From: Paractinoplanes polyasparticus
GTDB taxonomy: Bacteria; Actinomycetota; Actinomycetes; Mycobacteriales; Micromonosporaceae
Direction: 5' to 3'
NCBI RefSeq assembly: GCF_019710575.1
Contig: NZ_JAHWFK010000041.1
Location: 1 to 64,000, forward strand
DNA: 64,000 nucleotides
Below are positions 1-64,000 of the stretch, piece after piece. Each line of letters begins with the position of its first letter. Positions within the stretch are counted from its first letter, which is position 1. The notes under the pieces were generated by a model that worked only from the letters and a program-made list of their open reading frames with translations, was not told where the DNA came from and searched no databases. Both the position numbers and the translations under genes were made by a program.

Positions 1-59
1 ACGTCGCCCGCGAGATCTACCAACTCATCACCTCAGAGCACCCAAAACCCGCCACTTGA
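1..59 (+). CDS. 3' end of a gene entering from the left edge
   Basis: An open frame enters the window and ends at TGA 57-59. It gives the C-terminal residues VAREIYQLITSEHPKPAT. The phrase AREIYxLIT resembles the C-terminal region of some IS110-type transposases as I remember them, but 18 residues are too few to assign a family. The abrupt end before a 100-bp gap and the next start suggests a real gene end. It could equally be a hypothetical protein. Confidence 0.4.
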   Translation, partial: VAREIYQLITSEHPKPAT

Positions 60-126
60 AATCCATAGGAGCATCCCAAGGGAAAGAGGAAGCAGCCTAC
101 GACTTTCCGGCTGGGGCGGGAGCCGG

Positions 127-166
127 TTGTCCACAGGGCATGTGGAAAAGTCCCCGCTGTGGATAT
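127..166. promoter_or_regulatory. Cluster of three DnaA-box-like sites
   Basis: TTGTCCACA at 127-135 matches the actinobacterial DnaA box exactly. TGTGGAAAA at 141-149 is the inverted form with one change from TTGTCCACA/TTATCCACA. TGTGGATAT at 158-166 is an inverted near-match that overlaps the GTG start at 159. The first two form an inverted pair separated by 5 bp. They sit in the leader of the prephenate dehydrogenase gene, so they could be DnaA-responsive control or titration sites. No dnaA, dnaN or gyr gene is nearby, so this is not oriC on present evidence. Confidence 0.4.
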
Positions 167-1100
167 CGCAGTCGTCGGCCTGGGCCTCATCGGCGGTTCG
201 CTGCTCCACGCTCTGGCCGCCCACGGCCACCGCGTGACCGGCTACGACGCCGACCCCGCCACCCGCGACCAGGCCACCGCGGCCGGTTTCCGGATAGCCG
301 GCTCTATCCCCGCCACCGTCGCCGGCACCGACCTCACGATCCTCGCCGTCCCCCTGCCCGCTCTCCCCGCGGTGGTCGGCGAGCTGGCCGGCTACCCCGG
401 CCTGGTCACCGACGTCACCTCGGTCAAGGGCCCCGTACGCGACCTCGCCCCACCCCACTTCGTAGGCGGCCACCCCATGGCCGGCAAGGAGACCTCCGGC
501 TTCCCGGCAGCCGATCCCGCCCTGTTCGAGGGCTGTGCCTGGGTCCTCTGCCTGGAGCCCGGCGAGACCTCCCTGCCCGGCTGGCTGACCCTGGCCGCCC
601 TTTTCACCCGGCTCGGCGCCCGGGTGGTCCCGTTGACCGCCGCCGAGCACGACCGCGCGGTCGCCCAGGTCAGCCACGTCCCGCACCTGTTCGCGGCCGC
701 GTTGGCCGGCCAGCTGCGCGACAACCCGCCGGCCGCCACGCTGGCCGCCGGCTCGTTCCGGGACGGCACCCGGGTGGCCGCCACCCGGGCCGAGCTGATC
801 GCCGCCATGTGCGGGGGCAACGCCGCCGCGGTCCGCCAGGAACTGGACCACCTGCTGGCTGAGCTGCACGATTTCCGTGCCCTGCTCGATACGCCCGACC
901 CGGTGGCCGCCCTGATCCCGGCGCTGCGCCCGGCCGTGGAGCTGCGCCGCGCCTGGCCTCCCGCCGCCGGCGCCCCGGTGGAGCTGCCGGCCGACATATC
1001 GGTACTGCTCGACTTGGGACGGTCCGGCGGCTGGGTGACCGCGGTCGCCGACGAAAAGATTTCCGCCATGCGGCCAGAAACTGGCCGCAATGACCCATAA
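159..1100 (+). CDS. tyrA: Prephenate dehydrogenase
   Basis: Probable NAD(P)-dependent oxidative decarboxylation of prephenate (or arogenate) in tyrosine biosynthesis, in the cytoplasm. The N-terminus has the Rossmann motif GLGLIGGS (residues 7-14) followed by an acidic GYDADP end of strand 2. HPMAGKETSGF (about residues 105-115) is the family's conserved active-site stretch, and VSHVPHLFAAALA begins the helical C-terminal domain. At 313 residues it has no ACT domain and no fused chorismate mutase, so it is a short monofunctional form. The start is GTG at 159, immediately before the first Rossmann strand; no strong ribosome site is visible. The last third is alanine-rich and less conserved. 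Confidence 0.85.
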   Translation: MDIAVVGLGLIGGSLLHALAAHGHRVTGYDADPATRDQATAAGFRIAGSIPATVAGTDLTILAVPLPALPAVVGELAGYPGLVTDVTSVKGPVRDLAPPHFVGGHPMAGKETSGFPAADPALFEGCAWVLCLEPGETSLPGWLTLAALFTRLGARVVPLTAAEHDRAVAQVSHVPHLFAAALAGQLRDNPPAATLAAGSFRDGTRVAATRAELIAAMCGGNAAAVRQELDHLLAELHDFRALLDTPDPVAALIPALRPAVELRRAWPPAAGAPVELPADISVLLDLGRSGGWVTAVADEKISAMRPETGRNDP

Positions 1101-1131
1101 CTTGGGGAAACACCAACCCAAGGAGCGGCAA

Positions 1132-1707
1132 ATGCCTGGTCAGGCCGGCGCCATCGAGAACGAGCAGCAGGGCCTTCTCGCCTACCTCGCGCAGATGCGC
1201 TACGTGCTGAAGCTGACCGCTTACGGCCTCGCCGACGAGCAATTGCGCGCCACCCCATCGGCCAGTGAGCTCAGCGTCGGCGGCCTGATCAAGCACTGCG
1301 CCTCGACCGAAGCCGGCTGGATGGGCCAGGTGCGCGGCGAGCCGCAGATCCTCGACTACCAGCAGTACGCGGAGAACTTCCGCCTGGCCGAGGGCGAGAC
1401 CATCGACGACGTCCTGGCCCGCTACGACCGGGTGGCCGAGCAGACCGAGAAGACGGTCACCGAACTGAACGACCTCGAGCACCTGATCGAGATCGACCAC
1501 TCGGTCCCGTGGAACAGCAAGGACATGACGCACTGGACGTTGAGATGGATCCTGCTGCACCTGGTGCAGGAGACGGCACGGCACACCGGGCACGCCGACA
1601 TCGTCCGCGAGTCGGTGGACGGAGCCACGGCCTATCCGCTGATGGCCGCAGCCGAGGGCTGGCCCGAGACGGACTGGCTCAAGCCGTGGCGGCCGGCGAC
1701 CCGGTGA
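1132..1707 (+). CDS. DinB/DUF664 family protein
   Basis: A 191-residue four-helix-bundle protein of the DinB superfamily (DUF664 branch), which includes mycothiol-dependent and other metal-dependent small-molecule transferases. Typical features are the N-terminal LAYLAQMRYVLKLTAYGL helix, VGGLIKHCASTEAGWM with a metal-ligand-type His, and HLVQETARHTGHADIVRE with two more His residues. The ATG at 1132 follows AAGGAG (1120-1125) at 6 nt; an in-frame ATG at 1090 overlaps tyrA and lacks this site. Its 3' end overlaps the convergent mtnA by 29 bp. The substrate is unknown. Confidence 0.8.
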   Translation: MPGQAGAIENEQQGLLAYLAQMRYVLKLTAYGLADEQLRATPSASELSVGGLIKHCASTEAGWMGQVRGEPQILDYQQYAENFRLAEGETIDDVLARYDRVAEQTEKTVTELNDLEHLIEIDHSVPWNSKDMTHWTLRWILLHLVQETARHTGHADIVRESVDGATAYPLMAAAEGWPETDWLKPWRPATR

Positions 1708-2641
1708 TCACGCGGCGGTCGGTCACGATCGCCGTCACCAGGTCGTGCGGTGTCACGTCGAAGGCCGGGTTGGCGGCGTCGGCCCACGGGGTGATCTCGG
1801 CGGCGGCCCGGTCCTCGATCGGCACCGCCCCGCCGTGCGGGGTGTCGAGGTCGACCGTCGACTCGGGCGCCACCACGACGAACGGAATGCCGGCCCGGCG
1901 AGCGCCCAGGGCGTGCGCGTACGTGCCGATCTTGTTGATCACGTCGCCGTTGGCACAGATCCGGTCGGCGCCCACGATCACCGCGTCGACCTCGCCCCGC
2001 GCCATCAGGAAGGGCCCGGCCGAGTCGACCGCCACCCGGTGCTCGATGCCCCACTGGGTCAGCTCCCACGAGGTGAGCCGCGCGCCCTGCAACAGCGGAC
2101 GCGTCTCGCTGGCGATCACGCCCGCCAGCCGGCCCCGCTGGTGCAGCTCGTGGACGACGCCGAGGGCGGTGCCGACGGTGACCGCGGCCAGCCCGCCGGT
2201 GTTGCAGTGGGTGAGCAGACGCGCGCGGGCGCCGCAGAGCTGGGTCAGCAGGTCGGCGCCGCGTGTGGCCATCGCGGCCGAGGCGGCGATCTCCTCATCG
2301 CGTACGCGACAGGCCTCCTCGAGCACGGCCTGAGGTCCCCGATTCAACTGGGAAGCGGCCCGCTGGGCGCCGCGGGCGAGGTTGACCGCTGTCGGCCGGG
2401 CCGTCTCGACCCTGCGTACGGCGAGGGCCAGTGCCTGCGGATCGTCGGCGTGCACCCGGGCGGCCAGCGCCACCCCGAAGGCTCCGGCCACCCCGAGTGC
2501 CGGAGCACCCCGTACGGCCAGCGACTGCACCGCCGCCACCAGCTCACCCACGGTGTGCAGGCGCAGGATCCTCAGCTCGCCCGGCAGCATCGTCTGATCG
2601 ATGATCTCGATCGCGCCGTCCACCCAGTCGATCGTCCGCAT
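1679..2641 (-). CDS. mtnA: S-methyl-5-thioribose-1-phosphate isomerase
   Basis: Isomerises methylthioribose-1-phosphate to methylthioribulose-1-phosphate in methionine salvage. It belongs to the eIF2B-alpha/MtnA family. The catalytic pair is visible: Cys146 in THCNTGGLA and Asp226 in GADRICANGD. The N-terminal RGAPALGVAGAFG substrate loop is present. At 320 residues it is slightly short but complete. It converges on the DinB-like gene with a 29-bp overlap and is divergent from the PHP gene, 41 bp between starts. No other salvage gene is nearby, as is common for mtnA in actinobacteria. Confidence 0.92.
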   Translation of the reverse strand: MRTIDWVDGAIEIIDQTMLPGELRILRLHTVGELVAAVQSLAVRGAPALGVAGAFGVALAARVHADDPQALALAVRRVETARPTAVNLARGAQRAASQLNRGPQAVLEEACRVRDEEIAASAAMATRGADLLTQLCGARARLLTHCNTGGLAAVTVGTALGVVHELHQRGRLAGVIASETRPLLQGARLTSWELTQWGIEHRVAVDSAGPFLMARGEVDAVIVGADRICANGDVINKIGTYAHALGARRAGIPFVVVAPESTVDLDTPHGGAVPIEDRAAAEITPWADAANPAFDVTPHDLVTAIVTDRRVITGSPAATA

Positions 2642-2682
2642 GCGGGCGATGGTATCCGCGGGCGGTCTCTAAGCTGATCGGC

Positions 2683-3741
2683 ATGGCGTCTCGTGATCCG
2701 GTGGCCGACCTGCGGCGCATCGCCTTTCTGCTGGAGCGCGCGAACGAGTCGACCTATCGGGTGCGCTCGTTCCGCGCGGCCGCGAAGACGATCGGCGGCA
2801 TGCCCGTGACCGAGCTGGCCGAGCGGGCCGCCGCCGGGACGCTGGGCGAGCTGTCCGGCGTCGGCGATGTCACCGCCCGCTGCATCGCCGAATCGCTCGA
2901 GGGCGAGGAGCCGGTCTATCTGCGCCGGCTCGAAAGCACCGAGGGCACCGACCTGCAGGGCGCGGCCCGCCGCCTGCGGGAGGCGCTGCGCGGCGACTGC
3001 CACGCCCATTCGGACTGGTCGGACGGCGGCTCCCCGATCGAGGAGATGGCGCTGGCCGCGGTCGAGCTGGGCCACGAATACCTCGTGCTGACCGACCACT
3101 CGCCCCGGCTGACGGTGGCTCGCGGCCTGCCCCCAGCCCGCCTGCGCCGCCAGCTCGACTACGTGGCCAAGCTCAACGACGCCCTGCCCGAGGGCTTCCG
3201 GATCCTGACCGGGATCGAGGTCGACATCCTCGACGACGGCTCGCTCGACCAGGAGGACGCGCTGCTGGCCCGGCTGGACGTGGTGGTCGGCTCGGTGCAC
3301 AGCAAGCTGCGCGACGAGTCGCCCCGGATGACCAGGCGAATGGTCAACGCGCTGGCCAATCCCCACCTCGACATCCTGGGCCACATGACCGGCCGCAAGG
3401 TGGCGGCGGAGGGCGCGGGCGACCGCGGGCACCGCAAGGGTCACACCCGTCCGCCGAGCACGTTCGACCTCGACAAGGTGATCGCCGCCTGCGTCGAGCA
3501 CGGCAAGGCCATCGAGATCAACTCGCGGCCCGACCGGCTGGACCCGCCGAAGCGGATGCTGACCGTCGCGGTCGAGGCGGGCTGCCTGTTCAGCATCGAC
3601 ACCGACGCGCACGCGCCCGGGCAGCTCGATTGGCTCCGGTACGGCTGTGAGCGGGCCGCCCTCTGCGGTGTGCCACCGGAACGGGTGGTCAACACGTGGT
3701 CGATGGAGCAGCTGCTGGAGTGGGCCGCCGGACACGCGTGA
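2683..3741 (+). CDS. PolX-like PHP-domain phosphoesterase without polymerase domain
   Basis: 352 residues. Residues 1-90 resemble the helix-hairpin-helix DNA-binding segment that precedes PolX proteins (ERANESTYRVRSFRAAAKTI, then GELSGVGDVTARCIAE). Residues about 105-350 are a PHP metallophosphoesterase: CHAHSDWSDG, LVLTDHSPR, GIEVDIL, VGSVHSK, HLDILGH and DTDAHAP supply the His/Asp/Glu metal ligands. Bacterial PolX has the PHP domain after a nucleotidyltransferase palm, which is absent here. Probable role is a DNA-end or sugar-phosphate phosphatase or exonuclease; the substrate is not known. Confidence 0.8.
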   Translation: MASRDPVADLRRIAFLLERANESTYRVRSFRAAAKTIGGMPVTELAERAAAGTLGELSGVGDVTARCIAESLEGEEPVYLRRLESTEGTDLQGAARRLREALRGDCHAHSDWSDGGSPIEEMALAAVELGHEYLVLTDHSPRLTVARGLPPARLRRQLDYVAKLNDALPEGFRILTGIEVDILDDGSLDQEDALLARLDVVVGSVHSKLRDESPRMTRRMVNALANPHLDILGHMTGRKVAAEGAGDRGHRKGHTRPPSTFDLDKVIAACVEHGKAIEINSRPDRLDPPKRMLTVAVEAGCLFSIDTDAHAPGQLDWLRYGCERAALCGVPPERVVNTWSMEQLLEWAAGHA

Positions 3742-3760
3742 AAGGCCGTAGGGTCGGGCG

Positions 3761-5431
3761 GTGGGACGAATTGATGACCTCGCCGACCGCTATGTCAACG
3801 AGTGGGCGGAACTCAGCCCGATCGGCGCCTCGTACGCGGGTATCGCCGGACACGACGCCTCGACCGACGACTTCTCGCCCGACGGCTTCGCCGCCCAGAC
3901 CGAACTGACCCGGCGCACCCTCAACGAACTCGACGTGACCGACCCGGAGCACGAGTCCGAGGCGGTCGCCAAGGACGCGATGATGGAGCGGCTCGGCCTC
4001 GAGCTGGCCACCGACGAAGCGGGCTTCGCGCGGAGCGGGGTGAGCGTCATCACCAGCGGGCTGCATTCGCTGCGGGGCGTCCTCGACGTGATGCCGACCG
4101 AGGGTGAGCAGGCGGTCGCCAACATCTCGGCCCGGCTGAACGACCTGCCGCAGGCTCTCGAGCAGTACAAGCGCACCCTGCTCGAGGAAGCCGACGCCGG
4201 CCGTGTCAGTGCCCGCGCGCAGTTGCTGGCGGTCGCCGAGCAGTGCGACGCCTGGACCGACCCCGACCGCGACGACTTCTACCGGGGGCTGGCGGGACGG
4301 CTCGAGGCCGGCGGGGCGCTCGCCGCCGAGCTGACCCGGGGTGCGGAGGCGGCCACCGCGGCCACGGCTGACTTCGCCGAGTTCCTGCGGCGCGACCTGT
4401 CGCCGCGCGGGCGCGAGAAGGAGGCGGCCGGGCTGGAGCGCTACGAGCTGGCCTCGCAGTACTTCCTCGGCGCGAAGGTCGACCTGCAGGAGACGTACGA
4501 GTGGGGCTTCGCCGAGCTGCACCGGCTCGAGGACGAGATGCGGGCCACCTCGGCTCAGATCGCCGGCTCGGGGGCTTCGATCGACGAGGCGGTGGCGGTT
4601 CTCGACGCCGACCCGGCCCGCAACATCCCGGGCAAGGAAGCCTTCCGCGACTGGATGCAGCAGCTGGCCGACAAGGCGATCACCGAGCTCAACGGCACCC
4701 ATTTCGACATCGAGCCGCCGGCCCGCACCATCGAGTGCTGTCTCACGCCGACCAGCGACGGCAGCATCTACTACACCGGCCCCAGCGAGGACTTCAGCCG
4801 TCCCGGTCGCATGTGGTGGGCGGTGCCCGAGGGTGTCACCGAGTTCTCCACCTGGCGTGAGGTCACGACGGTCTATCACGAGGGCGTGCCCGGCCATCAC
4901 CTCCAGATCAGCCAGACGCTGCTCCGGGCCGACCTGCTCAACCGCTGGCAGCGCCTGCTGTGCTGGTGCTCGGGGCACGGCGAGGGCTGGGCCCTGTACG
5001 CCGAGCGGCTGATGGACGAGCTGGGCTACCTCGCCGATCCGGGCGAGCGGCTGGGCATGCTCGACGGCCAGGCCCTGCGGGCGACCCGGGTGATCGTCGA
5101 CATCGGGATGCACCTCGAGCTGGAGATCCCGCGCGACAACCCGTTCGGCTTCCACCCGGGCGAGCGCTGGACGCCGGAGCTGGGCTGGGACTTCCTGCGG
5201 GCGCACACCCGCATGGAGGAAAAGACGCTCCGCTTCGAGTGGAAGCGTTACCTCGGGTGGCCGGGCCAGGCGCCGTCCTACAAGGTGGGCGAGCGGATCT
5301 GGCTCCAGGCCCGCGAGGAGACCCGTCAGCGCAAGGGCGCGGATTTCGATTTGAAAACGTTCCACCGCGACGCCCTGAACCTCGGCGCGCTCGGCCTCGA
5401 TCCCCTTCGCAAGGCACTCGCCCGCATCTGA
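3761..5431 (+). CDS. DUF885 family putative metallopeptidase
   Basis: A 556-residue DUF885 protein. The signature HEGVPGHHLQ at about residue 373 is an HExxPGHH variant of the zinc-peptidase motif, and GHGEGWALYAERLM about 40 residues later supplies the second Glu helix. No signal peptide or membrane segment is seen, so it should be cytoplasmic. It starts with GTG at 3761, 19 bp after the PHP gene stop, so the two are probably co-transcribed. A strong terminator follows. The physiological substrate of these actinobacterial proteins is not established. Confidence 0.82.
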   Translation: MGRIDDLADRYVNEWAELSPIGASYAGIAGHDASTDDFSPDGFAAQTELTRRTLNELDVTDPEHESEAVAKDAMMERLGLELATDEAGFARSGVSVITSGLHSLRGVLDVMPTEGEQAVANISARLNDLPQALEQYKRTLLEEADAGRVSARAQLLAVAEQCDAWTDPDRDDFYRGLAGRLEAGGALAAELTRGAEAATAATADFAEFLRRDLSPRGREKEAAGLERYELASQYFLGAKVDLQETYEWGFAELHRLEDEMRATSAQIAGSGASIDEAVAVLDADPARNIPGKEAFRDWMQQLADKAITELNGTHFDIEPPARTIECCLTPTSDGSIYYTGPSEDFSRPGRMWWAVPEGVTEFSTWREVTTVYHEGVPGHHLQISQTLLRADLLNRWQRLLCWCSGHGEGWALYAERLMDELGYLADPGERLGMLDGQALRATRVIVDIGMHLELEIPRDNPFGFHPGERWTPELGWDFLRAHTRMEEKTLRFEWKRYLGWPGQAPSYKVGERIWLQAREETRQRKGADFDLKTFHRDALNLGALGLDPLRKALARI

Positions 5432-5440
5432 CCCGTTTCG

Positions 5441-5472
5441 GGCTTTTCCCCGGTTCGCGCCGGGGAAAAGCC
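5441..5472. terminator. Hairpin terminator
   Basis: A perfect 13-bp stem, GGCTTTTCCCCGG (5441-5453) pairing with CCGGGGAAAAGCC (5460-5472), with a 6-nt loop. It lies 9 bp after the DUF885 stop. There is no long T tract, as is usual for high-GC actinobacterial terminators. Confidence 0.75.
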
Positions 5473-5902
5473 GCGGGAAAGCCCCAGGGGGGCCGAAGGC
5501 ACTCGGCCGAGCAGTGATCAGTCCAGCACTTTCAGCCATGTCGTTGCTCATAGTTATTGTGCGATTACTTTTCGCTTAATCGATACGGGTCTTATCGGTC
5601 AACGATTATGGATCTTGTGGCTTTTCGTCCGGCCGCTCTGCCGTTACCATCGCCGCGATAACCAACCCGTCTTCCGAAACCGGTCTGGGCTGGGGCTTCC
5701 GACCCGGGCAACGGAACTGAACGCTCGTTACAACGACGACAACGGCACCCTGTATCCCCCGATCAGCCGAGAGAGTTCGGGCCCTTGGAAAGGGGTTTCT
5801 TGAAGTTTTCTCGGATAGATTGGCCCGGATCGTGCGCCTGACGGCTACGGAACGTAGCCAAAATTACGGCTCATGGCGTGTGCATGGCGGAGGACGAAAG
5901 CA
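5473..5902. promoter_or_regulatory. Leader of the conservon operon, with a hairpin
   Basis: A 430-bp non-coding stretch. Bases about 5540-5620 are clearly AT-rich relative to their surroundings and are the likely promoter region, though no convincing -35/-10 pair can be fixed by eye. A perfect 7-bp hairpin, GGCTACG (5843-5849), loop GAA, CGTAGCC (5853-5859), lies 43 bp before the first start codon. It could be an operator, an attenuator or an mRNA stability element. A 62-codon frame inside has no family likeness and no ribosome site and was not called. Confidence 0.4.
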
Positions 5903-7066
5903 ATGAACAGCCGGCGAACCCGTTTAGGCTCCGCGCTCGCGGTGATTTTGACGGTCCTGGTTCTCGTGCCGACAGCGGTGCTGTTCGGTCGAGTCTGGAC
6001 GGATACTTCCGACAAGCGGAACAGCACCGAGCTCGAGAAGAAGGGCGTTGAGTATCTCTCCGCCCTGACTCCGCTCGTGAGCGCCCTCGCCGAATCCCAG
6101 TCGACGGGCATTCAGGGCGTCAGCGAGCCGCCGGAGTCCCTGGCCGCGGCGGTCACCCGGGTCTCGGCCGCGGATGCGAAGCTCGGTGACGACCTGAGCA
6201 CCAAGCCACGCTGGGCCGACCTCAAAGACAAGATCAGCAAGCTGCCGAAGGTCACCGGCGCCGTCAACATCCTCAACGCCCACGTCGAGGCGAGCGATCT
6301 GACGCTGGCGCTCTACGCCGCCGTCCGGCGCAACGCGGAGCTCAACCGCGACCCCGACGGCGACATCTCGAACCTCCAGCAGGCCGTGGCGATCGACATG
6401 CCGACCACCGTGACCCGGGTGAACCGGATGGGCGACTACGCGAACCTCCTGCAGGGTCTGCCGGCCGCCAGCCGGCCCCAGGTGCAGGCGCAGTTCGCCC
6501 ACGAGGTGCTCACTGTGCAGGACACGGTCAAGCAGCTCACCGAGAACCTGCAGGCCGCGGTCGACAACACCGAGAGCGACACGCTCAGCGGCAGCCTGGT
6601 CAGCGCGCTCGACTCGTTCCGCCGCGGCGTCGAGGCGATGAACCGTGGCGCCAACCCGGCCGGCACGCCGAACGCCGCCACCATGTCGACCGCGCAGACC
6701 ACCCTGCAGACGGCGCTCAGCAACCTCGCCGGCATCACGCTCAAAGAGATGGAGCGCCTGCTCGACGACCGGCTCGGCTCGCTCGACTACCGGCGTACCG
6801 AAGCCGTCATCATGGGCGCGCTCGCGCTGCTGCTGGTGCTGGGCGCGCTGATCTGGCCGGCGTTCACCCGGCGCCGCGAGGCCGAGGCCACGCCGGAGCG
6901 CCCGGCCGGTGTCGGCGAGTCCACCCGGGACGTCGCGCTCAACCGGCCCGGCGCCGGCCCTGGTCCTAGCCCCGGCTCGCCGTACGGAGCCCCGTACAAC
7001 CAGGCGCCGGGCTACGGCGACCTCGACCCGACACGGCGGGGGGAGCGGTCCGGTGCTGTTCGGTAA
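5903..7066 (+). CDS. Membrane protein with sensor-like helical domain
   Basis: 387 residues. One membrane segment at the N-terminus (SALAVILTVLVLVPTAVLFG), a long extracytoplasmic all-helical region of about 270 residues, and a second membrane segment near residues 300-320 (AVIMGALALLLVLGALIWPAF), then a short proline-rich cytoplasmic tail. This layout resembles the nitrate/nitrite-type (NIT) input module of actinobacterial sensor kinases, but with no HAMP or kinase part. ATG 5903 follows GGAGGA at 8 nt; an in-frame upstream ATG at 5873 has no such site. Its stop overlaps the next start by 14 bp, so it is translationally coupled to the sensor kinase and is probably an accessory sensor of the conservon. 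Confidence 0.75.
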   Translation: MNSRRTRLGSALAVILTVLVLVPTAVLFGRVWTDTSDKRNSTELEKKGVEYLSALTPLVSALAESQSTGIQGVSEPPESLAAAVTRVSAADAKLGDDLSTKPRWADLKDKISKLPKVTGAVNILNAHVEASDLTLALYAAVRRNAELNRDPDGDISNLQQAVAIDMPTTVTRVNRMGDYANLLQGLPAASRPQVQAQFAHEVLTVQDTVKQLTENLQAAVDNTESDTLSGSLVSALDSFRRGVEAMNRGANPAGTPNAATMSTAQTTLQTALSNLAGITLKEMERLLDDRLGSLDYRRTEAVIMGALALLLVLGALIWPAFTRRREAEATPERPAGVGESTRDVALNRPGAGPGPSPGSPYGAPYNQAPGYGDLDPTRRGERSGAVR

Positions 7067-9932
7067 GTTCCGCATCCTGGGCAAGCTCGCCCTGCTGGTG
7101 CTCGTGCCGCTGCTCGGCGTCGTGGCGCTGAGCGTGCCGATCATCATCAACCGCGTCCAGGCCGCCGCCGACGCGCAGAACACGTCCGACACCGTGGCGC
7201 TGGCCACCCGCGTCGGAACCGCCGTGCAGGAGCTTCAGGAGGAGCGCCTGCTCTCGGTCGGCTTCCTCTTCGGGCTCGTCGGCCAGTCCGACCTGGTGGT
7301 GCAGAGCGCCGCCGCCCGCGACGCCGTGGCCGCCGTGGACGACGGCGGCGACGCCGTGTCCCGGGAGCTCTCCCGGGCGCTGCGCAACGCCTCCCGCCTC
7401 GACAACGCCCGGCAGAACGTGCTCAACCGGGCGATCCTGCCGAACGAGCTGGTTCTCGAGTTCACCAACCGGATCACGCCGATCATCAACGGGCTCGCGC
7501 TGTCGTCGAACGCGGACCTCAAGACCGGTGTCGGACGGCAGCTCTTCGCCCTCGAGCAGGCGCTGCGCAGTGACGACCTGATCAGCCAGGCGTCCGGTTA
7601 CCTGACCGCCGCGGTGGTCAGCAAGAACCCCGGCTTCATCGGCCTGTTCTCGCAGTCGCTGATTCAGCTCCAGCAGATCATCTTGAATGCCGAGTCGTTC
7701 TTCACCGACAGCCAGTACAAGCTGTACCTCGGCGCGCAGGACGCGTTCCAGTCCCGCGTGGGCAACCAGTTCCTCGCGCTGGCCGCGACCGACCCGGCCA
7801 CGGCTATCGCGTCGCTGCAGGTCCAGACCCTGTTCCCGTCGCTGCAGTCCGTGCTCGTCCTCGGCGGCTTCGTCGAGAAGCGCGTGGCGGCGGACGTGAA
7901 CGCGATCGTGACCAACAACCGCGACACCGCCATCCGCGACGCCTTCCTCATCGGTGGCGGCTCGTTCCTGCTGCTGCTCATCGTGGTCGGGCTGAGCCTG
8001 TTCATGGCCCGCGCGGTGGCCCGGCCGCTGCGCCGCCTCACCGTCTCGGCCGACCGGATCGCCCGCGCCGCCGAGGCCGAGCTCGAGCGGGTGGCCGACG
8101 ACGACGCCGAGTCGGTCCGCCCGATCCGCCTCGACCCGGTCGACGTCGAGGCCCAGGACGAGATCGGCGACCTGGCCCGCGCGTTCGACCGGGTGCAGAC
8201 CACCGCCGTACGGCTGGTGGAGCGGCAGGTGCTCGGCCGGCGCAACACCGCCCAGATGTTCGCGCACGTCGGCCGGCGTACGCAGAACCTGGTCGGCCGC
8301 CAGCTGGCGCTGATCGACAACCTGGAGCGCCGGGAGACCGACAGCGACCGCCTGGCCGAGCTGTACCGCCTCGACCACATGTCCAGCCGTCTGCGCCGGA
8401 ACGCGTCCAGCCTCGTCGTGCTCTCCGGCGCCACCGGCGCCAACGAGCACATGGCCCCGCTCCCGCTGCAGGACGTCGTGCGTCTCGCCCTCGGTGAGAT
8501 CGAGGACTACACCCGCGTCGACGTCGACGTCCCGGAAGAGATCGTGGTCGTGCCGGCCGTCCTGGCCGACCTGACCCTGCTGCTGGCGGAGCTGATGGAG
8601 AACGCGACCGCGTTCTCGCCCCCGCACACCCGCGTCGTGATCACCGCGAACGAGTTGCGGGGCGGCGCCCGGCTGGCGATCGTCGACCAGGGCCTGGGCA
8701 TGCCGCCCGAGCGCCTGGCCGAGGAGAACGCGCGGCTCACTCGTCGTGAACGTCTCGACCTGGCCCCCAGTGAGGTGCTCGGCCTGTTCGTGGTCGGCCG
8801 GCTCGCCCGCCGGCACGGCGTCGAGGTCACGCTGACCGAGACGCCCGGCGGCGGCATCACCGCCTGGGTCGACCTGAACCCGTCGCACCTGATCGCGCGC
8901 GTGGTCAGCACGATGGCGCCGGACGTGCCGCCGTTCCCGTCGATGGCCGCCCCGGCCCAGGCGAGCTATCACACATCGGAGTTCGCGCAGGTCATCGCCG
9001 GTTCCGCGGCCCGCGCCGGGGTCCCCGGCAGCCAGCAGCCGTTCGACGCCAACGTGCTGCACCGGGCGACTCAGACGCTCGAGACCGGACAGTCGTGGAA
9101 CGCGTTCGCGCCGATCAAGGCCACCGCCCAGGTCGCCGGGCCGCACGTCGACCCGTACGCCGGGCAGCCGATCTACGACGCGGAGCCGGTCTACACCCCC
9201 GGCCAGCCGGTGGCCTTCCAGCAGCCGGTCGTCACACCCGACTACGACCTGAACGCCCCGGTCGCCGGGCGGGTGCCGGCCGCGATGCCGGAACTGCCGG
9301 CCGCCGGGCCGAGCGCCTGGCACCAGCAGCCCTCGACGCCACCGCAGACCACCTGGTCGCAGCCGGTCGTGGAAACCCCGGCGCCGGTCGCCTGGTCGCA
9401 GCCGGCCGTCGAGCCGCCGCCGGCCATGCCGGCCATCCCGCACCAGCGTTCGGGCGAGGAGGACTACCGGTACGCGCCTCAGGCGTACCAGCAGCCGTCG
9501 AGCCCCGAGCAGCGGCCGGCCGAGACGCCGTCCCCGCCGAGCCAGGGCAACACCGGCCCGCTGCGCCGCCGGATCCCCGGCAACCAGCTGCCGGAAGAGG
9601 GCGGCCGGGCGCTTCCCGCCCGCGCGCCGTCGCAGGACGACGCGGTCGCCGCGAGGGCCGCGTTCGACGATTTCGAGGCCGGGGTCAGCCGCGCGCAGTG
9701 GGACGTCGCCGAGACGCACATGTCCTCACCGCCCTCCGCCGGCCACGCTCCCCTGGCTCGCCGGGTGCCGGGCGCCACCCTGCCGCGTGACGAGCCGAAC
9801 TACCCGCCGCCGGCATCGCCGAGTCTTCCCCTGGACCCGGACGCCGCCCGAGCCCTGATGGAACAGTTCGAGTACGGCGTCGCACTCGCTCTGAACGAAA
9901 CGAAGCCACAACCCGAGGGACAACCGCGATGA
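7053..9932 (+). CDS. Conservon sensor kinase with NIT-type input domain (CvnA-like)
   Basis: 959 residues from the GTG at 7053, preceded by a GGGGGAG ribosome site. Order: short cytoplasmic start, membrane helix 1 (about 10-30), extracytoplasmic NIT-like helical domain, membrane helix 2 (FLLLLIVVGLSLFMA, about 310-330), HAMP, a dimerisation helix with LDHMSSRLRRN, and a GHKL ATPase with N box LLAELMENATAFSPP and G1 box VDQGLGMPPE. The last 320 residues are a long proline/glutamine-rich tail, typical of the CvnA family and probably a docking region. It is the membrane receptor of a G-protein-like complex rather than a classical phosphorelay kinase. The stop overlaps the next start as ATGA. Confidence 0.88.
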   Translation: MLFGKFRILGKLALLVLVPLLGVVALSVPIIINRVQAAADAQNTSDTVALATRVGTAVQELQEERLLSVGFLFGLVGQSDLVVQSAAARDAVAAVDDGGDAVSRELSRALRNASRLDNARQNVLNRAILPNELVLEFTNRITPIINGLALSSNADLKTGVGRQLFALEQALRSDDLISQASGYLTAAVVSKNPGFIGLFSQSLIQLQQIILNAESFFTDSQYKLYLGAQDAFQSRVGNQFLALAATDPATAIASLQVQTLFPSLQSVLVLGGFVEKRVAADVNAIVTNNRDTAIRDAFLIGGGSFLLLLIVVGLSLFMARAVARPLRRLTVSADRIARAAEAELERVADDDAESVRPIRLDPVDVEAQDEIGDLARAFDRVQTTAVRLVERQVLGRRNTAQMFAHVGRRTQNLVGRQLALIDNLERRETDSDRLAELYRLDHMSSRLRRNASSLVVLSGATGANEHMAPLPLQDVVRLALGEIEDYTRVDVDVPEEIVVVPAVLADLTLLLAELMENATAFSPPHTRVVITANELRGGARLAIVDQGLGMPPERLAEENARLTRRERLDLAPSEVLGLFVVGRLARRHGVEVTLTETPGGGITAWVDLNPSHLIARVVSTMAPDVPPFPSMAAPAQASYHTSEFAQVIAGSAARAGVPGSQQPFDANVLHRATQTLETGQSWNAFAPIKATAQVAGPHVDPYAGQPIYDAEPVYTPGQPVAFQQPVVTPDYDLNAPVAGRVPAAMPELPAAGPSAWHQQPSTPPQTTWSQPVVETPAPVAWSQPAVEPPPAMPAIPHQRSGEEDYRYAPQAYQQPSSPEQRPAETPSPPSQGNTGPLRRRIPGNQLPEEGGRALPARAPSQDDAVAARAAFDDFEAGVSRAQWDVAETHMSSPPSAGHAPLARRVPGATLPRDEPNYPPPASPSLPLDPDAARALMEQFEYGVALALNETKPQPEGQPR

Positions 9933-10399
9933 CTTCCCCCTACAGCACCGACACCGGTAACGGCCGCGACTACGCCCAGTCACAACTGAGCGCCGAGGCC
10001 AAGACCTTCAACTGGCTGCTGGACTCCTTCACCTCCGGCACGGCCGGCGTGATCGAGGCCATCGCGGTGTCGTCCGACGGTCTGCTCATGGCGATGTCGG
10101 CGATCAAGGACAGGCCCAACGCGGAACGTCTGGCCGCGGTGGTCTCGGGACTGACGAGCCTGGCCGGCGGGGCCGCGAGCTGGTACCGACTGGGCTCTCT
10201 GAACCGCGTCATCATCGACATGGCGGACGGATACCTGTTGGTCACCGCGATCAGCGCCGGATCGGTGCTCGGTGTGATCGCGGACCGGTCGGCCAATCTC
10301 GGCACCCTGGCGTACGAGATGACGCTGTTCGCCACCCGCGCCGGTGGCGCCCTCAGCCCGCGCCTCATCGCCGAGTTGAAGAACGCCGTTCAGCAATGA
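9929..10399 (+). CDS. Roadblock/LC7 domain protein (CvnB-like)
   Basis: 156 residues with one roadblock/LC7 fold: TFNWLLDSFTSGTAGVIEAIAVSSDGLLMAMS, then the glycine- and alanine-rich helix and VIIDMADGYLLVTAISAGSVLGVIAD. Roadblock proteins act as scaffolds or GTPase-activating partners of small Ras-like GTPases. In conservons this protein links the sensor kinase to the GTPase. The gene is in four-base ATGA overlaps with both neighbours, so the set is translationally coupled. Confidence 0.9.
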   Translation: MTSPYSTDTGNGRDYAQSQLSAEAKTFNWLLDSFTSGTAGVIEAIAVSSDGLLMAMSAIKDRPNAERLAAVVSGLTSLAGGAASWYRLGSLNRVIIDMADGYLLVTAISAGSVLGVIADRSANLGTLAYEMTLFATRAGGALSPRLIAELKNAVQQ

Positions 10400-10857
10400 C
10401 CTACCCGGACCCCGACGACCCGGCACACCCGGCTCGGCCGAGTGTCCGCCCGTTCCTGCAGTCCGGCCCGCTCCCGGCCGGTGGCTACCGTCCCGCCCCG
10501 GCGGACGAGCAGCCGCCGGCCGCCGAGCAGTCCTCTGCTCTGCGCCCGTTCGTCATCACGTCCGGGCGCACCAACGGCGCCGATCCCGACATCGGGATGG
10601 AAACCCAGGTGACCGTCACCCCCGGCGCCGGCCCCGTCCGTCTCTCGCCCGAGATGCGGGCGATCGTCGGCCTCTGTTTCGAACCCGTCTCCGTGGCGGA
10701 GATCTCCGCCCGGCTGCGCCTGCATCTCGGCGTCACACGCATCCTCGTCGGCGACCTGCGCGCCGCCGGCCAACTGGACGTCCACGTGCTGGACAACGAG
10801 ACCCCCGACCCCGAAACCATCATGCGAGTGATCCGTGGACTACGAGCAATCACCTGA
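10396..10857 (+). CDS. DUF742 protein (CvnC-like)
   Basis: 153 residues. The first 45 are proline-rich and variable. The core (RPFVITSGRT, then LSPEMRAIVGLCFEPVSVAEISARLRLHLGVTRILVGDLRAAGQLDVH) is the DUF742 domain, which looks like a winged-helix or MarR-like fold. In conservons it binds the complex and may contact DNA or the GTPase. It overlaps the roadblock gene by 4 bp and the GTPase gene by 23 bp. Confidence 0.88.
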   Translation: MTYPDPDDPAHPARPSVRPFLQSGPLPAGGYRPAPADEQPPAAEQSSALRPFVITSGRTNGADPDIGMETQVTVTPGAGPVRLSPEMRAIVGLCFEPVSVAEISARLRLHLGVTRILVGDLRAAGQLDVHVLDNETPDPETIMRVIRGLRAIT

Positions 10858-11470
10858 CCGCGTCGTCGGCACCGCCGCCGTGGGCAGCGGTGGCCATCCG
10901 AAGAAAGCGCCGGTTCCGGTCAAGATCATCGTTGCGGGCGGCTTCGGCGTCGGCAAGACCACCACCGTGGGCGCCATCTCGGAGATCTCGCCGCTGACCA
11001 CGGAGGCCGAGATGACCTCGGCCTCCGTGGGCATCGACAACCCCGGCCAGGCCACCATGAAGACGACGACGACCATCGCGATGGACTTCGGCGTGCTCAC
11101 GATCGACCAGACGCTGAAGCTCTACATCTTCGGCACGCCGGGGCAGTCGCGCTTCGCCTTCATGTGGGACGACCTGATCAAGGGCGCCCTGGGCGCGCTG
11201 GTCGTGGTCGATACCAACCGGATCGACGACTGTTATCCCGCCGTGGACTACTTCGAGCGCGCCGGGCTTCCGTTCGTGGTCGGCGTCAACACGTTCAATG
11301 GGCAAATGAGCTACAGCCTGGACGAAGTGCGCTGGGCGCTGGCCATCCGCGAGGATGTGCCGGTGCTGTCGTTCGACGCGCGTTTCCGCGGGTCGGTCCG
11401 CGACGCGCTGCTCGTCGTGCTCGATCAGGCGCTGGACAAGGCGATCCGCCAGAAATCGTCATACTCCTGA
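10835..11470 (+). CDS. Small GTPase of the conservon (CvnD-like)
   Basis: 211 residues from GTG 10835, inside the end of the DUF742 gene. P-loop GGFGVGKTTTV, switch region with a run of threonines (MKTTTTIAMDFG), and a G3-like FGTPGQSRF in place of DxxG. The G4 position reads VGVNTF instead of NKxD, as is normal for this bacterial MglA-like/CvnD family, so nucleotide specificity cannot be read from it. Together with the roadblock protein it should form a switch under the membrane kinase. It closes the core operon. Confidence 0.88.
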   Translation: MDYEQSPDRVVGTAAVGSGGHPKKAPVPVKIIVAGGFGVGKTTTVGAISEISPLTTEAEMTSASVGIDNPGQATMKTTTTIAMDFGVLTIDQTLKLYIFGTPGQSRFAFMWDDLIKGALGALVVVDTNRIDDCYPAVDYFERAGLPFVVGVNTFNGQMSYSLDEVRWALAIREDVPVLSFDARFRGSVRDALLVVLDQALDKAIRQKSSYS

Positions 11471-11569
11471 CGGCGGGTGTGCGGTGGGTCGCTGAGATCG
11501 AGGTTCCCAAATCGGCCTCGGAGCGGGCAGAGTGGTAATCGGCGAGACCCGCTACGGAAGGACGATCAC

Positions 11570-12484
11570 GTGCGAGGCGGATTGGATGACGCTCTCGAGA
11601 AGCTCGCGCGCCGTGACGAGCTGCGCCGGCGAGCGACGGGGGAGTCTCCCGGCACGCCCGCGGCCGTGACCGAGCTGGTCGAGGCGATCGCGGCCGTGGT
11701 CGGGCGTCATCCCGAGCTGGGTGTGAGCGTGGGCGTCGAGGGCGCCGGCGATCCGCTCCTGCTGCACTTCTATCTCGCCGAAGGCCAGGTGCAGGTCAAC
11801 GCCGAGAACGCGGCGGTCCTGGCGCCCGAAGCGACCGGCCCGCGGCACGCCGATTTCGACCTCGACGCCGACGAACGCCCCTATTCGGCCGCACCGTATT
11901 CGGCCCCGCCGGCCGACCAGGTGGGCGGTGACACGCGCCGGCTGAGCCAGGACGATCAGGATCGTTTCGGCCCGGCCTCGTTCGACCACGCGCCCCCGGC
12001 CGCGCCGGATTACTACGCCGAGTCCGACACGGCCGAGCGCCGCTACGGCTCGTTCGACGCCCCGCCCTCGGCGGAAGACCACCGCTACCCCGAACGTGAC
12101 CCGGGCGAGTCGTCCCGCGACCTCGGCGCCCGCCTGCGTGACCTGGGTATGGCGTCCAGCGAACCGCCGCCGGCCTATCCGCCGCATCCATTCGCCGCTA
12201 CGCCCCCGCCGCCCGTGCCTCCGCAGTCGTCCTCGTCCGACACGGCCGGTGGCGCCACCCGCCGCATCCAGCCCGAGCAGCACCGGGCGCCGACCGAGCC
12301 GTCGGCCGCCGAGCGTGGTGGGCCGGGCCGCGGACAGGTTCCGGAACAGCGCGGCATGCCGACGCCGCTGCCCCAGCCGATCCCACTCCAGGTCGAACGC
12401 CCGGAAGAGACCGAGATAGCAGCCCGCCGCCTGGCCGCGCTGCTGCGTGACGATCCGTCGCTGCTCGACCAGCCCCGCGGCTGA
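11570..12484 (+). CDS. Proline-rich hypothetical protein downstream of the conservon
   Basis: 304 residues from GTG 11570, which follows GGAAGGA at 7 nt; an upstream in-frame start at 11477 has no ribosome site. Residues 1-95 form a small domain (LDDALEKLARRDELRRR, then HPELGVSVGVEGAGDPLLLHFYLAEGQVQVNAEN). The remainder is a disordered Pro/Ser/Tyr-rich linker ending in a short helix (EIAARRLAALLRDDPSLLDQ). No membrane segment is seen. Its position 99 bp after the GTPase suggests it belongs to the same regulatory unit. No function is recognised. Confidence 0.65.
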   Translation: MRGGLDDALEKLARRDELRRRATGESPGTPAAVTELVEAIAAVVGRHPELGVSVGVEGAGDPLLLHFYLAEGQVQVNAENAAVLAPEATGPRHADFDLDADERPYSAAPYSAPPADQVGGDTRRLSQDDQDRFGPASFDHAPPAAPDYYAESDTAERRYGSFDAPPSAEDHRYPERDPGESSRDLGARLRDLGMASSEPPPAYPPHPFAATPPPPVPPQSSSSDTAGGATRRIQPEQHRAPTEPSAAERGGPGRGQVPEQRGMPTPLPQPIPLQVERPEETEIAARRLAALLRDDPSLLDQPRG

Positions 12485-12692
12485 CGCAGCGTAATGTGAA
12501 CCATCGCCGAACTCGTGGGTGGTTTGTGCCCGAAAAGCCCGCCTGAGTTGTCTGGGTTGGGCCTTTCAGCCAGATCACTACTCCGGCCCTTGTATCACGC
12601 TGTGTAACTGAAATAGCGTCCAAGGCGTTCCCGCTACGGCGCGTAACCTCCCTCGGTTTCGCCGCCCACCTGCGTACGCCTCGGAGATGTCG

Positions 12693-13724
12693 ATGTCGCT
12701 GCCCGAAGTCCACCTGGTCGCCGGCACCGTGGGCGAGGCCCTGCGGCTCGCCCCGGTCGCACTCGCCATGCGCGAGCAGGGCCGGCTCGCCGCCGTCCCG
12801 GTGGCCACCGGCGCCGACCCCGACGCGGTCGGCCAGGTTCTCACCGCCCTCGGCATCACCCCCCGCATCACGCTGCCGTCCGGCGACGGGCACACCGAGA
12901 CGATGCGCCGCTTCGACGAGCTGTGGGCCGCGAGGACGCCGGCCGCCGTGATCGTGCGGGACGGGCTCGCCCCCGCGCTGGCGGCCTTCTGGCGGCGCGT
13001 CCCGGTGCTCGCCATCGACGCCGGCCGGCGCTCGGGCGAGTTCGGCTCGGCCTCGGTCCTCGAGTCCCAGCGGCGCCTGCTGGCCCAGGTCACCACCGTG
13101 CACCTGGCCGCCACTCCGCTGGCCGCGATGAACCTGCTGGACGAGCGGGTGATCGCCGGCGACACGCTGCTGACCGGCGGCACCGCCCAGGACGCGGCGC
13201 AGTTGTTCGCGACGCGGACCCTGGCCGCACCGTCACGCGGCCGTCGCACGATCGTGCTGGGCATGCCCGCCGAGCGCGCCGACGCGATCGGCCCGGCGCT
13301 GCGCTACCTCGGCGGCCGCTACCCCGACCTCGAGGTCGTCCGGGCCGCCGACTTCGCGCCCGGGCTCGAGCTCGCCACCCTGCTGGCTCAGGCCTACCTC
13401 GTGGTCACCGACGACGAGGACCTGGTCGAGGAGGCCCTGGCCGCCTACTGCCCGGTGCTGATGATCGGCTTCGCGGCCCGGCACGCCGAGGCGTTGCACG
13501 CGGGCAGCGTGCGGCTGGTCGAGCCCGACCCGGCTGCGATCAGCAGCGAGGCCGCCGATCTGCTGGAGCACGGGGTGCGCCGGGACGCCATGGCGCTCGG
13601 CGGAAATCCGTACGGCGACGGTCTCGCCGCCTATCGCGTCGCCCAGGCCACCGCGGCGCTGCTCGGCCACGGGCAGTTCCCCGACCCGATGCCGGCCAAG
13701 CCCACCGCGGGGGTCGCCCGATGA
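12693..13724 (+). CDS. UDP-GlcNAc 2-epimerase-like (WecB-type) protein
   Basis: 343 residues, GT-B-like fold of the non-hydrolysing UDP-N-acetylglucosamine 2-epimerase family. The C-terminal GGNPYGDGLAAYRV matches the family's NPYGDG motif, and the N-terminal VHLVAGTVGEALRLAPVALAM matches the start of WecB. Several central catalytic motifs are degenerate, so it may have another nucleotide-sugar or non-catalytic role. ATG 12693 has GGAG at 6 nt; ATG 12687 is possible. The stop overlaps the region of the next start, so the two genes are coupled. Confidence 0.6.
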   Translation: MSLPEVHLVAGTVGEALRLAPVALAMREQGRLAAVPVATGADPDAVGQVLTALGITPRITLPSGDGHTETMRRFDELWAARTPAAVIVRDGLAPALAAFWRRVPVLAIDAGRRSGEFGSASVLESQRRLLAQVTTVHLAATPLAAMNLLDERVIAGDTLLTGGTAQDAAQLFATRTLAAPSRGRRTIVLGMPAERADAIGPALRYLGGRYPDLEVVRAADFAPGLELATLLAQAYLVVTDDEDLVEEALAAYCPVLMIGFAARHAEALHAGSVRLVEPDPAAISSEAADLLEHGVRRDAMALGGNPYGDGLAAYRVAQATAALLGHGQFPDPMPAKPTAGVAR

Positions 13725-13735
13725 AGGAGAGCACG

Positions 13736-14086
13736 ATGGACGTCGCCGATTTCTGGACGAAGTCGTGGACCAGCGACGACCGGGTCGCGGTGCGGCAGAT
13801 GCTGGCCCCGGACGCCGAGATCGAGTGGAACCTGGACGCGCCGGTCGACGACGAGGAACTGGTGCAGGTGCTGCACCGGATCGCGGTCTTCGCCGACACG
13901 GTCACCGTGGTGGGGCAGAGCCGGGCCGACGACGGCGCGGCCCTGGTCTACGACCTCGACGCGCCGTTCGGCACGGCCCGGATGGTGGAGTTCCTGACCA
14001 TCGCCGACGGCCGGATCACCGAGGTGCGCCAGGTCTACGACGTGACGGCGACCGACCAGTTCTTCCCCGGCCTGTACGCCAATTAG
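13736..14086 (+). CDS. SnoaL-like/NTF2 family protein
   Basis: 116 residues with the cone-shaped NTF2/SnoaL pattern: an N-terminal helix (FWTKSWTSDDRVAVRQMLAPDAEIEWN), then antiparallel strands ending in FLTIADGRITEVRQVYD. ATG 13736 is preceded by AAGGAG at 6 nt, and this site lies just after the upstream ATGA stop. Such proteins bind or isomerise small organic molecules; the ligand cannot be predicted. Confidence 0.75.
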   Translation: MDVADFWTKSWTSDDRVAVRQMLAPDAEIEWNLDAPVDDEELVQVLHRIAVFADTVTVVGQSRADDGAALVYDLDAPFGTARMVEFLTIADGRITEVRQVYDVTATDQFFPGLYAN

Positions 14087-14105
14087 GAGCCGGCCTCTGC
14101 GCCGA

Positions 14106-14855
14106 TCAGGAGAATGTGCGGTCGAGCAGCGCGAACAGGTTGACCCAGTGCCGCTGCTCGGCCTCGCGGTTGAACATCGCCGTGTCCGACATCGTGAAGC
14201 CGTGCGGCGCTCCGGCGTAGACCTCCGATGTGTACTTCACGCCGGCCTCGTCGAGCGCGGCCTCGAGCGTCCGGATCTGGTCGGGCGTGGCTGACGGGTC
14301 GTTGTCGGCGTGGCCGAAGTAGGCCTCGCCGGTGATGGCGCCGACCGACCGGTGCGGGCTGTCGGGCTGGTCGGTGACGAGCCGACCGGCGTGGAAGGCG
14401 GCGACCGCGGCGATCCGGTCCGGGTGCGCCTCGATGGCTCGCAGCGCGTTCGTGCCGCCCATGCAGTAGCCGACCACCAGCACCGGCCGGTCGGCCACGG
14501 CGTCCTGACCGATGAAGAAGTCGAGGTAGCGGCCGGTGTCGGTGGCGACGCGGTCGGCGGTCAGGCCCTGGATCAGCGGAATCAGCCGGCCGAAGGCGGC
14601 GTCGCGCTTCTCGGCGTCGGTCAGTTCCTCGGGCTCGACCAGCGGCGAGGGGCCGCCGCGGTAGAGGATGTTCGGCGCCAGCACCGCGTAGCCCCGCTCG
14701 GCGATCCGCCCGGCCATCTCGGCGATCCGCGGGCGCAGTCCGAAGGCGTCCATGAAAAGCAGGACGCCGGGAAACGGGCCGTCACCGTCCGGCCGCACGA
14801 AGTAGGCGTCCGCGGTGCCGTCCACGGTCGCGATCTGCACAGTGTTGATCTGCAT
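14106..14855 (-). CDS. Dienelactone hydrolase family protein
   Basis: 249-residue alpha/beta hydrolase. The nucleophile is Cys in VVGYCMGGTNAL (GxCxGG), and the late His is in YAGAPHGFTMSD, as in carboxymethylenebutenolidase-type enzymes. No signal peptide is seen. ATG 14855 has GGAGGTG just upstream. It is transcribed away from a TetR-type regulator with 71 bp between them holding a perfect inverted repeat, so it is probably that regulator's target. It may act on lactones or small esters. Confidence 0.82.
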   Translation of the reverse strand: MQINTVQIATVDGTADAYFVRPDGDGPFPGVLLFMDAFGLRPRIAEMAGRIAERGYAVLAPNILYRGGPSPLVEPEELTDAEKRDAAFGRLIPLIQGLTADRVATDTGRYLDFFIGQDAVADRPVLVVGYCMGGTNALRAIEAHPDRIAAVAAFHAGRLVTDQPDSPHRSVGAITGEAYFGHADNDPSATPDQIRTLEAALDEAGVKYTSEVYAGAPHGFTMSDTAMFNREAEQRHWVNLFALLDRTFS

Positions 14856-14886
14856 TGGCGCACCTCCGGGAGCGACCGTAGCACCA

Positions 14887-14906
14887 ACCGGGGAAGCATC
14901 CCCGGT
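14887..14906. promoter_or_regulatory. Candidate TetR operator between divergent genes
   Basis: Perfect inverted repeat: ACCGGGGA (14887-14894), 4-nt spacer AGCA, TCCCCGGT (14899-14906). It lies midway between the dienelactone hydrolase and TetR start codons, where an autoregulatory TetR would bind. Confidence 0.55.
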
Positions 14907-14926
14907 CTCGTCGTACCCTGTCACCC

Positions 14927-15484
14927 ATGGCAGATCGACTGCGCGCCGACGCGCAGCGTAACCGGACCGCGCTCCTCGCCGCCGCCCGCGAGGTCTTCGG
15001 CGAACACGGGCTGGACGCCTCGCTCGACGAGATCGCCCGCCGGGCCGGGGTCGGCAACGCCACGCTCTACCGGCGCTTCCCGACCCGCCGTGATCTGATC
15101 GCCGAGGTCTTCGCGGGGCAGATGACCGGGTACGTCGACCTGGCCGAAACCGCCCTGGCCGAGCCCGACCCGTGGGCCGCGTTCGTGACCTACCTGACCC
15201 GGCTGTTCGAAATCCAGGCGACCGACCGCGGCCTGTCCGAGCTGTTGGTGAACAGCGGTTTCGACGACGACGCGCGGCTGACCGAACTGCTCGCGACCGC
15301 GCAGCGCGGTGCCACCCAGGTGATCCGCCGGGCACAGTCGGCGGGCCGGCTGCGCGCCGACTTCACCCGGCAGGACATCAGTCTGCTCATGCGGGCCAAT
15401 GCCGGGGTGCTGCGCAGTTCGGCCGACCCCAGCGCGTGGCGCCGTCAGCTCGCGCTGGTGCTGGACGGCCTGGGCGCCCGATGA
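14927..15484 (+). CDS. TetR family regulator
   Basis: 185 residues. The N-terminal TetR helix-turn-helix is clear: NRTALLAAAREVFGEHGLDASLDEIARRAGVGNATLYRRFPTRRDL in outline, with recognition helix VGNATLYRRF. The C-terminal ligand domain is of the TetR_C type with FRLLRADFT-like ends. It is divergent from the dienelactone hydrolase and probably represses it and itself through the inverted repeat at 14887-14906. The inducer is unknown. Confidence 0.85.
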   Translation: MADRLRADAQRNRTALLAAAREVFGEHGLDASLDEIARRAGVGNATLYRRFPTRRDLIAEVFAGQMTGYVDLAETALAEPDPWAAFVTYLTRLFEIQATDRGLSELLVNSGFDDDARLTELLATAQRGATQVIRRAQSAGRLRADFTRQDISLLMRANAGVLRSSADPSAWRRQLALVLDGLGAR

Positions 15485-15584
15485 AATCCGGCCGTCTGGC
15501 GCCCGCGTGAAATCCGGCGATTTTAAAGCTGTTTAAGGATTGTTTAACGGGCGGCGGCCGACACTCGGACCACATCCCCAAACA

Positions 15585-15618
15585 GGCGCGACCCTGGGCC
15601 CCCACCCGGGGTCGCGCC
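15585..15618. terminator. Bidirectional hairpin terminator
   Basis: GGCGCGACCC (15585-15594) pairs perfectly with GGGTCGCGCC (15609-15618); flanking AAAC and GTTT can extend the stem around a bulge. It lies between the convergent TetR genes and can end transcription from both sides. Confidence 0.7.
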
Positions 15619-15621
15619 GTT

Positions 15622-16218
15622 TCAGGCGAATCCCCGGCCCGCTTCGGCCAGCGCCTCCGACACCAGGTCCCACAGGTTGGTGCCGGGCGGCTTGTCGAGC
15701 CAGATGTGCAGGGCCACCCGCAGGGAAGCCAGGAAGGCGGCGGAAGTCATCTTCACCCGTACGCTCGTCGCGTCAGCCCCGGAGCGGGCGGCGATCTCGG
15801 CCGAGAGCTCACGTTCGAGCGCGGCGAACGTCTGCACCTGCGCTGCCACCAGGCTGGGCTGGGCGCGGACGAGGCGGCTCTGCGCGACCCATTGCGGGTC
15901 GAGGTCACCCAGCTCGAGGTAGAACTGCTCGGCCGCCGCGGTGAGCGCCGCCCACGTCGGCTCCCCGGCCGGACGTGCCCGCACCTTCTCGATCAGCAGG
16001 TGGATGCGCTGGTAATCCCCGTAGAGCAGCGCCTCTTCCTTGCTACCGAAGTAGTTCGAAAACGTACGCCGGGAGACGCCGGCCTCATCGGCGATCGCCT
16101 CGACTGTGACGCGCTCGGGCCCGTGCTCGATCGCCAATCGCATCGCGGCCGCATGCAGGGACTGCCGGGTCGCGGCCTTCTTACGCTCGCGGAGTCCGGG
16201 CTCGGCAGCGGTGGTCAT
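15622..16218 (-). CDS. TetR family regulator of the adjacent efflux pump
   Basis: 198 residues from ATG 16218. The helix-turn-helix is at about residues 30-60 (VTVEAIADEAGVSRRTFSNYF), followed by a TetR C-terminal domain with a terminal amphipathic helix (LWDLVSEALAEAGRGF). An in-frame upstream start at 16260 exists but would run into the presumed promoter. It is divergent from an MFS exporter, the standard layout for a drug-responsive repressor and its pump. Confidence 0.85.
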   Translation of the reverse strand: MTTAAEPGLRERKKAATRQSLHAAAMRLAIEHGPERVTVEAIADEAGVSRRTFSNYFGSKEEALLYGDYQRIHLLIEKVRARPAGEPTWAALTAAAEQFYLELGDLDPQWVAQSRLVRAQPSLVAAQVQTFAALERELSAEIAARSGADATSVRVKMTSAAFLASLRVALHIWLDKPPGTNLWDLVSEALAEAGRGFA

Positions 16219-16287
16219 CACTTGAGCGTACCGGCGTGTGATTCCCTTCTCGATGAGCAAACTTGCGCAATGAGAAAGTTCGGTCGA

Positions 16288-16306
16288 TAGTTGTATCTGG
16301 CAACTA
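16288..16306. promoter_or_regulatory. Candidate operator of the TetR/MFS pair
   Basis: Inverted repeat TAGTTG (16288-16293), 7-nt spacer, CAACTA (16301-16306), about 30 bp before the MFS start. A second small palindrome, TTGCGCAA, is at 16263-16270. Both are in the divergent intergenic region. Confidence 0.5.
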
Positions 16307-16336
16307 CTTCTGCTTCACCACGATGGAGGCTGCGCG

Positions 16337-17923
16337 ATGAGCGCCTCGACCACCACGGGCACCCGGCCGGGCGCCATGTCCCACCGCCAGATCATGGAGG
16401 CGCTCTCCGGCCTCCTTCTGGTGCTCTTCGTCGCGATGGCCAGCTCGACCATCGTCTCCACGGCGCTGCCCAAGATCATTGGTGTTCTCGACGGCAGCCA
16501 GACGCAGTACACCTGGGTCGTCACCGCGACCCTGCTCACCGCGACCGCCTCCACCCCGATCTGGGGCAAGCTGGCCGACCTCTACAGCAAGAAGCTGCTG
16601 GTCCAGATCGCCATCGTGGTGTTCGTGCTCGGCTCGATCGTGGCCGGCTTCTCGCAGACCGCCGGTCAGCTGATCGCCGCCCGGGCGTTCCAGGGCCTCG
16701 GCATGGGCGGCGTGCAGGCGCTGGTCCAGGTCGCGATCGCCGCGATGATCCCGCCCCGTGAGCGCGGCCGTTACAACGGCTACCTCGGTGGCGTCATGGC
16801 CCTGGCCACGGTCGGCGGCCCGCTGCTGGGCGGCCTGATCGTCGACTCCACGCTCGGCTGGCGCTGGTGCTTCTTCATCGGCGCCCCGATCGCGGTGATC
16901 GCCCTGGTCGTGCTCCAGAAGACGCTCAACCTCGAGGTCATCCGCCGGGCCGACGTGAAGATCGACTACCTCGGCGCCGGGCTCATCGCGGCCGGCGTCA
17001 GCACCCTGCTCGTCTGGGTCTCGTTCGTCGACAGCTCGTTCGCCTGGCTCTCGTGGGAGACCGGCGCGTTCGTCGGCGCCGGCGTCGTGCTCCTGGCTCT
17101 GGCCGTCTGGGTCGAAACCCGGGTCGCCGAGCCGGTGGTGCCGCTCGACATCATCAAGCAGCGCAACACCGCCCTGGCGATCATCGCGAGCCTCGCGGTC
17201 GGCATGGCGATGTTCGGCGGGGCCGTCTTCCTCGGCCAGTACTTCCAAATCGGCCGCGGCTACAGCCCGACCGAGGCCGGCCTGCTCACCATCCCGATGA
17301 TGGCCGGCATCCTGGTCTCCTCCACGGTCACCGGTCGCATGATCACCAAGAGCGGCCGGATCAAGCCGTACATCCTGGCCGGCACGATCGTGCTGGTCGC
17401 GGGCTTCGCCGGGCTCTCGATGCTGGACCACGAGACCCCGCTCTGGTACGTCGGTGTCGCGATGGCCCTGGTCGGCGCGGGCGTCGGCATGTCGATGCAG
17501 AATCTGGTGCTCTCGGTGCAGAACACCGTCTCGCTCAGGGACATCGGCGCAGCCAGCTCGACGGTGGCGTTCTTCCGCTCACTGGGCGGCACGATCGGCG
17601 TCTCGGTTCTCGGCGCGGTCCTCGCCCGCCGGGTCAGCGACCAGATCACGACCGACCTGGCCAACGCCGGCGTCCCGGCCGGCAGCACCGGCGGCGGCAG
17701 CACGCTGAACCTGGCCGCCCTGCCCGACTCGATCCAGCACATCGTGCGGGCCGCCTACGGCGACGCGACCGGTCACATCTTCCTGATCAGCGCGGCCATC
17801 GCGGTCGTCGGCGTCATCGCGGCGGCACTGATGCGGCCGGCCCCGCTGCGCTCGACGGTCGACGCGCCCGCCTCCGCTCATGCCGAACCCGCCACCGAGA
17901 AGGTTCCCGCCCTCAGCAACTGA
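16337..17923 (+). CDS. MFS exporter, DHA2 (EmrB/QacA) type
   Basis: 528 residues with about 14 membrane helices. Motif A-like GKLADLYSKKLL follows helix 2, motif C-like GGVMALATVGGPLLGGLI is at helix 5, and the N-terminal VSTALPKIIGVL is typical of DHA2 proton-drug antiporters. A long extracytoplasmic loop lies between the last helices. GGAGG (16324-16328) precedes ATG 16337. It is controlled, by position, by the divergent TetR protein. Probable role is export of a toxic compound or natural product; the substrate is unknown. Confidence 0.88.
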   Translation: MSASTTTGTRPGAMSHRQIMEALSGLLLVLFVAMASSTIVSTALPKIIGVLDGSQTQYTWVVTATLLTATASTPIWGKLADLYSKKLLVQIAIVVFVLGSIVAGFSQTAGQLIAARAFQGLGMGGVQALVQVAIAAMIPPRERGRYNGYLGGVMALATVGGPLLGGLIVDSTLGWRWCFFIGAPIAVIALVVLQKTLNLEVIRRADVKIDYLGAGLIAAGVSTLLVWVSFVDSSFAWLSWETGAFVGAGVVLLALAVWVETRVAEPVVPLDIIKQRNTALAIIASLAVGMAMFGGAVFLGQYFQIGRGYSPTEAGLLTIPMMAGILVSSTVTGRMITKSGRIKPYILAGTIVLVAGFAGLSMLDHETPLWYVGVAMALVGAGVGMSMQNLVLSVQNTVSLRDIGAASSTVAFFRSLGGTIGVSVLGAVLARRVSDQITTDLANAGVPAGSTGGGSTLNLAALPDSIQHIVRAAYGDATGHIFLISAAIAVVGVIAAALMRPAPLRSTVDAPASAHAEPATEKVPALSN

Positions 17924-17938
17924 TCAGCACGCTCGCCG

Positions 17939-17971
17939 AACGCGGCGTCCGCTCCCAGCGGGCGCCGCGTT
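17939..17971 (+). terminator. Hairpin terminator after the MFS gene
   Basis: A 15-bp stem (17939-17953 with 17957-17971) containing one G-U pair and a 3-nt loop CCC, followed by TTGTTG. It starts 16 bp after the MFS stop. Confidence 0.75.
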
Positions 17972-18131
17972 TGTTGCTGGTGGGGCGAGATTGCTCACGC
18001 CCGTGAACATGGAATGACAGTCTTACGCAGAGCTAACCTTCGAAAGCGGAGCGCTGATCATGGTGGTTTTCCTCAACCCCGGGCCGGCGCTGACGATCAG
18101 TGGCCCAGAAGCGAGAAAGGGGGCTGGCCAC

Positions 18132-19742
18132 GTGGATCCGGACCGGGAAGTGCTCGACGCCGAGTGGCTTGACGCCGCCCTGCTCGAGTTGGAGGACGAC
18201 ATCCACTGGGATGCCGTTCCCATGCTGGAGCGCGCCGAACGCTACGAGCGCCTGGCTCACCTGCTCGGCGACGACATGCTCGTCGCCCGGGCCCAGCTCA
18301 GCCAGGCCAACATGCGCATGCGCTCCGGTGACGTCGCCGAGGCGGCGCAGCGCATCTGGCACATCCACCAGTGGGCGGTCGACAACAACGCCCGCAAGCT
18401 GACGGCGCGTACCCACCTGATCTGGTCGGCCATCCACCGTCACCTCGGCGACGCGGCCCAGAGCCTCGAGCACGCCGTCCTCAGCGTCGAACTGCTCGAC
18501 GACACCGCCACCGGGCACATGCACATCTGGCACCGCGCCAAGCTGGCCGACGCGCTCGCCTTCGCCGGCTCGATGGACGCGGCCCGCGAGCGCTTCGATC
18601 AGGCCGAGCGGCTGACGACCGAGCTCGACCGGCCCTTCCTGCAGCTCTACGTGCTCAACAACTACGCCTACTCCGAGCACGCCGTCGGCAACTACGCGCA
18701 GGCCGAGCTGGTCGCGCAACGGCTGCGCGCGCTGGCCGCCACCCACAACTTCGAACTCGACGCCACCGTGCTCGACACGATCGGCGCCATCGAGCTCGGC
18801 AACGGCCACTACGCCGCGGCCGAGCAGACCATGCTCCAGTGCATCGAGAAGTACAGCCTGATCCGGCGCGACGATGCCGACGCCATGCCCGAATACCTGC
18901 TCAACCTGGCCCGGGCCCAGCGGGGCCTCAAGGCGTACGAGCGCGCCCAGCACAGCCTCGACGAGTCCCGCCGGCTCTGCGCCGACCGCGAGCTGGGACA
19001 CTTCCTCGTGCAGGTGCACCAGGAACAGGCCGAGCTGCACGCCGCCCGGGGCGAGTTCGCCGAGGCGTACGAGGCTCACAAGGCCTTCTTCGCGGCCTAC
19101 ATGGGCCTGCGCTCTCGTCAGCGGGAGGCCCAGGCCCGTACGAGGCAGGCGCTTTTCGAGACGGCCGAGGCCCGGCAGGAGGCGGAACGCTTCCGCGAGC
19201 AGGCCCGGCGCGACCCGCTGACCGGCCTGCGCAACCGCCGCTTCATCGACGAACAGCTGTCCCGCCTGATCGGCACCGAACCCGACCTGACCGTCGCCCT
19301 GGTCGACCTCGACCACTTCAAGCGGATCAACGACCAGCTCTCGCACGACGTGGGTGACCAGGTGCTCGTCCAGGTGGCCAAGATCCTGGAGACCGAACTG
19401 GCCGCCGTGTCACCCGACGGCTTCGTCGCCCGGATGGGTGGCGAGGAGTTCCTGATGGTGCTGCCGGGCTGTCCGACGCACCGGGCCGGCCGTGCGGTCG
19501 ACAGCATCCGGCGGGCCGTCAGCGCGTACGACTGGGGCGGCATCACCCAGGGGCTGCCCGTCACGATCAGCATCGGCGTGGCCTGCGCCAGCGAGTCGGA
19601 GAAGGCGACCCAGCCCGGCCTGCTGTCCACAGCCGACCGCAATCTGTACGCCGCCAAGCACGGTGGTCGCGACCGCGTGGTGTGCGGAGTGCCCGGTCCG
19701 GACCGGAGCCGTTCCTACCGCGACCGCGCCTCGGCGGCCTGA
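18132..19742 (+). CDS. TPR-GGDEF protein, probable diguanylate cyclase
   Basis: 536 residues from GTG 18132, which follows AAAGGGGG; an in-frame ATG at 18060 is less well supported. Residues about 10-340 are tetratricopeptide-like helical repeats (LAHLLGDDMLVARAQLSQAN, then GHYAAAEQTMLQCIEKY). A coiled linker leads to a GGDEF domain: RDPLTGLRNRRFI, VDLDHFKRINDQ, and active-site MGGEEF. The signature is GGEEF, which is competent for synthesis. The residues where an RxxD inhibitory site would be read SPDG, so product inhibition through that site is unlikely. No membrane segment: a soluble c-di-GMP source driven by protein contacts. Confidence 0.88.
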   Translation: MDPDREVLDAEWLDAALLELEDDIHWDAVPMLERAERYERLAHLLGDDMLVARAQLSQANMRMRSGDVAEAAQRIWHIHQWAVDNNARKLTARTHLIWSAIHRHLGDAAQSLEHAVLSVELLDDTATGHMHIWHRAKLADALAFAGSMDAARERFDQAERLTTELDRPFLQLYVLNNYAYSEHAVGNYAQAELVAQRLRALAATHNFELDATVLDTIGAIELGNGHYAAAEQTMLQCIEKYSLIRRDDADAMPEYLLNLARAQRGLKAYERAQHSLDESRRLCADRELGHFLVQVHQEQAELHAARGEFAEAYEAHKAFFAAYMGLRSRQREAQARTRQALFETAEARQEAERFREQARRDPLTGLRNRRFIDEQLSRLIGTEPDLTVALVDLDHFKRINDQLSHDVGDQVLVQVAKILETELAAVSPDGFVARMGGEEFLMVLPGCPTHRAGRAVDSIRRAVSAYDWGGITQGLPVTISIGVACASESEKATQPGLLSTADRNLYAAKHGGRDRVVCGVPGPDRSRSYRDRASAA

Positions 19743-19835
19743 CCTGCCAGTTCGTCCTTCAAGATCGAGAGTGATCCTGATCGACTTCGACCGCTACTCT
19801 TTACCGCACTGGCGACAGTCGGCGAGGAGGCGTAC

Positions 19836-20654
19836 GTGGCTGAGGATTTCCCGATGGCCGAGGTCGCGCCGCCCGGCGTGAACATCAACGTGCCGCACTC
19901 GGCCCGCATCTACGACTACTGGCTCGGCGGCAAGGACAACTTCGCGGTCGACCGGGCGGTGGGTGACGCCATGATCAAGGCGATCCCCGGCATGCGGTAC
20001 ATGGCCGCCGAGAACCGCAAGTTCGTGCACCGGGTCGCCCGCGACCTGGTCGAGAAGGAACAGATCCGCCAGTTCCTCGACGTCGGCACCGGCATCCCCA
20101 CCCGGCCCAACCTGCACGAGATCGCTCAGCGCATAGCGCCCGAGGCCCGCGTGGTCTATGTGGACAACGACCCGATCGTGCTCGTCCACGCCCGGGCCCT
20201 CATGATCAGCACCGAGCAGGGCCGCAGCGAATACATCTCGGCCGACCTGCGCGCCTCCGAGTCGATCCTCAACGACAAGGTCCTGCGCGACACGCTCGAC
20301 TTCGGCCGGCCCGTCGGCCTCACCCTGATCGCGATCCTGATGCTCATCGCCGACGAGGACGACCCCTGGTCCAAGGTCGACGCATTGCGGGACGCGATGC
20401 CTTCGGGCAGCCTGCTGGCCGTCACTCACCCCACCGCCGACTTCGCCCCCGACGAGGTGAACGCGGCGGTGGCCGCGGCCACCAGCGCCGGCATGACTCT
20501 GGTGGCACGGCCCGAGGCCGACGTCCGGCGCTTCTTCGGCGACTGGGAACTGCTCGAGCCCGGGCTGGTGCCGGTGTCGAACTGGCGCCCCGACGAGCCG
20601 GTCGACAATCCCGAGGCCGCCTATTACTGGGCCGGCGTGGCTCGCAAGCCTTAG
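19836..20654 (+). CDS. DUF574 SAM-dependent methyltransferase
   Basis: 272 residues of the actinobacterial DUF574 family. HSARIYDYWLGGKDNFAVDR at about residue 21 is the family signature; FLDVGTGIPTRPNLH is the SAM-binding motif I and VVYVDNDPIVLVHA the acidic second strand. GTG 19836 follows GAGGAGG. These proteins occur in large paralogue families in actinobacteria; substrates are mostly unknown. It stands alone, 93 bp after the GGDEF gene. Confidence 0.88.
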   Translation: MAEDFPMAEVAPPGVNINVPHSARIYDYWLGGKDNFAVDRAVGDAMIKAIPGMRYMAAENRKFVHRVARDLVEKEQIRQFLDVGTGIPTRPNLHEIAQRIAPEARVVYVDNDPIVLVHARALMISTEQGRSEYISADLRASESILNDKVLRDTLDFGRPVGLTLIAILMLIADEDDPWSKVDALRDAMPSGSLLAVTHPTADFAPDEVNAAVAAATSAGMTLVARPEADVRRFFGDWELLEPGLVPVSNWRPDEPVDNPEAAYYWAGVARKP

Positions 20655-21046
20655 CACCGTCCGCCAGCCGGCACGTTCTTCCAGCCTGCCCCGTAGCGGG
20701 GGCGCTGGTCAGCCCGTCTTTGGCGGGGGTGGCGGTTCGGCTGTGAAAGGGAACCGGCCGGGCCATCCGGCACGGGGGAACCGGACAGCCCGGCCGGAGC
20801 CGGAGGAAAGTTTCATCAACTGAGGTTTAGGCCGCCCCGGTTCGGGGTAGTTGTCATGCTGCAAGCAGGCCGCGCAGATCCATGGCCCGTCGCCACCTCA
20901 AGGCGACGGTGCGTAACCACCATGCGCCCGCGACCCATGGCCGTGGGCGATCCGTGACTGCCTTTACTACCCCTACGCAAAGTGATCACTGCTGACGCCC
21001 CGTCAACAACCGGCCGAGAAGCAGAGCACCCGGACCGTGATCATTC
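20655..21046. other. Non-coding stretch with a hairpin
   Basis: 392 bp with no supportable gene. CCGTCGCC (20887-20894), 7-nt loop, GGCGACGG (20902-20909) is a perfect hairpin placed between the ends of the methyltransferase and the small minus-strand gene, so it could end either transcript. AGTGATCACT at 20981-20990 is a small palindrome. A weaker CCCCG/CGGGG hairpin is at 20835-20847. Confidence 0.4.
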
Positions 21047-21280
21047 TCAGTCATCGGGACCTCCCTCCTCGTTCGCCGGCCGCCGGTTCGCAGGCCGGGA
21101 CAGGGCATACCGCACACCGCCGAAACGATGCGACACCACCGCCGCGCGAGTCGCTGCGGCGCTGACATCATCGGTCTCGCCCTCGTCCCGATAGCGCGGC
21201 GCCGGGTTGCCCCGTCGCGACTCGGCATGACCGTCCTCGCCGTGGTCGAAGTGCTCCGGACCGATGTTCGGAACGGCCAT
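21047..21280 (-). CDS. Small hypothetical protein
   Basis: 77 residues from ATG 21280. The start is supported by a near-perfect ribosome site GGGAGGT (21287-21293 on the complement) at 6 nt. The sequence MAVPNIGPEHFDHGEDGHAE is His/Asp/Gly-rich, followed by a basic, Arg-rich C-terminus. No membrane segment or known domain. It is divergent from the DUF397 gene and shares its upstream region with the palindromes at 21369-21385 and 21441-21458. Confidence 0.55.
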   Translation of the reverse strand: MAVPNIGPEHFDHGEDGHAESRRGNPAPRYRDEGETDDVSAAATRAAVVSHRFGGVRYALSRPANRRPANEEGGPDD

Positions 21281-21368
21281 CTCGTTACCTCCCGCTAGGA
21301 CGCCCCCACCAGGGAGCCTCGCGTCGAGACCGAAAACGCCGTTTCGCGACCGGTCAGTCACTTAAAGA

Positions 21369-21385
21369 TGTCACCCTAAGTGACA
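21369..21385. promoter_or_regulatory. Inverted repeat upstream of the DUF397 gene
   Basis: TGTCAC (21369-21374), spacer CCTAA, GTGACA (21380-21385). A further GTCACTTA lies just upstream at 21357-21364, so the region holds several copies of a GTCAC/GTGAC half-site. Candidate regulator site for the divergent genes at 21280 and 21544. Confidence 0.4.
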
Positions 21386-21440
21386 CCCGCAAGATGCGCC
21401 CGTGCGTTATCATGCTCACAATCCCGTGAGTACGCAAGGC

Positions 21441-21458
21441 CAAATGCACGTGCATTTG
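21441..21458. promoter_or_regulatory. Perfect 18-bp palindrome, copy 1
   Basis: CAAATGCACGTGCATTTG is perfectly symmetrical. Its 12-bp core ATGCACGTGCAT recurs in a second perfect 18-bp palindrome at 23191-23208 upstream of the XRE gene. This copy lies 86 bp before the DUF397 start. The pairing strongly suggests a binding site for a dimeric regulator, most simply the XRE protein itself. Confidence 0.65.
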
Positions 21459-21543
21459 CACCTGGTGTGAGGCAATGATTGCTCACAGGAGAGCATCTGA
21501 CTCCGGACGATCCCCGGCCGGAGGAAATCAAGGGAGCTTCAAC

Positions 21544-21780
21544 ATGACGTACGCGGTCAACGGCATCCCCGCCGGCCAGTTGGAAGGTGTCACCTGGCAG
21601 AAGAGCCGGCGCAGCAACCCCAGCGGCAACTGCGTCGAGTGCGCCGTCCTCCCGAGCGGCGAGGTGGCGATGCGCAACTCCCGCGACCCCGAGGGTCCGG
21701 CGCTCATCTACACCCGGGCCGAGATCGAGGCTTTCCTCGGCGGCGTCAACGACGGCGACTTCGACAACCTGCTCGCCTGA
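21544..21780 (+). CDS. DUF397 protein
   Basis: 78 residues. The DUF397 pattern is clear: VTWQKSRRSNPSGNCVECAVLPSGEVAMRNSRDPEG with the conserved W-x-K-S-x-x-S and N-C-V-E elements. ATG 21544 follows AGGGAG at 7 nt. DUF397 proteins are typical partners of XRE/DUF5753 regulators in actinobacteria and are thought to act with or against them. Here the XRE gene is convergent, 400 bp downstream. Confidence 0.85.
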   Translation: MTYAVNGIPAGQLEGVTWQKSRRSNPSGNCVECAVLPSGEVAMRNSRDPEGPALIYTRAEIEAFLGGVNDGDFDNLLA

Positions 21781-22181
21781 GCCGGCGTACCCCGAAAGCC
21801 TGAGTTCTCTTCCGGCCGAGATTCCCGTCGGATGACATCGAGACAGTCAGGCCCGGCGCGGGATGAGCCGGGCCGGCCGGAACGACACTGGCCCTTCGCG
21901 GTCAGCCGCCGCGAGAAAGATGTGCCCATCTCCACGTCCCGCTCGAACGGCGAGAAAATGAAGTGGCCGGGCAATGCGACCATGGGGGCGCACCCGGAGA
22001 AGAGATGGGCCTGCCTAGCCGTTCAAGCCAGGCAGGACCCGAGACGGTAAGAGGTTCGTCCACGGTCGTCGGCAGCGGGCGTGGACGAGCCCAACCGATC
22101 ACCCTTCGCGACTGCAAATACTCGGGGCGAATTTGCAGAGCCTACCCCGCGTCGGGGTGCGGCTCCAGACAGTCGCTTTAT
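21781..22181. other. Non-coding stretch between convergent DUF397 and XRE genes
   Basis: 401 bp with no supportable gene. CCTGCCT (22010-22016) and AGGCAGG (22030-22036) can form a 7-bp hairpin with a 13-nt loop. Nothing else structured was seen. Confidence 0.35.
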
Positions 22182-23075
22182 CTAACCCGGACGTCCGACC
22201 TCGTGCAACAGCTTGCCCAGGATCTCGGGCGTGTGGCTGGGCGGCTCGGCGTCGATGCAGACCCGCTCCATGGCCATCGCGTACTGGTCGACGTCCTCGC
22301 GCTTGTCCAGATAGATCGCGCTGGTGAGCTGCTCGACGTAGACGACATCGGGAAGCTCGGGCTCGGGGAAGCGCAGGATCGCGAACGGGCCGCCCGCCGC
22401 GGCGTGACCGCCGGCATGGAACGGGATGATCTGCAGCCGTACGTTGGGCTTCTTCGACGTCTCGATCAGGAACTCGATCTGAGCCTTCATGACGTCGACG
22501 CCGCCGATCGGCCGGCGCAGCACCGCCTCGTCGATGACGGCCCACAGCTGCGGACCCTCCGGGCGGTCGAGAATGGCCTGCCGCTGGCGCCGCAGCTCGA
22601 CCCGCTTGTTCATCTCTTCCGGCGTGACACCGGCGTGGCCGAGCATGATGACCGCGCGCGCGTAGTCGGGCGTCTGGAGCAGACCCGGGACGAACTGGAT
22701 CTCGTACGTGCGGATCAGCGTCGCGGCGGCCTCGAGACCCAGGTAGGACTGGAACCAGCCCGGCATCACGTCGCTGAACTGCTGCCACCAGCCCGGGTTG
22801 TTGGCCTGGCGGGCCAGCACGAGCAGCGCCTCACGCTCGTTGGCCTCGGTCACCCCGTAGAGCGTCAGCAGGTCGCTGACATCGCGCTCCTTGAAGCTGA
22901 CGCGGCCGAGCTCCATACGACTGATCTTCGACCCGGAGGCTCGGATCTCCCAGCCCGCGTCCTCGCGAGTGATGCCCTTGGCCTCACGGAGACGGCGGAG
23001 TTGGGCCCCGAGCAGGATGCGCAGGACGGTGGGGCCACCGGTCGGCGCCTCCTCCTGCTGCGTACCCGCGCTCAC
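22182..23075 (-). CDS. XRE family regulator with DUF5753 domain
   Basis: 297 residues from GTG 23075, which has GAGGAG just upstream; in-frame ATGs at 23087-23090 lack one. The helix-turn-helix is near the N-terminus (LRRLREAKGITREDAGWEIR, then ASGSKISRMELGR). The rest is DUF5753, with the signature IRTYEIQFVPGLLQTPDYARA. This is the class of pleiotropic regulators that pair with DUF397 proteins and include WhiJ-like developmental regulators. The palindrome at 23191-23208 is 116 bp upstream of the start and is likely part of its own control. Confidence 0.87.
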   Translation of the reverse strand: MSAGTQQEEAPTGGPTVLRILLGAQLRRLREAKGITREDAGWEIRASGSKISRMELGRVSFKERDVSDLLTLYGVTEANEREALLVLARQANNPGWWQQFSDVMPGWFQSYLGLEAAATLIRTYEIQFVPGLLQTPDYARAVIMLGHAGVTPEEMNKRVELRRQRQAILDRPEGPQLWAVIDEAVLRRPIGGVDVMKAQIEFLIETSKKPNVRLQIIPFHAGGHAAAGGPFAILRFPEPELPDVVYVEQLTSAIYLDKREDVDQYAMAMERVCIDAEPPSHTPEILGKLLHEVGRPG

Positions 23076-23190
23076 CTGGCTCCTCATCATCACTGTGTGG
23101 GGGGCTGCGGCCCGCAGTCCCACAGCATCCTAAAGGGGAGATCGTCCACAACGAAACAGCGCGGGCACTCGCCCGGGCGTTCGCCCAATG

Positions 23191-23208
23191 CGGATGCACG
23201 TGCATCCG
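23191..23208. promoter_or_regulatory. Perfect 18-bp palindrome, copy 2
   Basis: CGGATGCACGTGCATCCG is perfectly symmetrical and shares the 12-bp core ATGCACGTGCAT with copy 1 at 21441-21458. It lies between the divergent XRE gene and the small gene at 23372. A second element, CGCTGA-C-TCAGCG, is at 23262-23274. Confidence 0.65.
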
Positions 23209-23371
23209 GCCTTGCGGACGCCTCCGTACGCGAGGATGATAGCTGACAGACACGCACCGTTCGCTGACTCAGCGTGCTGAAAGTTCGGCTTCTCGGCCGA
23301 CACGTACGCCTCGGTGGCGTTCCCCCGCCATCCGGACGGACCGGGTCCCGAGATCTTGGAGGGTCATCTCG

Positions 23372-23695
23372 ATGTCCACGGCACCGACGTCCACCCCGAC
23401 CATCGCCCCGCCCCAGCGAGACCCGGCGGACGTTGCCCCCGCCGACAGCTACCACCCCTCCGACCGCGTCTGGGTCTACCGCGACGGCTGGCGAGCCGGC
23501 GTCATCGAGGCAGCCTCTCCCCGCGCAGTCACCGTGACCTACCGCCCCGGCGCCCACCTCGGCACCGGGGTCGACACGTTCACCGCCCCCTACGTGACCG
23601 CCCGCTCCAGCGAAGACCCGGCTGTCGACCGGCGTCACATCGGCCGCGGCATGTACACGCCGACCGGGCTTCCTCTGCGGCACTCCGCGGCATGA
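23372..23695 (+). CDS. Small hypothetical protein
   Basis: 107 residues from ATG 23372, with TTGGAGGG 8 nt upstream. A proline/threonine-rich N-terminus is followed by a compact segment (DRVWVYRDGWRAGVIEAASPRAVTVTYR) that looks like a small beta-barrel of SH3 or Tudor type. It is divergent from the XRE regulator and overlaps the next gene as ATGA. Function not recognised. Confidence 0.65.
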   Translation: MSTAPTSTPTIAPPQRDPADVAPADSYHPSDRVWVYRDGWRAGVIEAASPRAVTVTYRPGAHLGTGVDTFTAPYVTARSSEDPAVDRRHIGRGMYTPTGLPLRHSAA

Positions 23696-23877
23696 CCGGC
23701 GCGGTCACCGTTGCGGCTCTCGTCGGGCTGCTGAGCCTGCTCGCGGGTGTCGCCCTGGGGTGGCACCTGCGTCGCAGCAACGAGGGGTGCCCGTCCTGCG
23801 GCGACCAGATGAGCTGCCTCGCCTGCGAGCTGATGGCTCCCGAGCGCGATGAGAAGACGGCTGCCGAGCCGCTGTAG
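23692..23877 (+). CDS. Small membrane protein with two Cys pairs
   Basis: 61 residues. One membrane helix (VTVAALVGLLSLLAGVALGW) then a cytoplasmic or exposed tail with CPSCGDQMSCLAC, two CxxC pairs that could bind zinc or iron. ATG 23692 overlaps the previous stop (ATGA), so the two small genes form an operon. No family recognised. Confidence 0.6.
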   Translation: MTGAVTVAALVGLLSLLAGVALGWHLRRSNEGCPSCGDQMSCLACELMAPERDEKTAAEPL

Positions 23878-24682
23878 CGCCTGCCCCCTTCCCGGCTGCG
23901 GTGACCTGCCCCGCGCCCTCCAGCCCTCCGGCCGTGGCAATCTGGCCCGCGCCCTTCAGCGTCGTCGGACCGCCAGCCGCGTCGGGCCGCTGACCCCACG
24001 GGCCGTCCGCGTCACCGGGCCGACTCACCCGCGGCGGTTGCTCATCCACCGCCCAGCGCTTCTTCCCGGTTCGGGCCTTTTCCAGATTTCACTCGATCGG
24101 GCCGATAATTCTTAGTTCTCTTGCCCGATCCTCGGATTTGTCGCCCATTGCGCGCGCCTTTGGTTACCAAGGCTGCAACATTCACCGCCCCACCCACAGC
24201 GCCACCAGCAATAAGCGACTCCGGCTCATTCGACGAACTGACGGCGCCCACGTCATGCGCGGCGTGACCAGCGGACACCAACGGCCACGCTCCACATCGG
24301 TGTGTCGCCCGCTCGGCCGCCGCGCCACTGCGGCAATTGCCCGGGAAACCTTTCTCGGATCTGCCTCAGCGCTCGGCCCTCAGACACTCTTAGTAAGGCC
24401 AGAACGTGGTTAGCCGGCTTCTCATTCGACACGCGATACGTCCTAGTTGCCCGCCAAGGCGGAGAAAGCAACGAATGCGAGCCTCGCCATCCAGCGCAAA
24501 TACGAGAAGGGCTCAGCCGAAGGCATCAACCCATCGACGCCCGGATCGGGTGACCGTTCACCGATCGGACGTCCTGTCCGAGGATGTGAGCTGCGTGACG
24601 TGACACTGTCATCGGGTTATCGGCCCGCAACGCCGGGTATCAATGCGCCCGTCGAGCGGGCCGGCAGACGGAGGTGGTCACC
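23878..24682. other. 805-bp stretch without a supportable gene
   Basis: The first 100 bp hold two imperfect copies of a unit of about 30 bp (roughly 23898-23927 and 23930-23960; shared words GGCCCGCGCCCT/GCCCCGCGCCCT and TTCAGC/TCCAGC). Bases 24080-24200 are AT-richer than the flanks, and the composition up to 24480 is unlike the neighbouring genes, which may mark a decayed or imported segment. Several short frames exist, including a TTG-started one at 24042-24281 on the minus strand, but none has a convincing ribosome site or family. Confidence 0.35.
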
Positions 24683-24994
24683 ATGCTCGATCCTCAGGAA
24701 AAGGCCGAGTTCGACGGCTTGGTGACGTTTCTCCGAGTCGCGGACCCGAAGTTCTGCCGTCGCATGGACCGCTTGACCAGGCCACGGCCCCTGTTCTACA
24801 CGGCCGCAGCCGTGGCCCTATGGCTACTGGCGCCTCTGTCCATAGTCTTCGGAGGCTGGACAGGCGCGCTCTTCGCAGCAATCTTCACCGGCTACGGCTT
24901 CCGCCTCTACGCGAAGCGCAACGGTAACCACCCCCAGCCCGCCTGGTGGGTGGCGACACGAGGCCGCCGCGCCCAGCCGCTGGATCCCGCCTAG
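24683..24994 (+). CDS. DUF3040 family membrane protein
   Basis: 103 residues. It starts MLDPQEKAEFDGLVTFLRVADPKFCRRM, the pattern of the actinobacterial DUF3040 family, followed by two membrane helices (LFYTAAAVALWLLAPLSIVF and GALFAAIFTGYGFRLYA). ATG 24683 has GGAGG 8 nt upstream. The role of the family is unknown. It converges on purC with a 28-bp gap. Confidence 0.75.
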   Translation: MLDPQEKAEFDGLVTFLRVADPKFCRRMDRLTRPRPLFYTAAAVALWLLAPLSIVFGGWTGALFAAIFTGYGFRLYAKRNGNHPQPAWWVATRGRRAQPLDPA

Positions 24995-25022
24995 GTCTGT
25001 TCGTGCTGGGCCTCGAGCGAGC

Positions 25023-25862
25023 CTAGACCCACTTGTCTCCCGTGAGGCGCTCATAGACCTCGACGTACCGGTTACGCGTGGCCTCGACGACCTCGTCCGG
25101 AATCTCGGGCCCCGGCGCCGTCCGGTCCCAGGCGGTCAACGTCGACGACCAGTCCCGCAGGAACTGCTTGTCGAGATACCGCTGCGTCCCACCCGGCTTC
25201 CACTCGTCCGCCGCCCAGAAGCGCGAAGAGTCCGGCGTCAGCAGCTCATCCCCCAACGTGAGTGTGCCGTCCGCCGCGAACCCCAGCTCAATCTTGGTAT
25301 CCGCGATGATGATCCCGTTGCCGGAAGCCACCTGCTGCCCACGCTTGTAGACCTCGAGCGTGATCCGCTTCAACTCCGCCGCGACGTCCCGCCCCACCTT
25401 CGCCTCGACGTCGCCGTAGGTCATGAACTCGTCATGCCCCTCACCCGGCGGCACCTTGGTGGTAGGCGTAAAAATCGGCTCCGGCAGATCCGACCCCTCG
25501 ATCAACCCCGCCGGCAACGAAACCCCGGAGACAGCCCCGTCCCGCTCATACTCCTTGAGCCCCGACCCCGCCAAATACCCCCGGGCGATGCACTCCACCA
25601 TGACCATCTCAAGCCGCTCACACCGCACGGCGCGGCCGGCCCACTCAGCCGGCACATCGGTGCTGGAGATCACGTGGTTGGGCACCACGTCGGCCAACTG
25701 CTCAAACCACCAGAGCGAAAGCTGCGTAAGAATCTTGCCCTTGTCCGGGATGGCCGTGGGCAGCACCACGTCATAGATCGAGATCCGGTCGGACGCCACA
25801 AGCAGGATGTCCCGCCCGTCCGCGTAGACCTCCCGAACCTTCCCCGAGTGCAACAGCTCCAC
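25023..25862 (-). CDS. purC: Phosphoribosylaminoimidazole-succinocarboxamide synthase
   Basis: 279 residues; ATP-dependent ligation of aspartate to CAIR in purine biosynthesis. Family motifs: MELLHSGKVREVYADG at the start, LVASDRISIYDVVLP, CIARGYLAGSGLKEY, FTPTTK and IIIADTKIELGF. Complete length. It stands alone on the minus strand, upstream of the restriction-modification island, and its start lies 195 bp from that of the divergent endonuclease gene. Confidence 0.96.
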   Translation of the reverse strand: MELLHSGKVREVYADGRDILLVASDRISIYDVVLPTAIPDKGKILTQLSLWWFEQLADVVPNHVISSTDVPAEWAGRAVRCERLEMVMVECIARGYLAGSGLKEYERDGAVSGVSLPAGLIEGSDLPEPIFTPTTKVPPGEGHDEFMTYGDVEAKVGRDVAAELKRITLEVYKRGQQVASGNGIIIADTKIELGFAADGTLTLGDELLTPDSSRFWAADEWKPGGTQRYLDKQFLRDWSSTLTAWDRTAPGPEIPDEVVEATRNRYVEVYERLTGDKWV

Positions 25863-26057
25863 GTGCTCCCCTTAACTGTCGGCGTGCTTAGCTAACGCTA
25901 TCGGAAGGAGCGGGGCCTGAAGACCGTGGACCGACGCACAATGCCGCCCGTCGCGGCCCCCGCGAACGCCCTGCCTCAGTAAGTCGCTGGTGGGTGTCTC
26001 AGCCGTGCCGCCAGTTCAGCCTCGTCGAAGCCAGCTCGTCGTCGTCGGCGATGTCGC

Positions 26058-27104
26058 ATGATTCAATGCCGTATGGCTACGTCCCGTGGGAGAAAGTCCG
26101 TGCCGAAAGGCTTCGAGATGCTCCAAGGTCTGCAACCCCTCAAGCCAGTAACAGAAACCAAAGTAGACGTGAAGTCGGACAGCGACGTGCTGGCTGTCAA
26201 AGACGAACTCGAGCGCAGGGCCGGCGGCCGTGCCGAACTTGCGCACCGGGTAGGCGACGTGCTCCGCCGGTCGCTCGACCGCTCTTACGAAGGCTTGACC
26301 ACCGGGCGTTTCCATCTCGCGCAGCTCAGCAAAACGGAGAAGGCGCACACGGGCTCGCTTTTCGAGGTCGAATTGCAGAAGGAGTTTGATTTCGCCGATG
26401 GCTACCAGACCGACTATCAGATCCTGGGTATGGACGTGGATGCTAAATACACTCATTCACGTAAGGGAATGTCACCCAGCTGGATGATCGGCCCGGAGAT
26501 CGAAGGCAATATTGCATTGCTAGCCACCGCAGACGACTACGAGTCACTGTGGTCGGCCTGGCTGGTGTGGGTCAAACAGGGACGCCGCAACTCGGGGTCG
26601 AACCGGGACGCGAAGGCAAGCTTGAACGATGTCGGCAAGGCGGCGCGAGTCCCCATCGCCGTCGATGCACCCCTACCGCCCAACACGTTGCTGCAGCGCC
26701 CAGCTGAGGCCTATGAGGTCATGAGATTCCAAGGACCCATGAAAGGCCAGAAACGCATCCTGGAGCTTTGCCGGCGGTTCGAAGGAACCCTCCTGTCCAG
26801 AACGACCGTAGTAACCGTGGCGAACCAGCTCGACGGGCCCAAGAGGATGCGCGCTGACGGCGGGGCTCGTACGCGGTTAGCCAATGATGGATACATCATC
26901 ATCGGAAGTGAAGCCCGCTATGACCGCGTAGTAAGAGCTTTGAACCTGCCCCAGCCGGCGAAGGGTGAGTTCATCCCGCTCAAGGTGGTCCGATCCCGCC
27001 CCGAAGACACCAGCCCGTTTTTCCTGGATCTGGACGGCACAAAATGGCGGCGAGCCACGCCTGGTGAGCTAGGATCCGGCGTTCCGAAACTAGCTATCAC
27101 GTAG
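26058..27104 (+). CDS. NaeI-like type II restriction endonuclease
   Basis: 348 residues from ATG 26058; later in-frame starts at 26073 and 26118 are possible and the last would bring it near the 317 residues of NaeI. By alignment from memory to NaeI, SKTEKAHTGSLFEVEL matches HKTEKTHMGTLVEINL, and the catalytic set is conserved with identical spacing: Glu103, Asp119, Asp128 and Lys130 (NaeI Glu70, Asp86, Asp95, Lys97). The C-terminal half (RFEGTLLSRTTVVTVANQLD) matches NaeI's second DNA-binding, topoisomerase-like domain. At the position of NaeI Leu43 this protein has Ser76 (SYEG instead of LYDG). It should cut GCCGGC or a close relative. It contains a TTA leucine codon at 26877-26879. Confidence 0.82.
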   Translation: MIQCRMATSRGRKSVPKGFEMLQGLQPLKPVTETKVDVKSDSDVLAVKDELERRAGGRAELAHRVGDVLRRSLDRSYEGLTTGRFHLAQLSKTEKAHTGSLFEVELQKEFDFADGYQTDYQILGMDVDAKYTHSRKGMSPSWMIGPEIEGNIALLATADDYESLWSAWLVWVKQGRRNSGSNRDAKASLNDVGKAARVPIAVDAPLPPNTLLQRPAEAYEVMRFQGPMKGQKRILELCRRFEGTLLSRTTVVTVANQLDGPKRMRADGGARTRLANDGYIIIGSEARYDRVVRALNLPQPAKGEFIPLKVVRSRPEDTSPFFLDLDGTKWRRATPGELGSGVPKLAIT

Positions 27105-27106
27105 GC

Positions 27107-27136
27107 ATGCGGTGGAAGTCAAACGTCCCACCGCAT
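27107..27136. terminator. Bidirectional hairpin between convergent R and M genes
   Basis: ATGCGGTGG (27107-27115) pairs perfectly with CCACCGCAT (27128-27136) around a 12-nt loop, in the 53 bp between the endonuclease and methyltransferase stops. Confidence 0.65.
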
Positions 27137-27157
27137 CACCGCTAGCCCCGGAAACTG

Positions 27158-28399
27158 CTAGCTGATCCGAGAGCGAAGCTTCTGGAACTGCTCATGCCGG
27201 GCGTGCTCGGCCTGCCCGATGAATGCCTTGAAGCCGCCGAGCCGATACGCTACCCCGCGGCTGCCGTCCTCGACTTCGATGTCGAAGTCCCGGCTCAGCA
27301 GGCTGATTCGTCGCTCGAGTTCGGGTGCATCCGTCACCCCGGCAACCCGGGCCAGCCGCTCCGCAGTAATGAACTCGCCGGACTCTCGTAGCGCCTTGTA
27401 GATGGGGTCGTGCTCGACGTTGCGCTGATCGGCACGCGGACCCTCCAGATTGAATGCCCGCATGATGGCGCTACCCACGGCAGCGGCGACGGGGGGTGGG
27501 AAAGCGTTACCAATCTGGCGATAGCGGGTCGTCTTGCGGCCAGTGAAGTTCCATGGATACTCCTCCGACCAGCCTTGAATGCGGGCCACCATCTCGGTGG
27601 TGAGCTTGGGGCCCACCTCAAACTGGTCACCTGCGCTGGGCGGCGAATCCGCGACGCCCAGCGCATCCACGCCAAGCTCAGCCCAGGCCCTCTTGGCACG
27701 TGTCGGTCCGAGGTCGGCGCCACCATGCTTCTTCGAGCCGCCAACGATCGTTGGGGCGACCCGGTCGGCTTTGGCCGCCCAGGCCTCAGCACCTTCCCAG
27801 CCGCCTGAGGCCATTAACTCGCCCAACGACTCGCCAACAGTGGTGATCTGCTCGGCCGGGGCTGGCCAGCTGAAGTGTGCGGCCTCGTCAGCTTCCCGCA
27901 TAGCCACCAGGACGAAGCGCGGCCGAAGCTGAGGAACTCCGAAGTCCGAAGCTTGCAGAAGTTGCCACGACGCCTGGTAGCCGAAGGCAGCCAAGCGATC
28001 CAGGACGTGCTGACGGTAGCCAGCGAAGCGCGGGAGGCTCAGCCCTCTGACGTTCTCCAGCAGGAGCGCTCGCGGCTTGACGACCTGGACGAGTTCGACG
28101 GCCCACGCAAAGAGGTCGCGCTCGTCCGTGGCCCCTAACTGCTTTCCAGCGATGGTGAATGGCGGGCACGGGACGCCGCCAGCCAGAAGGCCTACGCCCT
28201 CGTATGCGGCAGGGTTCCACGTCTCGGGATTTGCCGCATCGCCTTGGACGACCTTCCAGGACGGACGATTCTCACGCAGCGTGTTGCAGGCGTTGGTATC
28301 GAGCTCGACCGCCAGGGCGTGCTCGAACCCAGCCTTCTCCAAGCCCAGCGCCTGCCCGCCGGCACCTGCACAGATCTCTACTACCTCGAGATTGCCCAT
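27158..28399 (-). CDS. DNA (cytosine-5) methyltransferase of the island
   Basis: 413 residues. m5C motifs in order: I (EICAGAGGQALGLEKAGF), IV with catalytic Cys78 in GGVPCPPF, VI (LLLENVRG, Glu115), VIII (QLRPRFVLV) and X (RYRQIGNAFPPPVAAAVG). A C-terminal extension of about 90 residues looks like a winged-helix unit (ERLARVAGVTDAPELERRIS). ATG 28399 follows AAGGAGG. Paired with the NaeI-like nuclease, it should protect the same site; GCCGGC is frequent in this genome, so it must be active if the nuclease is. A TTA codon is present (27815-27817 on the complement). Confidence 0.92.
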   Translation of the reverse strand: MGNLEVVEICAGAGGQALGLEKAGFEHALAVELDTNACNTLRENRPSWKVVQGDAANPETWNPAAYEGVGLLAGGVPCPPFTIAGKQLGATDERDLFAWAVELVQVVKPRALLLENVRGLSLPRFAGYRQHVLDRLAAFGYQASWQLLQASDFGVPQLRPRFVLVAMREADEAAHFSWPAPAEQITTVGESLGELMASGGWEGAEAWAAKADRVAPTIVGGSKKHGGADLGPTRAKRAWAELGVDALGVADSPPSAGDQFEVGPKLTTEMVARIQGWSEEYPWNFTGRKTTRYRQIGNAFPPPVAAAVGSAIMRAFNLEGPRADQRNVEHDPIYKALRESGEFITAERLARVAGVTDAPELERRISLLSRDFDIEVEDGSRGVAYRLGGFKAFIGQAEHARHEQFQKLRSRIS

Positions 28400-28492
28400 G
28401 AGGCCTCCTTACGGACTAGGCGCGAGCGCGATTGAAGCCGAGTATCTTGCACTAGACGTGCGGCGTTCAGGGACACGCCGTGTGACGGTGGG

Positions 28493-28957
28493 ATGTTCGT
28501 GCCAGAAGACAATGCAGCGGAAGCACGCGAACGTGCGCATGCTAATGGGTTGTACCCCGCGCCGCTTAACGCGGGCCGCTCGCGCAACATGCAGGCCAAC
28601 CGACGCCGGGACACCAAGCCCGAAGTGGTGCTCAGGACCGCATTGCACGCCCTGGGCTACCGCTACCGTAAGGACTTGCTGCTCAGGCTCGACGGAGTCA
28701 GGGTGCGGCCAGACATAGTCTTCACGAAGCGCCGGGTGGCAGTCTTCGTCGATGGCTGCTTCTGGCACGTCTGCCCTCAGCATGGCCGCCAGCCGACCAC
28801 CAACGAGTGGTACTGGACCCCTAAGTTGCGGCGCAATATGGAACGTGACCAACGTGTCAACGACACGCTCGCCGAGGCAGGCTGGTCGGTCGTCAGAGTC
28901 TGGGAACACGTGCCGCTCGACGACGCGATAGCCTCGGTGCGCAGCGCCCTCGAATGA
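28493..28957 (+). CDS. vsr: Very short patch repair endonuclease
   Basis: 154 residues. Vsr features: SRNMQANRRRDTKPEVVLRTALH at the start of the domain, RPDIVF with Asp74, FVDGCFWHVCPQH with His92 and His97, and WSVVRVWEH at the end. It nicks next to T:G mismatches left by deamination of 5-methylcytosine, so it fits with the cytosine methyltransferase divergent from it. The first 30 residues lie before the domain; the start is not fixed by a good ribosome site. Confidence 0.9.
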   Translation: MFVPEDNAAEARERAHANGLYPAPLNAGRSRNMQANRRRDTKPEVVLRTALHALGYRYRKDLLLRLDGVRVRPDIVFTKRRVAVFVDGCFWHVCPQHGRQPTTNEWYWTPKLRRNMERDQRVNDTLAEAGWSVVRVWEHVPLDDAIASVRSALE

Positions 28958-29207
28958 CCGAACATGTGTACGACCCTACAGTCTCCGCCCGCGATGACAC
29001 CAGCCCAACACGCAGGCCCTCGCTGAAGCGCCGGCCGAGCAGTAAGGCCCCCACGGGGCGCGGTGACGAAGGAAGCCGGGCGAGATGCAAGGGAAGGCTC
29101 GCCGCCGCTCACCTGGCCGGAAGTGATCTCGACTGGATGAGGAGCACGCCATCCCCGCGGCATTCAAACTCCCGCCTCACTGGTACAGGCAGACCATCCT
29201 GCGTCTG

Positions 29208-30116
29208 GTGCAGGCCGAGTTGCCCCCACTACTAGGGCCCCTGACAACGGATACCGCGTGGCGATACATCTATGCAATCGTGTTGTGGGCCGAGGTTAAA
29301 GAAGGAAAAAATTACCTGCACCTGAACGACCGGCTATCGAAGGCGGACGGGCGTGACCTGGCCGACAGGGGAGCCGAGTACCTTCGCCGCCACTTTGTCG
29401 ACAACCGCACGACCGACCCGTTTGCGCTTATTGATTTCATCGGTAGAAAATACGACCGCGAGCGGCTATCTCAAGGTCACGAACCTATGAAACGCCGCGA
29501 CTCGAATGTCACAGGCGCCGCGTTCGAGACCGCGCTACAGGTTGTAATTTCAGAGCTTACTGCCTATACCCCAATGAGGACTCCGAAGCTCAATACGTTG
29601 CGGGGATTCGAGCTTGCGCCTGCCGGCTACCACTCGGAGCCAGACCTGGCAATGTTCTCCACGGACAACTTTCGCTTGCTTATATCTACGAAATGGACAC
29701 TTCGGAAAGAGCGCATCGGAACGTACCTTCATGAGGCCCACTTCTATAAGCAGCGACGCAGTGACCTGCAGGTCGCTTTCGTCGTATCTGAGTTCAACGC
29801 GAATATCTTGGACTGGTTAGCGCATGATCCGCTCGTAGACCGCGTCTACCATGTCCGCCTACCGATGTTCCTCGATGCGCATGCCCCCTTTCGGGACATT
29901 CCAGATAGCGGCTCCATCCCGAAGTCTCGGCTGCTTAAACCGGGGAAGGAGCGAGATGCGTTTCGCCGCTGGTTGAGTCTTTCGCGGCGAGTATTCGACC
30001 TGTCGCAGCTTTTCCGGGACATCGAGGCGCTCAGTCCCCTAAGCGAGGCAGCCCCGCCTGATCCTGATGTCGAACCAGGCGATGCCGACGAGGCGGACGA
30101 GGCGGACGAGGCCTAG
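29208..30116 (+). CDS. Unrecognised island protein, possible nuclease
   Basis: 302 residues from GTG 29208. No family recognised. Residues 100-165 contain AAFETALQVVI, then SEPDLAMF and LLISTKWTLRKER: Glu107, Asp146 and Lys162 are spaced like a PD-(D/E)xK nuclease, with Ser160 where the second acid usually sits. The C-terminus is a tandem Asp-Glu-Ala run. GTG 29208 has no ribosome site, whereas the frame stays open to 29127 and an ATC codon at 29151 sits 6 nt after GAGGAG (29139-29144), so translation may begin there. Codon use is poorer in GC than the neighbours and includes TTA at 29817-29819. Position after vsr suggests a defence role. Confidence 0.6.
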   Translation: MQAELPPLLGPLTTDTAWRYIYAIVLWAEVKEGKNYLHLNDRLSKADGRDLADRGAEYLRRHFVDNRTTDPFALIDFIGRKYDRERLSQGHEPMKRRDSNVTGAAFETALQVVISELTAYTPMRTPKLNTLRGFELAPAGYHSEPDLAMFSTDNFRLLISTKWTLRKERIGTYLHEAHFYKQRRSDLQVAFVVSEFNANILDWLAHDPLVDRVYHVRLPMFLDAHAPFRDIPDSGSIPKSRLLKPGKERDAFRRWLSLSRRVFDLSQLFRDIEALSPLSEAAPPDPDVEPGDADEADEADEA

Positions 30117-30198
30117 ACACAAACTGATCTGCCTCAGACCTTGGCTCGGAGGTGACCGGGCCGTCACGGATGGCGGACTGCAGTTCGATCGCGGATAT

Positions 30199-30230
30199 CG
30201 AAAGGGCGGCCCCGCCAGGCCGCCCTTTCG
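30199..30230. terminator. Strong bidirectional hairpin terminator
   Basis: Perfect 13-bp stem: CGAAAGGGCGGCC (30199-30211), loop CCGCCA, GGCCGCCCTTTCG (30218-30230), between the convergent island gene and the DUF305 gene. Confidence 0.8.
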
Positions 30231-30241
30231 GAGTTCGGATG

Positions 30242-30829
30242 TCAGCCGTTCATCAGTTTGAGCATCTGCTGGATCTCGCCCTGACGGGACTGCTGGACGC
30301 GCTCAGCGAACTTCTTGGTCTCGTCGTTCTTGCCGCCGGTCAGGGCGATCTTCGACATCTCCATGGCCTGGTGCTGGTGGGCCAGGAAGAGGTTGAGGAA
30401 CGCCGTGTCGAAGGCGGCTGCTTTTACCGTGGTGAGGGCCTTGATCTCGGCGTCGCCGGTGCCGGGTAGGCCGCCGTGGTCGGCGTGGAGGCTGGGGGCC
30501 TGGTCGACCTTGGTGTCTTCGCCCCAGCCGGTCAGCCAGGACTCGATCATTGCGAGTTCGTCCTTCTCGGTGAGCTGGATGGCCTGGGCCAGATTCTTCA
30601 GCTCGGGGTTCTTGGCCCGCTTGGTGGCCGTCGTGGTCATCTGCAGGCCCTGCTTCTGGTGGTAGGCCAGCATCTGCAGGAACATGACGTCCGTGTCGTT
30701 GTGTTCGTCGCCGGCCTTGATCTCGGCCACCGCCTGGGCGGCGACGGGCGGGGCGGGCTCTTTCGCTGTGCCGCAGGCGCCCAGCAGGAACGGCACGATC
30801 AGGGCGGCGGCGATCAGAGGGCGCTTCAC
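30242..30829 (-). CDS. DUF305 lipoprotein
   Basis: 195 residues from GTG 30829. The signal peptide ends in lipobox LLGAC, so it is anchored outside the membrane. Two DUF305 half-repeats are visible: DVMFLQMLAYHQKQGLQM and FDTAFLNLFLAHQHQAMEM, each with His and Met residues typical of this ferritin-like, often copper-associated family. The start overlaps the stop of the preceding polysaccharide monooxygenase gene as GTGA, so the two are translationally coupled. This suggests, but does not prove, a role in metal handling for that copper enzyme. Confidence 0.85.
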   Translation of the reverse strand: MKRPLIAAALIVPFLLGACGTAKEPAPPVAAQAVAEIKAGDEHNDTDVMFLQMLAYHQKQGLQMTTTATKRAKNPELKNLAQAIQLTEKDELAMIESWLTGWGEDTKVDQAPSLHADHGGLPGTGDAEIKALTTVKAAAFDTAFLNLFLAHQHQAMEMSKIALTGGKNDETKKFAERVQQSRQGEIQQMLKLMNG

Positions 30830-31629
30830 AGCGGCAGCCACAGGGCGAGGGTGTAGATCGAGGGCTCCCAGCTGTTGATCGCCGTGTGGCCCTGGCGGCA
30901 CTGGAACTTCTTGCCGTTGAACGTGACCACGTCACCGGTCTTGTAGGTCGTGCCCGCGGCCCAGGAACCGCCGCCGGCGGCCGGCGGGGGTGCGGTGGGC
31001 GGCTTGGTCGCGACGGGAGGAGCGGTGGGCGGAGTGGTGGGAGCCTTGGTCGGCGGCTTGGTGACGGGCGGCGCCGTGGTCGCCGGGGGCTGGGTCGCTC
31101 CGCCGCCGGTGGAGCCGCCACCGACGTTCAGGTCTACGCAGTTGTAGAAGGCCATCGGGGTGTCCGCGATGTTCCAGACGGCGAGCACCTTTTGACGACC
31201 CGGGAACTTGCTCAAGTCGATCTTGTGGTTGACGACGGCAGCGGGCTGGGCGCCGCCGTCGTCGAAGGAGGCGACCTTCGTGTTGCCGATGAAGTATTCC
31301 CAGGTCGAGGTCTTGTGGCGGGCGGTCAGGACCCAGCTGAAGTCGACCGTGGAGGCGACCGACTTGGCCGGCCAGTTGCGCGACTCGTCGGTCAGCACGG
31401 AGAACCCGGTCAGGCCGCCGTCGCACGACTTGAGTCCCTTGGGGCCCTCGACGCTCTGCGGCTCGAACTGGATGCTGCCGCAGTTGGCGACGGCGCCGGA
31501 CGCGCACAGGGCCTGACGGCTCGGCGGCGACGACACGTAGCCGTGGGCCAGGGCCGGTGAGGCGACCGCCAATGTCGTGCCCGCTGTCATGCCGAGGGCC
31601 ATCAGGGGGTAGGCGATCTTCCTGCGCAT
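30826..31629 (-). CDS. AA10 lytic polysaccharide monooxygenase with CBM5/12
   Basis: 267 residues. The signal peptide is cut after ALA so that His29 becomes the N-terminus of HGYVSSPPSRQALC, and His105 in ARHKTSTWEYF is the second ligand of the copper histidine brace; Phe161 in MAFYNCVDL is the axial residue of chitin/cellulose-active AA10 enzymes. After residue 170 comes a Pro/Thr-rich linker and a C-terminal CBM5/12-type chitin-binding module (WAAGTTYKTGDVVTFNGKKF). It is secreted and oxidatively cleaves chitin or cellulose. Coupled to the DUF305 lipoprotein gene. Confidence 0.92.
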   Translation of the reverse strand: MRRKIAYPLMALGMTAGTTLAVASPALAHGYVSSPPSRQALCASGAVANCGSIQFEPQSVEGPKGLKSCDGGLTGFSVLTDESRNWPAKSVASTVDFSWVLTARHKTSTWEYFIGNTKVASFDDGGAQPAAVVNHKIDLSKFPGRQKVLAVWNIADTPMAFYNCVDLNVGGGSTGGGATQPPATTAPPVTKPPTKAPTTPPTAPPVATKPPTAPPPAAGGGSWAAGTTYKTGDVVTFNGKKFQCRQGHTAINSWEPSIYTLALWLPL

Positions 31630-31718
31630 GTGGTTCTCCGTACTGTCTCGTCGCGGCAGTTACGGCGGAGAAGCTACGGAGAGTTTCCATAACGGAGCCT
31701 TAAAGGCCCCGAAAACAA

Positions 31719-33020
31719 TCATGAAACCGTGCGCCGGGCCCGTCGCGGGTGGGCCGGCGCGTGCAGGTAGATGCCGACCCGGGCGCCGCCGAGAGGGCTG
31801 CGGTCGATTACCATCTGGCCGCCGACCAGCTCGGCCGCGCGGCGCACGATGTCGAGGCCCAGGCCGGTCGAGCCGGCCCCGCTCACTCCACGTTGGACGG
31901 ACTTTGCCGGGTCGGCGATGCCGGGGCCGGCGTCGTCGACCAGCAGTCCGGCCGGCGAGACGGTGACCCGGAAGGCGACGCGTTCGGGGGTGTGCGAGAA
32001 GACGTTGCCGAGCATCGCGTCGACCACGCCGATCAGCTCGCTGCGCGGCACGGCCACCATCACCGGCTCGTCGCCGCCGATGACCTCCCACGGCCTTTCC
32101 TGGTCCTCGGCCAGCACCGACCAGAACGCGAGCCGGTCGGCCAGCACCTCGACCAGGTCGGTCTGTTCCCGACCGCGGGCCTGTACGCCGAGCCGGGCGC
32201 CTTTGATGATCGCCTCGAGTTCCTCGTCGAGCAGGTCACAGGCCTGCCGCATGCGCTCGCCGATCGGGCCCGGCGGCATCGCCTCGGCGTCCAGGCGGAG
32301 CGCGGTCAGCGGCGTACGCAATCGGTGGGACAGATCGGCGGCCAGCTCCCGCTCGCGGTCGAGCAGGCTGTTGAGGTCGTCGGCCATGGTGTTGAAGGCG
32401 TTCGCGGCGTCGCGCAGTTCGCGCGGACCGTCCGGGGTGACACGGGTGCCCAGTTCGCCGCTGCCGAGCCGCCGGGCCGAGCCGGAGAGTTCGCGGGTGG
32501 CCCGCACCAGGCGGCTGCCGAGCCGGTCGGCCAGCAGCGTCGAGCCCGCGACCAGCACGATGGCCAGGCCGCCGAGCACGAACCAGGCCGCCCACACTCC
32601 CCGGGTCAGCTCGCCGTCGGGCACGAAGACTTCCACCACAACCGTACGGCCGTCCGTCAGCACCGTCGGCTGCAGATACACCATTCCGCCGGTGACCGGG
32701 GCCAGCGCCGAGCGGCGGGCGTCGGCGGCCACCGCGATCTGCCCGCCGGACGTGTGCGAGACGCCGATCGCGGCGACGTCGGGCAGGTGCACGGCGAGCC
32801 GGCTCTCACTGCCCGCGGTCGTGCTGGCCACCGCATTGGTCAGCAGCGTCGGGTCGGCGTCGACGCCGAGCACGGTGACGAGCGAGGTGGCCTGCTGGCG
32901 AGCGTCGCTGACAGCCCGGTCGTACGCGATCTGGCGGGTCGCCACGGCCAGCGGCACGAGGAACGCGAGCGCCACCATCGAGGTGATGGCGAGGGCGAGC
33001 CGGTTGAGGGTCCATCTCAT
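31719..33020 (-). CDS. Two-component sensor histidine kinase
   Basis: 433 residues. Membrane helices at about 8-28 and 143-163 enclose a 115-residue extracytoplasmic sensor; HAMP follows; the HisKA box is ADLSHRLRTPLTALRLD with His232; the ATPase has an N box (VVDAMLGNVFSHTP), G1 VDDAGPGI and G2 GSTGLGLDIV. ATG 33020 overlaps the regulator's stop by 4 bp. The signal is unknown. The neighbouring monooxygenase and envelope genes are possible targets, by proximity only. Confidence 0.9.
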   Translation of the reverse strand: MRWTLNRLALAITSMVALAFLVPLAVATRQIAYDRAVSDARQQATSLVTVLGVDADPTLLTNAVASTTAGSESRLAVHLPDVAAIGVSHTSGGQIAVAADARRSALAPVTGGMVYLQPTVLTDGRTVVVEVFVPDGELTRGVWAAWFVLGGLAIVLVAGSTLLADRLGSRLVRATRELSGSARRLGSGELGTRVTPDGPRELRDAANAFNTMADDLNSLLDRERELAADLSHRLRTPLTALRLDAEAMPPGPIGERMRQACDLLDEELEAIIKGARLGVQARGREQTDLVEVLADRLAFWSVLAEDQERPWEVIGGDEPVMVAVPRSELIGVVDAMLGNVFSHTPERVAFRVTVSPAGLLVDDAGPGIADPAKSVQRGVSGAGSTGLGLDIVRRAAELVGGQMVIDRSPLGGARVGIYLHAPAHPRRARRTVS

Positions 33021-33703
33021 CGGGGATCGACCATCATGACCCCGACCCCCCGTACGGTGTGCAGGAAGCGCGGTTGAGCGGCCGTCTCCCCGAGCTTGCG
33101 GCGCAGCCACGAGATGTGCACGTCGATGGTCTGTTCCTCGCCGATCCGGGCCTGGTTCCACACCTCGTTCATGAGCTCGCGCCGGCTGATCACCTGACCC
33201 ACCCGCTCGGCCAGGTAGGCCAGCACGTCGAACTCGCGGCGGGTCAGTTGCAGCGCCTCACCGCGCAGTTCGGCGCGGCGCTGACGCGGGCTGATCACCA
33301 GGTCTCCGACGGTGATCGCGCTGGGCGCCTCGTTGGTCGTGGCGCGGGAGCGGCGCAGCACGGCGGCGATGCGGGCCAGGATGTGGCCGCCCGAGAACGG
33401 CTTGGTCACGTAGTCGTCGGCGCCCGCGCTGAGCAGGCTGATGATGTCGGCCTCGGACCGCCGGGCGGTGGCCACGATGACCGGCACGTCGGACACCGAG
33501 CGCATCATCCGCAGCGCGTCGGTGCCGTCGATGTCGGGCAGCCCCAGATCGAGAATGACCAGGTCGGGACGCTCGTCGGTGACGATCTTGAGTGCCTCGG
33601 CGGCCCGGCCCACCGGGCGCACGACGTGGCCCGCATCGGTCAGCGCACGGGACAACGCCGCCGTGATGATGCGGTCGTCCTCGACGAGCAGGATCATCGC
33701 CAT
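33017..33703 (-). CDS. OmpR-family response regulator
   Basis: 228 residues counted from 33703. Receiver domain with acidic pocket VEDD, phospho-acceptor Asp52 in VILDLGLPD, and conserved Thr and Lys (VTKPF). C-terminal winged helix: LTRREFDVLAYLAERVGQVISRRELMNEVW, then TIDVHISWLRRKLG. In-frame starts exist at 33715, 33703 and 33697, none with a clear ribosome site; the transcript may be leaderless. Coupled to the kinase by ATGA. Confidence 0.9.
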   Translation of the reverse strand: MAMILLVEDDRIITAALSRALTDAGHVVRPVGRAAEALKIVTDERPDLVILDLGLPDIDGTDALRMMRSVSDVPVIVATARRSEADIISLLSAGADDYVTKPFSGGHILARIAAVLRRSRATTNEAPSAITVGDLVISPRQRRAELRGEALQLTRREFDVLAYLAERVGQVISRRELMNEVWNQARIGEEQTIDVHISWLRRKLGETAAQPRFLHTVRGVGVMMVDPR

Positions 33704-33739
33704 GGCGTACACCATAGGGGCAGATGAGACGATGTCCTC

Positions 33740-34342
33740 GTGCGATCTTCTCGGTGGGCGCCGATCGCGGGGTGGTGTGCCGCCACTGCGACGAGCATTG
33801 TGCTGGCCTCGGTAGCCCTGCTGCCGGTGCTTCGTACGTCATCGCCCGAGGACGCCGCGCTGGCGCAGCTGCCCGCGGCCGACTCCACCAGCTTCCCGGC
33901 GCCGTTGCCCAACGTGAGCGCGTCGGCGACACCGAGCGTCACCCCGACGACCCGGCGACCGCCGCCTGCCACCACGAAGGCCACCACCACACCGCCGCGC
34001 TCCACGCCACCCACCACCACGACGCCGAAGCCGCCCGCAGCCACCACGACGCCGCCGACCACGACCGAGGACGGCTGGACGGTCACCACCGCCGGTGACG
34101 GCACCCGCACCTACGTACGCTCGTTCCGGGTCGAAGGCGGTCAGGCCGTCATCAAGATGACCTCGGACGGGGTGGTCTCACTCGTGACCGCGACCCCGGC
34201 CGACGGTTTCTCGGTGCAGAAGGTGCAGGACTCGCCGGACAACATGGCGGTCTACTTCAACGAGAGCCAGCACAGCTTCATCATCCACGCCACCTGGCAC
34301 AACGATCGCCCGTTCGTCCAGGTGAGCGAGGTCGGATCCTGA
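33740..34342 (+). CDS. Membrane-anchored or secreted protein with Thr/Pro linker
   Basis: 200 residues. N-terminal membrane segment (WCAATATSIVLASVALLPVL), a Thr/Pro-rich stalk (about residues 45-115), then a compact beta domain of about 80 residues ending FIIHATWHNDRPFVQVSEV. Extracytoplasmic. It starts 36 bp from the divergent response regulator, with no visible ribosome site. No family recognised. Confidence 0.65.
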   Translation: MRSSRWAPIAGWCAATATSIVLASVALLPVLRTSSPEDAALAQLPAADSTSFPAPLPNVSASATPSVTPTTRRPPPATTKATTTPPRSTPPTTTTPKPPAATTTPPTTTEDGWTVTTAGDGTRTYVRSFRVEGGQAVIKMTSDGVVSLVTATPADGFSVQKVQDSPDNMAVYFNESQHSFIIHATWHNDRPFVQVSEVGS

Positions 34343-34393
34343 TTACCTGACAAATCGGCGGGTAAGTGGACTCCCGAGGAAGGGAGCTCACTG

Positions 34394-34804
34394 ATGACGA
34401 CGCACACCGAGCAACAGCCGGTTGGTCAGCTGGTCAGCCAGCTGAGCGAACAGGTTTCGACGCTGGTGCGGGACGAGCTGACGCTCGCCCGGATGGAGAT
34501 GGTCGAGAAGGGCAAGCGCGCCGGGGCCGGGGCCGGGCTGCTCGGCGGGGCCGGCGTGATCGCCCTGTACGGGCTGGGCGCCCTGTTCGTGACGATCGGA
34601 GCGCTGCTGGCGCTGGTCCTACCGGTCTGGGCGGCTGCCCTGATCGTGACGGTTCTGCTGTTCGCCGTGGCCGGAGTGGCCGCGCTGATCGGCAAGAACC
34701 AGGTGAAGCAGGCTGTGCCGCCGGAGCCCGAAGAGGCCATGGCGAGCGGCAAGCGCGACGTGGAAGCCGTGAAGGCGGCAATCCGGGACGGACGGCAGGC
34801 ATGA
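34394..34804 (+). CDS. Phage-holin-superfamily-III-like (DUF1469) membrane protein
   Basis: 136 residues. N-terminal amphipathic stretch (QLVSQLSEQVSTLVRDELTLARMEM) followed by two membrane helices (GVIALYGLGALFVTIGALLAL and AALIVTVLLFAVAGVAALIG). This is the actinobacterial DUF1469 family, named for a likeness to holins but found as chromosomal pairs with DUF3618. ATG 34394 follows AAGGGAG. It overlaps the next gene by 4 bp (ATGA). Confidence 0.82.
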   Translation: MTTHTEQQPVGQLVSQLSEQVSTLVRDELTLARMEMVEKGKRAGAGAGLLGGAGVIALYGLGALFVTIGALLALVLPVWAAALIVTVLLFAVAGVAALIGKNQVKQAVPPEPEEAMASGKRDVEAVKAAIRDGRQA

Positions 34805-35322
34805 GTGACACCAGATCGCGCGAGGAGATCCGCGCCGAGATCGCCGAGACTCGCGCCGAACTTGCCGACACCGCGTCCGCCCTGGCCGCCAAGGCGGACG
34901 TGAAGGCGCAGGTCAAGAACGCGGTGGCCGAGAAGAAGGAGGCCGCCGCGGACAAGACCGGGCAGGTGAAGCAGGCCGTCGCGGAGAAGGCCGAGCAGGT
35001 CAAGCAGGTCGCGGCCGAGAAGACCGAACAGGTCAAGCAGACCGCCGCCGAGAAGACCAAACACGTCAAGCAGACCGCCGCCGAGAAGACCGAACAGGTC
35101 AGGCACGCGACCGTGGACGGGCTGGCGCACGTCAAGCAGTCGACCGCGCAGCACACGGCTCGCCTCGCGGAGACCGCGGCCGGCACCACCGACCAGTTCG
35201 TCGGCCGCACCGACGCCGACGGGGTCGTGCGCGAGCGGCGTTCGATGCCGCTGGCCGTGGCCGCAGCGATCGCCGTGGCCGGCGCCGCGGTGGTGACAGC
35301 CCTGGTGCGACGGCGGCGTTAG
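34801..35322 (+). CDS. DUF3618 membrane protein with 11-residue repeats
   Basis: 173 residues. The N-terminus (SREEIRAEIAETRAELADTASALAAK) is the DUF3618 signature. Residues 51-104 are tandem 11-residue repeats of the AEKTEQVKQTA type, predicted as a long amphipathic helix that could lie on a membrane or DNA. One C-terminal membrane helix (AVAAAIAVAGAAVVTALV) precedes a basic tail. Co-transcribed with the DUF1469 gene; likely envelope or stress-related, not established. Confidence 0.8.
   Translation: MSDTRSREEIRAEIAETRAELADTASALAAKADVKAQVKNAVAEKKEAAADKTGQVKQAVAEKAEQVKQVAAEKTEQVKQTAAEKTKHVKQTAAEKTEQVRHATVDGLAHVKQSTAQHTARLAETAAGTTDQFVGRTDADGVVRERRSMPLAVAAAIAVAGAAVVTALVRRRR
34951..35112 (+). 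repeat. 33-bp tandem coding repeats
   Basis: About four and a half copies of a 33-bp unit within the DUF3618 gene, encoding AEKTEQVKQ-type repeats. Copies differ mainly at third bases and at two residues, so the number may vary between strains. Confidence 0.7.
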
Positions 35323-35329
35323 TCGGGAC

Positions 35330-36310
35330 TCAGGGAACGGCGTCCGGCGGGAAGTGCTCGAGCAGCGCTTCCTCCAGGACGCCGTTCAGCATGCGGACAT
35401 ATGTGCCCGTCAGGTGGAACCGGTTGCGATAGACGGTGACGTTGCCGATCACCGGCATGCAGAGGGCCGTGCACAGCCACGGCAGCACCGACACGTAGGC
35501 CGCGCCCGTCGCCCTGGCCGCTGCCGCGTCGGCGGCGTTCCACGTGCGTGCGGTGGCCGAGGTCCGGGTGGTGGAGCAGGCCGCGATGTTGTCGCGGTGG
35601 GCGGCGAGACACTCCGGCGCGCTCTGGTCGAGCACCGGCGTGTCGCCGAGCACCAGCACCTGCCGTGCGAACTCTTTCAGCGTACGCAGAGTGTGCGTGA
35701 GACCGGCCTGCCACTCACCCGGCGTGATCAGCCGGCCGCGGCCGCTCTTCTGCGAGAAGCTCTCGTTCGTCACGATCAGCAGTTCCGGCCGGATGGCCGC
35801 GATCCGGGCCGCCACAAACGCCCGGAACCGGTCGCACTCGGCGAACGGGCGCTGCTCCTGCTGGTTCCAGAAGGTGATGTTCAGGGCGGGGCACGCGGGC
35901 TTGCCGAAGACCTGCAACCGCCAGTCCCGCCGCTCGGCGATCACGCTCATCGCCGGCACCCACATCCCGGCGTGCGAGTCGCCGTAGAGCACCACGTCGG
36001 TCGCGCTCGCCCGGTCGCCGAAGACGCACGGCTCGATCCGGTCGGCCCGGGGGCCGGCTTCGCACTGTTCGTGGTCGAAGCCGGCGTCCTCGGCGGTGGT
36101 GGCCAGCGACGGCGTCAGGTCGGCGGGCAGCGTACGCAGCAGCGGGGCCTTGCCGACCGCGTCGAGCACGTCTTCGAGGCTGATCCGCGGGGCCGGCGGG
36201 GCGAGCACGCGCGGTGGCGGCGGCACCGCGGCGGTGCAGCCGGCGATCACGGTCAGCACCACGACCAGCGACGAAAGACGGAGACTACGGGCGGACTCAC
36301 GGCTGGTCAC
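35330..36310 (-). CDS. SGNH-domain lipoprotein partner of an acyltransferase
   Basis: 326 residues from GTG 36310 (AGGAG upstream). The signal peptide ends in a lipobox-like VIAGC. The SGNH-hydrolase fold shows block I VVLYGDSHAGMWVPA and the C-terminal His in RFHLTGTYVRML; VTNESFSQK may hold the Asn/Gly elements. This is the SGNH domain that is often fused to acyltransferase-3 proteins; here it is a separate gene overlapping the acyltransferase gene by 14 bp. It should transfer or remove acyl groups on an extracellular glycan. Confidence 0.82.
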   Translation of the reverse strand: MTSRESARSLRLSSLVVVLTVIAGCTAAVPPPPRVLAPPAPRISLEDVLDAVGKAPLLRTLPADLTPSLATTAEDAGFDHEQCEAGPRADRIEPCVFGDRASATDVVLYGDSHAGMWVPAMSVIAERRDWRLQVFGKPACPALNITFWNQQEQRPFAECDRFRAFVAARIAAIRPELLIVTNESFSQKSGRGRLITPGEWQAGLTHTLRTLKEFARQVLVLGDTPVLDQSAPECLAAHRDNIAACSTTRTSATARTWNAADAAAARATGAAYVSVLPWLCTALCMPVIGNVTVYRNRFHLTGTYVRMLNGVLEEALLEHFPPDAVP

Positions 36311-37517
36311 GCGGTGCTCCTAGACGGGGGGTGTATTCCGCGCCGTTCCCGGGGTCGGCCGCGGGCGAGGTGGATGTCTGCCACCGGGCGACCGCGAGCG
36401 GCGCCACGATGAGCCAGGCGGCCAGGGACAGGCTCAGCACGTACGAGCGGCGCAGGTGGGCGCTGCGCCGGATCGGGTCCTCGAGGCAGACGTACGTGAT
36501 CACGGCGAGCCCGAGCGAGGCCACGACCAGCAGCGCCCGGCTGGTGGCGGGCAGCGGCCCGCCGTACGCCTGCCCCGCGATCACCAGCACCGGCCAGTGC
36601 CACAGATAGAACGGGTACGACACGCGACCGAGCCGGACCAGCGGCCACCGGCCGAGCACGGAATCGCCGCGACCGGCCAGCACCAGCACCGTGGCCAGGA
36701 CGGGCAGCGCGGCGGCGTACCCGGGGAAGGGTGTGGCGTCGTCGAAGGTCAGCGCGGCCACCACGATCAGGGCCAGCCCGGTGCCGGCCATCGCGGTGGC
36801 GATCCGGTACGGGATCCGGTCGAGCCGGGTCGCGGCCAGCGCGAGCAGGCAGCCGGCGCCGAGCTCCCAGCCGCGGGTCACGGGCGAGAAATAGGCCCAC
36901 GTGCCGGTCTGCCAGATCGAGTACGCGAAGGACGCGGCCACCGCGGCGGCCAGCCACCAGCCGATCGCCCAGCGGAAGCCCAGCCAGAGCAGCACCACGA
37001 TCGCGGCCGGCCAGACGAGATAGAACTGCTCCTCGACGGCGAGCGACCAGAAATGCTGCACCGGCGAGGGCGCGCCCTGAGAGGCGAGGTAGTCCGTGCC
37101 CCCGGCGGCGAAGTGGAAGTTTCCGGCGAACAGCGCCGACCAGACCACGTCGCCGGCGATCTCGTCGCCCCGCAGGTAGCCCAGCCAGTGATAGCTCGCC
37201 AGCAGCGTGGCCACCAGCACCACGGCGGCCGCCGGCAGGATCCGCCGGGCCCGCCGGGCGTAGAAGCCGATCAGCGACAGGCCGCCGGTCTCGCGGATCT
37301 CCCGCAGCATCAGCGACGTGATCAGGAAGCCGGAGACGACGAAGAAGACGTCCACGCCGATGTAGCCGCCGGCGAGGCCGGGGACGCCCGCGTGGAAGAG
37401 GACGACCAGCACGACCGCGACCGCGCGCAGGCCCTCGATGTCGGGACGGAAGCGGATCGTCGAACCGGCGGCCGCGGAGGCCGCCGGTCGGCGTACGCCG
37501 GTTGTCGTCTCTGTCAT
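36297..37517 (-). CDS. Acyltransferase-3 family membrane protein
   Basis: 406 residues from ATG 37517. About ten membrane helices. The AT3 signature is at the start: RPDIEGLRAVAVVLVVLFHAG with the catalytic-type His, then GYIGVDVFFVVSGFLI. It carries acyl groups across the membrane to the SGNH partner for O-acylation of cell-surface polysaccharide or a glycolipid. The SGNH domain is encoded next to it instead of being fused at the C-terminus. Confidence 0.9.
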   Translation of the reverse strand: MTETTTGVRRPAASAAAGSTIRFRPDIEGLRAVAVVLVVLFHAGVPGLAGGYIGVDVFFVVSGFLITSLMLREIRETGGLSLIGFYARRARRILPAAAVVLVATLLASYHWLGYLRGDEIAGDVVWSALFAGNFHFAAGGTDYLASQGAPSPVQHFWSLAVEEQFYLVWPAAIVVLLWLGFRWAIGWWLAAAVAASFAYSIWQTGTWAYFSPVTRGWELGAGCLLALAATRLDRIPYRIATAMAGTGLALIVVAALTFDDATPFPGYAAALPVLATVLVLAGRGDSVLGRWPLVRLGRVSYPFYLWHWPVLVIAGQAYGGPLPATSRALLVVASLGLAVITYVCLEDPIRRSAHLRRSYVLSLSLAAWLIVAPLAVARWQTSTSPAADPGNGAEYTPRLGAPRDQP

Positions 37518-37624
37518 CGCGCACACGCTAGAGCGCACGAAAACCGGCAAACAGCGATTCCCCCTCTAAACAGCACGTTCCGGGAAAGATTCGACAGTTC
37601 GGCCGCGGGCGGATCGGCAGCGTG

Positions 37625-38647
37625 TTAGGCGCGATAGGCGCGGACGTCCGCCACCGACCACCAGTTGCCGTCCGGCACGGTCAACGTGATCCGGATCTGC
37701 CGGACGGTCCGGCCACGCAGGTCGGCCCGGGTGAACTGGCCGGCCGTCGAACTCGCGGCGGTCCACCAGCGCCGGCCGTCGGCCGAGGCGGTGATCGTGT
37801 AGCCGCGCGGAAAGTCGCCGACGTCAGCCCCGGTGTCGAAGACGATCCGCCCGAGAGGCTGGGCGCGGCCCAGGTCGACCTGAAGGAACTGGCCCGGTTG
37901 CTGACCCGCGTTCGTGGTCCAGCGGGTGCTCGCGTCGTCGTCGACCGCCAGGGCCGCGTCCGTCGCGGGGCTCGCGGTCGCCGTCCAGCCGGTCGGAGCG
38001 GTAGGCCGGTCACCCGACTGTCCACGCCAGACGAAGGTGGCCAGCCCGCCACCGGGCAGCGTGTATTCGAACGTACGACCGCCGTACTGCACCGCGAACG
38101 CCTGCGGATTGTCGTTCTCGTTGTGCGCGACCAGCACCGTGCTGCCGTCCGGGTTGACGAAGGCGACGTCCATGACGCGGCCGTTCCAGCCGGTCGCGCC
38201 GAAGGAGGTGCTCGCCACCCGTACGGCGCCCGGCCGCACGAACCGGGCCAGGTGACCGAGCGTGTAGAACTCGGCGTTCCGCGTCACCGAGCCGTCGTCG
38301 CCGACCGTCACCACGCCGGTGCAGGTGCCGCAGCCACCGTTGTGCGGGCCGTTGCTGTCGTCCAGGGCCAGATTCCAGTTGATCACGGTCTTGGCCCAGT
38401 TCCGGGTGTTGCCGACGATCAGGTTGCGGGCGTGCCACTTGAGCGTGTCGGAGAACGTGTTCGCCGGGTCGCTCGACTGGCTGCCCGAACACTCGGTGAA
38501 GTAGATGTCCTTGGCCGGGAACTCGTTGTGCAGCCGCGTCATGGCGCTCGGGTCGCCGTAGTAGCAGTGGTACGCCGTTCCGTCGATCCAGCGCGCAGCG
38601 GGCCACGGGACTTCCCCCTGTAACAAACGGAAACGTTTCTGATACAT
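37625..38647 (-). pseudogene. 5'-truncated GH30 glycosidase with C-terminal F5/8 type C module
   Basis: The open frame reads 340 residues, but only the 3' part of a glycoside hydrolase family 30 gene is present. Likeness begins around ARWIDGTAYHCYYGD; the nucleophile Glu in DIYFTECSG is present, while the acid/base Glu and the first half of the barrel are missing. After the beta-sandwich comes a CBM32/discoidin-type module (ATDAALAVDDDASTRW to the end). The first residues (MYQKRFRLL) are read from what looks like promoter DNA carrying a LacI-type operator. The gene probably lost its 5' half by deletion, joining its promoter region to the middle of the gene. Confidence 0.7.
38630..38639. promoter_or_regulatory. 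LacI-family operator
   Basis: GAAACGTTTC, a perfect 10-bp palindrome with the central CG typical of LacI-family operators, 55 bp upstream of the divergent LacI-type gene and at the truncated start of the GH30 remnant. Probably the site for that regulator. Confidence 0.6.
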
Positions 38648-38694
38648 GCAGGAGGTCCCGCCGGTCGATGAGTGTCAATGTCTAAGCTGGCGTA

Positions 38695-39696
38695 ATGCGA
38701 CAAGGGCCCACCGTCCGGGACATCGCGGCCCAGGCCGGAGTCTCCATCGCCACCGTCTCGCGGGTGCTGAACGAGCAGGAACACGTCGCCCCCGGCACTC
38801 GTGAGCTGGTGCAGCAGGCCATCGACGAACTCGGCGGCCGCGCGCCCCGCCGCCGTCCCAGCCGTGCCGGGGCGGTCTTCGTGCGGTGCCCCTACCTGCT
38901 CACCGACTACTTCGGGCTGATTGTCTCGTCGATCGCCGAGACCCTCGACCTGAACGGCCTGCAACTCGTGCTGAACGCCGGCGAGGCCGCCCAGGAGAAC
39001 CCGGTGCTGCCCACGCTGCCCACCCGCACCGGCATCGCCGGCGCGATCGTCGTGCTGCCCCCGGAGCCCGCCGCCGACCTGGTCGCGCTGCAGGCCACCG
39101 GCTTTCCACTGGTGGTCGTCGACCCGCGCGAGGACGTGCCGCGCGACATCGCCGCGGTGTCGGCGGCCCACTTCGCGGGCGCCCGCAGTCTCACCGCGCA
39201 CCTGACATCGCTGGGACACCGCCGGATAGGTCTGCTCGCCGGCCCGGACAACTGGCTGGCCAGCACGGCCCGGCGGGCCGGCCACGTCTCGGCGCTGGCC
39301 GACGCCGGGGTGCTGCTGGAGTCTCAGCTGGCGATCCCGGGCGAACCGACCGTCCGATTCGGATTCCAAGCGGCCCAAAAACTGCTGAGTATGCGGGACC
39401 GGCCGACGGCGTTGGTGTGCTTCAACGACAAGGTGGCGTCGGGCGCGCTGACGGCGGCCGTACAGCTGGGGCTGCGCGTGCCGCAGGACGTCTCGATCGG
39501 GGGCTTCGACGACATCGACCTGGCCCAGGCGACCCGCCCGGCGCTGACGACTGTGCGGCAGCCGCTGGGCGAGATGGGGCGGATCGCGGTCGGCCTGCTG
39601 GTACGCATTCTGGACCGGCACCGGCTGGACGCTCTGCACATCGAACTGGCCACCGAGCTGATAGTGCGCAGCTCAACCGGCCCGGCGCCCCGCTAG
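38695..39696 (+). CDS. LacI family regulator
   Basis: 333 residues. N-terminal helix-turn-helix TVRDIAAQAGVSIATVSRVLN with hinge helix region ELVQQAIDELGGRAPRR, then a periplasmic-binding-protein-like effector domain ending in the FNDKVASGALTAAVQLGLRVPQDVSIGGFDD signature region. It is divergent from the GH30 remnant, so it likely responded to a beta-glucan or related sugar. No ribosome site precedes ATG 38695; the mRNA may be leaderless. Confidence 0.88.
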   Translation: MRQGPTVRDIAAQAGVSIATVSRVLNEQEHVAPGTRELVQQAIDELGGRAPRRRPSRAGAVFVRCPYLLTDYFGLIVSSIAETLDLNGLQLVLNAGEAAQENPVLPTLPTRTGIAGAIVVLPPEPAADLVALQATGFPLVVVDPREDVPRDIAAVSAAHFAGARSLTAHLTSLGHRRIGLLAGPDNWLASTARRAGHVSALADAGVLLESQLAIPGEPTVRFGFQAAQKLLSMRDRPTALVCFNDKVASGALTAAVQLGLRVPQDVSIGGFDDIDLAQATRPALTTVRQPLGEMGRIAVGLLVRILDRHRLDALHIELATELIVRSSTGPAPR

Positions 39697-39777
39697 CCGG
39701 CAACCAGCCATACCCCGCCCGCCCCTTGGGGGCCGAGCCCTGATCCAGTTTATCGGTCAGCGAGCCCGACGAACGCG

Positions 39778-39806
39778 TTGTCCACAGGGTGCCGGCCTTA
39801 TCCACA
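39778..39806 (+). promoter_or_regulatory. Two directly repeated DnaA boxes
   Basis: TTGTCCACA (39778-39786) and TTATCCACA (39798-39806), both exact matches to DnaA-box consensus forms, same orientation, 20 bp apart. They lie between two convergent genes, where there is no promoter to regulate, so a DnaA-titrating or structural role is possible. Confidence 0.45.
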
Positions 39807-39812
39807 GGCCGC

Positions 39813-41738
39813 TCACGGGCGTTGCTGTTGGCGGGGCGGGTCGGTTATGGAGCCCCAGCCGGGTGGCGCCGATTCGGGGGCGGCCAGCGGCTGGGGCTGG
39901 GAGACGGTGACCTGGCTGGGGTGGCGGGTCGCGGGGATCACGGCCTCGGACGGGTCGGGCAGCGGCTCGTGGGCAACCGGGGACATCGAGACGCGGGGCA
40001 GGGTGACGATGGCCGGGTCGACCTCGACGGCCTGGACCACTGAGCCTCGGCCCTCGCTCTTCACCAGGATCATCGCGTACTCGGGAAGGTCTTGAAGGAC
40101 GCGCGGCTCGAGGACGTATTCGTAGACCCGCTGGGCCGACGCCGCCTCGCTCCAGTTGGTGCCCTTGGCCGTCGATTCGGTCTGGCTCCAGTTGCGGGTC
40201 TTGCTCCAGTTCGTGCTGGTGTAGCGGCGCAGGCCGTGGCGGGACGCCCGCTCGCCCTTGGCGCCGCCCTTCGTCTCGGATTCGCCCACCGTGTCGGCCA
40301 GCGTGTGGGTTTCTTCGCCACCCAGCGTGCGGGTCAGCTGGCTCAGCACGAACTTGTGGCCGCGGCCGACGAACTCGGCCGCCTGCGCCGCCTCCTGATG
40401 GTTGCCCAGGCGCATCAGCGCCACCTCGCCGCCGCCGATGGTCCGCAGCGACTCGGCGCGCAGGTGTGAGAAGAACAGGACGAGCCGGATGCCGCGGCGC
40501 TCGCAGAGGGTGCTGAGCCGTTCGATCGCGCGGTGGTCGATCTCGTCGGCGCCGAGCAGCACGAGCGAGCCGATCGGCGTGGTCTCGCGGCGCACCTGGT
40601 GGCCCAGCCACTGCACGAGCAGGTCTTTGAGCAGTTCGTGTTGCGCGCGCCCGCCGCCACCCTCGGCGACCAGGCAGGTCAGGTCGGCCGGGGGTGTCGT
40701 CGCGGGGGCGCTGCCCATCGCCTCCAGCGGGTGCAGGAACGCTTCGATCCGGCGCAGGCGCGACTCCTCGGGACGCAGGCGACCGAGCTGATCACGCTCG
40801 CCGTCGGACAGTGGCGCGTCCTGTCCGGACAGGGCCCGCAGCGCGGCCAGTAGCCGGCCCATGGTCAGCGACGGCGCAAGAATGCCGGCGATCTGGTTGA
40901 GCAACAGAGCGTCCTGCGACCGCTCGGCCCGGTTTCCCCCGCTGCCGGCGTCGCCGTACATGGCCTCGACGAGCCCGTCCACCAGTTCCTCCGGTGCGAG
41001 CCCGGCCACCAGGTCGAACGACGCCAGGTCGGCGGGCAACACCACTTCCCGTACGGATCGTCCGGTGCCCAGGGCCAGCTGCATCAACTCCCCCGACAGC
41101 GCCTCGCCGGTGAAATCGGCCAGGACCATCCGTCCGCGCGTCGCCAGCAGCGAGCCGCCGAAGACGGTCAGCACGGCCTCCCAGCCGTACGACGTGCCGC
41201 CGACGATGTCGACCCGGCGCGTGCCCGGCGACGGACTGGCCGCCGACCATTCCGGCCGGGCGTCGACCGCGTGCTGTTGCTGCTGATCGTGCCACTGGCG
41301 GCGGCTGTCCCAGGAGGCGTGCTCCGTGGCGTACGCCGCCTGGGCCTGGCTCTGCGCCTCGGCCACCGACTTGCGGGCGAGTGACGGCGCGATGCCGGCC
41401 AGAATCGCCCCGGCCACACCGCCGAGGGCGGAGATCCCGGCCAGAAAGAGCACCAGGGTCCGCGCGCCCTCGGCGTCCCGGGTCAGCACCCCGCCGCAGC
41501 ACCCGATGAGGACCGTCAGCCCGAAGCCCACACCGAGCGAGATCAGGACCCGCTTGACCACGCCGCGCTGGGCCCGGTCGAGCCGCTCTTGCAGCTCGGG
41601 CGGGATCGGCGCGGGTTGCGGCGGCGGTTCCATGAACTTCCGCCGGTAGAGGTTCCGGTCATTGAAGATCCATCCCAGCCGCTCGCCCTCGGTGGCCAGC
41701 TGCTCGAGCGGTCTCGGTGCGGGAACGGGGCTCGTCAT
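39813..41738 (-). CDS. Large membrane protein, unknown function
   Basis: 641 residues. Two membrane helices near the N-terminus (about 63-85 and 93-115), then a cytoplasmic region of about 500 residues. Its middle (FDLVAGLAPEELVDGLVEAMYG, LVLLGADEIDHRAIERL, GIRLVLFFSHLRAESLRTI) resembles the late part of a AAA/FtsK-VirD4-type domain, with LVLLGADEID a Walker-B-like strand, but no clear P-loop is seen. Near residues 510-540 lies a low-complexity segment with three NWS words. VYEYVLEPRVLQDLPEYAMILV is reminiscent of the end of TraD/VirD4-like recognition proteins. It could be a degenerate DNA- or protein-transport ATPase. Confidence 0.65.
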   Translation of the reverse strand: MTSPVPAPRPLEQLATEGERLGWIFNDRNLYRRKFMEPPPQPAPIPPELQERLDRAQRGVVKRVLISLGVGFGLTVLIGCCGGVLTRDAEGARTLVLFLAGISALGGVAGAILAGIAPSLARKSVAEAQSQAQAAYATEHASWDSRRQWHDQQQQHAVDARPEWSAASPSPGTRRVDIVGGTSYGWEAVLTVFGGSLLATRGRMVLADFTGEALSGELMQLALGTGRSVREVVLPADLASFDLVAGLAPEELVDGLVEAMYGDAGSGGNRAERSQDALLLNQIAGILAPSLTMGRLLAALRALSGQDAPLSDGERDQLGRLRPEESRLRRIEAFLHPLEAMGSAPATTPPADLTCLVAEGGGGRAQHELLKDLLVQWLGHQVRRETTPIGSLVLLGADEIDHRAIERLSTLCERRGIRLVLFFSHLRAESLRTIGGGEVALMRLGNHQEAAQAAEFVGRGHKFVLSQLTRTLGGEETHTLADTVGESETKGGAKGERASRHGLRRYTSTNWSKTRNWSQTESTAKGTNWSEAASAQRVYEYVLEPRVLQDLPEYAMILVKSEGRGSVVQAVEVDPAIVTLPRVSMSPVAHEPLPDPSEAVIPATRHPSQVTVSQPQPLAAPESAPPGWGSITDPPRQQQRP

Positions 41739-41781
41739 CGCGGGGGACTCCGGGGGCCGTGGTGGTGTTCCCCTGAAGGTA

Positions 41782-43028
41782 CTAGGAGGACACTGCTACG
41801 GGCTCACCACGAGAGGTGGCGGGCGCGGCGAGGGCGACGGCCATCAAGCCGAAGCCGGCCACCAGCACGAGGGGACCGACAACCCCGATCGGGCCCAGGC
41901 CCAGCAGGAAGAAGCCGGCGAACCCGGCCACCACGATCACCGGCACCCACCACCGGACCAGTTTGTCGACCGCCGCGCCGACCGCGACCAGAATCAGTCC
42001 CAGGAACGTCAGCACCATGCCCGGCAGCACCCAGCCCAGTGAGAAGGTCGCGTACCCGCCGGTCAGCTCGGCTGCCCGGTCGGCCACCGCGTCGCCCAGG
42101 GCCTGCCGGGCGGCCAGGTCGAGGTAGTCGCCGAACATCAGGGCGCTGAAGTTGATCAGGCCGAGCACCGCGAGTCCCGCCACCACCCGGGTGAAGCGAC
42201 CACCCCGAGCGGCCACCGTCAGCACCGCCGGAATGAACAGCACCCACGCCAGGTGCAGGAAGAATGCGCTGGCCTGGGCCAGCCCCGGGTATCCGAGGAA
42301 GTCATCCCCGGGCGGCACGGTGGCCATCCCGACGGCGAACGACAGCGGCGCCGCAACCAGGCAAGCGAGGCCCACCCGCCGCCGGAGCACGCCGAAGACG
42401 TCCGGTTCATCCGGCGGGGAGAACCGCATGAGCTGCCGCGCCGCCATCCCGTACGCCACAATCAGCACCACGGGCCCGGTCAGGCACAGGGGCACCGGCG
42501 AGATCGCGAACAACAGATACAGCGCCGCCCCCAGCACAGCCAGCCCGGCGGTCCACCAGTTGATCACCCGCGCCCGCGCCGCTGCCAGCGGCGTGACGAC
42601 GAGCGCCACCGCCCAGCCCACGATCCCCGGGATCTGCCACCCCGCCACCGCCCAGCCCATCGCCCCCACCCGGTCGTCGTACGACGCCAGTTGCGCATCG
42701 GTCAGCCCGGCCTGCTGCTCCAGGCTGAGCAGCCCGAAGTCGGCCGCCATCAACGCCGAGAACGTGACCAGCCCCAACACCGTGGCCACCCAGCGACACC
42801 CGCCAGCACCGCCCCTCGCCGCCGCACCAAGGCGAGCAGCCCCAGGAACCCGGGCACGCACAGCACCCAGGCCCAGTGCAGAAGCAGCGAGTGCCATTGC
42901 GTCGCCTCCGGGTGCCGGCGATAGATCCCGTACCCCTGATCGTCACCCAGCGCCGGATCGATTCCGGTCGACACCGCCAGCGCCACCGGCGCCAGCACCA
43001 GACTGGCCGCAGCCACCTTCCGCCACAT
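41782..43028 (-). pseudogene. Duplicated-fold membrane protein interrupted by a frameshift
   Basis: The first part starts at ATG 43028 (AGGGAG at 6 nt) and encodes MWRKVAAASLVLAPVALAV and onwards; the rest continues in another frame to 41782. Losing one G from a run (CCC at 42789-42791 on the plus strand) explains the shift: restoring it gives AGVATVLGLVTFSALMAAD. The whole protein of about 415 residues has an internal duplication: HWAWVLCVPGFLGLLAL and VTFSALMAADF in the first half mirror HLAWVLFIPAVLTVAA and INFSALMFGDY in the second. About ten membrane helices. No family recognised. The shift may be a real mutation or a base-calling error. Confidence 0.7.
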
Positions 43029-43186
43029 GATCATCTCCCTGGTCGATTGACAACGCCGACGACGCTAGGGAGCCGGAACCCGGTGGTAACCCGTACGCGG
43101 AGTGATCTCGAATCCGCCGCGCGGCGGAGGGCCCGTCATCCTCAGGACGGGTTCGGCACCGGGCCGGCGGGCCGTACCGTCGGCGC

Positions 43187-44290
43187 ATGCGGCTGCGACC
43201 CACCGACCTGGCGCTGACCGGCGGCTTCGTGCTCTTCGCGCTGACCGAGGAATACCTGATCGCCATGCCGGGCCGCTGGTGGCCGCTGGTCCTGGCCCTG
43301 TCGGCGGCCACCGTGCTGTTCCGCCGGTTCGTGCCGCTGCTGGCCATGACTCCGCACGCGGTCGAGCCGACGTCCGTCTTCTACAGCCCGGCCGTCATAG
43401 CCGGCGAGCAGACCGTCAACTTCCGGCTGTGGCAGCTGGTCGGCACGATGATCGTGATCTACACGGTGGGGCGCCACGTGCCTCCGCACGGCTTCCAGCG
43501 GCGCGGCCTGATCGGCGCGGGTCTGGTCGTGGCCACGTTCGTCGTCTACCTGGCCAACGACCCCGGTGATCCCATGGCCGCGTTGTTCTTCCCGCTGGCC
43601 CCGTACGTGCTGGGTGTGACGCTCTCCGTGCAGGCCCGGCGGATCGCCGCCTTCCGTGAGCAGCAGGCCCGCGAGGCCATCCTGGAGGAGCGCGTCCGCA
43701 TCGCGCGCGAGCTGCACGACATGGTGGCGCACAGCGTGACCGTGATGGTCGTGCAGGCCGGCGCCGTACGACGCCGGCTGGACGCGGGCCTGCCGGTCGA
43801 CAGCGAGCTGCTGCGCGGAATCGAGTCGTCGGGCCGGGAGGCGGTGGGCGAACTACGCCGTACGCTCGGCCTGCTGCGCGGCGAAGGGGCGGACGCCACG
43901 CAGTCCCCGGTCGGCCTCGACCGCCTCGACGAGTTGATCGCGCAGGTGCGGGAGGCCGGCTTGACCGTGACCCTGCGCCAGCAGAAGCATCCGGTGCCGC
44001 CGGCGATCGACCTCTCCGCGTACCGGATCGTGCAGGAGGCCCTCACGAACGTGCTGCGGCACGCCGGCCCGGCGCGGGTGGAGGTGACGGTCGGCGTCGA
44101 GAGCGACGGCCTGCACCTCGAGGTGGTCAACGACGGCCGGCCGGTGATCGTGGGCGCCGGCGGTCAGGGGCTGATCGGGATGCGGGAACGGGCCACCCTG
44201 TTCGGCGGCGAGCTCACCGCCCGGCCGCGGGAGAAAGGCGGTTTCGCCGTACGGGCACGGCTGCCTCTGCCGGTGGCGGTGCTCCGATGA
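43187..44290 (+). CDS. NarL-type sensor histidine kinase
   Basis: 367 residues. Four or five N-terminal membrane helices, then a HisKA_3 dimerisation domain (EERVRIARELHDMVAHSVTVMVVQAG with His177) and a GHKL ATPase with N box IVQEALTNVLRHA and G box GGQGLIGMRERA. Cytoplasmic signalling part of a NarL-class system; the membrane part may sense envelope stress. Its stop overlaps the regulator start (ATGA). Confidence 0.9.
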   Translation: MRLRPTDLALTGGFVLFALTEEYLIAMPGRWWPLVLALSAATVLFRRFVPLLAMTPHAVEPTSVFYSPAVIAGEQTVNFRLWQLVGTMIVIYTVGRHVPPHGFQRRGLIGAGLVVATFVVYLANDPGDPMAALFFPLAPYVLGVTLSVQARRIAAFREQQAREAILEERVRIARELHDMVAHSVTVMVVQAGAVRRRLDAGLPVDSELLRGIESSGREAVGELRRTLGLLRGEGADATQSPVGLDRLDELIAQVREAGLTVTLRQQKHPVPPAIDLSAYRIVQEALTNVLRHAGPARVEVTVGVESDGLHLEVVNDGRPVIVGAGGQGLIGMRERATLFGGELTARPREKGGFAVRARLPLPVAVLR

Positions 44291-44949
44291 CGATCTCCGT
44301 GGTGATCGCCGACGACCAGCGGATGATCCGGGCCGGCCTGCGCATGGTGATCGAGACCGAGCCCGACATGCTGGTCGTGGGTGAGGCCGGTGACGGCGCC
44401 GAGGCGGTGACGGTGGCCCGGCGCCTGCGGCCGGACGTCGTGCTGATGGACATAGCCATGCCCCGACAGGACGGCCTGGCCGCGACGAGCACGCTGCTCG
44501 ACAGCCCGCACCCGCCCCGGGTGATCATGCTGACGACGTTCGACACCGACGAGAACCTCTACCGGGCACTGCGCGCGGGTGCGAGCGGGTTCCTGCTCAA
44601 GGTGTCGTCGCCGGAGCACCTGATCACCGCGATCCGGGTGGTTGCGGCGGGCGAGGCGCTGCTCGACCCGGCCGTCACCACGCGGGTGATCTGCGCCTTC
44701 GCCGGCCAGCCCGACCCGCAGCCGCCGGCTGTGCTGGACGGCCTCACCCCGCGCGAGGCCGAGGTGCTGCGCCTGGTGGCCCGCGGCCTCTCGAACGCCG
44801 AGATCGCGGCCGCCCTGGTCGTGGGCGAGGCCACCGTGAAGACCCATGTCGCCCGCGTCCTGATGAAGCTGGGGCTGCGGGACCGGGTGCAGGCGGTCGT
44901 CTTCGCGTACGAGTCCGGCCTGGTCCGGGCCGGCCAGTCGCCGGTATGA
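44287..44949 (+). CDS. NarL/LuxR-family response regulator
   Basis: 220 residues. Receiver with Asp55 in VVLMDIAMP and Lys in FLLKVSSP; C-terminal LuxR helix-turn-helix LTPREAEVLRLVARGLSNAEIAAALVVGEATVKTHVARVLMKLG. Coupled to the kinase gene. Just downstream, GTGACCTTGTC and GTGACCTGGTG (44952-44973) form an 11-bp direct repeat of unknown role. Confidence 0.92.
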   Translation: MTISVVIADDQRMIRAGLRMVIETEPDMLVVGEAGDGAEAVTVARRLRPDVVLMDIAMPRQDGLAATSTLLDSPHPPRVIMLTTFDTDENLYRALRAGASGFLLKVSSPEHLITAIRVVAAGEALLDPAVTTRVICAFAGQPDPQPPAVLDGLTPREAEVLRLVARGLSNAEIAAALVVGEATVKTHVARVLMKLGLRDRVQAVVFAYESGLVRAGQSPV

Positions 44950-45060
44950 ACGTGACCTTGTCGTGACCTGGTGAATTCTTCTTCGGAGCAGTCGACGGTC
45001 CCGTGGGCGAAGCCCTAGCCTGACACCCCGGAGAACAGCGGGTAACGGAAGGTGTACGCG

Positions 45061-45393
45061 ATGACCGCGTCTACGGTCGACGTTGAAACCACCCCCGACG
45101 GCACTATCGTCATCCAGCCCCACGGCGTGCTCGGGGCCGACGACGCGGTCGAATTGCGCCGTACGCTGGTCTACGCGCTCCGCCACCTGCGACCGCTGCG
45201 CCTGGTCCTCGACCTGCAGGACGTGCACGACGTCGACCCGATCAACCTGGGCACGCTGGCCGCCGCCTGCCATCTCGGCGATGACCACCACGTCGCGGTG
45301 TTCCTCGACCACACGTCCGTGTCGATCGCCGGCCGCCTCAGCGCCGCCGGCGTGGCCACCCACCGGCTACGAGACGTCGGCCGCGCTGCCTGA
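45061..45393 (+). CDS. STAS-domain protein
   Basis: 110 residues from ATG 45061 (GGAAGG at 8 nt). A STAS/anti-sigma-antagonist fold: GTIVIQPHGVLGADDAVELRRTL, LVLDLQDVHDVDPINLGTLAAA. The usual phosphorylatable Ser/Thr after the DV-D segment is replaced by Asn (DPINLG), so it may not be controlled by an RsbW-type kinase. Its 3' end overlaps a second STAS gene on the other strand by 27 bp. Confidence 0.78.
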   Translation: MTASTVDVETTPDGTIVIQPHGVLGADDAVELRRTLVYALRHLRPLRLVLDLQDVHDVDPINLGTLAAACHLGDDHHVAVFLDHTSVSIAGRLSAAGVATHRLRDVGRAA

Positions 45394-45732
45394 CAGCCAG
45401 ACCGGGGCATAGAGGGTCTCGTCGTCCCGGCGGGGGCTGAGCCGCGTCGCCTCCAGCAGCAGTTGCACCGGGCCCCGGGCATTGGTCACCTCGAAGCCAT
45501 AGCCGCCCCGCAGTGCGGTGGTGTAGCCGGTCAGCAGCACCTCGACGCACTCGCTGCTGATGTCGCCGACCCCGGCGACGTCGAGGACGACCCGGCCCCG
45601 GCGGGTGCGGGCGAAGGCGTCCCGGAGGGCCCGCCGCAGGTCACGGTGCGCCGTGCGGTCGAAGACGCCACCCAGCAGCAGATAGGTCGTCTTACCCGTG
45701 CGGTCGGTGTCCCTCTCGATGGAGAAGCTCAT
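45367..45732 (-). CDS. STAS-domain protein
   Basis: 121 residues. A STAS-like fold with YLLLGGVFDRTAHRDLRRALRDAF and VVLDVAGVGDISSECVEVLLTGY; Ser residues (DISSEC) occupy the site where anti-sigma-factor antagonists are phosphorylated. ATG 45732 follows AGGGG. It converges on, and overlaps, the other STAS gene, so the transcripts are antisense at their ends. It may belong to a general stress or phosphatase cascade. Confidence 0.72.
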   Translation of the reverse strand: MSFSIERDTDRTGKTTYLLLGGVFDRTAHRDLRRALRDAFARTRRGRVVLDVAGVGDISSECVEVLLTGYTTALRGGYGFEVTNARGPVQLLLEATRLSPRRDDETLYAPVWLSGSAADVS

Positions 45733-45889
45733 GACCCCTCTGTATCCAGCGCAGATGGACGGTCGATGACTTCCACGGGGCCAATCGGTAGCCCCTCGCC
45801 GGTGCGACGGAAGATCCGCATACGGGTTGTTGACGGCTTAACGCACGTTTTTCAGGACCCGGATACGAGACAGTTGATCATCGTTTCGT

Positions 45890-45911
45890 GTTTACCTGAT
45901 GTTCATCAATG
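45890..45911 (+). promoter_or_regulatory. PHO-box-like direct repeat
   Basis: Two consecutive 11-nt units, GTTTACCTGAT and GTTCATCAATG, resembling the GTTCACC-type PhoP sites of actinobacteria. It ends 16 bp before the PhoX-like start, so it may overlap the ribosome site or lie over a start site for a short leader. A similar repeat precedes the second phosphatase. Confidence 0.55.
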
Positions 45912-45927
45912 CCGATGGAGGTCAACG

Positions 45928-48000
45928 ATGCCCGATCCCGAACGCCGACTGTTACCGCTGCTCGGCCGCCACAGCGGCGGACGCGACGCGATGACCTGCC
46001 TCTACCGGTGCGGCAACGCCTGCGACCATCCGGCGCCCAACCAGTCCGGCAACGCGTACTTCGGCGACATCGTCAATGCCGCCGTGAGCCGGCGCGGACT
46101 GTTCGCCGCGGGCGGGGCGGGCGCCCTGGTGCTGGGAGTGGGTGGCTCGGCGGTCCCGGCAGGCGCCGCGCCGTCCGCGCCGCCGGCACCGGCGCCGGCG
46201 AAGGGCGGGTCCGCGCTCACCTTCAAACCGATCCCGCCCAACGAGATCGACGCGGTGCTCGTCCCCAACGGCTACGACCACGCGCTGGTGATCCGCTGGG
46301 GCGATCCGATGGTGCCCGGCGCGCCCGCGTTCGATCTCGAGCACCAGACCGGCGAGACGCAGTCCAAGCAGTTCGGCTACAACAACGACTTCCTCTGCGT
46401 GGTGCCGATTCCCGGCAGCGACCGCCGCGCGCTGCTCGTGTCCAACCACGAGTACACGAACGAGGAGCTGATGTTCCCCGGCTTCACCACGCACGAGGCG
46501 CTGCCCGTCGAACAGGTGCGGGCCGCGATGGCCGCCCACGGCATGTCGGTGGTGGAGATCGAGCGGGTCGGGCGCACCGGCCAGTGGCAGGCCGTGCGGG
46601 GCAAGCGGCTGCCCTACAACAAGCGGCTGACCATGCTGGCGACGCCGTTCCGGGCGGACGGCCCCGCCGCCGGATCGCCCTTCCTGCGTACGGTGGCCGA
46701 CCCCAGAGGCACGACCATCATCGGGACGCTGAACAACTGCGCGGGCGGGCTCACCCCGTGGGGCACGGCATTGTCCGGTGAAGAGAACTTCAACCAGTAC
46801 TTCGTCGGTGGCGACGCCGTGCCCGAGGCCGACAAGGCCCGGCTCAACCGCTACGGCATCCTCACCACCGCGCGCTACCCGAGCGGGTCGCGGCGCTGGG
46901 AGCGGGCGCAGGAACGCTTCGACCTCGCCAAGCACCCCCACGAGGCCAATCGCTTCGGCTGGATCGTCGAGGTCGACCCGCTCGAGCCCGGCGCGCTGCC
47001 GCGCAAGCACACCGCGATGGGCCGCTTCAAGCACGAGGGCGCCAACGTCATCGTGGCCAGGAACGGCCAGGTCGCGGCGTACATGGGTGACGACGAACGG
47101 TTCGAGTACCTGTACAAGTTCGTCTCCGACAAGCGGTACCGCCCCGGCGACCGCCGGCACAACCTGACCCTGCTCGAGTCGGGCACGCTCTACGTCGCGA
47201 AGCTCACCGGCGACAGCCCGCCGGCCGAGATCGACGGCACCGGCAAGCTGCCGTCCGACGGCGCCTTCGACGGCACGGGCAGATGGATCAAGCTCGTCTC
47301 CGGCAACACCTCGTTCGTGCCCGGCATGACCGCCGTCGAGGTGCTCACCTTCACCCGCGAGGCCGGCGACAAGGTCGGCGCGACCAAGATGGACCGGCCC
47401 GAAGACGTCCAGCCCAGCCTGCAGAGCGGCAAGATCTATGCGGCGCTGACCAACAACACCAACCGGGGCGTCGGCACCTATCCCGGTGTCGACGAGGCCA
47501 ACCCGCGCGTGGCCAACAAGCACGGCCAGATCTTCGAGATCGTCGAGGATCGCGGCGACCACACCGGCGAGACCTTCACCTGGTCGCTGCCGATCGTCTG
47601 CGGCGACCCGACCGACCCGGCCACCTACTTCGCGGGCTACGACAAGACCAAGGTGTCGCCGATCTCGTGCCCCGACAACGTCGCCTTCGACAGCTCCGGC
47701 AACCTCTGGATCTCGACCGACGGCAACCAGCTGGGCAGCAACGACGGCCTCTTCGCGACCGCGATCGAGGGCCCCGAGCGCGGTCACCTCAAGCAGTTCC
47801 TGACCGTGCCGCCGGGCGCCGAGACGTGCGGACCGTTCATCACCGCCGACGACCGGTCGGTGCTGGTCGCCGTGCAGCACCCGGGCGAGATGACCGGCGC
47901 CACCGTCGACAACCCGGCCTCGACCTGGCCCGACGGCGAGTACGCGAAGCCGGCCGTGGTGGTCACCTGGCGACTCGACGGCGGACGGATCGGGAGTTAG
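45928..48000 (+). CDS. PhoX-family (DUF839) phosphatase, first copy
   Basis: 690 residues from ATG 45928 (GGAGGT at 6 nt). Domain DUF839/PhoX: calcium-dependent phosphatase secreted by Tat. The N-terminus has a Cys-rich stretch (MTCLYRCGNACDHPAPN) before the Tat-type motif SRRGLF and a hydrophobic run. Family blocks NHEYTNEELMFPGF, NNCAGGLTPWGTALSGEENFNQYF and KHTAMGRFKHEGANVI are present. The next gene is a close paralogue. It should release phosphate from organic esters outside the cell under phosphate limitation, consistent with the upstream PHO-box-like repeat. Confidence 0.9.
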   Translation: MPDPERRLLPLLGRHSGGRDAMTCLYRCGNACDHPAPNQSGNAYFGDIVNAAVSRRGLFAAGGAGALVLGVGGSAVPAGAAPSAPPAPAPAKGGSALTFKPIPPNEIDAVLVPNGYDHALVIRWGDPMVPGAPAFDLEHQTGETQSKQFGYNNDFLCVVPIPGSDRRALLVSNHEYTNEELMFPGFTTHEALPVEQVRAAMAAHGMSVVEIERVGRTGQWQAVRGKRLPYNKRLTMLATPFRADGPAAGSPFLRTVADPRGTTIIGTLNNCAGGLTPWGTALSGEENFNQYFVGGDAVPEADKARLNRYGILTTARYPSGSRRWERAQERFDLAKHPHEANRFGWIVEVDPLEPGALPRKHTAMGRFKHEGANVIVARNGQVAAYMGDDERFEYLYKFVSDKRYRPGDRRHNLTLLESGTLYVAKLTGDSPPAEIDGTGKLPSDGAFDGTGRWIKLVSGNTSFVPGMTAVEVLTFTREAGDKVGATKMDRPEDVQPSLQSGKIYAALTNNTNRGVGTYPGVDEANPRVANKHGQIFEIVEDRGDHTGETFTWSLPIVCGDPTDPATYFAGYDKTKVSPISCPDNVAFDSSGNLWISTDGNQLGSNDGLFATAIEGPERGHLKQFLTVPPGAETCGPFITADDRSVLVAVQHPGEMTGATVDNPASTWPDGEYAKPAVVVTWRLDGGRIGS

Positions 48001-48003
48001 AGC

Positions 48004-48025
48004 GTTTACTCTCCGTTCACCGGTT
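48004..48025 (+). promoter_or_regulatory. PHO-box-like direct repeat
   Basis: GTTTACTCTCC (48004-48014) directly followed by GTTCACCGGTT (48015-48025), the second unit matching GTTCACC exactly. It lies 80 bp before the second PhoX-like start. Confidence 0.65.
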
Positions 48026-48105
48026 ACCGGTGGATCGCGACGTGTCGGCTCTCCTAGCGTTCGGGCAGCCCACCATGCGTGCGGCTAGATGATCAAGGAG
48101 AGCCG

Positions 48106-50178
48106 ATGCGTCGACTTCTACCCCTGCTGGGCCACAGTGGTGGCTCACGGGATGCCATGACCTGTCTCTACCGCTGCGGCAACGCCTGCGACCACCCGGC
48201 GCCCAACACGTCGGACAACCCGTACCTCGGTGACGTCGTCAACGCGTCGATGAGCCGGCGCGGTGTCATGCGGGCCGGTGCGGCCGGTGCCCTGGTTCTC
48301 GGAGTGGGTGGCGCTTCCGCCGCTGCGGCGGTCCCGGCAGCCGCCGCACCGGTGCCGGCGACGGCCCCCAAGCCGGCGGGCAAGGCCGGCAAGATCAGCT
48401 TCAAGGCGATCCCGCCCAACACGCTCGACAACCTGGTCGTGCCCAACGGTTACGACTCGGCCGTCGTGATCCGCTGGGGCGACCCGGTGGTGGCCGGCGC
48501 CCCGGACTTCGACCTGGGCGGGCAGACCGCCAAGCGCCAGTCGCAGCAGTTCGGCTACAACAACGACTTCGTCGGGGTGCTGCCGTTCGGCAACTCGGGC
48601 GACCGCGCGCTGCTCGTGGTCAACCACGAGTACACCAACGAGGAGCTGATGTTCCCGGGCTTCACCAGCCTGGACGCGCTCACCGTGGAGCAGATCAAGG
48701 TCGCGATGGCGGCCCACGGCCTGTCGGTGGTCGAGATCGAGCGCGCCGGCCGCACCGGGCAGTGGACGCCCGTACGCTCCAAGCGGCTGCCCTACAACAA
48801 GCGCATCACCGCTCTCGAGACGGTGTTCAAGCTGACCGGCCCGGTGGTCGGCACGTCCGCCGTGAAGACCGCGGCTGACCCGCGGGGGCAGTGGGTCATC
48901 GGTACGCTCAACAATTGCGCCGGCGGGGTCACCCCGTGGGGCACCGTGCTTTCGGGCGAAGAGAACTTCAACCAGTACTTCGTCGGCGGCGACGCCGTTG
49001 CCGAGGCCGACAAGCCGAAGCTGAACCGCTACGGCATCACGACCACGGCCCGCTACCCGAGCGGCTCGCGCAAGTGGGACCGCGCCCAGGAGCGCTTCGA
49101 CCTGGCCAAGCACCCGAACGAGGCCAACCGCTTCGGCTGGATCGTCGAGGTCGACCCGTTCGACCCCGACGCCCCGCCGCGCAAGCACACCGCGATGGGC
49201 CGCTTCAAGCACGAGGGCGCCAACGTCATCGTCGCCAAGAGCGGGCACGTCGTCGCGTACATGGGTGACGACGAGCGCTTCGACTACCTCTACAAGTTCG
49301 TGTCGGAGAAGAAGTACCGCCCGGGCGACCGCCGGCACAACCTGACCCTGCTCGAGTCGGGCACGCTGTACGTCGCTCAGGTGACCGGCGACAGCCCGGC
49401 GGCCGAGATCGACGGCACCGGCAAGCTCCCGTCCGACGGGGCCTTCGACGGCACCGGCAAGTGGATCAAGCTGGTCTCGGGGAACAAGTCGTTCGTTCCC
49501 GGCATGACCGTGGCCGACATCCTCACCTGGACCCGGCTGGCCGGCGACGCCGTCAAGGCGACCAAGATGGACCGTCCCGAGGACGTCCAGCCGAGCCTCC
49601 GCACCGGCAAGATCTACGCGGCGATGACCAACAACACGAACCGGGCCGTCGGCACGAACCCGGGCGTGGACGAGGCCAACCCGCGCAGCGCCAACAAGCA
49701 CGGCCACATCTTCGAGATCACCGAGGACAAGGGCGACCACACCGGCGAGTCCTTCACCTGGACCCTGCCGATCGTGTGCGGCGACCCGGCCGCCGCCGAC
49801 ACCTACTTCGGCGGGTACGACAAGACGGCCGTCTCGCCGATCTCGTGCCCCGACAACGTCGCCTTCGACAGCGCCGGCAACCTCTGGATCTCGACCGACG
49901 GCAACGCCCTGGGCACCAACGACGGCCTGTTCGCGACCCCGATCGAGGGCTCCGAGCGCGGCCACCTGCGGCAGTTCCTCACCGTGCCGCGCGGCGCCGA
50001 GACCTGCGGCCCGTTCATCACCGGCGACGACCGCTCGGTCTTCGTCGCGGTCCAGCACCCCGGCGAGATCTCCGGCGCCACCGTCGACAAGCCCGTCTCC
50101 ACCTGGCCCGACGGCGACTACGCCAAGCCGGCCGTGGTGGTCTCGTGGCGCCTCGACGGCGGCCCGATCGGCAGCTGA
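48106..50178 (+). CDS. PhoX-family (DUF839) phosphatase, second copy
   Basis: 690 residues from ATG 48106 (AAGGAG at 5 nt). Same architecture as the upstream paralogue: MTCLYRCGNACDHPAPN near the start, twin-arginine SRRGVM with a hydrophobic run, and the DUF839 blocks NHEYTNEELMFPGF, NNCAGGVTPWGTVLSGEEN and KHTAMGRFKHEGANVI. The two copies are highly alike along the whole length, so the tandem arose by duplication. Each has its own PHO-box-like element and spacing, so they may be separately tuned. A terminator follows. Confidence 0.9.
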   Translation: MRRLLPLLGHSGGSRDAMTCLYRCGNACDHPAPNTSDNPYLGDVVNASMSRRGVMRAGAAGALVLGVGGASAAAAVPAAAAPVPATAPKPAGKAGKISFKAIPPNTLDNLVVPNGYDSAVVIRWGDPVVAGAPDFDLGGQTAKRQSQQFGYNNDFVGVLPFGNSGDRALLVVNHEYTNEELMFPGFTSLDALTVEQIKVAMAAHGLSVVEIERAGRTGQWTPVRSKRLPYNKRITALETVFKLTGPVVGTSAVKTAADPRGQWVIGTLNNCAGGVTPWGTVLSGEENFNQYFVGGDAVAEADKPKLNRYGITTTARYPSGSRKWDRAQERFDLAKHPNEANRFGWIVEVDPFDPDAPPRKHTAMGRFKHEGANVIVAKSGHVVAYMGDDERFDYLYKFVSEKKYRPGDRRHNLTLLESGTLYVAQVTGDSPAAEIDGTGKLPSDGAFDGTGKWIKLVSGNKSFVPGMTVADILTWTRLAGDAVKATKMDRPEDVQPSLRTGKIYAAMTNNTNRAVGTNPGVDEANPRSANKHGHIFEITEDKGDHTGESFTWTLPIVCGDPAAADTYFGGYDKTAVSPISCPDNVAFDSAGNLWISTDGNALGTNDGLFATPIEGSERGHLRQFLTVPRGAETCGPFITGDDRSVFVAVQHPGEISGATVDKPVSTWPDGDYAKPAVVVSWRLDGGPIGS

Positions 50179-50186
50179 ACACCCTG

Positions 50187-50215
50187 GGACGGGTCGCCCG
50201 ACGGGCGGCCCGTCC
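50187..50215. terminator. Hairpin terminator between convergent genes
   Basis: GGACGGGTCGCCCG (50187-50200) pairs with CGGGCGGCCCGTCC (50202-50215), one G-U pair. The tip will open to a normal loop. It can serve both the phosphatase gene and the convergent ATPase gene. Confidence 0.7.
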
Positions 50216-50221
50216 GCTGTC

Positions 50222-53143
50222 TCAACCGTCGTAGCGGCAGAGGTGCCCGGTGCGGACGGCGCGGTCGAGGTGCCGGCCCAGCTCGGGCAGCACGGTCTCG
50301 ATGCGCCGGATCGCGTCCCGGATCCGTGCGGTGACGGCCTTGCGAGCCCGTTCCGCGTTGCCCGCGCTCAGCGGCCGGGCCGCCCCGCCCGGCCGGGTCG
50401 CGCGCCGCACCTCTTCGAGCAGCCGTTCCCGCTCGTCACCCTCCACATCGGCCAGCCGGCGGCGATAGGACCGCAGCGCGGTGGCGTCGAGGGCCGGCTC
50501 CTCGGCGACCCGGTCGAGCACCACCGGCCCGCCGCCGGTGGCCAGTTCGAGGGCCGCCACGTCGGTGCCGGGCCGGGCCAGCAGCGTCGACAGGTCGTGC
50601 AGGCCCTTGCAGTCGCGCAGGTAGGCCGCGTGTCCGCGATAGCTGACCTGCCACATCTCGCCCGACCGGCAGATGGACGGCTCGGGGCCGGGCGTCAGAG
50701 CGGACAGCGCGCGTCGCGTCTCGTCGGCCCACAGCCGCGCGCCCAGCCGCTCGTGGACCCGCAGCGCGGCCCGCAACGACTCGGCGGCCCCGTCCGGTTC
50801 GCCCAGCGCGGCCCGCAGCAGCCCGACCCGGTGGGCGTGAGCGCCCATGAAGCAGACGAGGGCGCCGTTCACCGCGCACGTGTCCGCGAGCGGTTCCAGG
50901 TCGGCCAGCAACAGCTCGCAGAGCTCCCGATCCTTCAGCGCGATGGCGGCCGCGGTCAGCTCGCCGACGAAGACCGACCACAGGTACGACCGGTCGGCCC
51001 GCCAGTCCGGCAATGCCCGCACGGTTTCGACCTCGCGCCGCGCCGCGGCCAGATCCCCGGCCCGCGCGAGGAACCCGGCCGCAACGGCGTGCGCGTGCGC
51101 GGGTGCACCGATCCACCAGCCCACCGCCTCAGCCGCGGTGCGGCGCAGTTCGTCCGGGTCGTTGCGGGCGCGCACGACCTCGAGCCGCTGCGACATCCGG
51201 ACGTTGCCGGTGTCGCTGTCACCCACCTGTTCGCCCAAGGCGGCCGCCTCGGCGATCAGCCGCTCGCCGGTCTCGAGGGCGCCGTCGAGCAGGGCAAGCG
51301 CGGCCTGGCGGGTCCGCAGCAGATAGTCGTGGCGCGGCTGCCGCAGGCGCTCGGTCAGATAGGCGAACTCGTCGAACGCGGCCCGGAAGGCCGCCGAGCC
51401 GTTCTCGAGGTGGGCGTTGGCGGCCAGCAGAAAGCCCTGAGCCTGTCGCTCGGGGTCGCCCGCAGCCCGCGCGGCCGCGATGATGCCGGTGGCGAGGAGC
51501 ACCCGCTCGGCGCCGGTGCCCGGCGTCCACACGATGTCGTGCCGCGCCAGCAGGCAGCTGGCCAGCGTGGCCGGGTCGTCGAGGGCGCGGGCGATGGCGA
51601 CCGCCCGTTCCGCGTACGGGCCGGCACGGGGGCGGTCGGCCGGCACCGAATGCTGCAACTGACGGGCCAGCGCCGCCGTGACCTGGGCCTCGGCCGGCGT
51701 GCCGCGGCCGTCGAGAGCCCCTCGGGCCGCCTCCAACGCGGTGATCAGCTCGGTGCGCGGCATGGCGAAGCGGGCGCCCACGCTGTCCAGGCCCAGCGCG
51801 ACCAGGGCGAGCAGGTCGGCGTCGGCGCCGGCCGGCCGCCACGCCTCGGCGAGCAGTGCCCGGGCCGCCTCGGCGTCGCCGGCCCGCAGCCGCAGTCCGG
51901 CCTCCGCGGTGAGAAGCCGGACGAGGCCGGCGTCGGGCAGGTGGGTGCCCGCGTCGGCGACCGCGGTCCGGGCGCGACGCAGGTGGGCCGCGGCCTCGGC
52001 GAAGGCGTACCGACCGGCGTCGGCCTCGGCTGCCGCGTGGGCCCAGGTCACCGCGAGCTCGGCGCCGTGCAGCGGGGCCGCGGCGGCGAAGTGCCGGGCC
52101 AGCTCGGCGGGGAAGACCGGCGCGCCCCGGCCGTGCCGGCGCAGCAGAGCCGACCCGATGCTCTTGTGCAGCTCGAGGCGGCGCCGGGCGGGCAGCGTCG
52201 CATAGATCGTCTCGCGGAACAGGTCGTGGGCGAACCGGACCGGCACTTCGGCGCCGCCGGTGAGCATGCCGGCCGCCAGCGCCGCCTCGATGGCCTCCGT
52301 CGACTGTGCACAGACATCGGCCAGGACGTCCGGCCGGAGCACCGGACCGGCGACGGCGGCCGCGTCGAGCAGTTCCCGGCAGCCCGAGGGCAGCCGGGCC
52401 AGCCGCCGCCCGATGACTTCCCGGACGGCCACCGGCACGTCGCCGGTGGTGCCGCCCGCTTCCATCAGGCGGCACAGCTCACGAGCGAAGAACGGATGCC
52501 CGTCGCTGCGCGTGTGCACCGCCGGCGCCCACTGCCGGGCCGCCGCGTCGCCCGCCAGCGCGCGCACCAGGTCGCCGGTCTCGGCCGGGCCCAGCCCACC
52601 CAGCGTGATCGATTCGGCCGGCTCGGCCAGGCCGGTCAGCACGCCCGGCGCCAACTCGTCGGGCCGGTACGCGGCGACCAGCAGCAACGATCCGGTTCGC
52701 GGCTGCCGGACCAGGAACTTGAGCAGGCTCACCGATGTCTCGTCGGCCCACTGCAGGTCGTCGAGGATGACGACCGCCGGGGCAATCCGTTCGAGCGCTT
52801 CGCTGACCGCCACGAAGACCCGCGCCCGCACGCCGTCGTCGTCGCCGGCCGGTCCGGGATCCCCGACGATCGCCGCCAGCCGCGGGTCGGGTGGCAGCCC
52901 GCGCAGGGCCTGCGTCCACGGCCACCAGGCGGGCGCCCGGGCGTCGTCCCAGCAGGCACCCCAGAGCACCGTGGACCGGTCGCAGCCGGCCGCGAACTTT
53001 CCGAGCAGGGCCGTCTTGCCGATCCCGGCCTCGCCGCTGACCAGCACCAGTCCGGCCCGCCGGGTGCCGGCGCCGGCCTGGCCGGCTCGCCGCGCGGCGA
53101 GCATCCGGGCCAGCGCAGCGTGCCGGCCGACGAATGGCGTCAC
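50222..53143 (-). CDS. Large AAA/STAND-type ATPase regulator
   Basis: 973 residues from GTG 53143; longer in-frame openings would cross the divergent gene's promoter. Order: FVGRHAALARMLAARR, P-loop GEAGIGKTALL (about 35-45), Walker B-like VVILDDLQWADE, the ATPase arms (GSLLLVAAYRPDEL), then about 500 residues of helical repeats, and a C-terminal region ending RKAVTARIRDAIRRIETVLPELGRHLDRAVRTG, which is common in the adenylate-cyclase-associated/MalT-like regulators of actinobacteria. No LuxR helix-turn-helix is seen. Divergent from a methyltransferase gene that it may control. Confidence 0.8.
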   Translation of the reverse strand: MTPFVGRHAALARMLAARRAGQAGAGTRRAGLVLVSGEAGIGKTALLGKFAAGCDRSTVLWGACWDDARAPAWWPWTQALRGLPPDPRLAAIVGDPGPAGDDDGVRARVFVAVSEALERIAPAVVILDDLQWADETSVSLLKFLVRQPRTGSLLLVAAYRPDELAPGVLTGLAEPAESITLGGLGPAETGDLVRALAGDAAARQWAPAVHTRSDGHPFFARELCRLMEAGGTTGDVPVAVREVIGRRLARLPSGCRELLDAAAVAGPVLRPDVLADVCAQSTEAIEAALAAGMLTGGAEVPVRFAHDLFRETIYATLPARRRLELHKSIGSALLRRHGRGAPVFPAELARHFAAAAPLHGAELAVTWAHAAAEADAGRYAFAEAAAHLRRARTAVADAGTHLPDAGLVRLLTAEAGLRLRAGDAEAARALLAEAWRPAGADADLLALVALGLDSVGARFAMPRTELITALEAARGALDGRGTPAEAQVTAALARQLQHSVPADRPRAGPYAERAVAIARALDDPATLASCLLARHDIVWTPGTGAERVLLATGIIAAARAAGDPERQAQGFLLAANAHLENGSAAFRAAFDEFAYLTERLRQPRHDYLLRTRQAALALLDGALETGERLIAEAAALGEQVGDSDTGNVRMSQRLEVVRARNDPDELRRTAAEAVGWWIGAPAHAHAVAAGFLARAGDLAAARREVETVRALPDWRADRSYLWSVFVGELTAAAIALKDRELCELLLADLEPLADTCAVNGALVCFMGAHAHRVGLLRAALGEPDGAAESLRAALRVHERLGARLWADETRRALSALTPGPEPSICRSGEMWQVSYRGHAAYLRDCKGLHDLSTLLARPGTDVAALELATGGGPVVLDRVAEEPALDATALRSYRRRLADVEGDERERLLEEVRRATRPGGAARPLSAGNAERARKAVTARIRDAIRRIETVLPELGRHLDRAVRTGHLCRYDG

Positions 53144-53170
53144 CAGCGCATTCTGGCCGCTCCGCAAGGT

Positions 53171-53187
53171 GCCAGACGGTTTCTGGC
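53171..53187. promoter_or_regulatory. Inverted repeat between divergent ATPase and methyltransferase genes
   Basis: GCCAGA (53171-53176), spacer CGGTT, TCTGGC (53182-53187). Further TCTGGC words at 53152-53157 and 53203-53208 make a repeated half-site. Candidate operator. Confidence 0.45.
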
Positions 53188-53243
53188 GGATGTCCGACCG
53201 GATCTGGCGCGTACCGGGTGACACCACTCGAGGGGGAGGCACC

Positions 53244-54089
53244 ATGTTCGACCCGCAGCAGTACAAGACGACAACCCGCGCCCAGTGGGAGGAGGCCGCC
53301 GAGGCCTGGCACCGGTGGGGCGCTTTCATCGAGTCCTGGCTCGGCCCGTCGACCGACCTGATGCTGGACGCGGCCGGGGTCACGAGCGGCAGCCGGGTGC
53401 TCGACGTCGCAGCCGGTACGGGCGGTCAGAGCCTGGCCGCAGCCCGCCGCGCCGGCCCGTCCGGCCAGGTGCTGGCGACCGACATCTCACCCGCGGTCCT
53501 GCGCTACGCGGCCTCCGAGGCCGTGGCCGCCGGCCTGGAGAACGTGGTCACCCGCGAGCTGGACGGCGAGGATCTGGCCGTGCCGGCCGGCGAGTTCGAC
53601 GCGGTGATCTCCCGGGTCGGCCTGATCTACTTCCCGGACCAGCAGGCGGCGCTGGCCGGTATGCGGGCCGCGCTGCGCCCCGGGGGCCGCTTGGCCGCGA
53701 TCGTCTATTCCACCGCTGACCGCAACGCGTTCTTCGCCGTCCCGGTCGGGATCATCCGGCGGCGTGCGCAGTTGCCGCCGCCCGCGCCGGGGCAGCCCGG
53801 CCCCTTCAGCCTGGGCGCGCCCGGTGCGGCCGAGCGGCTCTTCACGGCTGCCGGTTTCCACGACGTACGGGTCGACACCGTGCCCTCCCCGGTCCGGCTG
53901 GCCAGCGCGGCCGAGTGCACCCGCTTCGAGCAGGAGTCGTTCGGCGCCCTGCACCAGATGCTGTCCGGGCTGTCGAAGGACGAGCGGAGCGCCGCCTGGA
54001 CCGAGATCGAGGCCGCGCTCCGCGAGTTCGAGGGCGCCGACGGATTCACCGGGCCCTGCGAGATGCTGGTCGTATCGGGCGTCAAGTGA
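53244..54089 (+). CDS. Class I SAM-dependent methyltransferase
   Basis: 281 residues from ATG 53244 (GGGGGAGG upstream). Methyltransferase motif I VLDVAAGTGGQSLAAA, post-I acidic VLATDIS, motif II-like FDAVISRVGLIYFPD and motif III RPGGRLAAI, as in the UbiE/COQ5-like Methyltransf_11 group. Substrate unknown. It ends in an 8-bp overlap with the convergent glycerophosphodiesterase gene. Confidence 0.86.
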   Translation: MFDPQQYKTTTRAQWEEAAEAWHRWGAFIESWLGPSTDLMLDAAGVTSGSRVLDVAAGTGGQSLAAARRAGPSGQVLATDISPAVLRYAASEAVAAGLENVVTRELDGEDLAVPAGEFDAVISRVGLIYFPDQQAALAGMRAALRPGGRLAAIVYSTADRNAFFAVPVGIIRRRAQLPPPAPGQPGPFSLGAPGAAERLFTAAGFHDVRVDTVPSPVRLASAAECTRFEQESFGALHQMLSGLSKDERSAAWTEIEAALREFEGADGFTGPCEMLVVSGVK

Positions 54090-55116
54090 GCCGATAGGCG
54101 CGGGGCAGGTGGTAGCCGCGCGTCGCGAGCAGGGTGCGCAGGCGGTCGGGATAGTCGGTGATCAGCCCGTCCACGCCGTCGTCGAGCAACTTGGCCATGG
54201 TCGGCACGTCGTCCACCGTCCACGGAACGACCTTGATTCCGTACGCGTGCGCGTGCCGCACCATCGCCCGGGTGACATACGGCTGGTATGCGGGGTCGCT
54301 CACCGTGCCGTTCTGCGGAAACCCGTGCACCGGCGAGATTGCCGAGGCGCCGAACGTGCGGATGGCCCGGATCGGGTCGCCGCCGAAGTCGTCGATGTCG
54401 AGGCCACCCAGCCAGGGTGAGGCGCCGGGCAGCCCGGTCTGCAGGAAGTCGTAGTTGGTGAGCGCGACCAGCGGCAGGCGCGGCTCGACCTGGCGCATCC
54501 GCTTCAGGGCGCCCCAGTCGAAGCTCTGGATCGTGACCTGTCGCAGCAGGCCGCTCCGCCGGATCTCGGCCGCCGTCACGCGGACGAACTGTTCGCGCGG
54601 CGCGGTCTCGGCCGGCGCACCGGCCTCGACCTTGGTCTCGATATTCAGCTTCACGCCGTACGCGCGGTAGCGCTTGACCAACGTGAATACCTCACGCAGC
54701 AGCGGCATCCGGGCGCCCGGCACTGCCACCTGTCCCGGCTTGTCGGCCAGCGTCTTCGACCCGCAGTCGAGCGTGCGGACCTGGGCCAGGGTCAGCGTGT
54801 TGACGTACTTCCCGACGTACGGGAACTCGGGGTCGCCCGGTGTCGCCGGCGCCGTGTCGGTGCACTTCGTGCCGGCGACGCGTCGATCGTGCGTGACCAC
54901 CGCCTGACCGTCCTGGGTGATCTGCACATCGAGTTCGAGCGTGCTCACGCCCAGCTCCAGAGCGGTGCCGAAGGCGGCGAGCGTGTTCTCCACCGTCAAC
55001 CCGAGGCCGCCGCGGTGCGCCTGCAGGTCGAACGACCGGCCACCGGCGACGGCCGTGCCGGGTACGACGACGCTCCCCGCCAGGATGGCCGCCGCGAGGA
55101 GGATCTTGCCTCTCAT
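54082..55116 (-). CDS. Secreted glycerophosphodiester phosphodiesterase
   Basis: 344 residues from ATG 55116 (AGGGAG upstream). Signal peptide MRGKILLAAAILAGSVVVPG. GDPD motifs: QAHRGGLGLTVENTLAAF (His34, Arg35, Glu43), ELDVQITQDGQAVVTHD (Glu61, Asp63, His76), and the closing WTVDDVPTMAKLLDDGVDGLITDYPD. It hydrolyses glycerophosphodiesters from phospholipid or teichoic acid to glycerol-3-phosphate. Fits with the phosphate-scavenging genes of this region; no good PHO box is visible upstream. Confidence 0.93.
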   Translation of the reverse strand: MRGKILLAAAILAGSVVVPGTAVAGGRSFDLQAHRGGLGLTVENTLAAFGTALELGVSTLELDVQITQDGQAVVTHDRRVAGTKCTDTAPATPGDPEFPYVGKYVNTLTLAQVRTLDCGSKTLADKPGQVAVPGARMPLLREVFTLVKRYRAYGVKLNIETKVEAGAPAETAPREQFVRVTAAEIRRSGLLRQVTIQSFDWGALKRMRQVEPRLPLVALTNYDFLQTGLPGASPWLGGLDIDDFGGDPIRAIRTFGASAISPVHGFPQNGTVSDPAYQPYVTRAMVRHAHAYGIKVVPWTVDDVPTMAKLLDDGVDGLITDYPDRLRTLLATRGYHLPRAYRLT

Positions 55117-55208
55117 GGACTGTCTCCCTTCGTAGTGCGGCCAGCCTCGGTGGCACGCGCGGCGGACCGGCAACATCCACATGAACCTATGCCGACGATC
55201 TCTTCCGG

Positions 55209-55220
55209 CATTCATGAATG
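55209..55220. promoter_or_regulatory. Perfect 12-bp palindrome between divergent genes
   Basis: CATTCATGAATG, in an AT-richer 280-bp region between the glycerophosphodiesterase and the PLP operon. Position is suitable for a divergent promoter; the binding protein is unknown. Confidence 0.35.
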
Positions 55221-55396
55221 AATGCGCATGTGCACAATTGAAGTGAGGTATAGCGGCGAACCGTTGAATGAATTGATTCCCCCTGGCGGGTCGTCCGGCC
55301 ATCGGTTACGTTGAGGAAACGCATCTCAGCGACGAGATTTGGCTTTGTCGACCCTGCCGAACTGACCTGCTCAACGGCCATCCGGGGAGTCGTACT

Positions 55397-56851
55397 GTGC
55401 CTGATTCAGACCCGCTCCTGCTGACCCCGAAAATGGACCCGATCATCCAATCGGTTCTCGCCGGTCCCGCACTCCTGCGACAACTCACGGACGGACTCGG
55501 TTCCCCGCTCAACATCGTTCTGCCCGAGGCGCTGGACGCCAATGTGGCGGCTTTCCGGGCGGTCTATCGGCAGCACCGGCTGCGCGGCCAGATCTATTTC
55601 GCGCACAAGGCGAACCGCTCCTCGGCCCTGCTCCGCCACCTGGCCACCACCGACGCCGGGGTGGACGTAGCCTCGCTGGGCGAGTTGCAGCACGCGCTCG
55701 GCGCCGGGTTCGGTCCCGGTCGCATCATGGCCACCGGCCCGAAGAACCGCGAGTTCCTCTGGCTGGCCGCACGCAGTGGCAGCACCGTGAACGCCGACTC
55801 GCTCGACGAACTGAGCGAACTGGCCGGCCTGGTGGCGGCGGGCCGATTACCCCGCGTACGCGTCATGGTGCGCCTGGCCGAGTTCGCCTCCCGCGGCGTG
55901 CACATGGTCAGTCGCCGCAGCCGCTTCGGGGTGCCGGCCGGGCTGCTGCCCGAGGCGCTCGACCGCATCGACAAGCACGCCGATCAGCTCGAGCTGGCCG
56001 GGGTGGCGTACCACCTGGACACCATCGGCGTAGCCGAGAAGGCGATCGCGCTGGAGGGCTGCCTGGCCGCGCTCGACGAGTGCCGCCGCCGGGACGCGCC
56101 GGCCTGGTCGATCGACATCGGCGGCGGCTTCGGCGTGAACTACCTGGACGACGGGGAGCAGTGGGAGCGGTACACGTCCGAGCTGGCCCAGGCTGTGCTC
56201 GGGCGGCGGCCCCCGCTGACCTGGAACGGGCACGGCTACGGGCTGCGCAACGAGGCCGGCACGCTGCGGGGGGCGCTCGGGCTCTACCCGGCTCACCGGC
56301 CGGTTTCCGGGCCCGGTTACCTGAGCCAACTGCTCGCGGCCACCGCGCCCGAGCAACGCCGGCCGCTCGGCACGCTGCTGCTCGACAGCATGACCGACCT
56401 CGACATCGAGCCCGGGCGGGCGCTCCTCGACCAGTGTGGATTGGTGCTGGCCCGCGTGCTCGAGGTGCGGGACGGGCCGGACACTCTCGTACGGCTCGAG
56501 ATGAACTCGCGGGATGTGAGCCTCGAGGAACACGGGGTTCTGATGGATCCGATCGTCATCCCGCAGGACTCCGCCGGCTTTGCCGGGCCGGCGGAGGTCT
56601 TCCTGCTCGGCAACCTGTGCCTGGAGTCCGACCTGATCACGCGGCGCAAGGTGGTCCTGCCCGTACGGCCCCGGCCCGGCGACCTGCTCGCCTTCGTCAA
56701 CACGGCCGGCTACTTCATGGACTTCAGCGCCACCCGCGCCCTGCATCAGCCGATCGGCCGCAAGGTCGCGCTCTTCCGCACCGGCGGCCGGTGGAGCTGG
56801 TGCCTCGACGAGCAGTACTGGCCCGTCCCCGAGCGCGCGGAGGCAGCATGA
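55397..56851 (+). CDS. Fold-III PLP-dependent decarboxylase-like enzyme (Y4yA-like)
   Basis: 484 residues from GTG 55397 (GGGGAG at 7 nt). Alanine-racemase-type barrel as in diaminopimelate/ornithine decarboxylases: PLP lysine Lys71 in FAHKANRSS, pyridine-stacking His206 in YHLDTIG, phosphate loop IDIGGGFGVNY (242-245), EPGRALL (338-341), then the beta domain with Cys408 in GNLCLESDL and Tyr439 in NTAGYFMDF at the places of the decarboxylase active-site Cys and Tyr. The closest remembered family is the uncharacterised Y4yA type, first known near y4xP on the Rhizobium NGR234 plasmid. First gene of a three-gene operon; the substrate is not known. Confidence 0.8.
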   Translation: MPDSDPLLLTPKMDPIIQSVLAGPALLRQLTDGLGSPLNIVLPEALDANVAAFRAVYRQHRLRGQIYFAHKANRSSALLRHLATTDAGVDVASLGELQHALGAGFGPGRIMATGPKNREFLWLAARSGSTVNADSLDELSELAGLVAAGRLPRVRVMVRLAEFASRGVHMVSRRSRFGVPAGLLPEALDRIDKHADQLELAGVAYHLDTIGVAEKAIALEGCLAALDECRRRDAPAWSIDIGGGFGVNYLDDGEQWERYTSELAQAVLGRRPPLTWNGHGYGLRNEAGTLRGALGLYPAHRPVSGPGYLSQLLAATAPEQRRPLGTLLLDSMTDLDIEPGRALLDQCGLVLARVLEVRDGPDTLVRLEMNSRDVSLEEHGVLMDPIVIPQDSAGFAGPAEVFLLGNLCLESDLITRRKVVLPVRPRPGDLLAFVNTAGYFMDFSATRALHQPIGRKVALFRTGGRWSWCLDEQYWPVPERAEAA

Positions 56852-58155
56852 GATACGACGACATGACCGAGGCGATCGGCAACACCCCGCTGGTCCGCAT
56901 CGACCCTGACGTGCACGGCCTGCGCAACATCGACCTGTACGCCAAGATGGAGCTGCTCAACCCGTTCGGCTCCCTCAAGGACCGCGCGGCCTGGCAGATG
57001 GCCCGTCCACTGCTGGCCGGCGCGGCCGAGCGGGGCGACACGGTGGTCGAGCTCTCGAGCGGCAACACGGCCAAGGCCCTCGCCATGATCGCCGGGATGC
57101 ACGGGCTGCGTTTCAAGAGCGTCACCAACCGCATGAAGGTCCCCGAGGTCAAAGACCTTCTGCTGCTGCTCGGTGCCGAGATCGACGAACTGCCGGGCCA
57201 GGCCGAATGCCTCGACCCGAGCGACACCGAGGACCCTCTCTCGCGCATGCACCGCACGCTGACCAGCAACGGCAGCGGATATGTGCACACCGACCAGTAC
57301 TTCAACGAGCGCAACGTCGAGGCACACCTGCACGGCACCGGGCCCGAGATCATCAAGGACCTCGACGGGCACGCGCCCGACTACTTCATCGCCTGCGTCG
57401 GCACGGCCGGGTCGTCGACCGGGGTGGCCCGGGCCCTCCGGCAGCACGACCCCGACGTGCGGGTCATCGGGCTCGTCGCGGCCAAGAGCGACTTCATCCC
57501 CGGCATCCGGACCATCGACGAGGTGCACGAGGTCGGGCTGTTCGAACCGGACGTCTACGACAGCATCGAGACCATCACAGCCGACGACGCCATCGACGGC
57601 CTGCTGACCCTCGTGCGTCGCTGCGGCACGCCGGCCGGGCCCACCGGTGGCGGCGCCTTCCACGGCGCTGTCCGTCACCTGCGTACGCTCGACGACTCGC
57701 TCACCGAGCGCCGGACAGCGGTCTTCATCGTCTGCGACCGGGTCGAGAGCTACCTCTCCTACCTGCGGGAACGGCGGCCCGCCCTGTTCGGCCGGCCGCC
57801 ACGGAGGAACGACACCCGCCTGCTGGACGAGGCCGAGGTCGCGGCGGCGCCGACGATCGACGTCGAGGAGGCGCAGCGGTGGCCCGGCCTGGTCGTCGAC
57901 CTGCGCAGCCCGTACGCGTTCCAGGCCCTGCACATCGACGGCTCGATCAACATCGTCGACGAGCTGTTCGCCGAGCTGCTCCACGGTGGACTGCCGTTCA
58001 GCCGCCGGCAGCCCGTGCTGCTGGTGTGCCCGGTCGGCGAGAAGTCGGCCCGCTATGCCGCACTGCTGACCAGGATGGGTCACCCCTCGGTGCGGTCGCT
58101 GGCCGGCGGCGTCATCGCCTGGCGCGACGCCGGCGCGCGGCTGGTGCGTGACTGA
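56848..58155 (+). CDS. Cysteine-synthase-like PLP enzyme fused to rhodanese
   Basis: 435 residues from ATG 56848, overlapping the previous stop (ATGA). Residues 1-315 are a fold-II PLP enzyme of the O-acetylserine sulfhydrylase type: IGNTPLVRI, Lys44 in NPFGSLKDRAAW, SSGNTAKALA (70-79) and the phosphate-binding GTAGSSTGVA (185-194). Residues about 335-435 are a rhodanese domain with active-site Cys394 in VCPVGEKSA and substrate frame LVVDLRSPYAFQALHIDGSINI. Such a fusion can bring persulfide sulfur to a beta-replacement reaction on an activated serine or analogue. It may make an unusual thiol amino acid. Confidence 0.85.
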   Translation: MRYDDMTEAIGNTPLVRIDPDVHGLRNIDLYAKMELLNPFGSLKDRAAWQMARPLLAGAAERGDTVVELSSGNTAKALAMIAGMHGLRFKSVTNRMKVPEVKDLLLLLGAEIDELPGQAECLDPSDTEDPLSRMHRTLTSNGSGYVHTDQYFNERNVEAHLHGTGPEIIKDLDGHAPDYFIACVGTAGSSTGVARALRQHDPDVRVIGLVAAKSDFIPGIRTIDEVHEVGLFEPDVYDSIETITADDAIDGLLTLVRRCGTPAGPTGGGAFHGAVRHLRTLDDSLTERRTAVFIVCDRVESYLSYLRERRPALFGRPPRRNDTRLLDEAEVAAAPTIDVEEAQRWPGLVVDLRSPYAFQALHIDGSINIVDELFAELLHGGLPFSRRQPVLLVCPVGEKSARYAALLTRMGHPSVRSLAGGVIAWRDAGARLVRD

Positions 58156-59321
58156 TGACTCTCGCCCTCGACCTCGACGTGCGCTCACAGTTTCCCCAGC
58201 TGGTGGGCAGTCCGGGCGTCGCCTACCTCGACAGCGCCGCCACCGCGCAGAAGCCGCAGGCCGTACTGGACGCGGTGATGACCTATCTGACCAGCGAGAA
58301 CGCCAACGTCGCGCGCGGCACCTACCCCTGGGCCAACCGCACCACGACCCGCATCGCGCAGACCCGCGACCAGCTGCGCCGATTCCTCGACGATCCGTCC
58401 CCCGAGACGTCGGGCGTGCACTTCGTCAGCGGCACCAGCGAGGGGTTACGGACCATCGCGCTCGACTGGCTACCCACGGTGCTGGGCGACGGTGACGAGA
58501 TCATCGTGCCGTTCGCCGACCACAGCGCCAACCTCGTGCCCTGGCTGGACACCGCCGAACTGCTACGACGTCAGGGCACGCACGTAGTGGTGCGGCCCAT
58601 GCCGTACGACTCGGCGCAGGACTACGACGTGGCGCGCCTCCCTGTCGGCCCGCGTACCCGGCTGATCGCCGCCACCCACGTGCACCACGTCTACGGCAAC
58701 GACATGAACGTGCACCGCCTGCGCGCGGCGGCCGGTCCCGACATCCCGATCTGCCTGGACGCCGCGCAGAGCTTCGGCCACCTGCCGCTTTCGGTGCGCG
58801 ACCTCGATGTGGACTTCGTGGTCTTCTCGGGTCACAAGGCGATGGCGCTGCCCGGCATCGGTGCGGTGTGGGCCCGCAACCGGCGCGGCCCCACGTTCGC
58901 TCCCGCCGGCTGGAGCGGCACACCGAACACGGCCGGAATCGTGAGCCTCGCCGCAGCCATGGACTGGCTCTCGTCCGTGGGCCTGTCGCGCATCTCGTCG
59001 TCGATCGTCGCGCTGGGCGCCCGGCTGACGGCGGGGCTCGCCACTCTGCCGAGCTACGAGGTGCTGGGCTGCCAGGACAGCCTGGCCGCAGAATCGACGG
59101 TGCAGCGGCGCCACGGGATCGTCACGTTCCGGCACCGCGAGATCGGCTCCAACGACCTCGGCTTCATCCTGGCCGCGGACGGCCTGCTCGTGCGGGCCGA
59201 CGGCCACTGCCAGGGCACGGACGGCGAGAAGACCTCGTCCGTACGGGTGAGCTTGCACGTCTACAACACGGCCGACGAGGTCGACCGGTTGCTCGCCACG
59301 CTGTCCGCGCTCGATTCCTGA
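58155..59321 (+). CDS. Class V aminotransferase-fold, cysteine desulfurase-like enzyme
   Basis: 388 residues; its ATG shares one base with the previous stop. SufS/NifS-like fold I: YLDSAATAQKP at the start, ATHVHHVYGNDM, LDAAQSFGHLPL with Asp202, PLP lysine Lys228 in FSGHKAMALPG, and catalytic Cys352 in VRADGHCQG followed by SSVRVSLHVYNTADEVDRL as in group II desulfurases. It should release sulfur from cysteine (or a related amino acid) as a persulfide, which the rhodanese domain of the neighbour could accept. No SufBCDU genes lie nearby, so this is not the housekeeping Suf system. Confidence 0.85.
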   Translation: MTLALDLDVRSQFPQLVGSPGVAYLDSAATAQKPQAVLDAVMTYLTSENANVARGTYPWANRTTTRIAQTRDQLRRFLDDPSPETSGVHFVSGTSEGLRTIALDWLPTVLGDGDEIIVPFADHSANLVPWLDTAELLRRQGTHVVVRPMPYDSAQDYDVARLPVGPRTRLIAATHVHHVYGNDMNVHRLRAAAGPDIPICLDAAQSFGHLPLSVRDLDVDFVVFSGHKAMALPGIGAVWARNRRGPTFAPAGWSGTPNTAGIVSLAAAMDWLSSVGLSRISSSIVALGARLTAGLATLPSYEVLGCQDSLAAESTVQRRHGIVTFRHREIGSNDLGFILAADGLLVRADGHCQGTDGEKTSSVRVSLHVYNTADEVDRLLATLSALDS

Positions 59322-59326
59322 CGGAA

Positions 59327-59359
59327 AAGCCCCCGCCTCCGAATTGGAGACGGGGGCTT
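59327..59359. terminator. Bidirectional hairpin terminator
   Basis: AAGCCCCCG (59327-59335) pairs with CGGGGGCTT (59351-59359); one mismatch, then CTCC/GGAG, loop GAATT. It sits between the PLP operon and the convergent secreted nuclease gene. Confidence 0.8.
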
Positions 59360-59369
59360 CCCACGGGTG

Positions 59370-62300
59370 CTACCTGGTGACCTTGACCGTGTAGGTCTTG
59401 GCCTCGGCGGTGTTACCCGCCCGGTCGGTCGCCGTGTAGGTGACCTTCAGGGTGCCCTTCTCGACGCCCTTCACCGGAATGCTCCAGTGGCCGAGCAGCA
59501 GAGACGGCGTGTCGGTCAGCACCTTGGCCTTGGCGGCGGCCTCGGACTGCGAGGACGCCTTGACCCACTTGCTGCCGTCGTAGAAGTGCCACTTCCCCGC
59601 GCGCTCCTGGATCAGGGACGCCTGGGCTTGGGCCACGCCCAGACCCTTGTCGGCCGCGAAGCCCGACACCGAGCGCCACGAGGACGCCGCCGCCGGGTTG
59701 CCCGGCACGTCGAGCAGGACGACCGGCGCCACCGTGTCGGCGGTGACCTTCACCGAACCGGCCGTGACGGCCCGGCCCGCGCCCGCGGCGTTGTGCGGGG
59801 TGACCTTGACCGTGAACGTGCCGGCCCCGGTGTAGGTGTGGGCGACCAGCGCGCCGTTGGCCGACATGGTGGCGGACGCGCCGTCGCCCCAGTCGACAAC
59901 GATCTTGCTGGCGCCGTCCACCTTGCTCACCGCGAGCACCGTGAACTGGCCGGCCCAGATCGAGCGCGGCTCGAGCAGATACCGGCCGGGCTGTGCCACC
60001 ACCTTCACCTGCGGCGAGCCCTCGAAGGCGGCCGCGGCGGTGTTGCCGGCCTTGTCCGTCAGCTGCACCGACACGGTGTAGGTGCCGGTCGCGGCGTACG
60101 TGTGGGTCGCTGTGTTCGCGTCCAGCGCCGACGACGTTCCGTCGCCCCAGTTGACGACCCGCTCGGCGACGTCGTCGGCCACCGCGACCTGGGTCAGCGT
60201 CACCGACTGTCCCGGCCACAGCGTCACCGCGCCGAGCTTGAACGTGCCGGTCGGCGGCGTGCTGTCCTCGACGCCCGGCGTGCTGCGCGGGGCCGGGTCG
60301 GCGGTGATCGGGGAGTTGGCGGCGAAGTAGTCGACCAGCATCGTCAGGTCGTTGTCGCCCGTGGTGATCTCGTTGGTGCCCTGTCCGAGCGTGACGAAGT
60401 TGTCGCCGCCGGCGGCCAGGAACGAGTTCGACGTGACGCGGTAGCTCCCCGCCGGGTTCAGCACGACGCCGTTCAGCTTCAGCGACGACGCGATGATCCG
60501 CGAGCCGCGGGGCTGGTTCACGTCGTACGAGTAGGTCAGCCCCTTGGACACGCCGAGGTGCAGCACCGGGCGGGACGCACCGTCCGGCTGCCACTGCTCC
60601 TCGAGCACCTGCTTGATCTGCGCCCCGGTGAGCGTCTGGGTGACGACATCGTTGGCGAAGGGCTGCACCGAGAAGGCGTTGGCGTAGGTGACCGTGCCGT
60701 CGGCGCCGTAGAGCAGATCGGCCCGCAGACCGCCCGGGTTCATGAAGGCGATCTGCGCGCCACCGCGGCCGGGCGCGCTGGTCTGGTCGAGCTGCACGTC
60801 GGCGATGAAGTTGCCGAGCACCGACTCGGCGCCCCGGTCCTCGGCGCCGGCGGCCGTGTAGGCCCGCTTGATGTCCGCCGTGATCTTGCCGAGCGGCTGC
60901 TTGCCCAGCTCGTCCGCGGTCACCTTGGCCTTGGCCACGATGCCGGCGACCGCGGCGTTCGCCGGATAGCCCTTGACGTCGAGCAGTTCGGCGGTCGACC
61001 CGGTCACCGACCTGGTGGCCGGGTCGTACGTGAGCACCGCCTGGCCCAGGCGCAGTCCGTAGTCCTCGGCCTGGATCACCGGGCGGGTGCGGTCGGTGCC
61101 GGGCACCGGAACCTGGAACGCGTACGGCTGGTGGGTGTGCCCGCTGAAGATCGCGTCGATCTCGGCGCTGACCCGGGTGAACTGGCCGAACACAGGGTCG
61201 GCCTGTAGCGCCGCCGCCGAGCCGATGTTCTCGGTCGCCGCGCCCTCGTGGGCCAGCAGCACCAGCACGTCCGCCTCGCCGTTGGCCTGGTTGCCGTCGG
61301 AGAGCTGCGCCGCCAGGGTGTTGGCCTCGGCGACCGGGTCGCGGAACTGGACCCCGGCGATGCCGTCCGGGCTGACCAGCGACGCGGTCTGCTCGGTGAC
61401 CACGCCGATGTAGCCGACCTTGACCCCGCCCAGCGTCTGCACGCTGTAGCCGGGCAGCACACGCTCGCCGTCCTTGTAGACGTTGGCCGCCAGGAACGGG
61501 AACTCGGCCCGGTCCGAGACGCGGCCCTGCAGGTCGGCCAGGCCCTTGTCGAACTCGTGGTTGCCGACCGCCGAGACGGCCAGGCCGCCGGCGTTCAGCG
61601 CGTCGATCGTCGGGTTGTCGCCGTCGATGGCCGAGATGAACGTGGACGCGCCGATGTTGTCGCCGGCCGAGATCCACGCCGTGTTGGGGTTGGCCTTGCG
61701 CAGCTCGTCGACCATGCCGACCAGCTGGGCCGCGCCGCCGTTGCCGGCCGACGGCTGCTCGAGCCGGCCGTGGAAGTCGTTGATGCTGAGCAGCTGCAGG
61801 TCGACCGGACCACTCGCGCCGGTGTCGAGCCCGACCACGACCGGGTCGTGGTCGCTGGCCCGGTGCGGGCCGTCGGAGTAGAACGGCGCGTAGCCGTCGT
61901 ACTCGTAGGCGAACGACTCGACCGAGTTGATGTTCCAGACGTCGACGCCGGTCACCCGCGCGGCGAGCGAGGCCGAGGCCAGCGCGTGGTCGAGCGAGCC
62001 GGACTCGCCGCCGAAGACGTACGACGACTGGTCGGCGTCGGCCACGTTGGTGTAGCCGGCGTCGGCCAGAACCTGGATCGGGTCTTCCTGGCTGTACGCG
62101 TTGAAGTCGCCCAGAAGGAGCACGTCGGAGGTCCCGAGCGACTTGACGAAGGTGGCCAGCGCGGCCGCCTGCCGTTTGCGGTCACCGTTGTACGGACCCT
62201 GCCCGTCCCCGGTGTCCACGTTGTCGCCCGTCGGCGGGGTCGACGCGCTCTTGGACTTGAGGTGGTTGGCGACCACGGTGAAGGTGGCCGAACCGGCCGT

Positions 62301-64000
62301 GAAGGTCTGCGCGATCGGCTCGCGAGCGTTCGACCACACCGACTCGTCGCTGACCGAGCGCGAGGCGCCCTTCGGCGTCACCGCGGCCGGCTTGAAGATG
62401 ATCGCCGTGGTGATGAAGTCCTGCTGCGCGGCCGCCGGCAGCTCGGCCGGCGAGCGCACGTAGTCCCATGTGCCCGCACCGTCTACCGCATTCAGCGCGC
62501 CGACCAGGGTGCGCAGCGCCACCTGGGGATCGTCCGGCTCGAAGCGGACCGAGTTCTCGATCTCCATGAGCGCGACCACATCGGCGTCCAGCGCGCTGAT
62601 CGCCGAGACGATCTTCGCCTGCTGCTTGGCCAGCGCGGCCGCGTCCACCGCGCCGCGCGCCTCGCCACCGAAGTGGACGAAGTAGTTGAGCACGTTGAAA
62701 CTCGCGACGCGCACGTCGCCACCCACGTTCGCCGGGGCCGGCGTACGCGGGTTGCTGTCCTTGAAGGTCGTGCCGAGCGCCGCCGGATCGGTGGGCTGCA
62801 GGCGCCACTCGCTGAAGCCGAAGCTCAGCACGCTCGGCCCGAACTTCTCGACGGCGTCGCCGACCCGGATCGGGTTGTCCTTGGTCAGATAGGCCGGGGG
62901 CAGACCCGCGGTGGCCAGGTTGGTGGTCCGGCCGTCGTCGACCAGGATCCGGCGCGTCTTGTTGGCCGCCTTGATCTGGCCGGCTTCGGCCGAGCCGGGG
63001 CGGGCCAGGTCGGTCGGGATCCGGGCGGGCTCATTGCCGGCGGCCAGGATGATCTCGCCGAACCGGTTGGTGTTGTAGACGTCCGAGACCGTGTACGCGC
63101 CGACCGGCGCCACCAGCATCGACTCGACCGACTCGCGGGCCGCGTCGTCCAGCGGCAGGCTCAACGCCACCGGGGCCGGCAGCGCCACACCGGTCGCGCA
63201 GACCGCGGTGTCCGCCTGGGCGGTGGTGGTGATCTCGGTGAGGCCGTTGAACTCGGTGACCGTGCCGGTGACGCGCACCCGATCGCCGACCGTCACCGAC
63301 GGCTTATTGGTGCCGAAGAAGACGAAGATCGCGTCCGAGGCGGTGCCCGCGGCGACCGGCCGGTCCCCGCCAGTGCCCGCGGTCTGCACGTAGACGCCGT
63401 TGTAACCGCCGGTGCGGTGGTCGGCCGTGACGACACCCTCGACAGTGACCTTGGTGTTGGCCACGGGGGTGTCGGCGCCGGCACCCTGCACCTGAGCGAT
63501 CGTGTGGGTCGGGGCGATGGTGCAGTCGGCCGGCTCTTCCGGCTCCTCGGGCGGCACGGCGGCGTTCAGCGCACCGAACGAGGCGGCTGCGGGGGCCTGC
63601 CACTTGCCGTCGATCTTCTGCAGCGAGTGCCCGACCGGCGTCGAGTCGATCTCCGAGACGCCGATGTCAATGCTGGTGAGGCCGTTGGCCGGGCCGCCGG
63701 TGGCGGTCAGGACGCCCTCGTAGCTGAGGAACTCGGCCACCGAGCCGTCCGGCTCGACCAGGGCGACACCGTCGGGCGGGCCGTTCTGGATGCCGTTGGC
63801 CGGGTAGGTCTGCACGACCACGCCCGCCGCCGGGACGGCGCCGCTCAGCGTGGCTGTGTTGTAGCCCGCGCCGCCGCTGCCGTTGTAGAGGACGATCTGC
63901 CAGCCGGTCAGGTCGAAGCCGGCCGGCGCCTGCACCTCGATCGACTCACCGCTGTCGGTGCCGGCGTTGTCGTAGTGGATCTCGCTGATGAACGGGTCGC
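59370..64000 (-). CDS. Giant secreted nuclease/5'-nucleotidase with PKD repeats (partial, 5' end outside)
   Basis: At least 1,540 residues; it enters from the right edge. In protein order: a lamin-tail-like domain (FISEIHYDNAG to about 63,650), an OB-fold NucH/ExeM segment (VTVEGVVTADHRTGGYNGVYVQ), an endonuclease/exonuclease/phosphatase domain (RVASFNVLNYFVHF at about 62,710 to DHDPVVVG at about 61,840), a metallophosphatase (SINDFHGRLEQ, GDNIGAST, GNHEFDKG), a 5'-nucleotidase C-terminal domain (FMNPGGLRADLLYG), two PKD-type repeats with NWGDGTSSA and DWGDGASAT, and a final Ig-like segment. No sorting signal at the C-terminus. It should cut extracellular DNA/RNA and dephosphorylate the nucleotides, giving phosphate and nucleosides. 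Confidence 0.9.
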   Translation of the reverse strand, partial: DPFISEIHYDNAGTDSGESIEVQAPAGFDLTGWQIVLYNGSGGAGYNTATLSGAVPAAGVVVQTYPANGIQNGPPDGVALVEPDGSVAEFLSYEGVLTATGGPANGLTSIDIGVSEIDSTPVGHSLQKIDGKWQAPAAASFGALNAAVPPEEPEEPADCTIAPTHTIAQVQGAGADTPVANTKVTVEGVVTADHRTGGYNGVYVQTAGTGGDRPVAAGTASDAIFVFFGTNKPSVTVGDRVRVTGTVTEFNGLTEITTTAQADTAVCATGVALPAPVALSLPLDDAARESVESMLVAPVGAYTVSDVYNTNRFGEIILAAGNEPARIPTDLARPGSAEAGQIKAANKTRRILVDDGRTTNLATAGLPPAYLTKDNPIRVGDAVEKFGPSVLSFGFSEWRLQPTDPAALGTTFKDSNPRTPAPANVGGDVRVASFNVLNYFVHFGGEARGAVDAAALAKQQAKIVSAISALDADVVALMEIENSVRFEPDDPQVALRTLVGALNAVDGAGTWDYVRSPAELPAAAQQDFITTAIIFKPAAVTPKGASRSVSDESVWSNAREPIAQTFTAGSATFTVVANHLKSKSASTPPTGDNVDTGDGQGPYNGDRKRQAAALATFVKSLGTSDVLLLGDFNAYSQEDPIQVLADAGYTNVADADQSSYVFGGESGSLDHALASASLAARVTGVDVWNINSVESFAYEYDGYAPFYSDGPHRASDHDPVVVGLDTGASGPVDLQLLSINDFHGRLEQPSAGNGGAAQLVGMVDELRKANPNTAWISAGDNIGASTFISAIDGDNPTIDALNAGGLAVSAVGNHEFDKGLADLQGRVSDRAEFPFLAANVYKDGERVLPGYSVQTLGGVKVGYIGVVTEQTASLVSPDGIAGVQFRDPVAEANTLAAQLSDGNQANGEADVLVLLAHEGAATENIGSAAALQADPVFGQFTRVSAEIDAIFSGHTHQPYAFQVPVPGTDRTRPVIQAEDYGLRLGQAVLTYDPATRSVTGSTAELLDVKGYPANAAVAGIVAKAKVTADELGKQPLGKITADIKRAYTAAGAEDRGAESVLGNFIADVQLDQTSAPGRGGAQIAFMNPGGLRADLLYGADGTVTYANAFSVQPFANDVVTQTLTGAQIKQVLEEQWQPDGASRPVLHLGVSKGLTYSYDVNQPRGSRIIASSLKLNGVVLNPAGSYRVTSNSFLAAGGDNFVTLGQGTNEITTGDNDLTMLVDYFAANSPITADPAPRSTPGVEDSTPPTGTFKLGAVTLWPGQSVTLTQVAVADDVAERVVNWGDGTSSALDANTATHTYAATGTYTVSVQLTDKAGNTAAAAFEGSPQVKVVAQPGRYLLEPRSIWAGQFTVLAVSKVDGASKIVVDWGDGASATMSANGALVAHTYTGAGTFTVKVTPHNAAGAGRAVTAGSVKVTADTVAPVVLLDVPGNPAAASSWRSVSGFAADKGLGVAQAQASLIQERAGKWHFYDGSKWVKASSQSEAAAKAKVLTDTPSLLLGHWSIPVKGVEKGTLKVTYTATDRAGNTAEAKTYTVKVTR

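Follow-up and report, generated by a model that had tools for sequence, protein, structure and literature searches.

A rhodanese-fused PLP enzyme operon in Paractinoplanes polyasparticus and its candidate role in zinc-related sulfur amino-acid metabolism

What could an operon make that couples three PLP enzymes, each with a fold of its own and one of them fused to a rhodanese domain? This question is raised by genes A, B, and C on a 64,000-nucleotide stretch of Paractinoplanes polyasparticus DNA (hereafter the window).

Gene layout and enzyme assignments

The three genes are encoded on the forward strand, to which all codon and domain coordinates below also refer. Gene A (55397-56851; 484 aa, GTG start) is preceded by GGGGAG at 55384-55389 and followed by gene B (56848-58155; 435 aa) and gene C (58155-59321; 388 aa). 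A and B overlap by 4 bp (ATGA) and B and C by 1 bp (TGATG), exactly as the first-pass annotation had stated, and these coordinates bear it out. A hairpin read directly from the sequence (AAGCCCCCG...CGGGGGCTT, 59327-59359) is located between C and a convergent nuclease gene; it is likely a terminator, and for this reason the operon probably ends after C. The adjoining genes code for a GDPD and a nuclease/5'-nucleotidase (Pfam). SufBCD, SufU/SufE, and IscU are absent among the checked neighbours of C in the window. The earlier claim that no Suf, NRPS, or carrier gene is nearby likewise holds for the ten further frames of the window that were examined with Pfam.

The predicted product of gene A is a fold-III PLP decarboxylase-like enzyme. 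It matches Orn_Arg_deC_N (PF02784, 2.1e-23), stays below the cut-off of the LysA model (108.8 versus 297.9 bits), and shows about 31-33% identity to enzymes annotated as Y4yA family (tblastn). Among 129 loci examined, Lys71 (codon 55607-55609) is kept in all 127 and Cys408 (codon 56618-56620) in all 128 where the position is covered.

Gene B is predicted to encode a PLP enzyme that resembles cysteine synthase and has a rhodanese domain fused to its C-terminus. The PALP domain (residues 7-297, 56866-57738; PF00291, 3e-52) contains the Schiff-base Lys44 (codon 56977-56979), and alignment to 2jc3/2bhs revealed an SSGNT loop and an IPGIR motif common to E. coli CysM and typical of CysM/O-phosphoserine sulfhydrylases. 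Lys44 and each of the residues S71, G72, N73, G219, and R221 are kept in 129/129 loci. In sequence, the PALP half matches CysM best, but its 169.2 bits do not reach the NCBIfam cut-off of 413; the gene as a whole is CysM/SbnA-like in sequence, yet far under the NCBIfam cut-offs. Unlike CysM, B carries the rhodanese domain and lies between genes for a decarboxylase and a desulfurase. This domain (residues 346-427, 57883-58128; PF00581, 4.6e-14) aligns to rhodaneses of known structure, and Cys394 in its active loop CPVGEKS (codon 58027-58029) is also kept in 129/129 loci. Full-length relatives of B occur in 41/60 genomes of the genus (the window's own included) and in several phyla.

The product of gene C is, as far as its sequence tells, a SufS-like (type II) cysteine desulfurase. 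It matches Aminotran_5 (PF00266, 3e-72), and alignment to B. subtilis SufS shows that the VRVS...YNT C-terminal region is kept and that Cys352 lines up with a cysteine which we take to be the catalytic one of that enzyme. Both the PLP lysine Lys228 (codon 58836-58838) and Cys352 (codon 59208-59210) are kept in the 123 loci, out of 129 examined, in which they are covered. C differs from the SufS/CsdA type II desulfurases in scoring below the cut-off of TIGR01979 sufS (250.7 versus 475.1 bits) and in lacking SufBCD/SufU/SufE among its checked neighbours, and its identity to the best-scoring paralogue in its own genome is approximately 31%. The six residues that had been named from the letters alone (K71/C408 in A, K44/C394 in B, K228/C352 in C) were thus numbered exactly and are all intact.

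Conservation of the unit and zinc genes in relatives

Among the best 80 of 579 relatives, all from other genomes, A lies beside B in 80 and C is present in 74, which excludes a chance arrangement; the loci have a common ancestry, so these counts are not independent. Three of the six loci without C are cut by contig ends and two retain C remnants. The last one (L135) has no SufS-type C in the 14 kb examined and carries a gene for an IscS/DndA-type desulfurase in the cluster, a hint that this activity is required. Across 29 hand-chosen loci, the pairwise distances of the three genes correlate at 0.93-0.97. The genes, which had been proposed to act together, therefore behave as one inherited unit. 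Its hosts are Actinomycetota, Obscuribacterales-like MAGs, a Ktedonobacterium, and Micavibrio.

In the window's genus, a methyltransferase gene follows C in 33/41 loci and a ZnuA gene lies within 6 kb in 15/41, ZnuA being scarce (1-5 matches per genome in 45 genomes). Zur-box-like sites of at least 9 of 10 are found upstream in 6/41 genus loci as compared to 0.06 expected from shuffles; two pairs among the six have near-identical sites, so that they represent about four independent cases. Zinc markers occur within 8 kb of B in 18/42 genus loci (the window among the 42), 10/19 loci of Streptomyces and similar organisms, 6/10 Obscuribacterales-like loci (five without one dubious match), and both other loci, and tblastn detected none in 24/42 genus loci, including the window, or in any of the 57 Nocardia-type loci; this count is not blind, because markers and seeds were picked after the positive loci had been seen. 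Frequent partners of the unit in relatives are ZnuA-type transporters, Fur/Zur-family regulators, COG0523 GTPases, His-rich proteins, and the methyltransferase. In Nocardia-type loci, a protein with a CxxC heavy-metal (HMA) domain is encoded between C and A. This domain matches copper-chaperone models, and the one ZnuA tested matches both the MntC (Mn) and AztC (Zn) models below cut-off, so the metal is not fixed by these similarities.

In the window itself, none of the tested zinc genes occurs within 8 kb of B, and C is not followed by a methyltransferase gene of the relatives' type. A Zur-box-like site that scores 9 of 10 is found nowhere in the 64 kb; in the test for an upstream box, the window's best is 7 of 10. 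On another contig of the same genome, the best methyltransferase match directly precedes genes for ZnuA, an ATPase, a permease, ArsR, and a COG0523 protein, and this region contains two box-like sites.

The Obscuribacterales-like clusters additionally encode an Asp/Arg-hydroxylase-family protein, an amine-oxidase-like flavoprotein, and a protein for which SerK/SbnI structures rank first in a weak fold ranking; CooC-like ATPases occur in these and in the Micavibrio clusters. A BT1/MFS-family transporter gene is present in six Obscuribacterales-like loci. No SbnI-like serine kinase was recognised beside the window operon. An unsystematic look at the actinomycete loci brought up no conspicuous exporter or receptor for a metallophore, and ZnuABC would take up free metal.

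A candidate route to a zinc-binding product

The recurrence of zinc-uptake genes beside the unit in relatives suggests that a small zinc-binding molecule is probably made. We see even chances that A-B-C form the conserved core of an NRPS-free pathway whose product is a small, sulfur-containing amino-acid compound that binds a metal, most likely zinc. The chemical steps, serine donor, metal, and product that we infer would be connected as follows. C would draw sulfur off L-cysteine and hold it as a persulfide on Cys352, from where it would be passed to Cys394, with the rhodanese domain of B standing in for the SufE/SufU acceptor. Using Lys44, the PALP half of B would convert an activated serine, probably O-phosphoserine, into a PLP-aminoacrylate, which might then be attacked by the adjacent rhodanese-held sulfur. 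The weak SerK/SbnI ranking in the Obscuribacterales-like clusters would fit this donor. Nothing would be gained by turning cysteine into cysteine again, so the acceptor or the product must be unusual. A may decarboxylate the product or a later intermediate, the methyltransferase encoded after C in many relatives would methylate it, and the final compound would serve zinc uptake or intracellular zinc handling. A sulfur relay had already been proposed in the first-pass annotation; its residues are indeed invariant wherever the alignments cover them, whereas the link to metals had been missed.

Alternative readings and related systems

A serious rival, which we nevertheless regard as rather unlikely, is a sulfur-free aminopolycarboxylate chelator. 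B would join O-phosphoserine to an amino-acid amine by a C-N bond like the fungal enzymes AMA synthase and Fda4, A would decarboxylate, and the rhodanese domain and C would serve, for example, priming or regulation. Y4yA/SbnH plus SbnA-type metallophore modules, such as that for staphyloferrin B, likewise pair a fold-III decarboxylase with a cysteine-synthase-like enzyme within one cluster (rhizobial y4yB-y4yA-y4xP-y4xO-y4xN-y4xM), and the SbnB-like or opine-dehydrogenase-like partners of Y4yA-type relatives would suit such chemistry, as would the zinc context. Fda4, according to excerpts of its description, resembles B in having a PLP cysteine-synthase fold and a rhodanese-like domain, and condenses O-phosphoserine with L-Ala, working together with the FAD-dependent oxidoreductase Fda3 (PMC12751119). 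The Obscuribacterales-like clusters, too, encode a flavoprotein, the amine-oxidase-like one. Aspergillomarasmine A synthase, likened to B by role, uses O-phosphoserine and L-Asp to build a zinc chelator, as an excerpt of its report states (PMC8319579). Fda4 and AMA synthase form C-N bonds, and in these excerpts no desulfurase or decarboxylase partner is described for them (PMC12751119, PMC8319579). For the PDB chains 8h4h and 8h4q ('Rhodanese domain-containing protein'), the match to the B profile ends at position 374, before the active cysteine is reached.

Several observations argue against a sulfur-free product. The catalytic cysteines of B and C are kept wherever covered, and even L135, devoid of a SufS-type C in the 14 kb examined, has another type of desulfurase; a third observation concerns partner genes and is given below. 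For a metal-binding product speaks that related A-B pairs lie in siderophore clusters in several rhizobia. Six Y4yA-type clusters were read: genes for siderophores or iron transport lie within or next to those of Sinorhizobium, Bradyrhizobium, Rhizobium, and Aureimonas, and no metal gene was seen in that of Sulfitobacter. The y4yA/y4xP relatives, with which a comparison had been suggested, thus lie mostly in metallophore-like clusters, and to this extent conserved neighbours do point to a known kind of pathway. In contrast to B, however, their cysteine-synthase partner has a PALP domain only (6/6), and the regions read carry no annotated desulfurase. These clusters carry an ornithine cyclodeaminase, octopine dehydrogenase, or FAD protein and in some cases ParB or IucA/IucC. 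As the third observation against a sulfur-free product, seven such partners used as queries (three ornithine cyclodeaminases, octopine dehydrogenase, IucA/IucC, ParB, and the FAD protein) matched none of 130 loci at E 1e-6 (73 in A-B-C order and 57 Nocardia-type, window included), but did match their own six source control loci, and most matched other control loci too. Ornithine cyclodeaminase/octopine dehydrogenase was found in 5/6 control loci, which are the source of the queries, and IucA/IucC in 2/6, versus 0/130 each; the rhizobial ParB type was also found in 0/130.

The preferred sulfur-containing product can be given a more specific form, which is speculative and unlikely in its details: a sulfur-centred counterpart of the marasmins, which are metal chelators. 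The rhodanese arm would offer one cysteine-derived sulfur, to which the PALP half would add one or two O-phosphoserine-derived aminoacrylate units, in parallel to AMA synthase, which adds two units to a nitrogen. A and methylation would turn the resulting lanthionine-like or persulfide-bridged amino acid into an S,N,O zinc chelator. Three PLP enzymes that differ in fold would thus cooperate in its synthesis, and the compound would be in use among Actinomycetota, Obscuribacterales, Ktedonobacteria, and Micavibrio. EDDS, whose aes genes are under Zur control, and the opine-like zincophores are zinc chelators built from amino acids without an NRPS and are in this respect comparable to the proposed product of A-B-C. 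Opine-like clusters have been mapped by CntM homologues, as seen in an excerpt of that survey (PMC7438024).

Quite unlikely, in our view, is intracellular sulfur trafficking under metal stress, with C and B repairing or loading a metal or cofactor site (through a thiolated metallochaperone or by supplying Fe-S or persulfide) and without secretion of a small molecule. The CooC-like ATPases, COG0523 GTPases, and Nocardia-type HMA protein do resemble intracellular metal handlers, and the apparent lack of an exporter in the actinomycete loci would fit; yet the decarboxylase and methyltransferase, as well as the hydroxylase-family protein, flavoprotein, and BT1/MFS transporter of the Obscuribacterales-like clusters, look like small-molecule biosynthesis. 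A sulfur amino-acid pathway as first proposed for this DNA, unrelated to metals and with zinc neighbours explained by coincidence or common ancestry, would suit the marker-free genus and Nocardia-type loci but is improbable, given that the unit repeatedly has zinc-related neighbours in the genus, Streptomyces and similar, Obscuribacterales-like MAGs, a Ktedonobacterium, and Micavibrio, that Zur-box-like sites exceed shuffles, and that the methyltransferase-ZnuA link is present in the window's own genome.

If A-B-C indeed make a sulfur-containing zinc ligand, a widespread zinc-handling pathway would have been overlooked because its enzymes resemble an ordinary decarboxylase, cysteine synthase, and SufS, and a rhodanese domain would feed sulfur straight to a beta-replacement enzyme. 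The operon, which has three or four genes and in some strains is predicted to be under zinc control, offers a test system. This would also bear on the enigmatic rhizobial y4yA/y4xP genes and on the reason why fungal Fda4 has a rhodanese-like domain.

The three-gene unit and its distribution

Gene A (window positions 55397-56851; Pfam Orn_Arg_deC_N) encodes a fold-III PLP decarboxylase-like enzyme, gene B (56848-58155; Pfam PALP plus a C-terminal rhodanese) a cysteine synthase-like enzyme, and gene C (58155-59321; Pfam Aminotran_5) a SufS-like desulfurase, all on the plus strand. The first-pass annotation had described them as one three-gene unit, and the gene calls bear this out, with overlaps of 4 bp between A and B and of 1 bp between B and C; its residue numbers proved exact when checked against the proteins. 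All three products score far under the NCBIfam cut-offs of the nearest named families. C is probably not a housekeeping enzyme, because its best-scoring paralogue in the window genome is only ~31% identical and located on a different contig. Direct reading of the sequence revealed a hairpin 3' of C. The operon is flanked by a divergent GDPD gene upstream and by a large convergent nuclease/5'-nucleotidase gene downstream; positions 59370-63935 encode a protein of 1521 aa that combines endonuclease/phosphatase, metallophosphatase, 5'-nucleotidase, and PKD domains. Elsewhere in the window, two adjacent related genes (45463-50178), the second PhoX-type by Pfam (PF05787), and a stretch of lower G+C content (~0.62; 26058-30116) were found. 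The latter carries a C-5 cytosine DNA methylase and, by eye, a mismatch-repair-endonuclease-like frame, and is a possible restriction-modification island.

A full-length B with rhodanese is encoded in 41 of 60 genomes of the window's genus, the window's own included. Phylum-wide, matches at E <= 1e-45 are confined to 6 of 396 genomes, among them again the window genome and one whose match is in pieces at contig ends. Three stretches of viral contigs match a pattern, and none of them encodes a relative of B. In the best 80 of at least 579 relatives from the scan of named genomes, B is adjoined by A in every case and C is present in 74; the proportions of phyla among these 80 carry no meaning, because the ranking favored a Nocardia-type query. 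Three of the six loci without C stop at a contig edge (L062, L064, L111). Two others, from Nocardia uniformis (L075:6635-6844) and a Nocardia MAG (L109:7027-7260), retain a remnant of C beside an otherwise complete D-A-B arrangement, D being an additional protein treated below; the desulfurase can thus be lost. The sixth, L135 from a Micavibrio MAG, has another desulfurase. The gene order is C-D-A-B in Nocardia and Nocardioides, and A-B-C in Streptomyces, Hoyosella, Obscuribacterales-like MAGs, and the window's genus; in Ktedonobacterium, C lies on the opposite strand. Both cluster types co-occur in genome G079 and in Nocardia MAG-47 (L109 and L126). Across 29 loci chosen by the analyst, the distance matrix of each of the three genes correlates with those of the other two at 0.93-0.97. 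One locus of the genus (L176, on contig C44 of genome G052) has B and C without A, and a complete A-B-C copy is found elsewhere in the same genome (L036). The Ktedonobacterium locus (L117:8999-11317) contains two B genes in tandem, the first without rhodanese.

Residues were surveyed in 129 loci, 73 with the order A-B-C and 56 of the Nocardia type; L033, in which the frames of all three genes are broken, was left out. B has Lys44 and Cys394 in every one of the 129. Where covered, Lys71 and Cys408 of A are conserved in 127/127 and 128/128 loci, and Lys228 and Cys352 of C in 123/123 each. In L135 the cluster opens with the gene of an IscS/DndA-type desulfurase (TIGR03235, 345 bits against a cut-off of 480), and a SufS-type C is absent from the 14 kb examined. 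We read this as the substitution of a different kind of desulfurase for C; alternatively, a C gene may lie past the end of the contig. The locus (L135:6410-11763) is a compact version of the system and comprises the IscS/DndA-type desulfurase, a CooC-like ATPase, A, B, and a Zur-like regulator.

Zinc-related gene neighborhoods

In the window's genus, 42 of 43 copies were examined (L009, the first copy of genome G034, was omitted). Of these, 41 have A and form the basis of the following counts, from which L176 is excluded; the loci are related and hence not independent counts. A methyltransferase gene follows C in 33 of the 41. In 15, ZnuA is encoded within 6 kb; the survey of ZnuA matches gave the same 15, of which 14 also contain a permease gene and 10 an ArsR gene. 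With 1-5 ZnuA matches per genome, ZnuA is scarce, and chance proximity would therefore be expected in well under one locus. Upstream regions were scanned with the 10 fixed positions of a published actinobacterial Zur motif (PMC5472717). Zur-box-like sites matching at least 9 of the 10 occur in 6/41 regions vs. 0.06 expected from mononucleotide shuffles, and sites matching at least 8 in 13/41 vs. 1.56. The six box-bearing loci include two pairs with near-identical sites, and the site at locus L171 is 384 bp upstream and may belong to another gene. In a first scan with other scoring, many Nocardia-type and Streptomyces best scores were barely above the shuffle mean.

The genes taken as zinc markers were those for ZnuA, an ABC-3 permease, a COG0523 GTPase, a Fur-family regulator, or a His-rich small protein, and a locus was counted if any of them lay within 8 kb of B. 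The count is not a blind test, because the list was compiled after positive loci had been seen. Markers accompany 18 of 42 loci of the genus (24 lack them), both the Ktedonobacterium and the Micavibrio locus, and 10 of 19 Streptomyces and similar loci, a group in which the placing of G-handle loci is a guess. They also occur in 6 of 10 Obscuribacterales-like loci, two of which come from records titled otherwise (L120, Cryomorphaceae; L122, Proteobacteria); the L120 marker, a repetitive His-rich frame, is probably false. The Nocardia-type (C-D-A-B) clusters, which served as the comparison set, limit the zinc reading, as none of 57 has a marker within this distance. In L135, the gene of the Zur-type regulator shares 4 bp with the end of B. 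His-rich frames of ~100 aa lie ~0.9-2.4 kb past the start of the methyltransferase match in five loci (L127, L128, L132, L133, L134). Frames of this length near the operon, about one quarter histidine, are L128:10045-10344, L038:11521-11823, and L117:6818-7165; the first, the one of the three that was searched, has no Pfam match.

The window locus has no such zinc-related neighbors and no methyltransferase behind C, and no Zur-box-like site matching at least 9 of 10 positions occurs in the 64 kb. A class-I methyltransferase-like gene (~53.2-54.1 kb, plus strand) precedes the operon by ~1.3 kb, beyond the GDPD gene. It was rejected as the counterpart of the relatives' methyltransferase, to which it is not close (the best blastp match covers 106 residues at E 0.001). 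The best match to the latter in the window genome (50% identity, 224 bits) is located on another contig (G000:C54:185381-186088), 280 bp before a ZnuA domain match; the ZnuA gene itself, by its aligned start, begins ~140 bp after it. Two Zur-box-like sites and genes for an ATPase, a permease, ArsR, and COG0523 are part of this locus. The methyltransferase encoded there shares 71.6% identity with that of L035, the second copy of genome G034. In L035, A, B, and C are followed in order by the genes for the methyltransferase, ZnuA, an ATPase, a permease, and ArsR, all within ~10 kb, and one further open frame separates methyltransferase from ZnuA. The A-B-C operon of the window therefore looks like half a unit whose other half resides with zinc uptake. 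The window locus may once have had a methyltransferase gene that was lost, or C54 may carry the leftover of a second operon.

Y4yA-type clusters and accessory proteins

The first-pass annotation had proposed a comparison with y4yA/y4xP loci, whose role in rhizobia is called enigmatic in a review (PMC3973906). Six Y4yA-type loci were read. Those of Sinorhizobium and Bradyrhizobium both contain MFS, IucA/IucC, and octopine dehydrogenase genes; in Bradyrhizobium, an iron ABC transporter and a TonB receptor come in addition. Aureimonas, Rhizobium, and M. avium share ornithine cyclodeaminase and MATE genes, accompanied in the first two by a divergent iron ABC transporter and in M. avium by copper genes several kb off. 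The Sulfitobacter locus has an SbnA-labeled enzyme, an FAD protein, and no metal gene. These are decarboxylase/cysteine synthase clusters too, but their partners differ: the cysteine synthase-like protein is PALP-only in all six, whereas the present B carries a rhodanese, and none of seven Y4yA-cluster partner queries, those for SbnB-like and siderophore synthetase partners included, had a tblastn match in the 130 loci of the system studied here. Thus, the two groups look like alternative ways of loading the beta-carbon, with nitrogen in the Y4yA group and probably sulfur in the A-B-C group.

Additional genes in the Obscuribacterales-like clusters encode Fur-family regulators and a BT1-family transporter, along with methyltransferases, CooC-like ATPases, an amine-oxidase-like flavoprotein, a protein of the Asp/Arg-hydroxylase family, a weakly GNAT-like protein, and a protein U of ~540 aa (L118:5823-7436) with a DGNHR motif seen by eye. 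U matched nothing in Pfam (E 0.01) or NCBIfam apart from one sub-cut-off match at E 0.07. Its structure model is middling (pLDDT 64), and the best Foldseek match (SbnI, E 0.84) is not significant. In VIA-align, SerK/SbnI serine kinases occupy eight of the top nine rows, the remaining one being an unnamed Pyrococcus protein, at Z 5.3-6.7 (the tool warns below 8) vs. 3.7 for ParB rows. Rank, Z scores, and the DGNHR motif make U a possible member of this serine kinase family, which makes O-phosphoserine for SbnA. Protein D of the Nocardia and Nocardioides clusters (L109:7342-8595, L032:5022-6311) combines an N-terminal domain of ~330 residues, without Pfam or clear fold match when searched as part of whole D, with a C-terminal heavy-metal (HMA) domain bearing a CxxC motif (CxHC at both loci). 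The window genome gave no match to D; in 3 of 10 genomes a D query did detect the protein it was meant to find, which makes this empty search informative.

Proposed chemistry and product

Desulfurases form persulfides, which rhodaneses carry; the aminoacrylates formed by PALP enzymes can be attacked at the beta position, and fold-III enzymes catalyze the decarboxylation of amino acids. Sulfur would accordingly pass from C to the rhodanese Cys394 of B and on to the aminoacrylate of B; A would act next, and methylation would come last. The sulfur amino-acid pathway of the first-pass annotation is retained in part: the relay is plausible and its residues are conserved, but the setting is that of a metal, most likely zinc. 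The main argument against the sulfur route is a sulfur-free chelator formed through a C-N bond. The fungal PALP-rhodanese enzyme Fda4, whose described architecture resembles that of B, joins O-phosphoserine and L-alanine in this way (PMC12751119), and O-phosphoserine and aspartate are the building blocks from which AMA synthase makes a zinc chelator (PMC8319579). This chemistry therefore makes a metal chelator likelier and a sulfur product less certain. Taken alone, the link to zinc is considered probable; the balance tips slightly toward sulfur in the product, and a secreted zincophore is a tentative proposal.

The three-gene cluster was not found by title or abstract in the open-access literature searched, but may nonetheless have been published. 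The system would belong, as a variant, with the NRPS-free amino-acid metallophores, from which a sulfur-centered product, if shown, would set it further apart.
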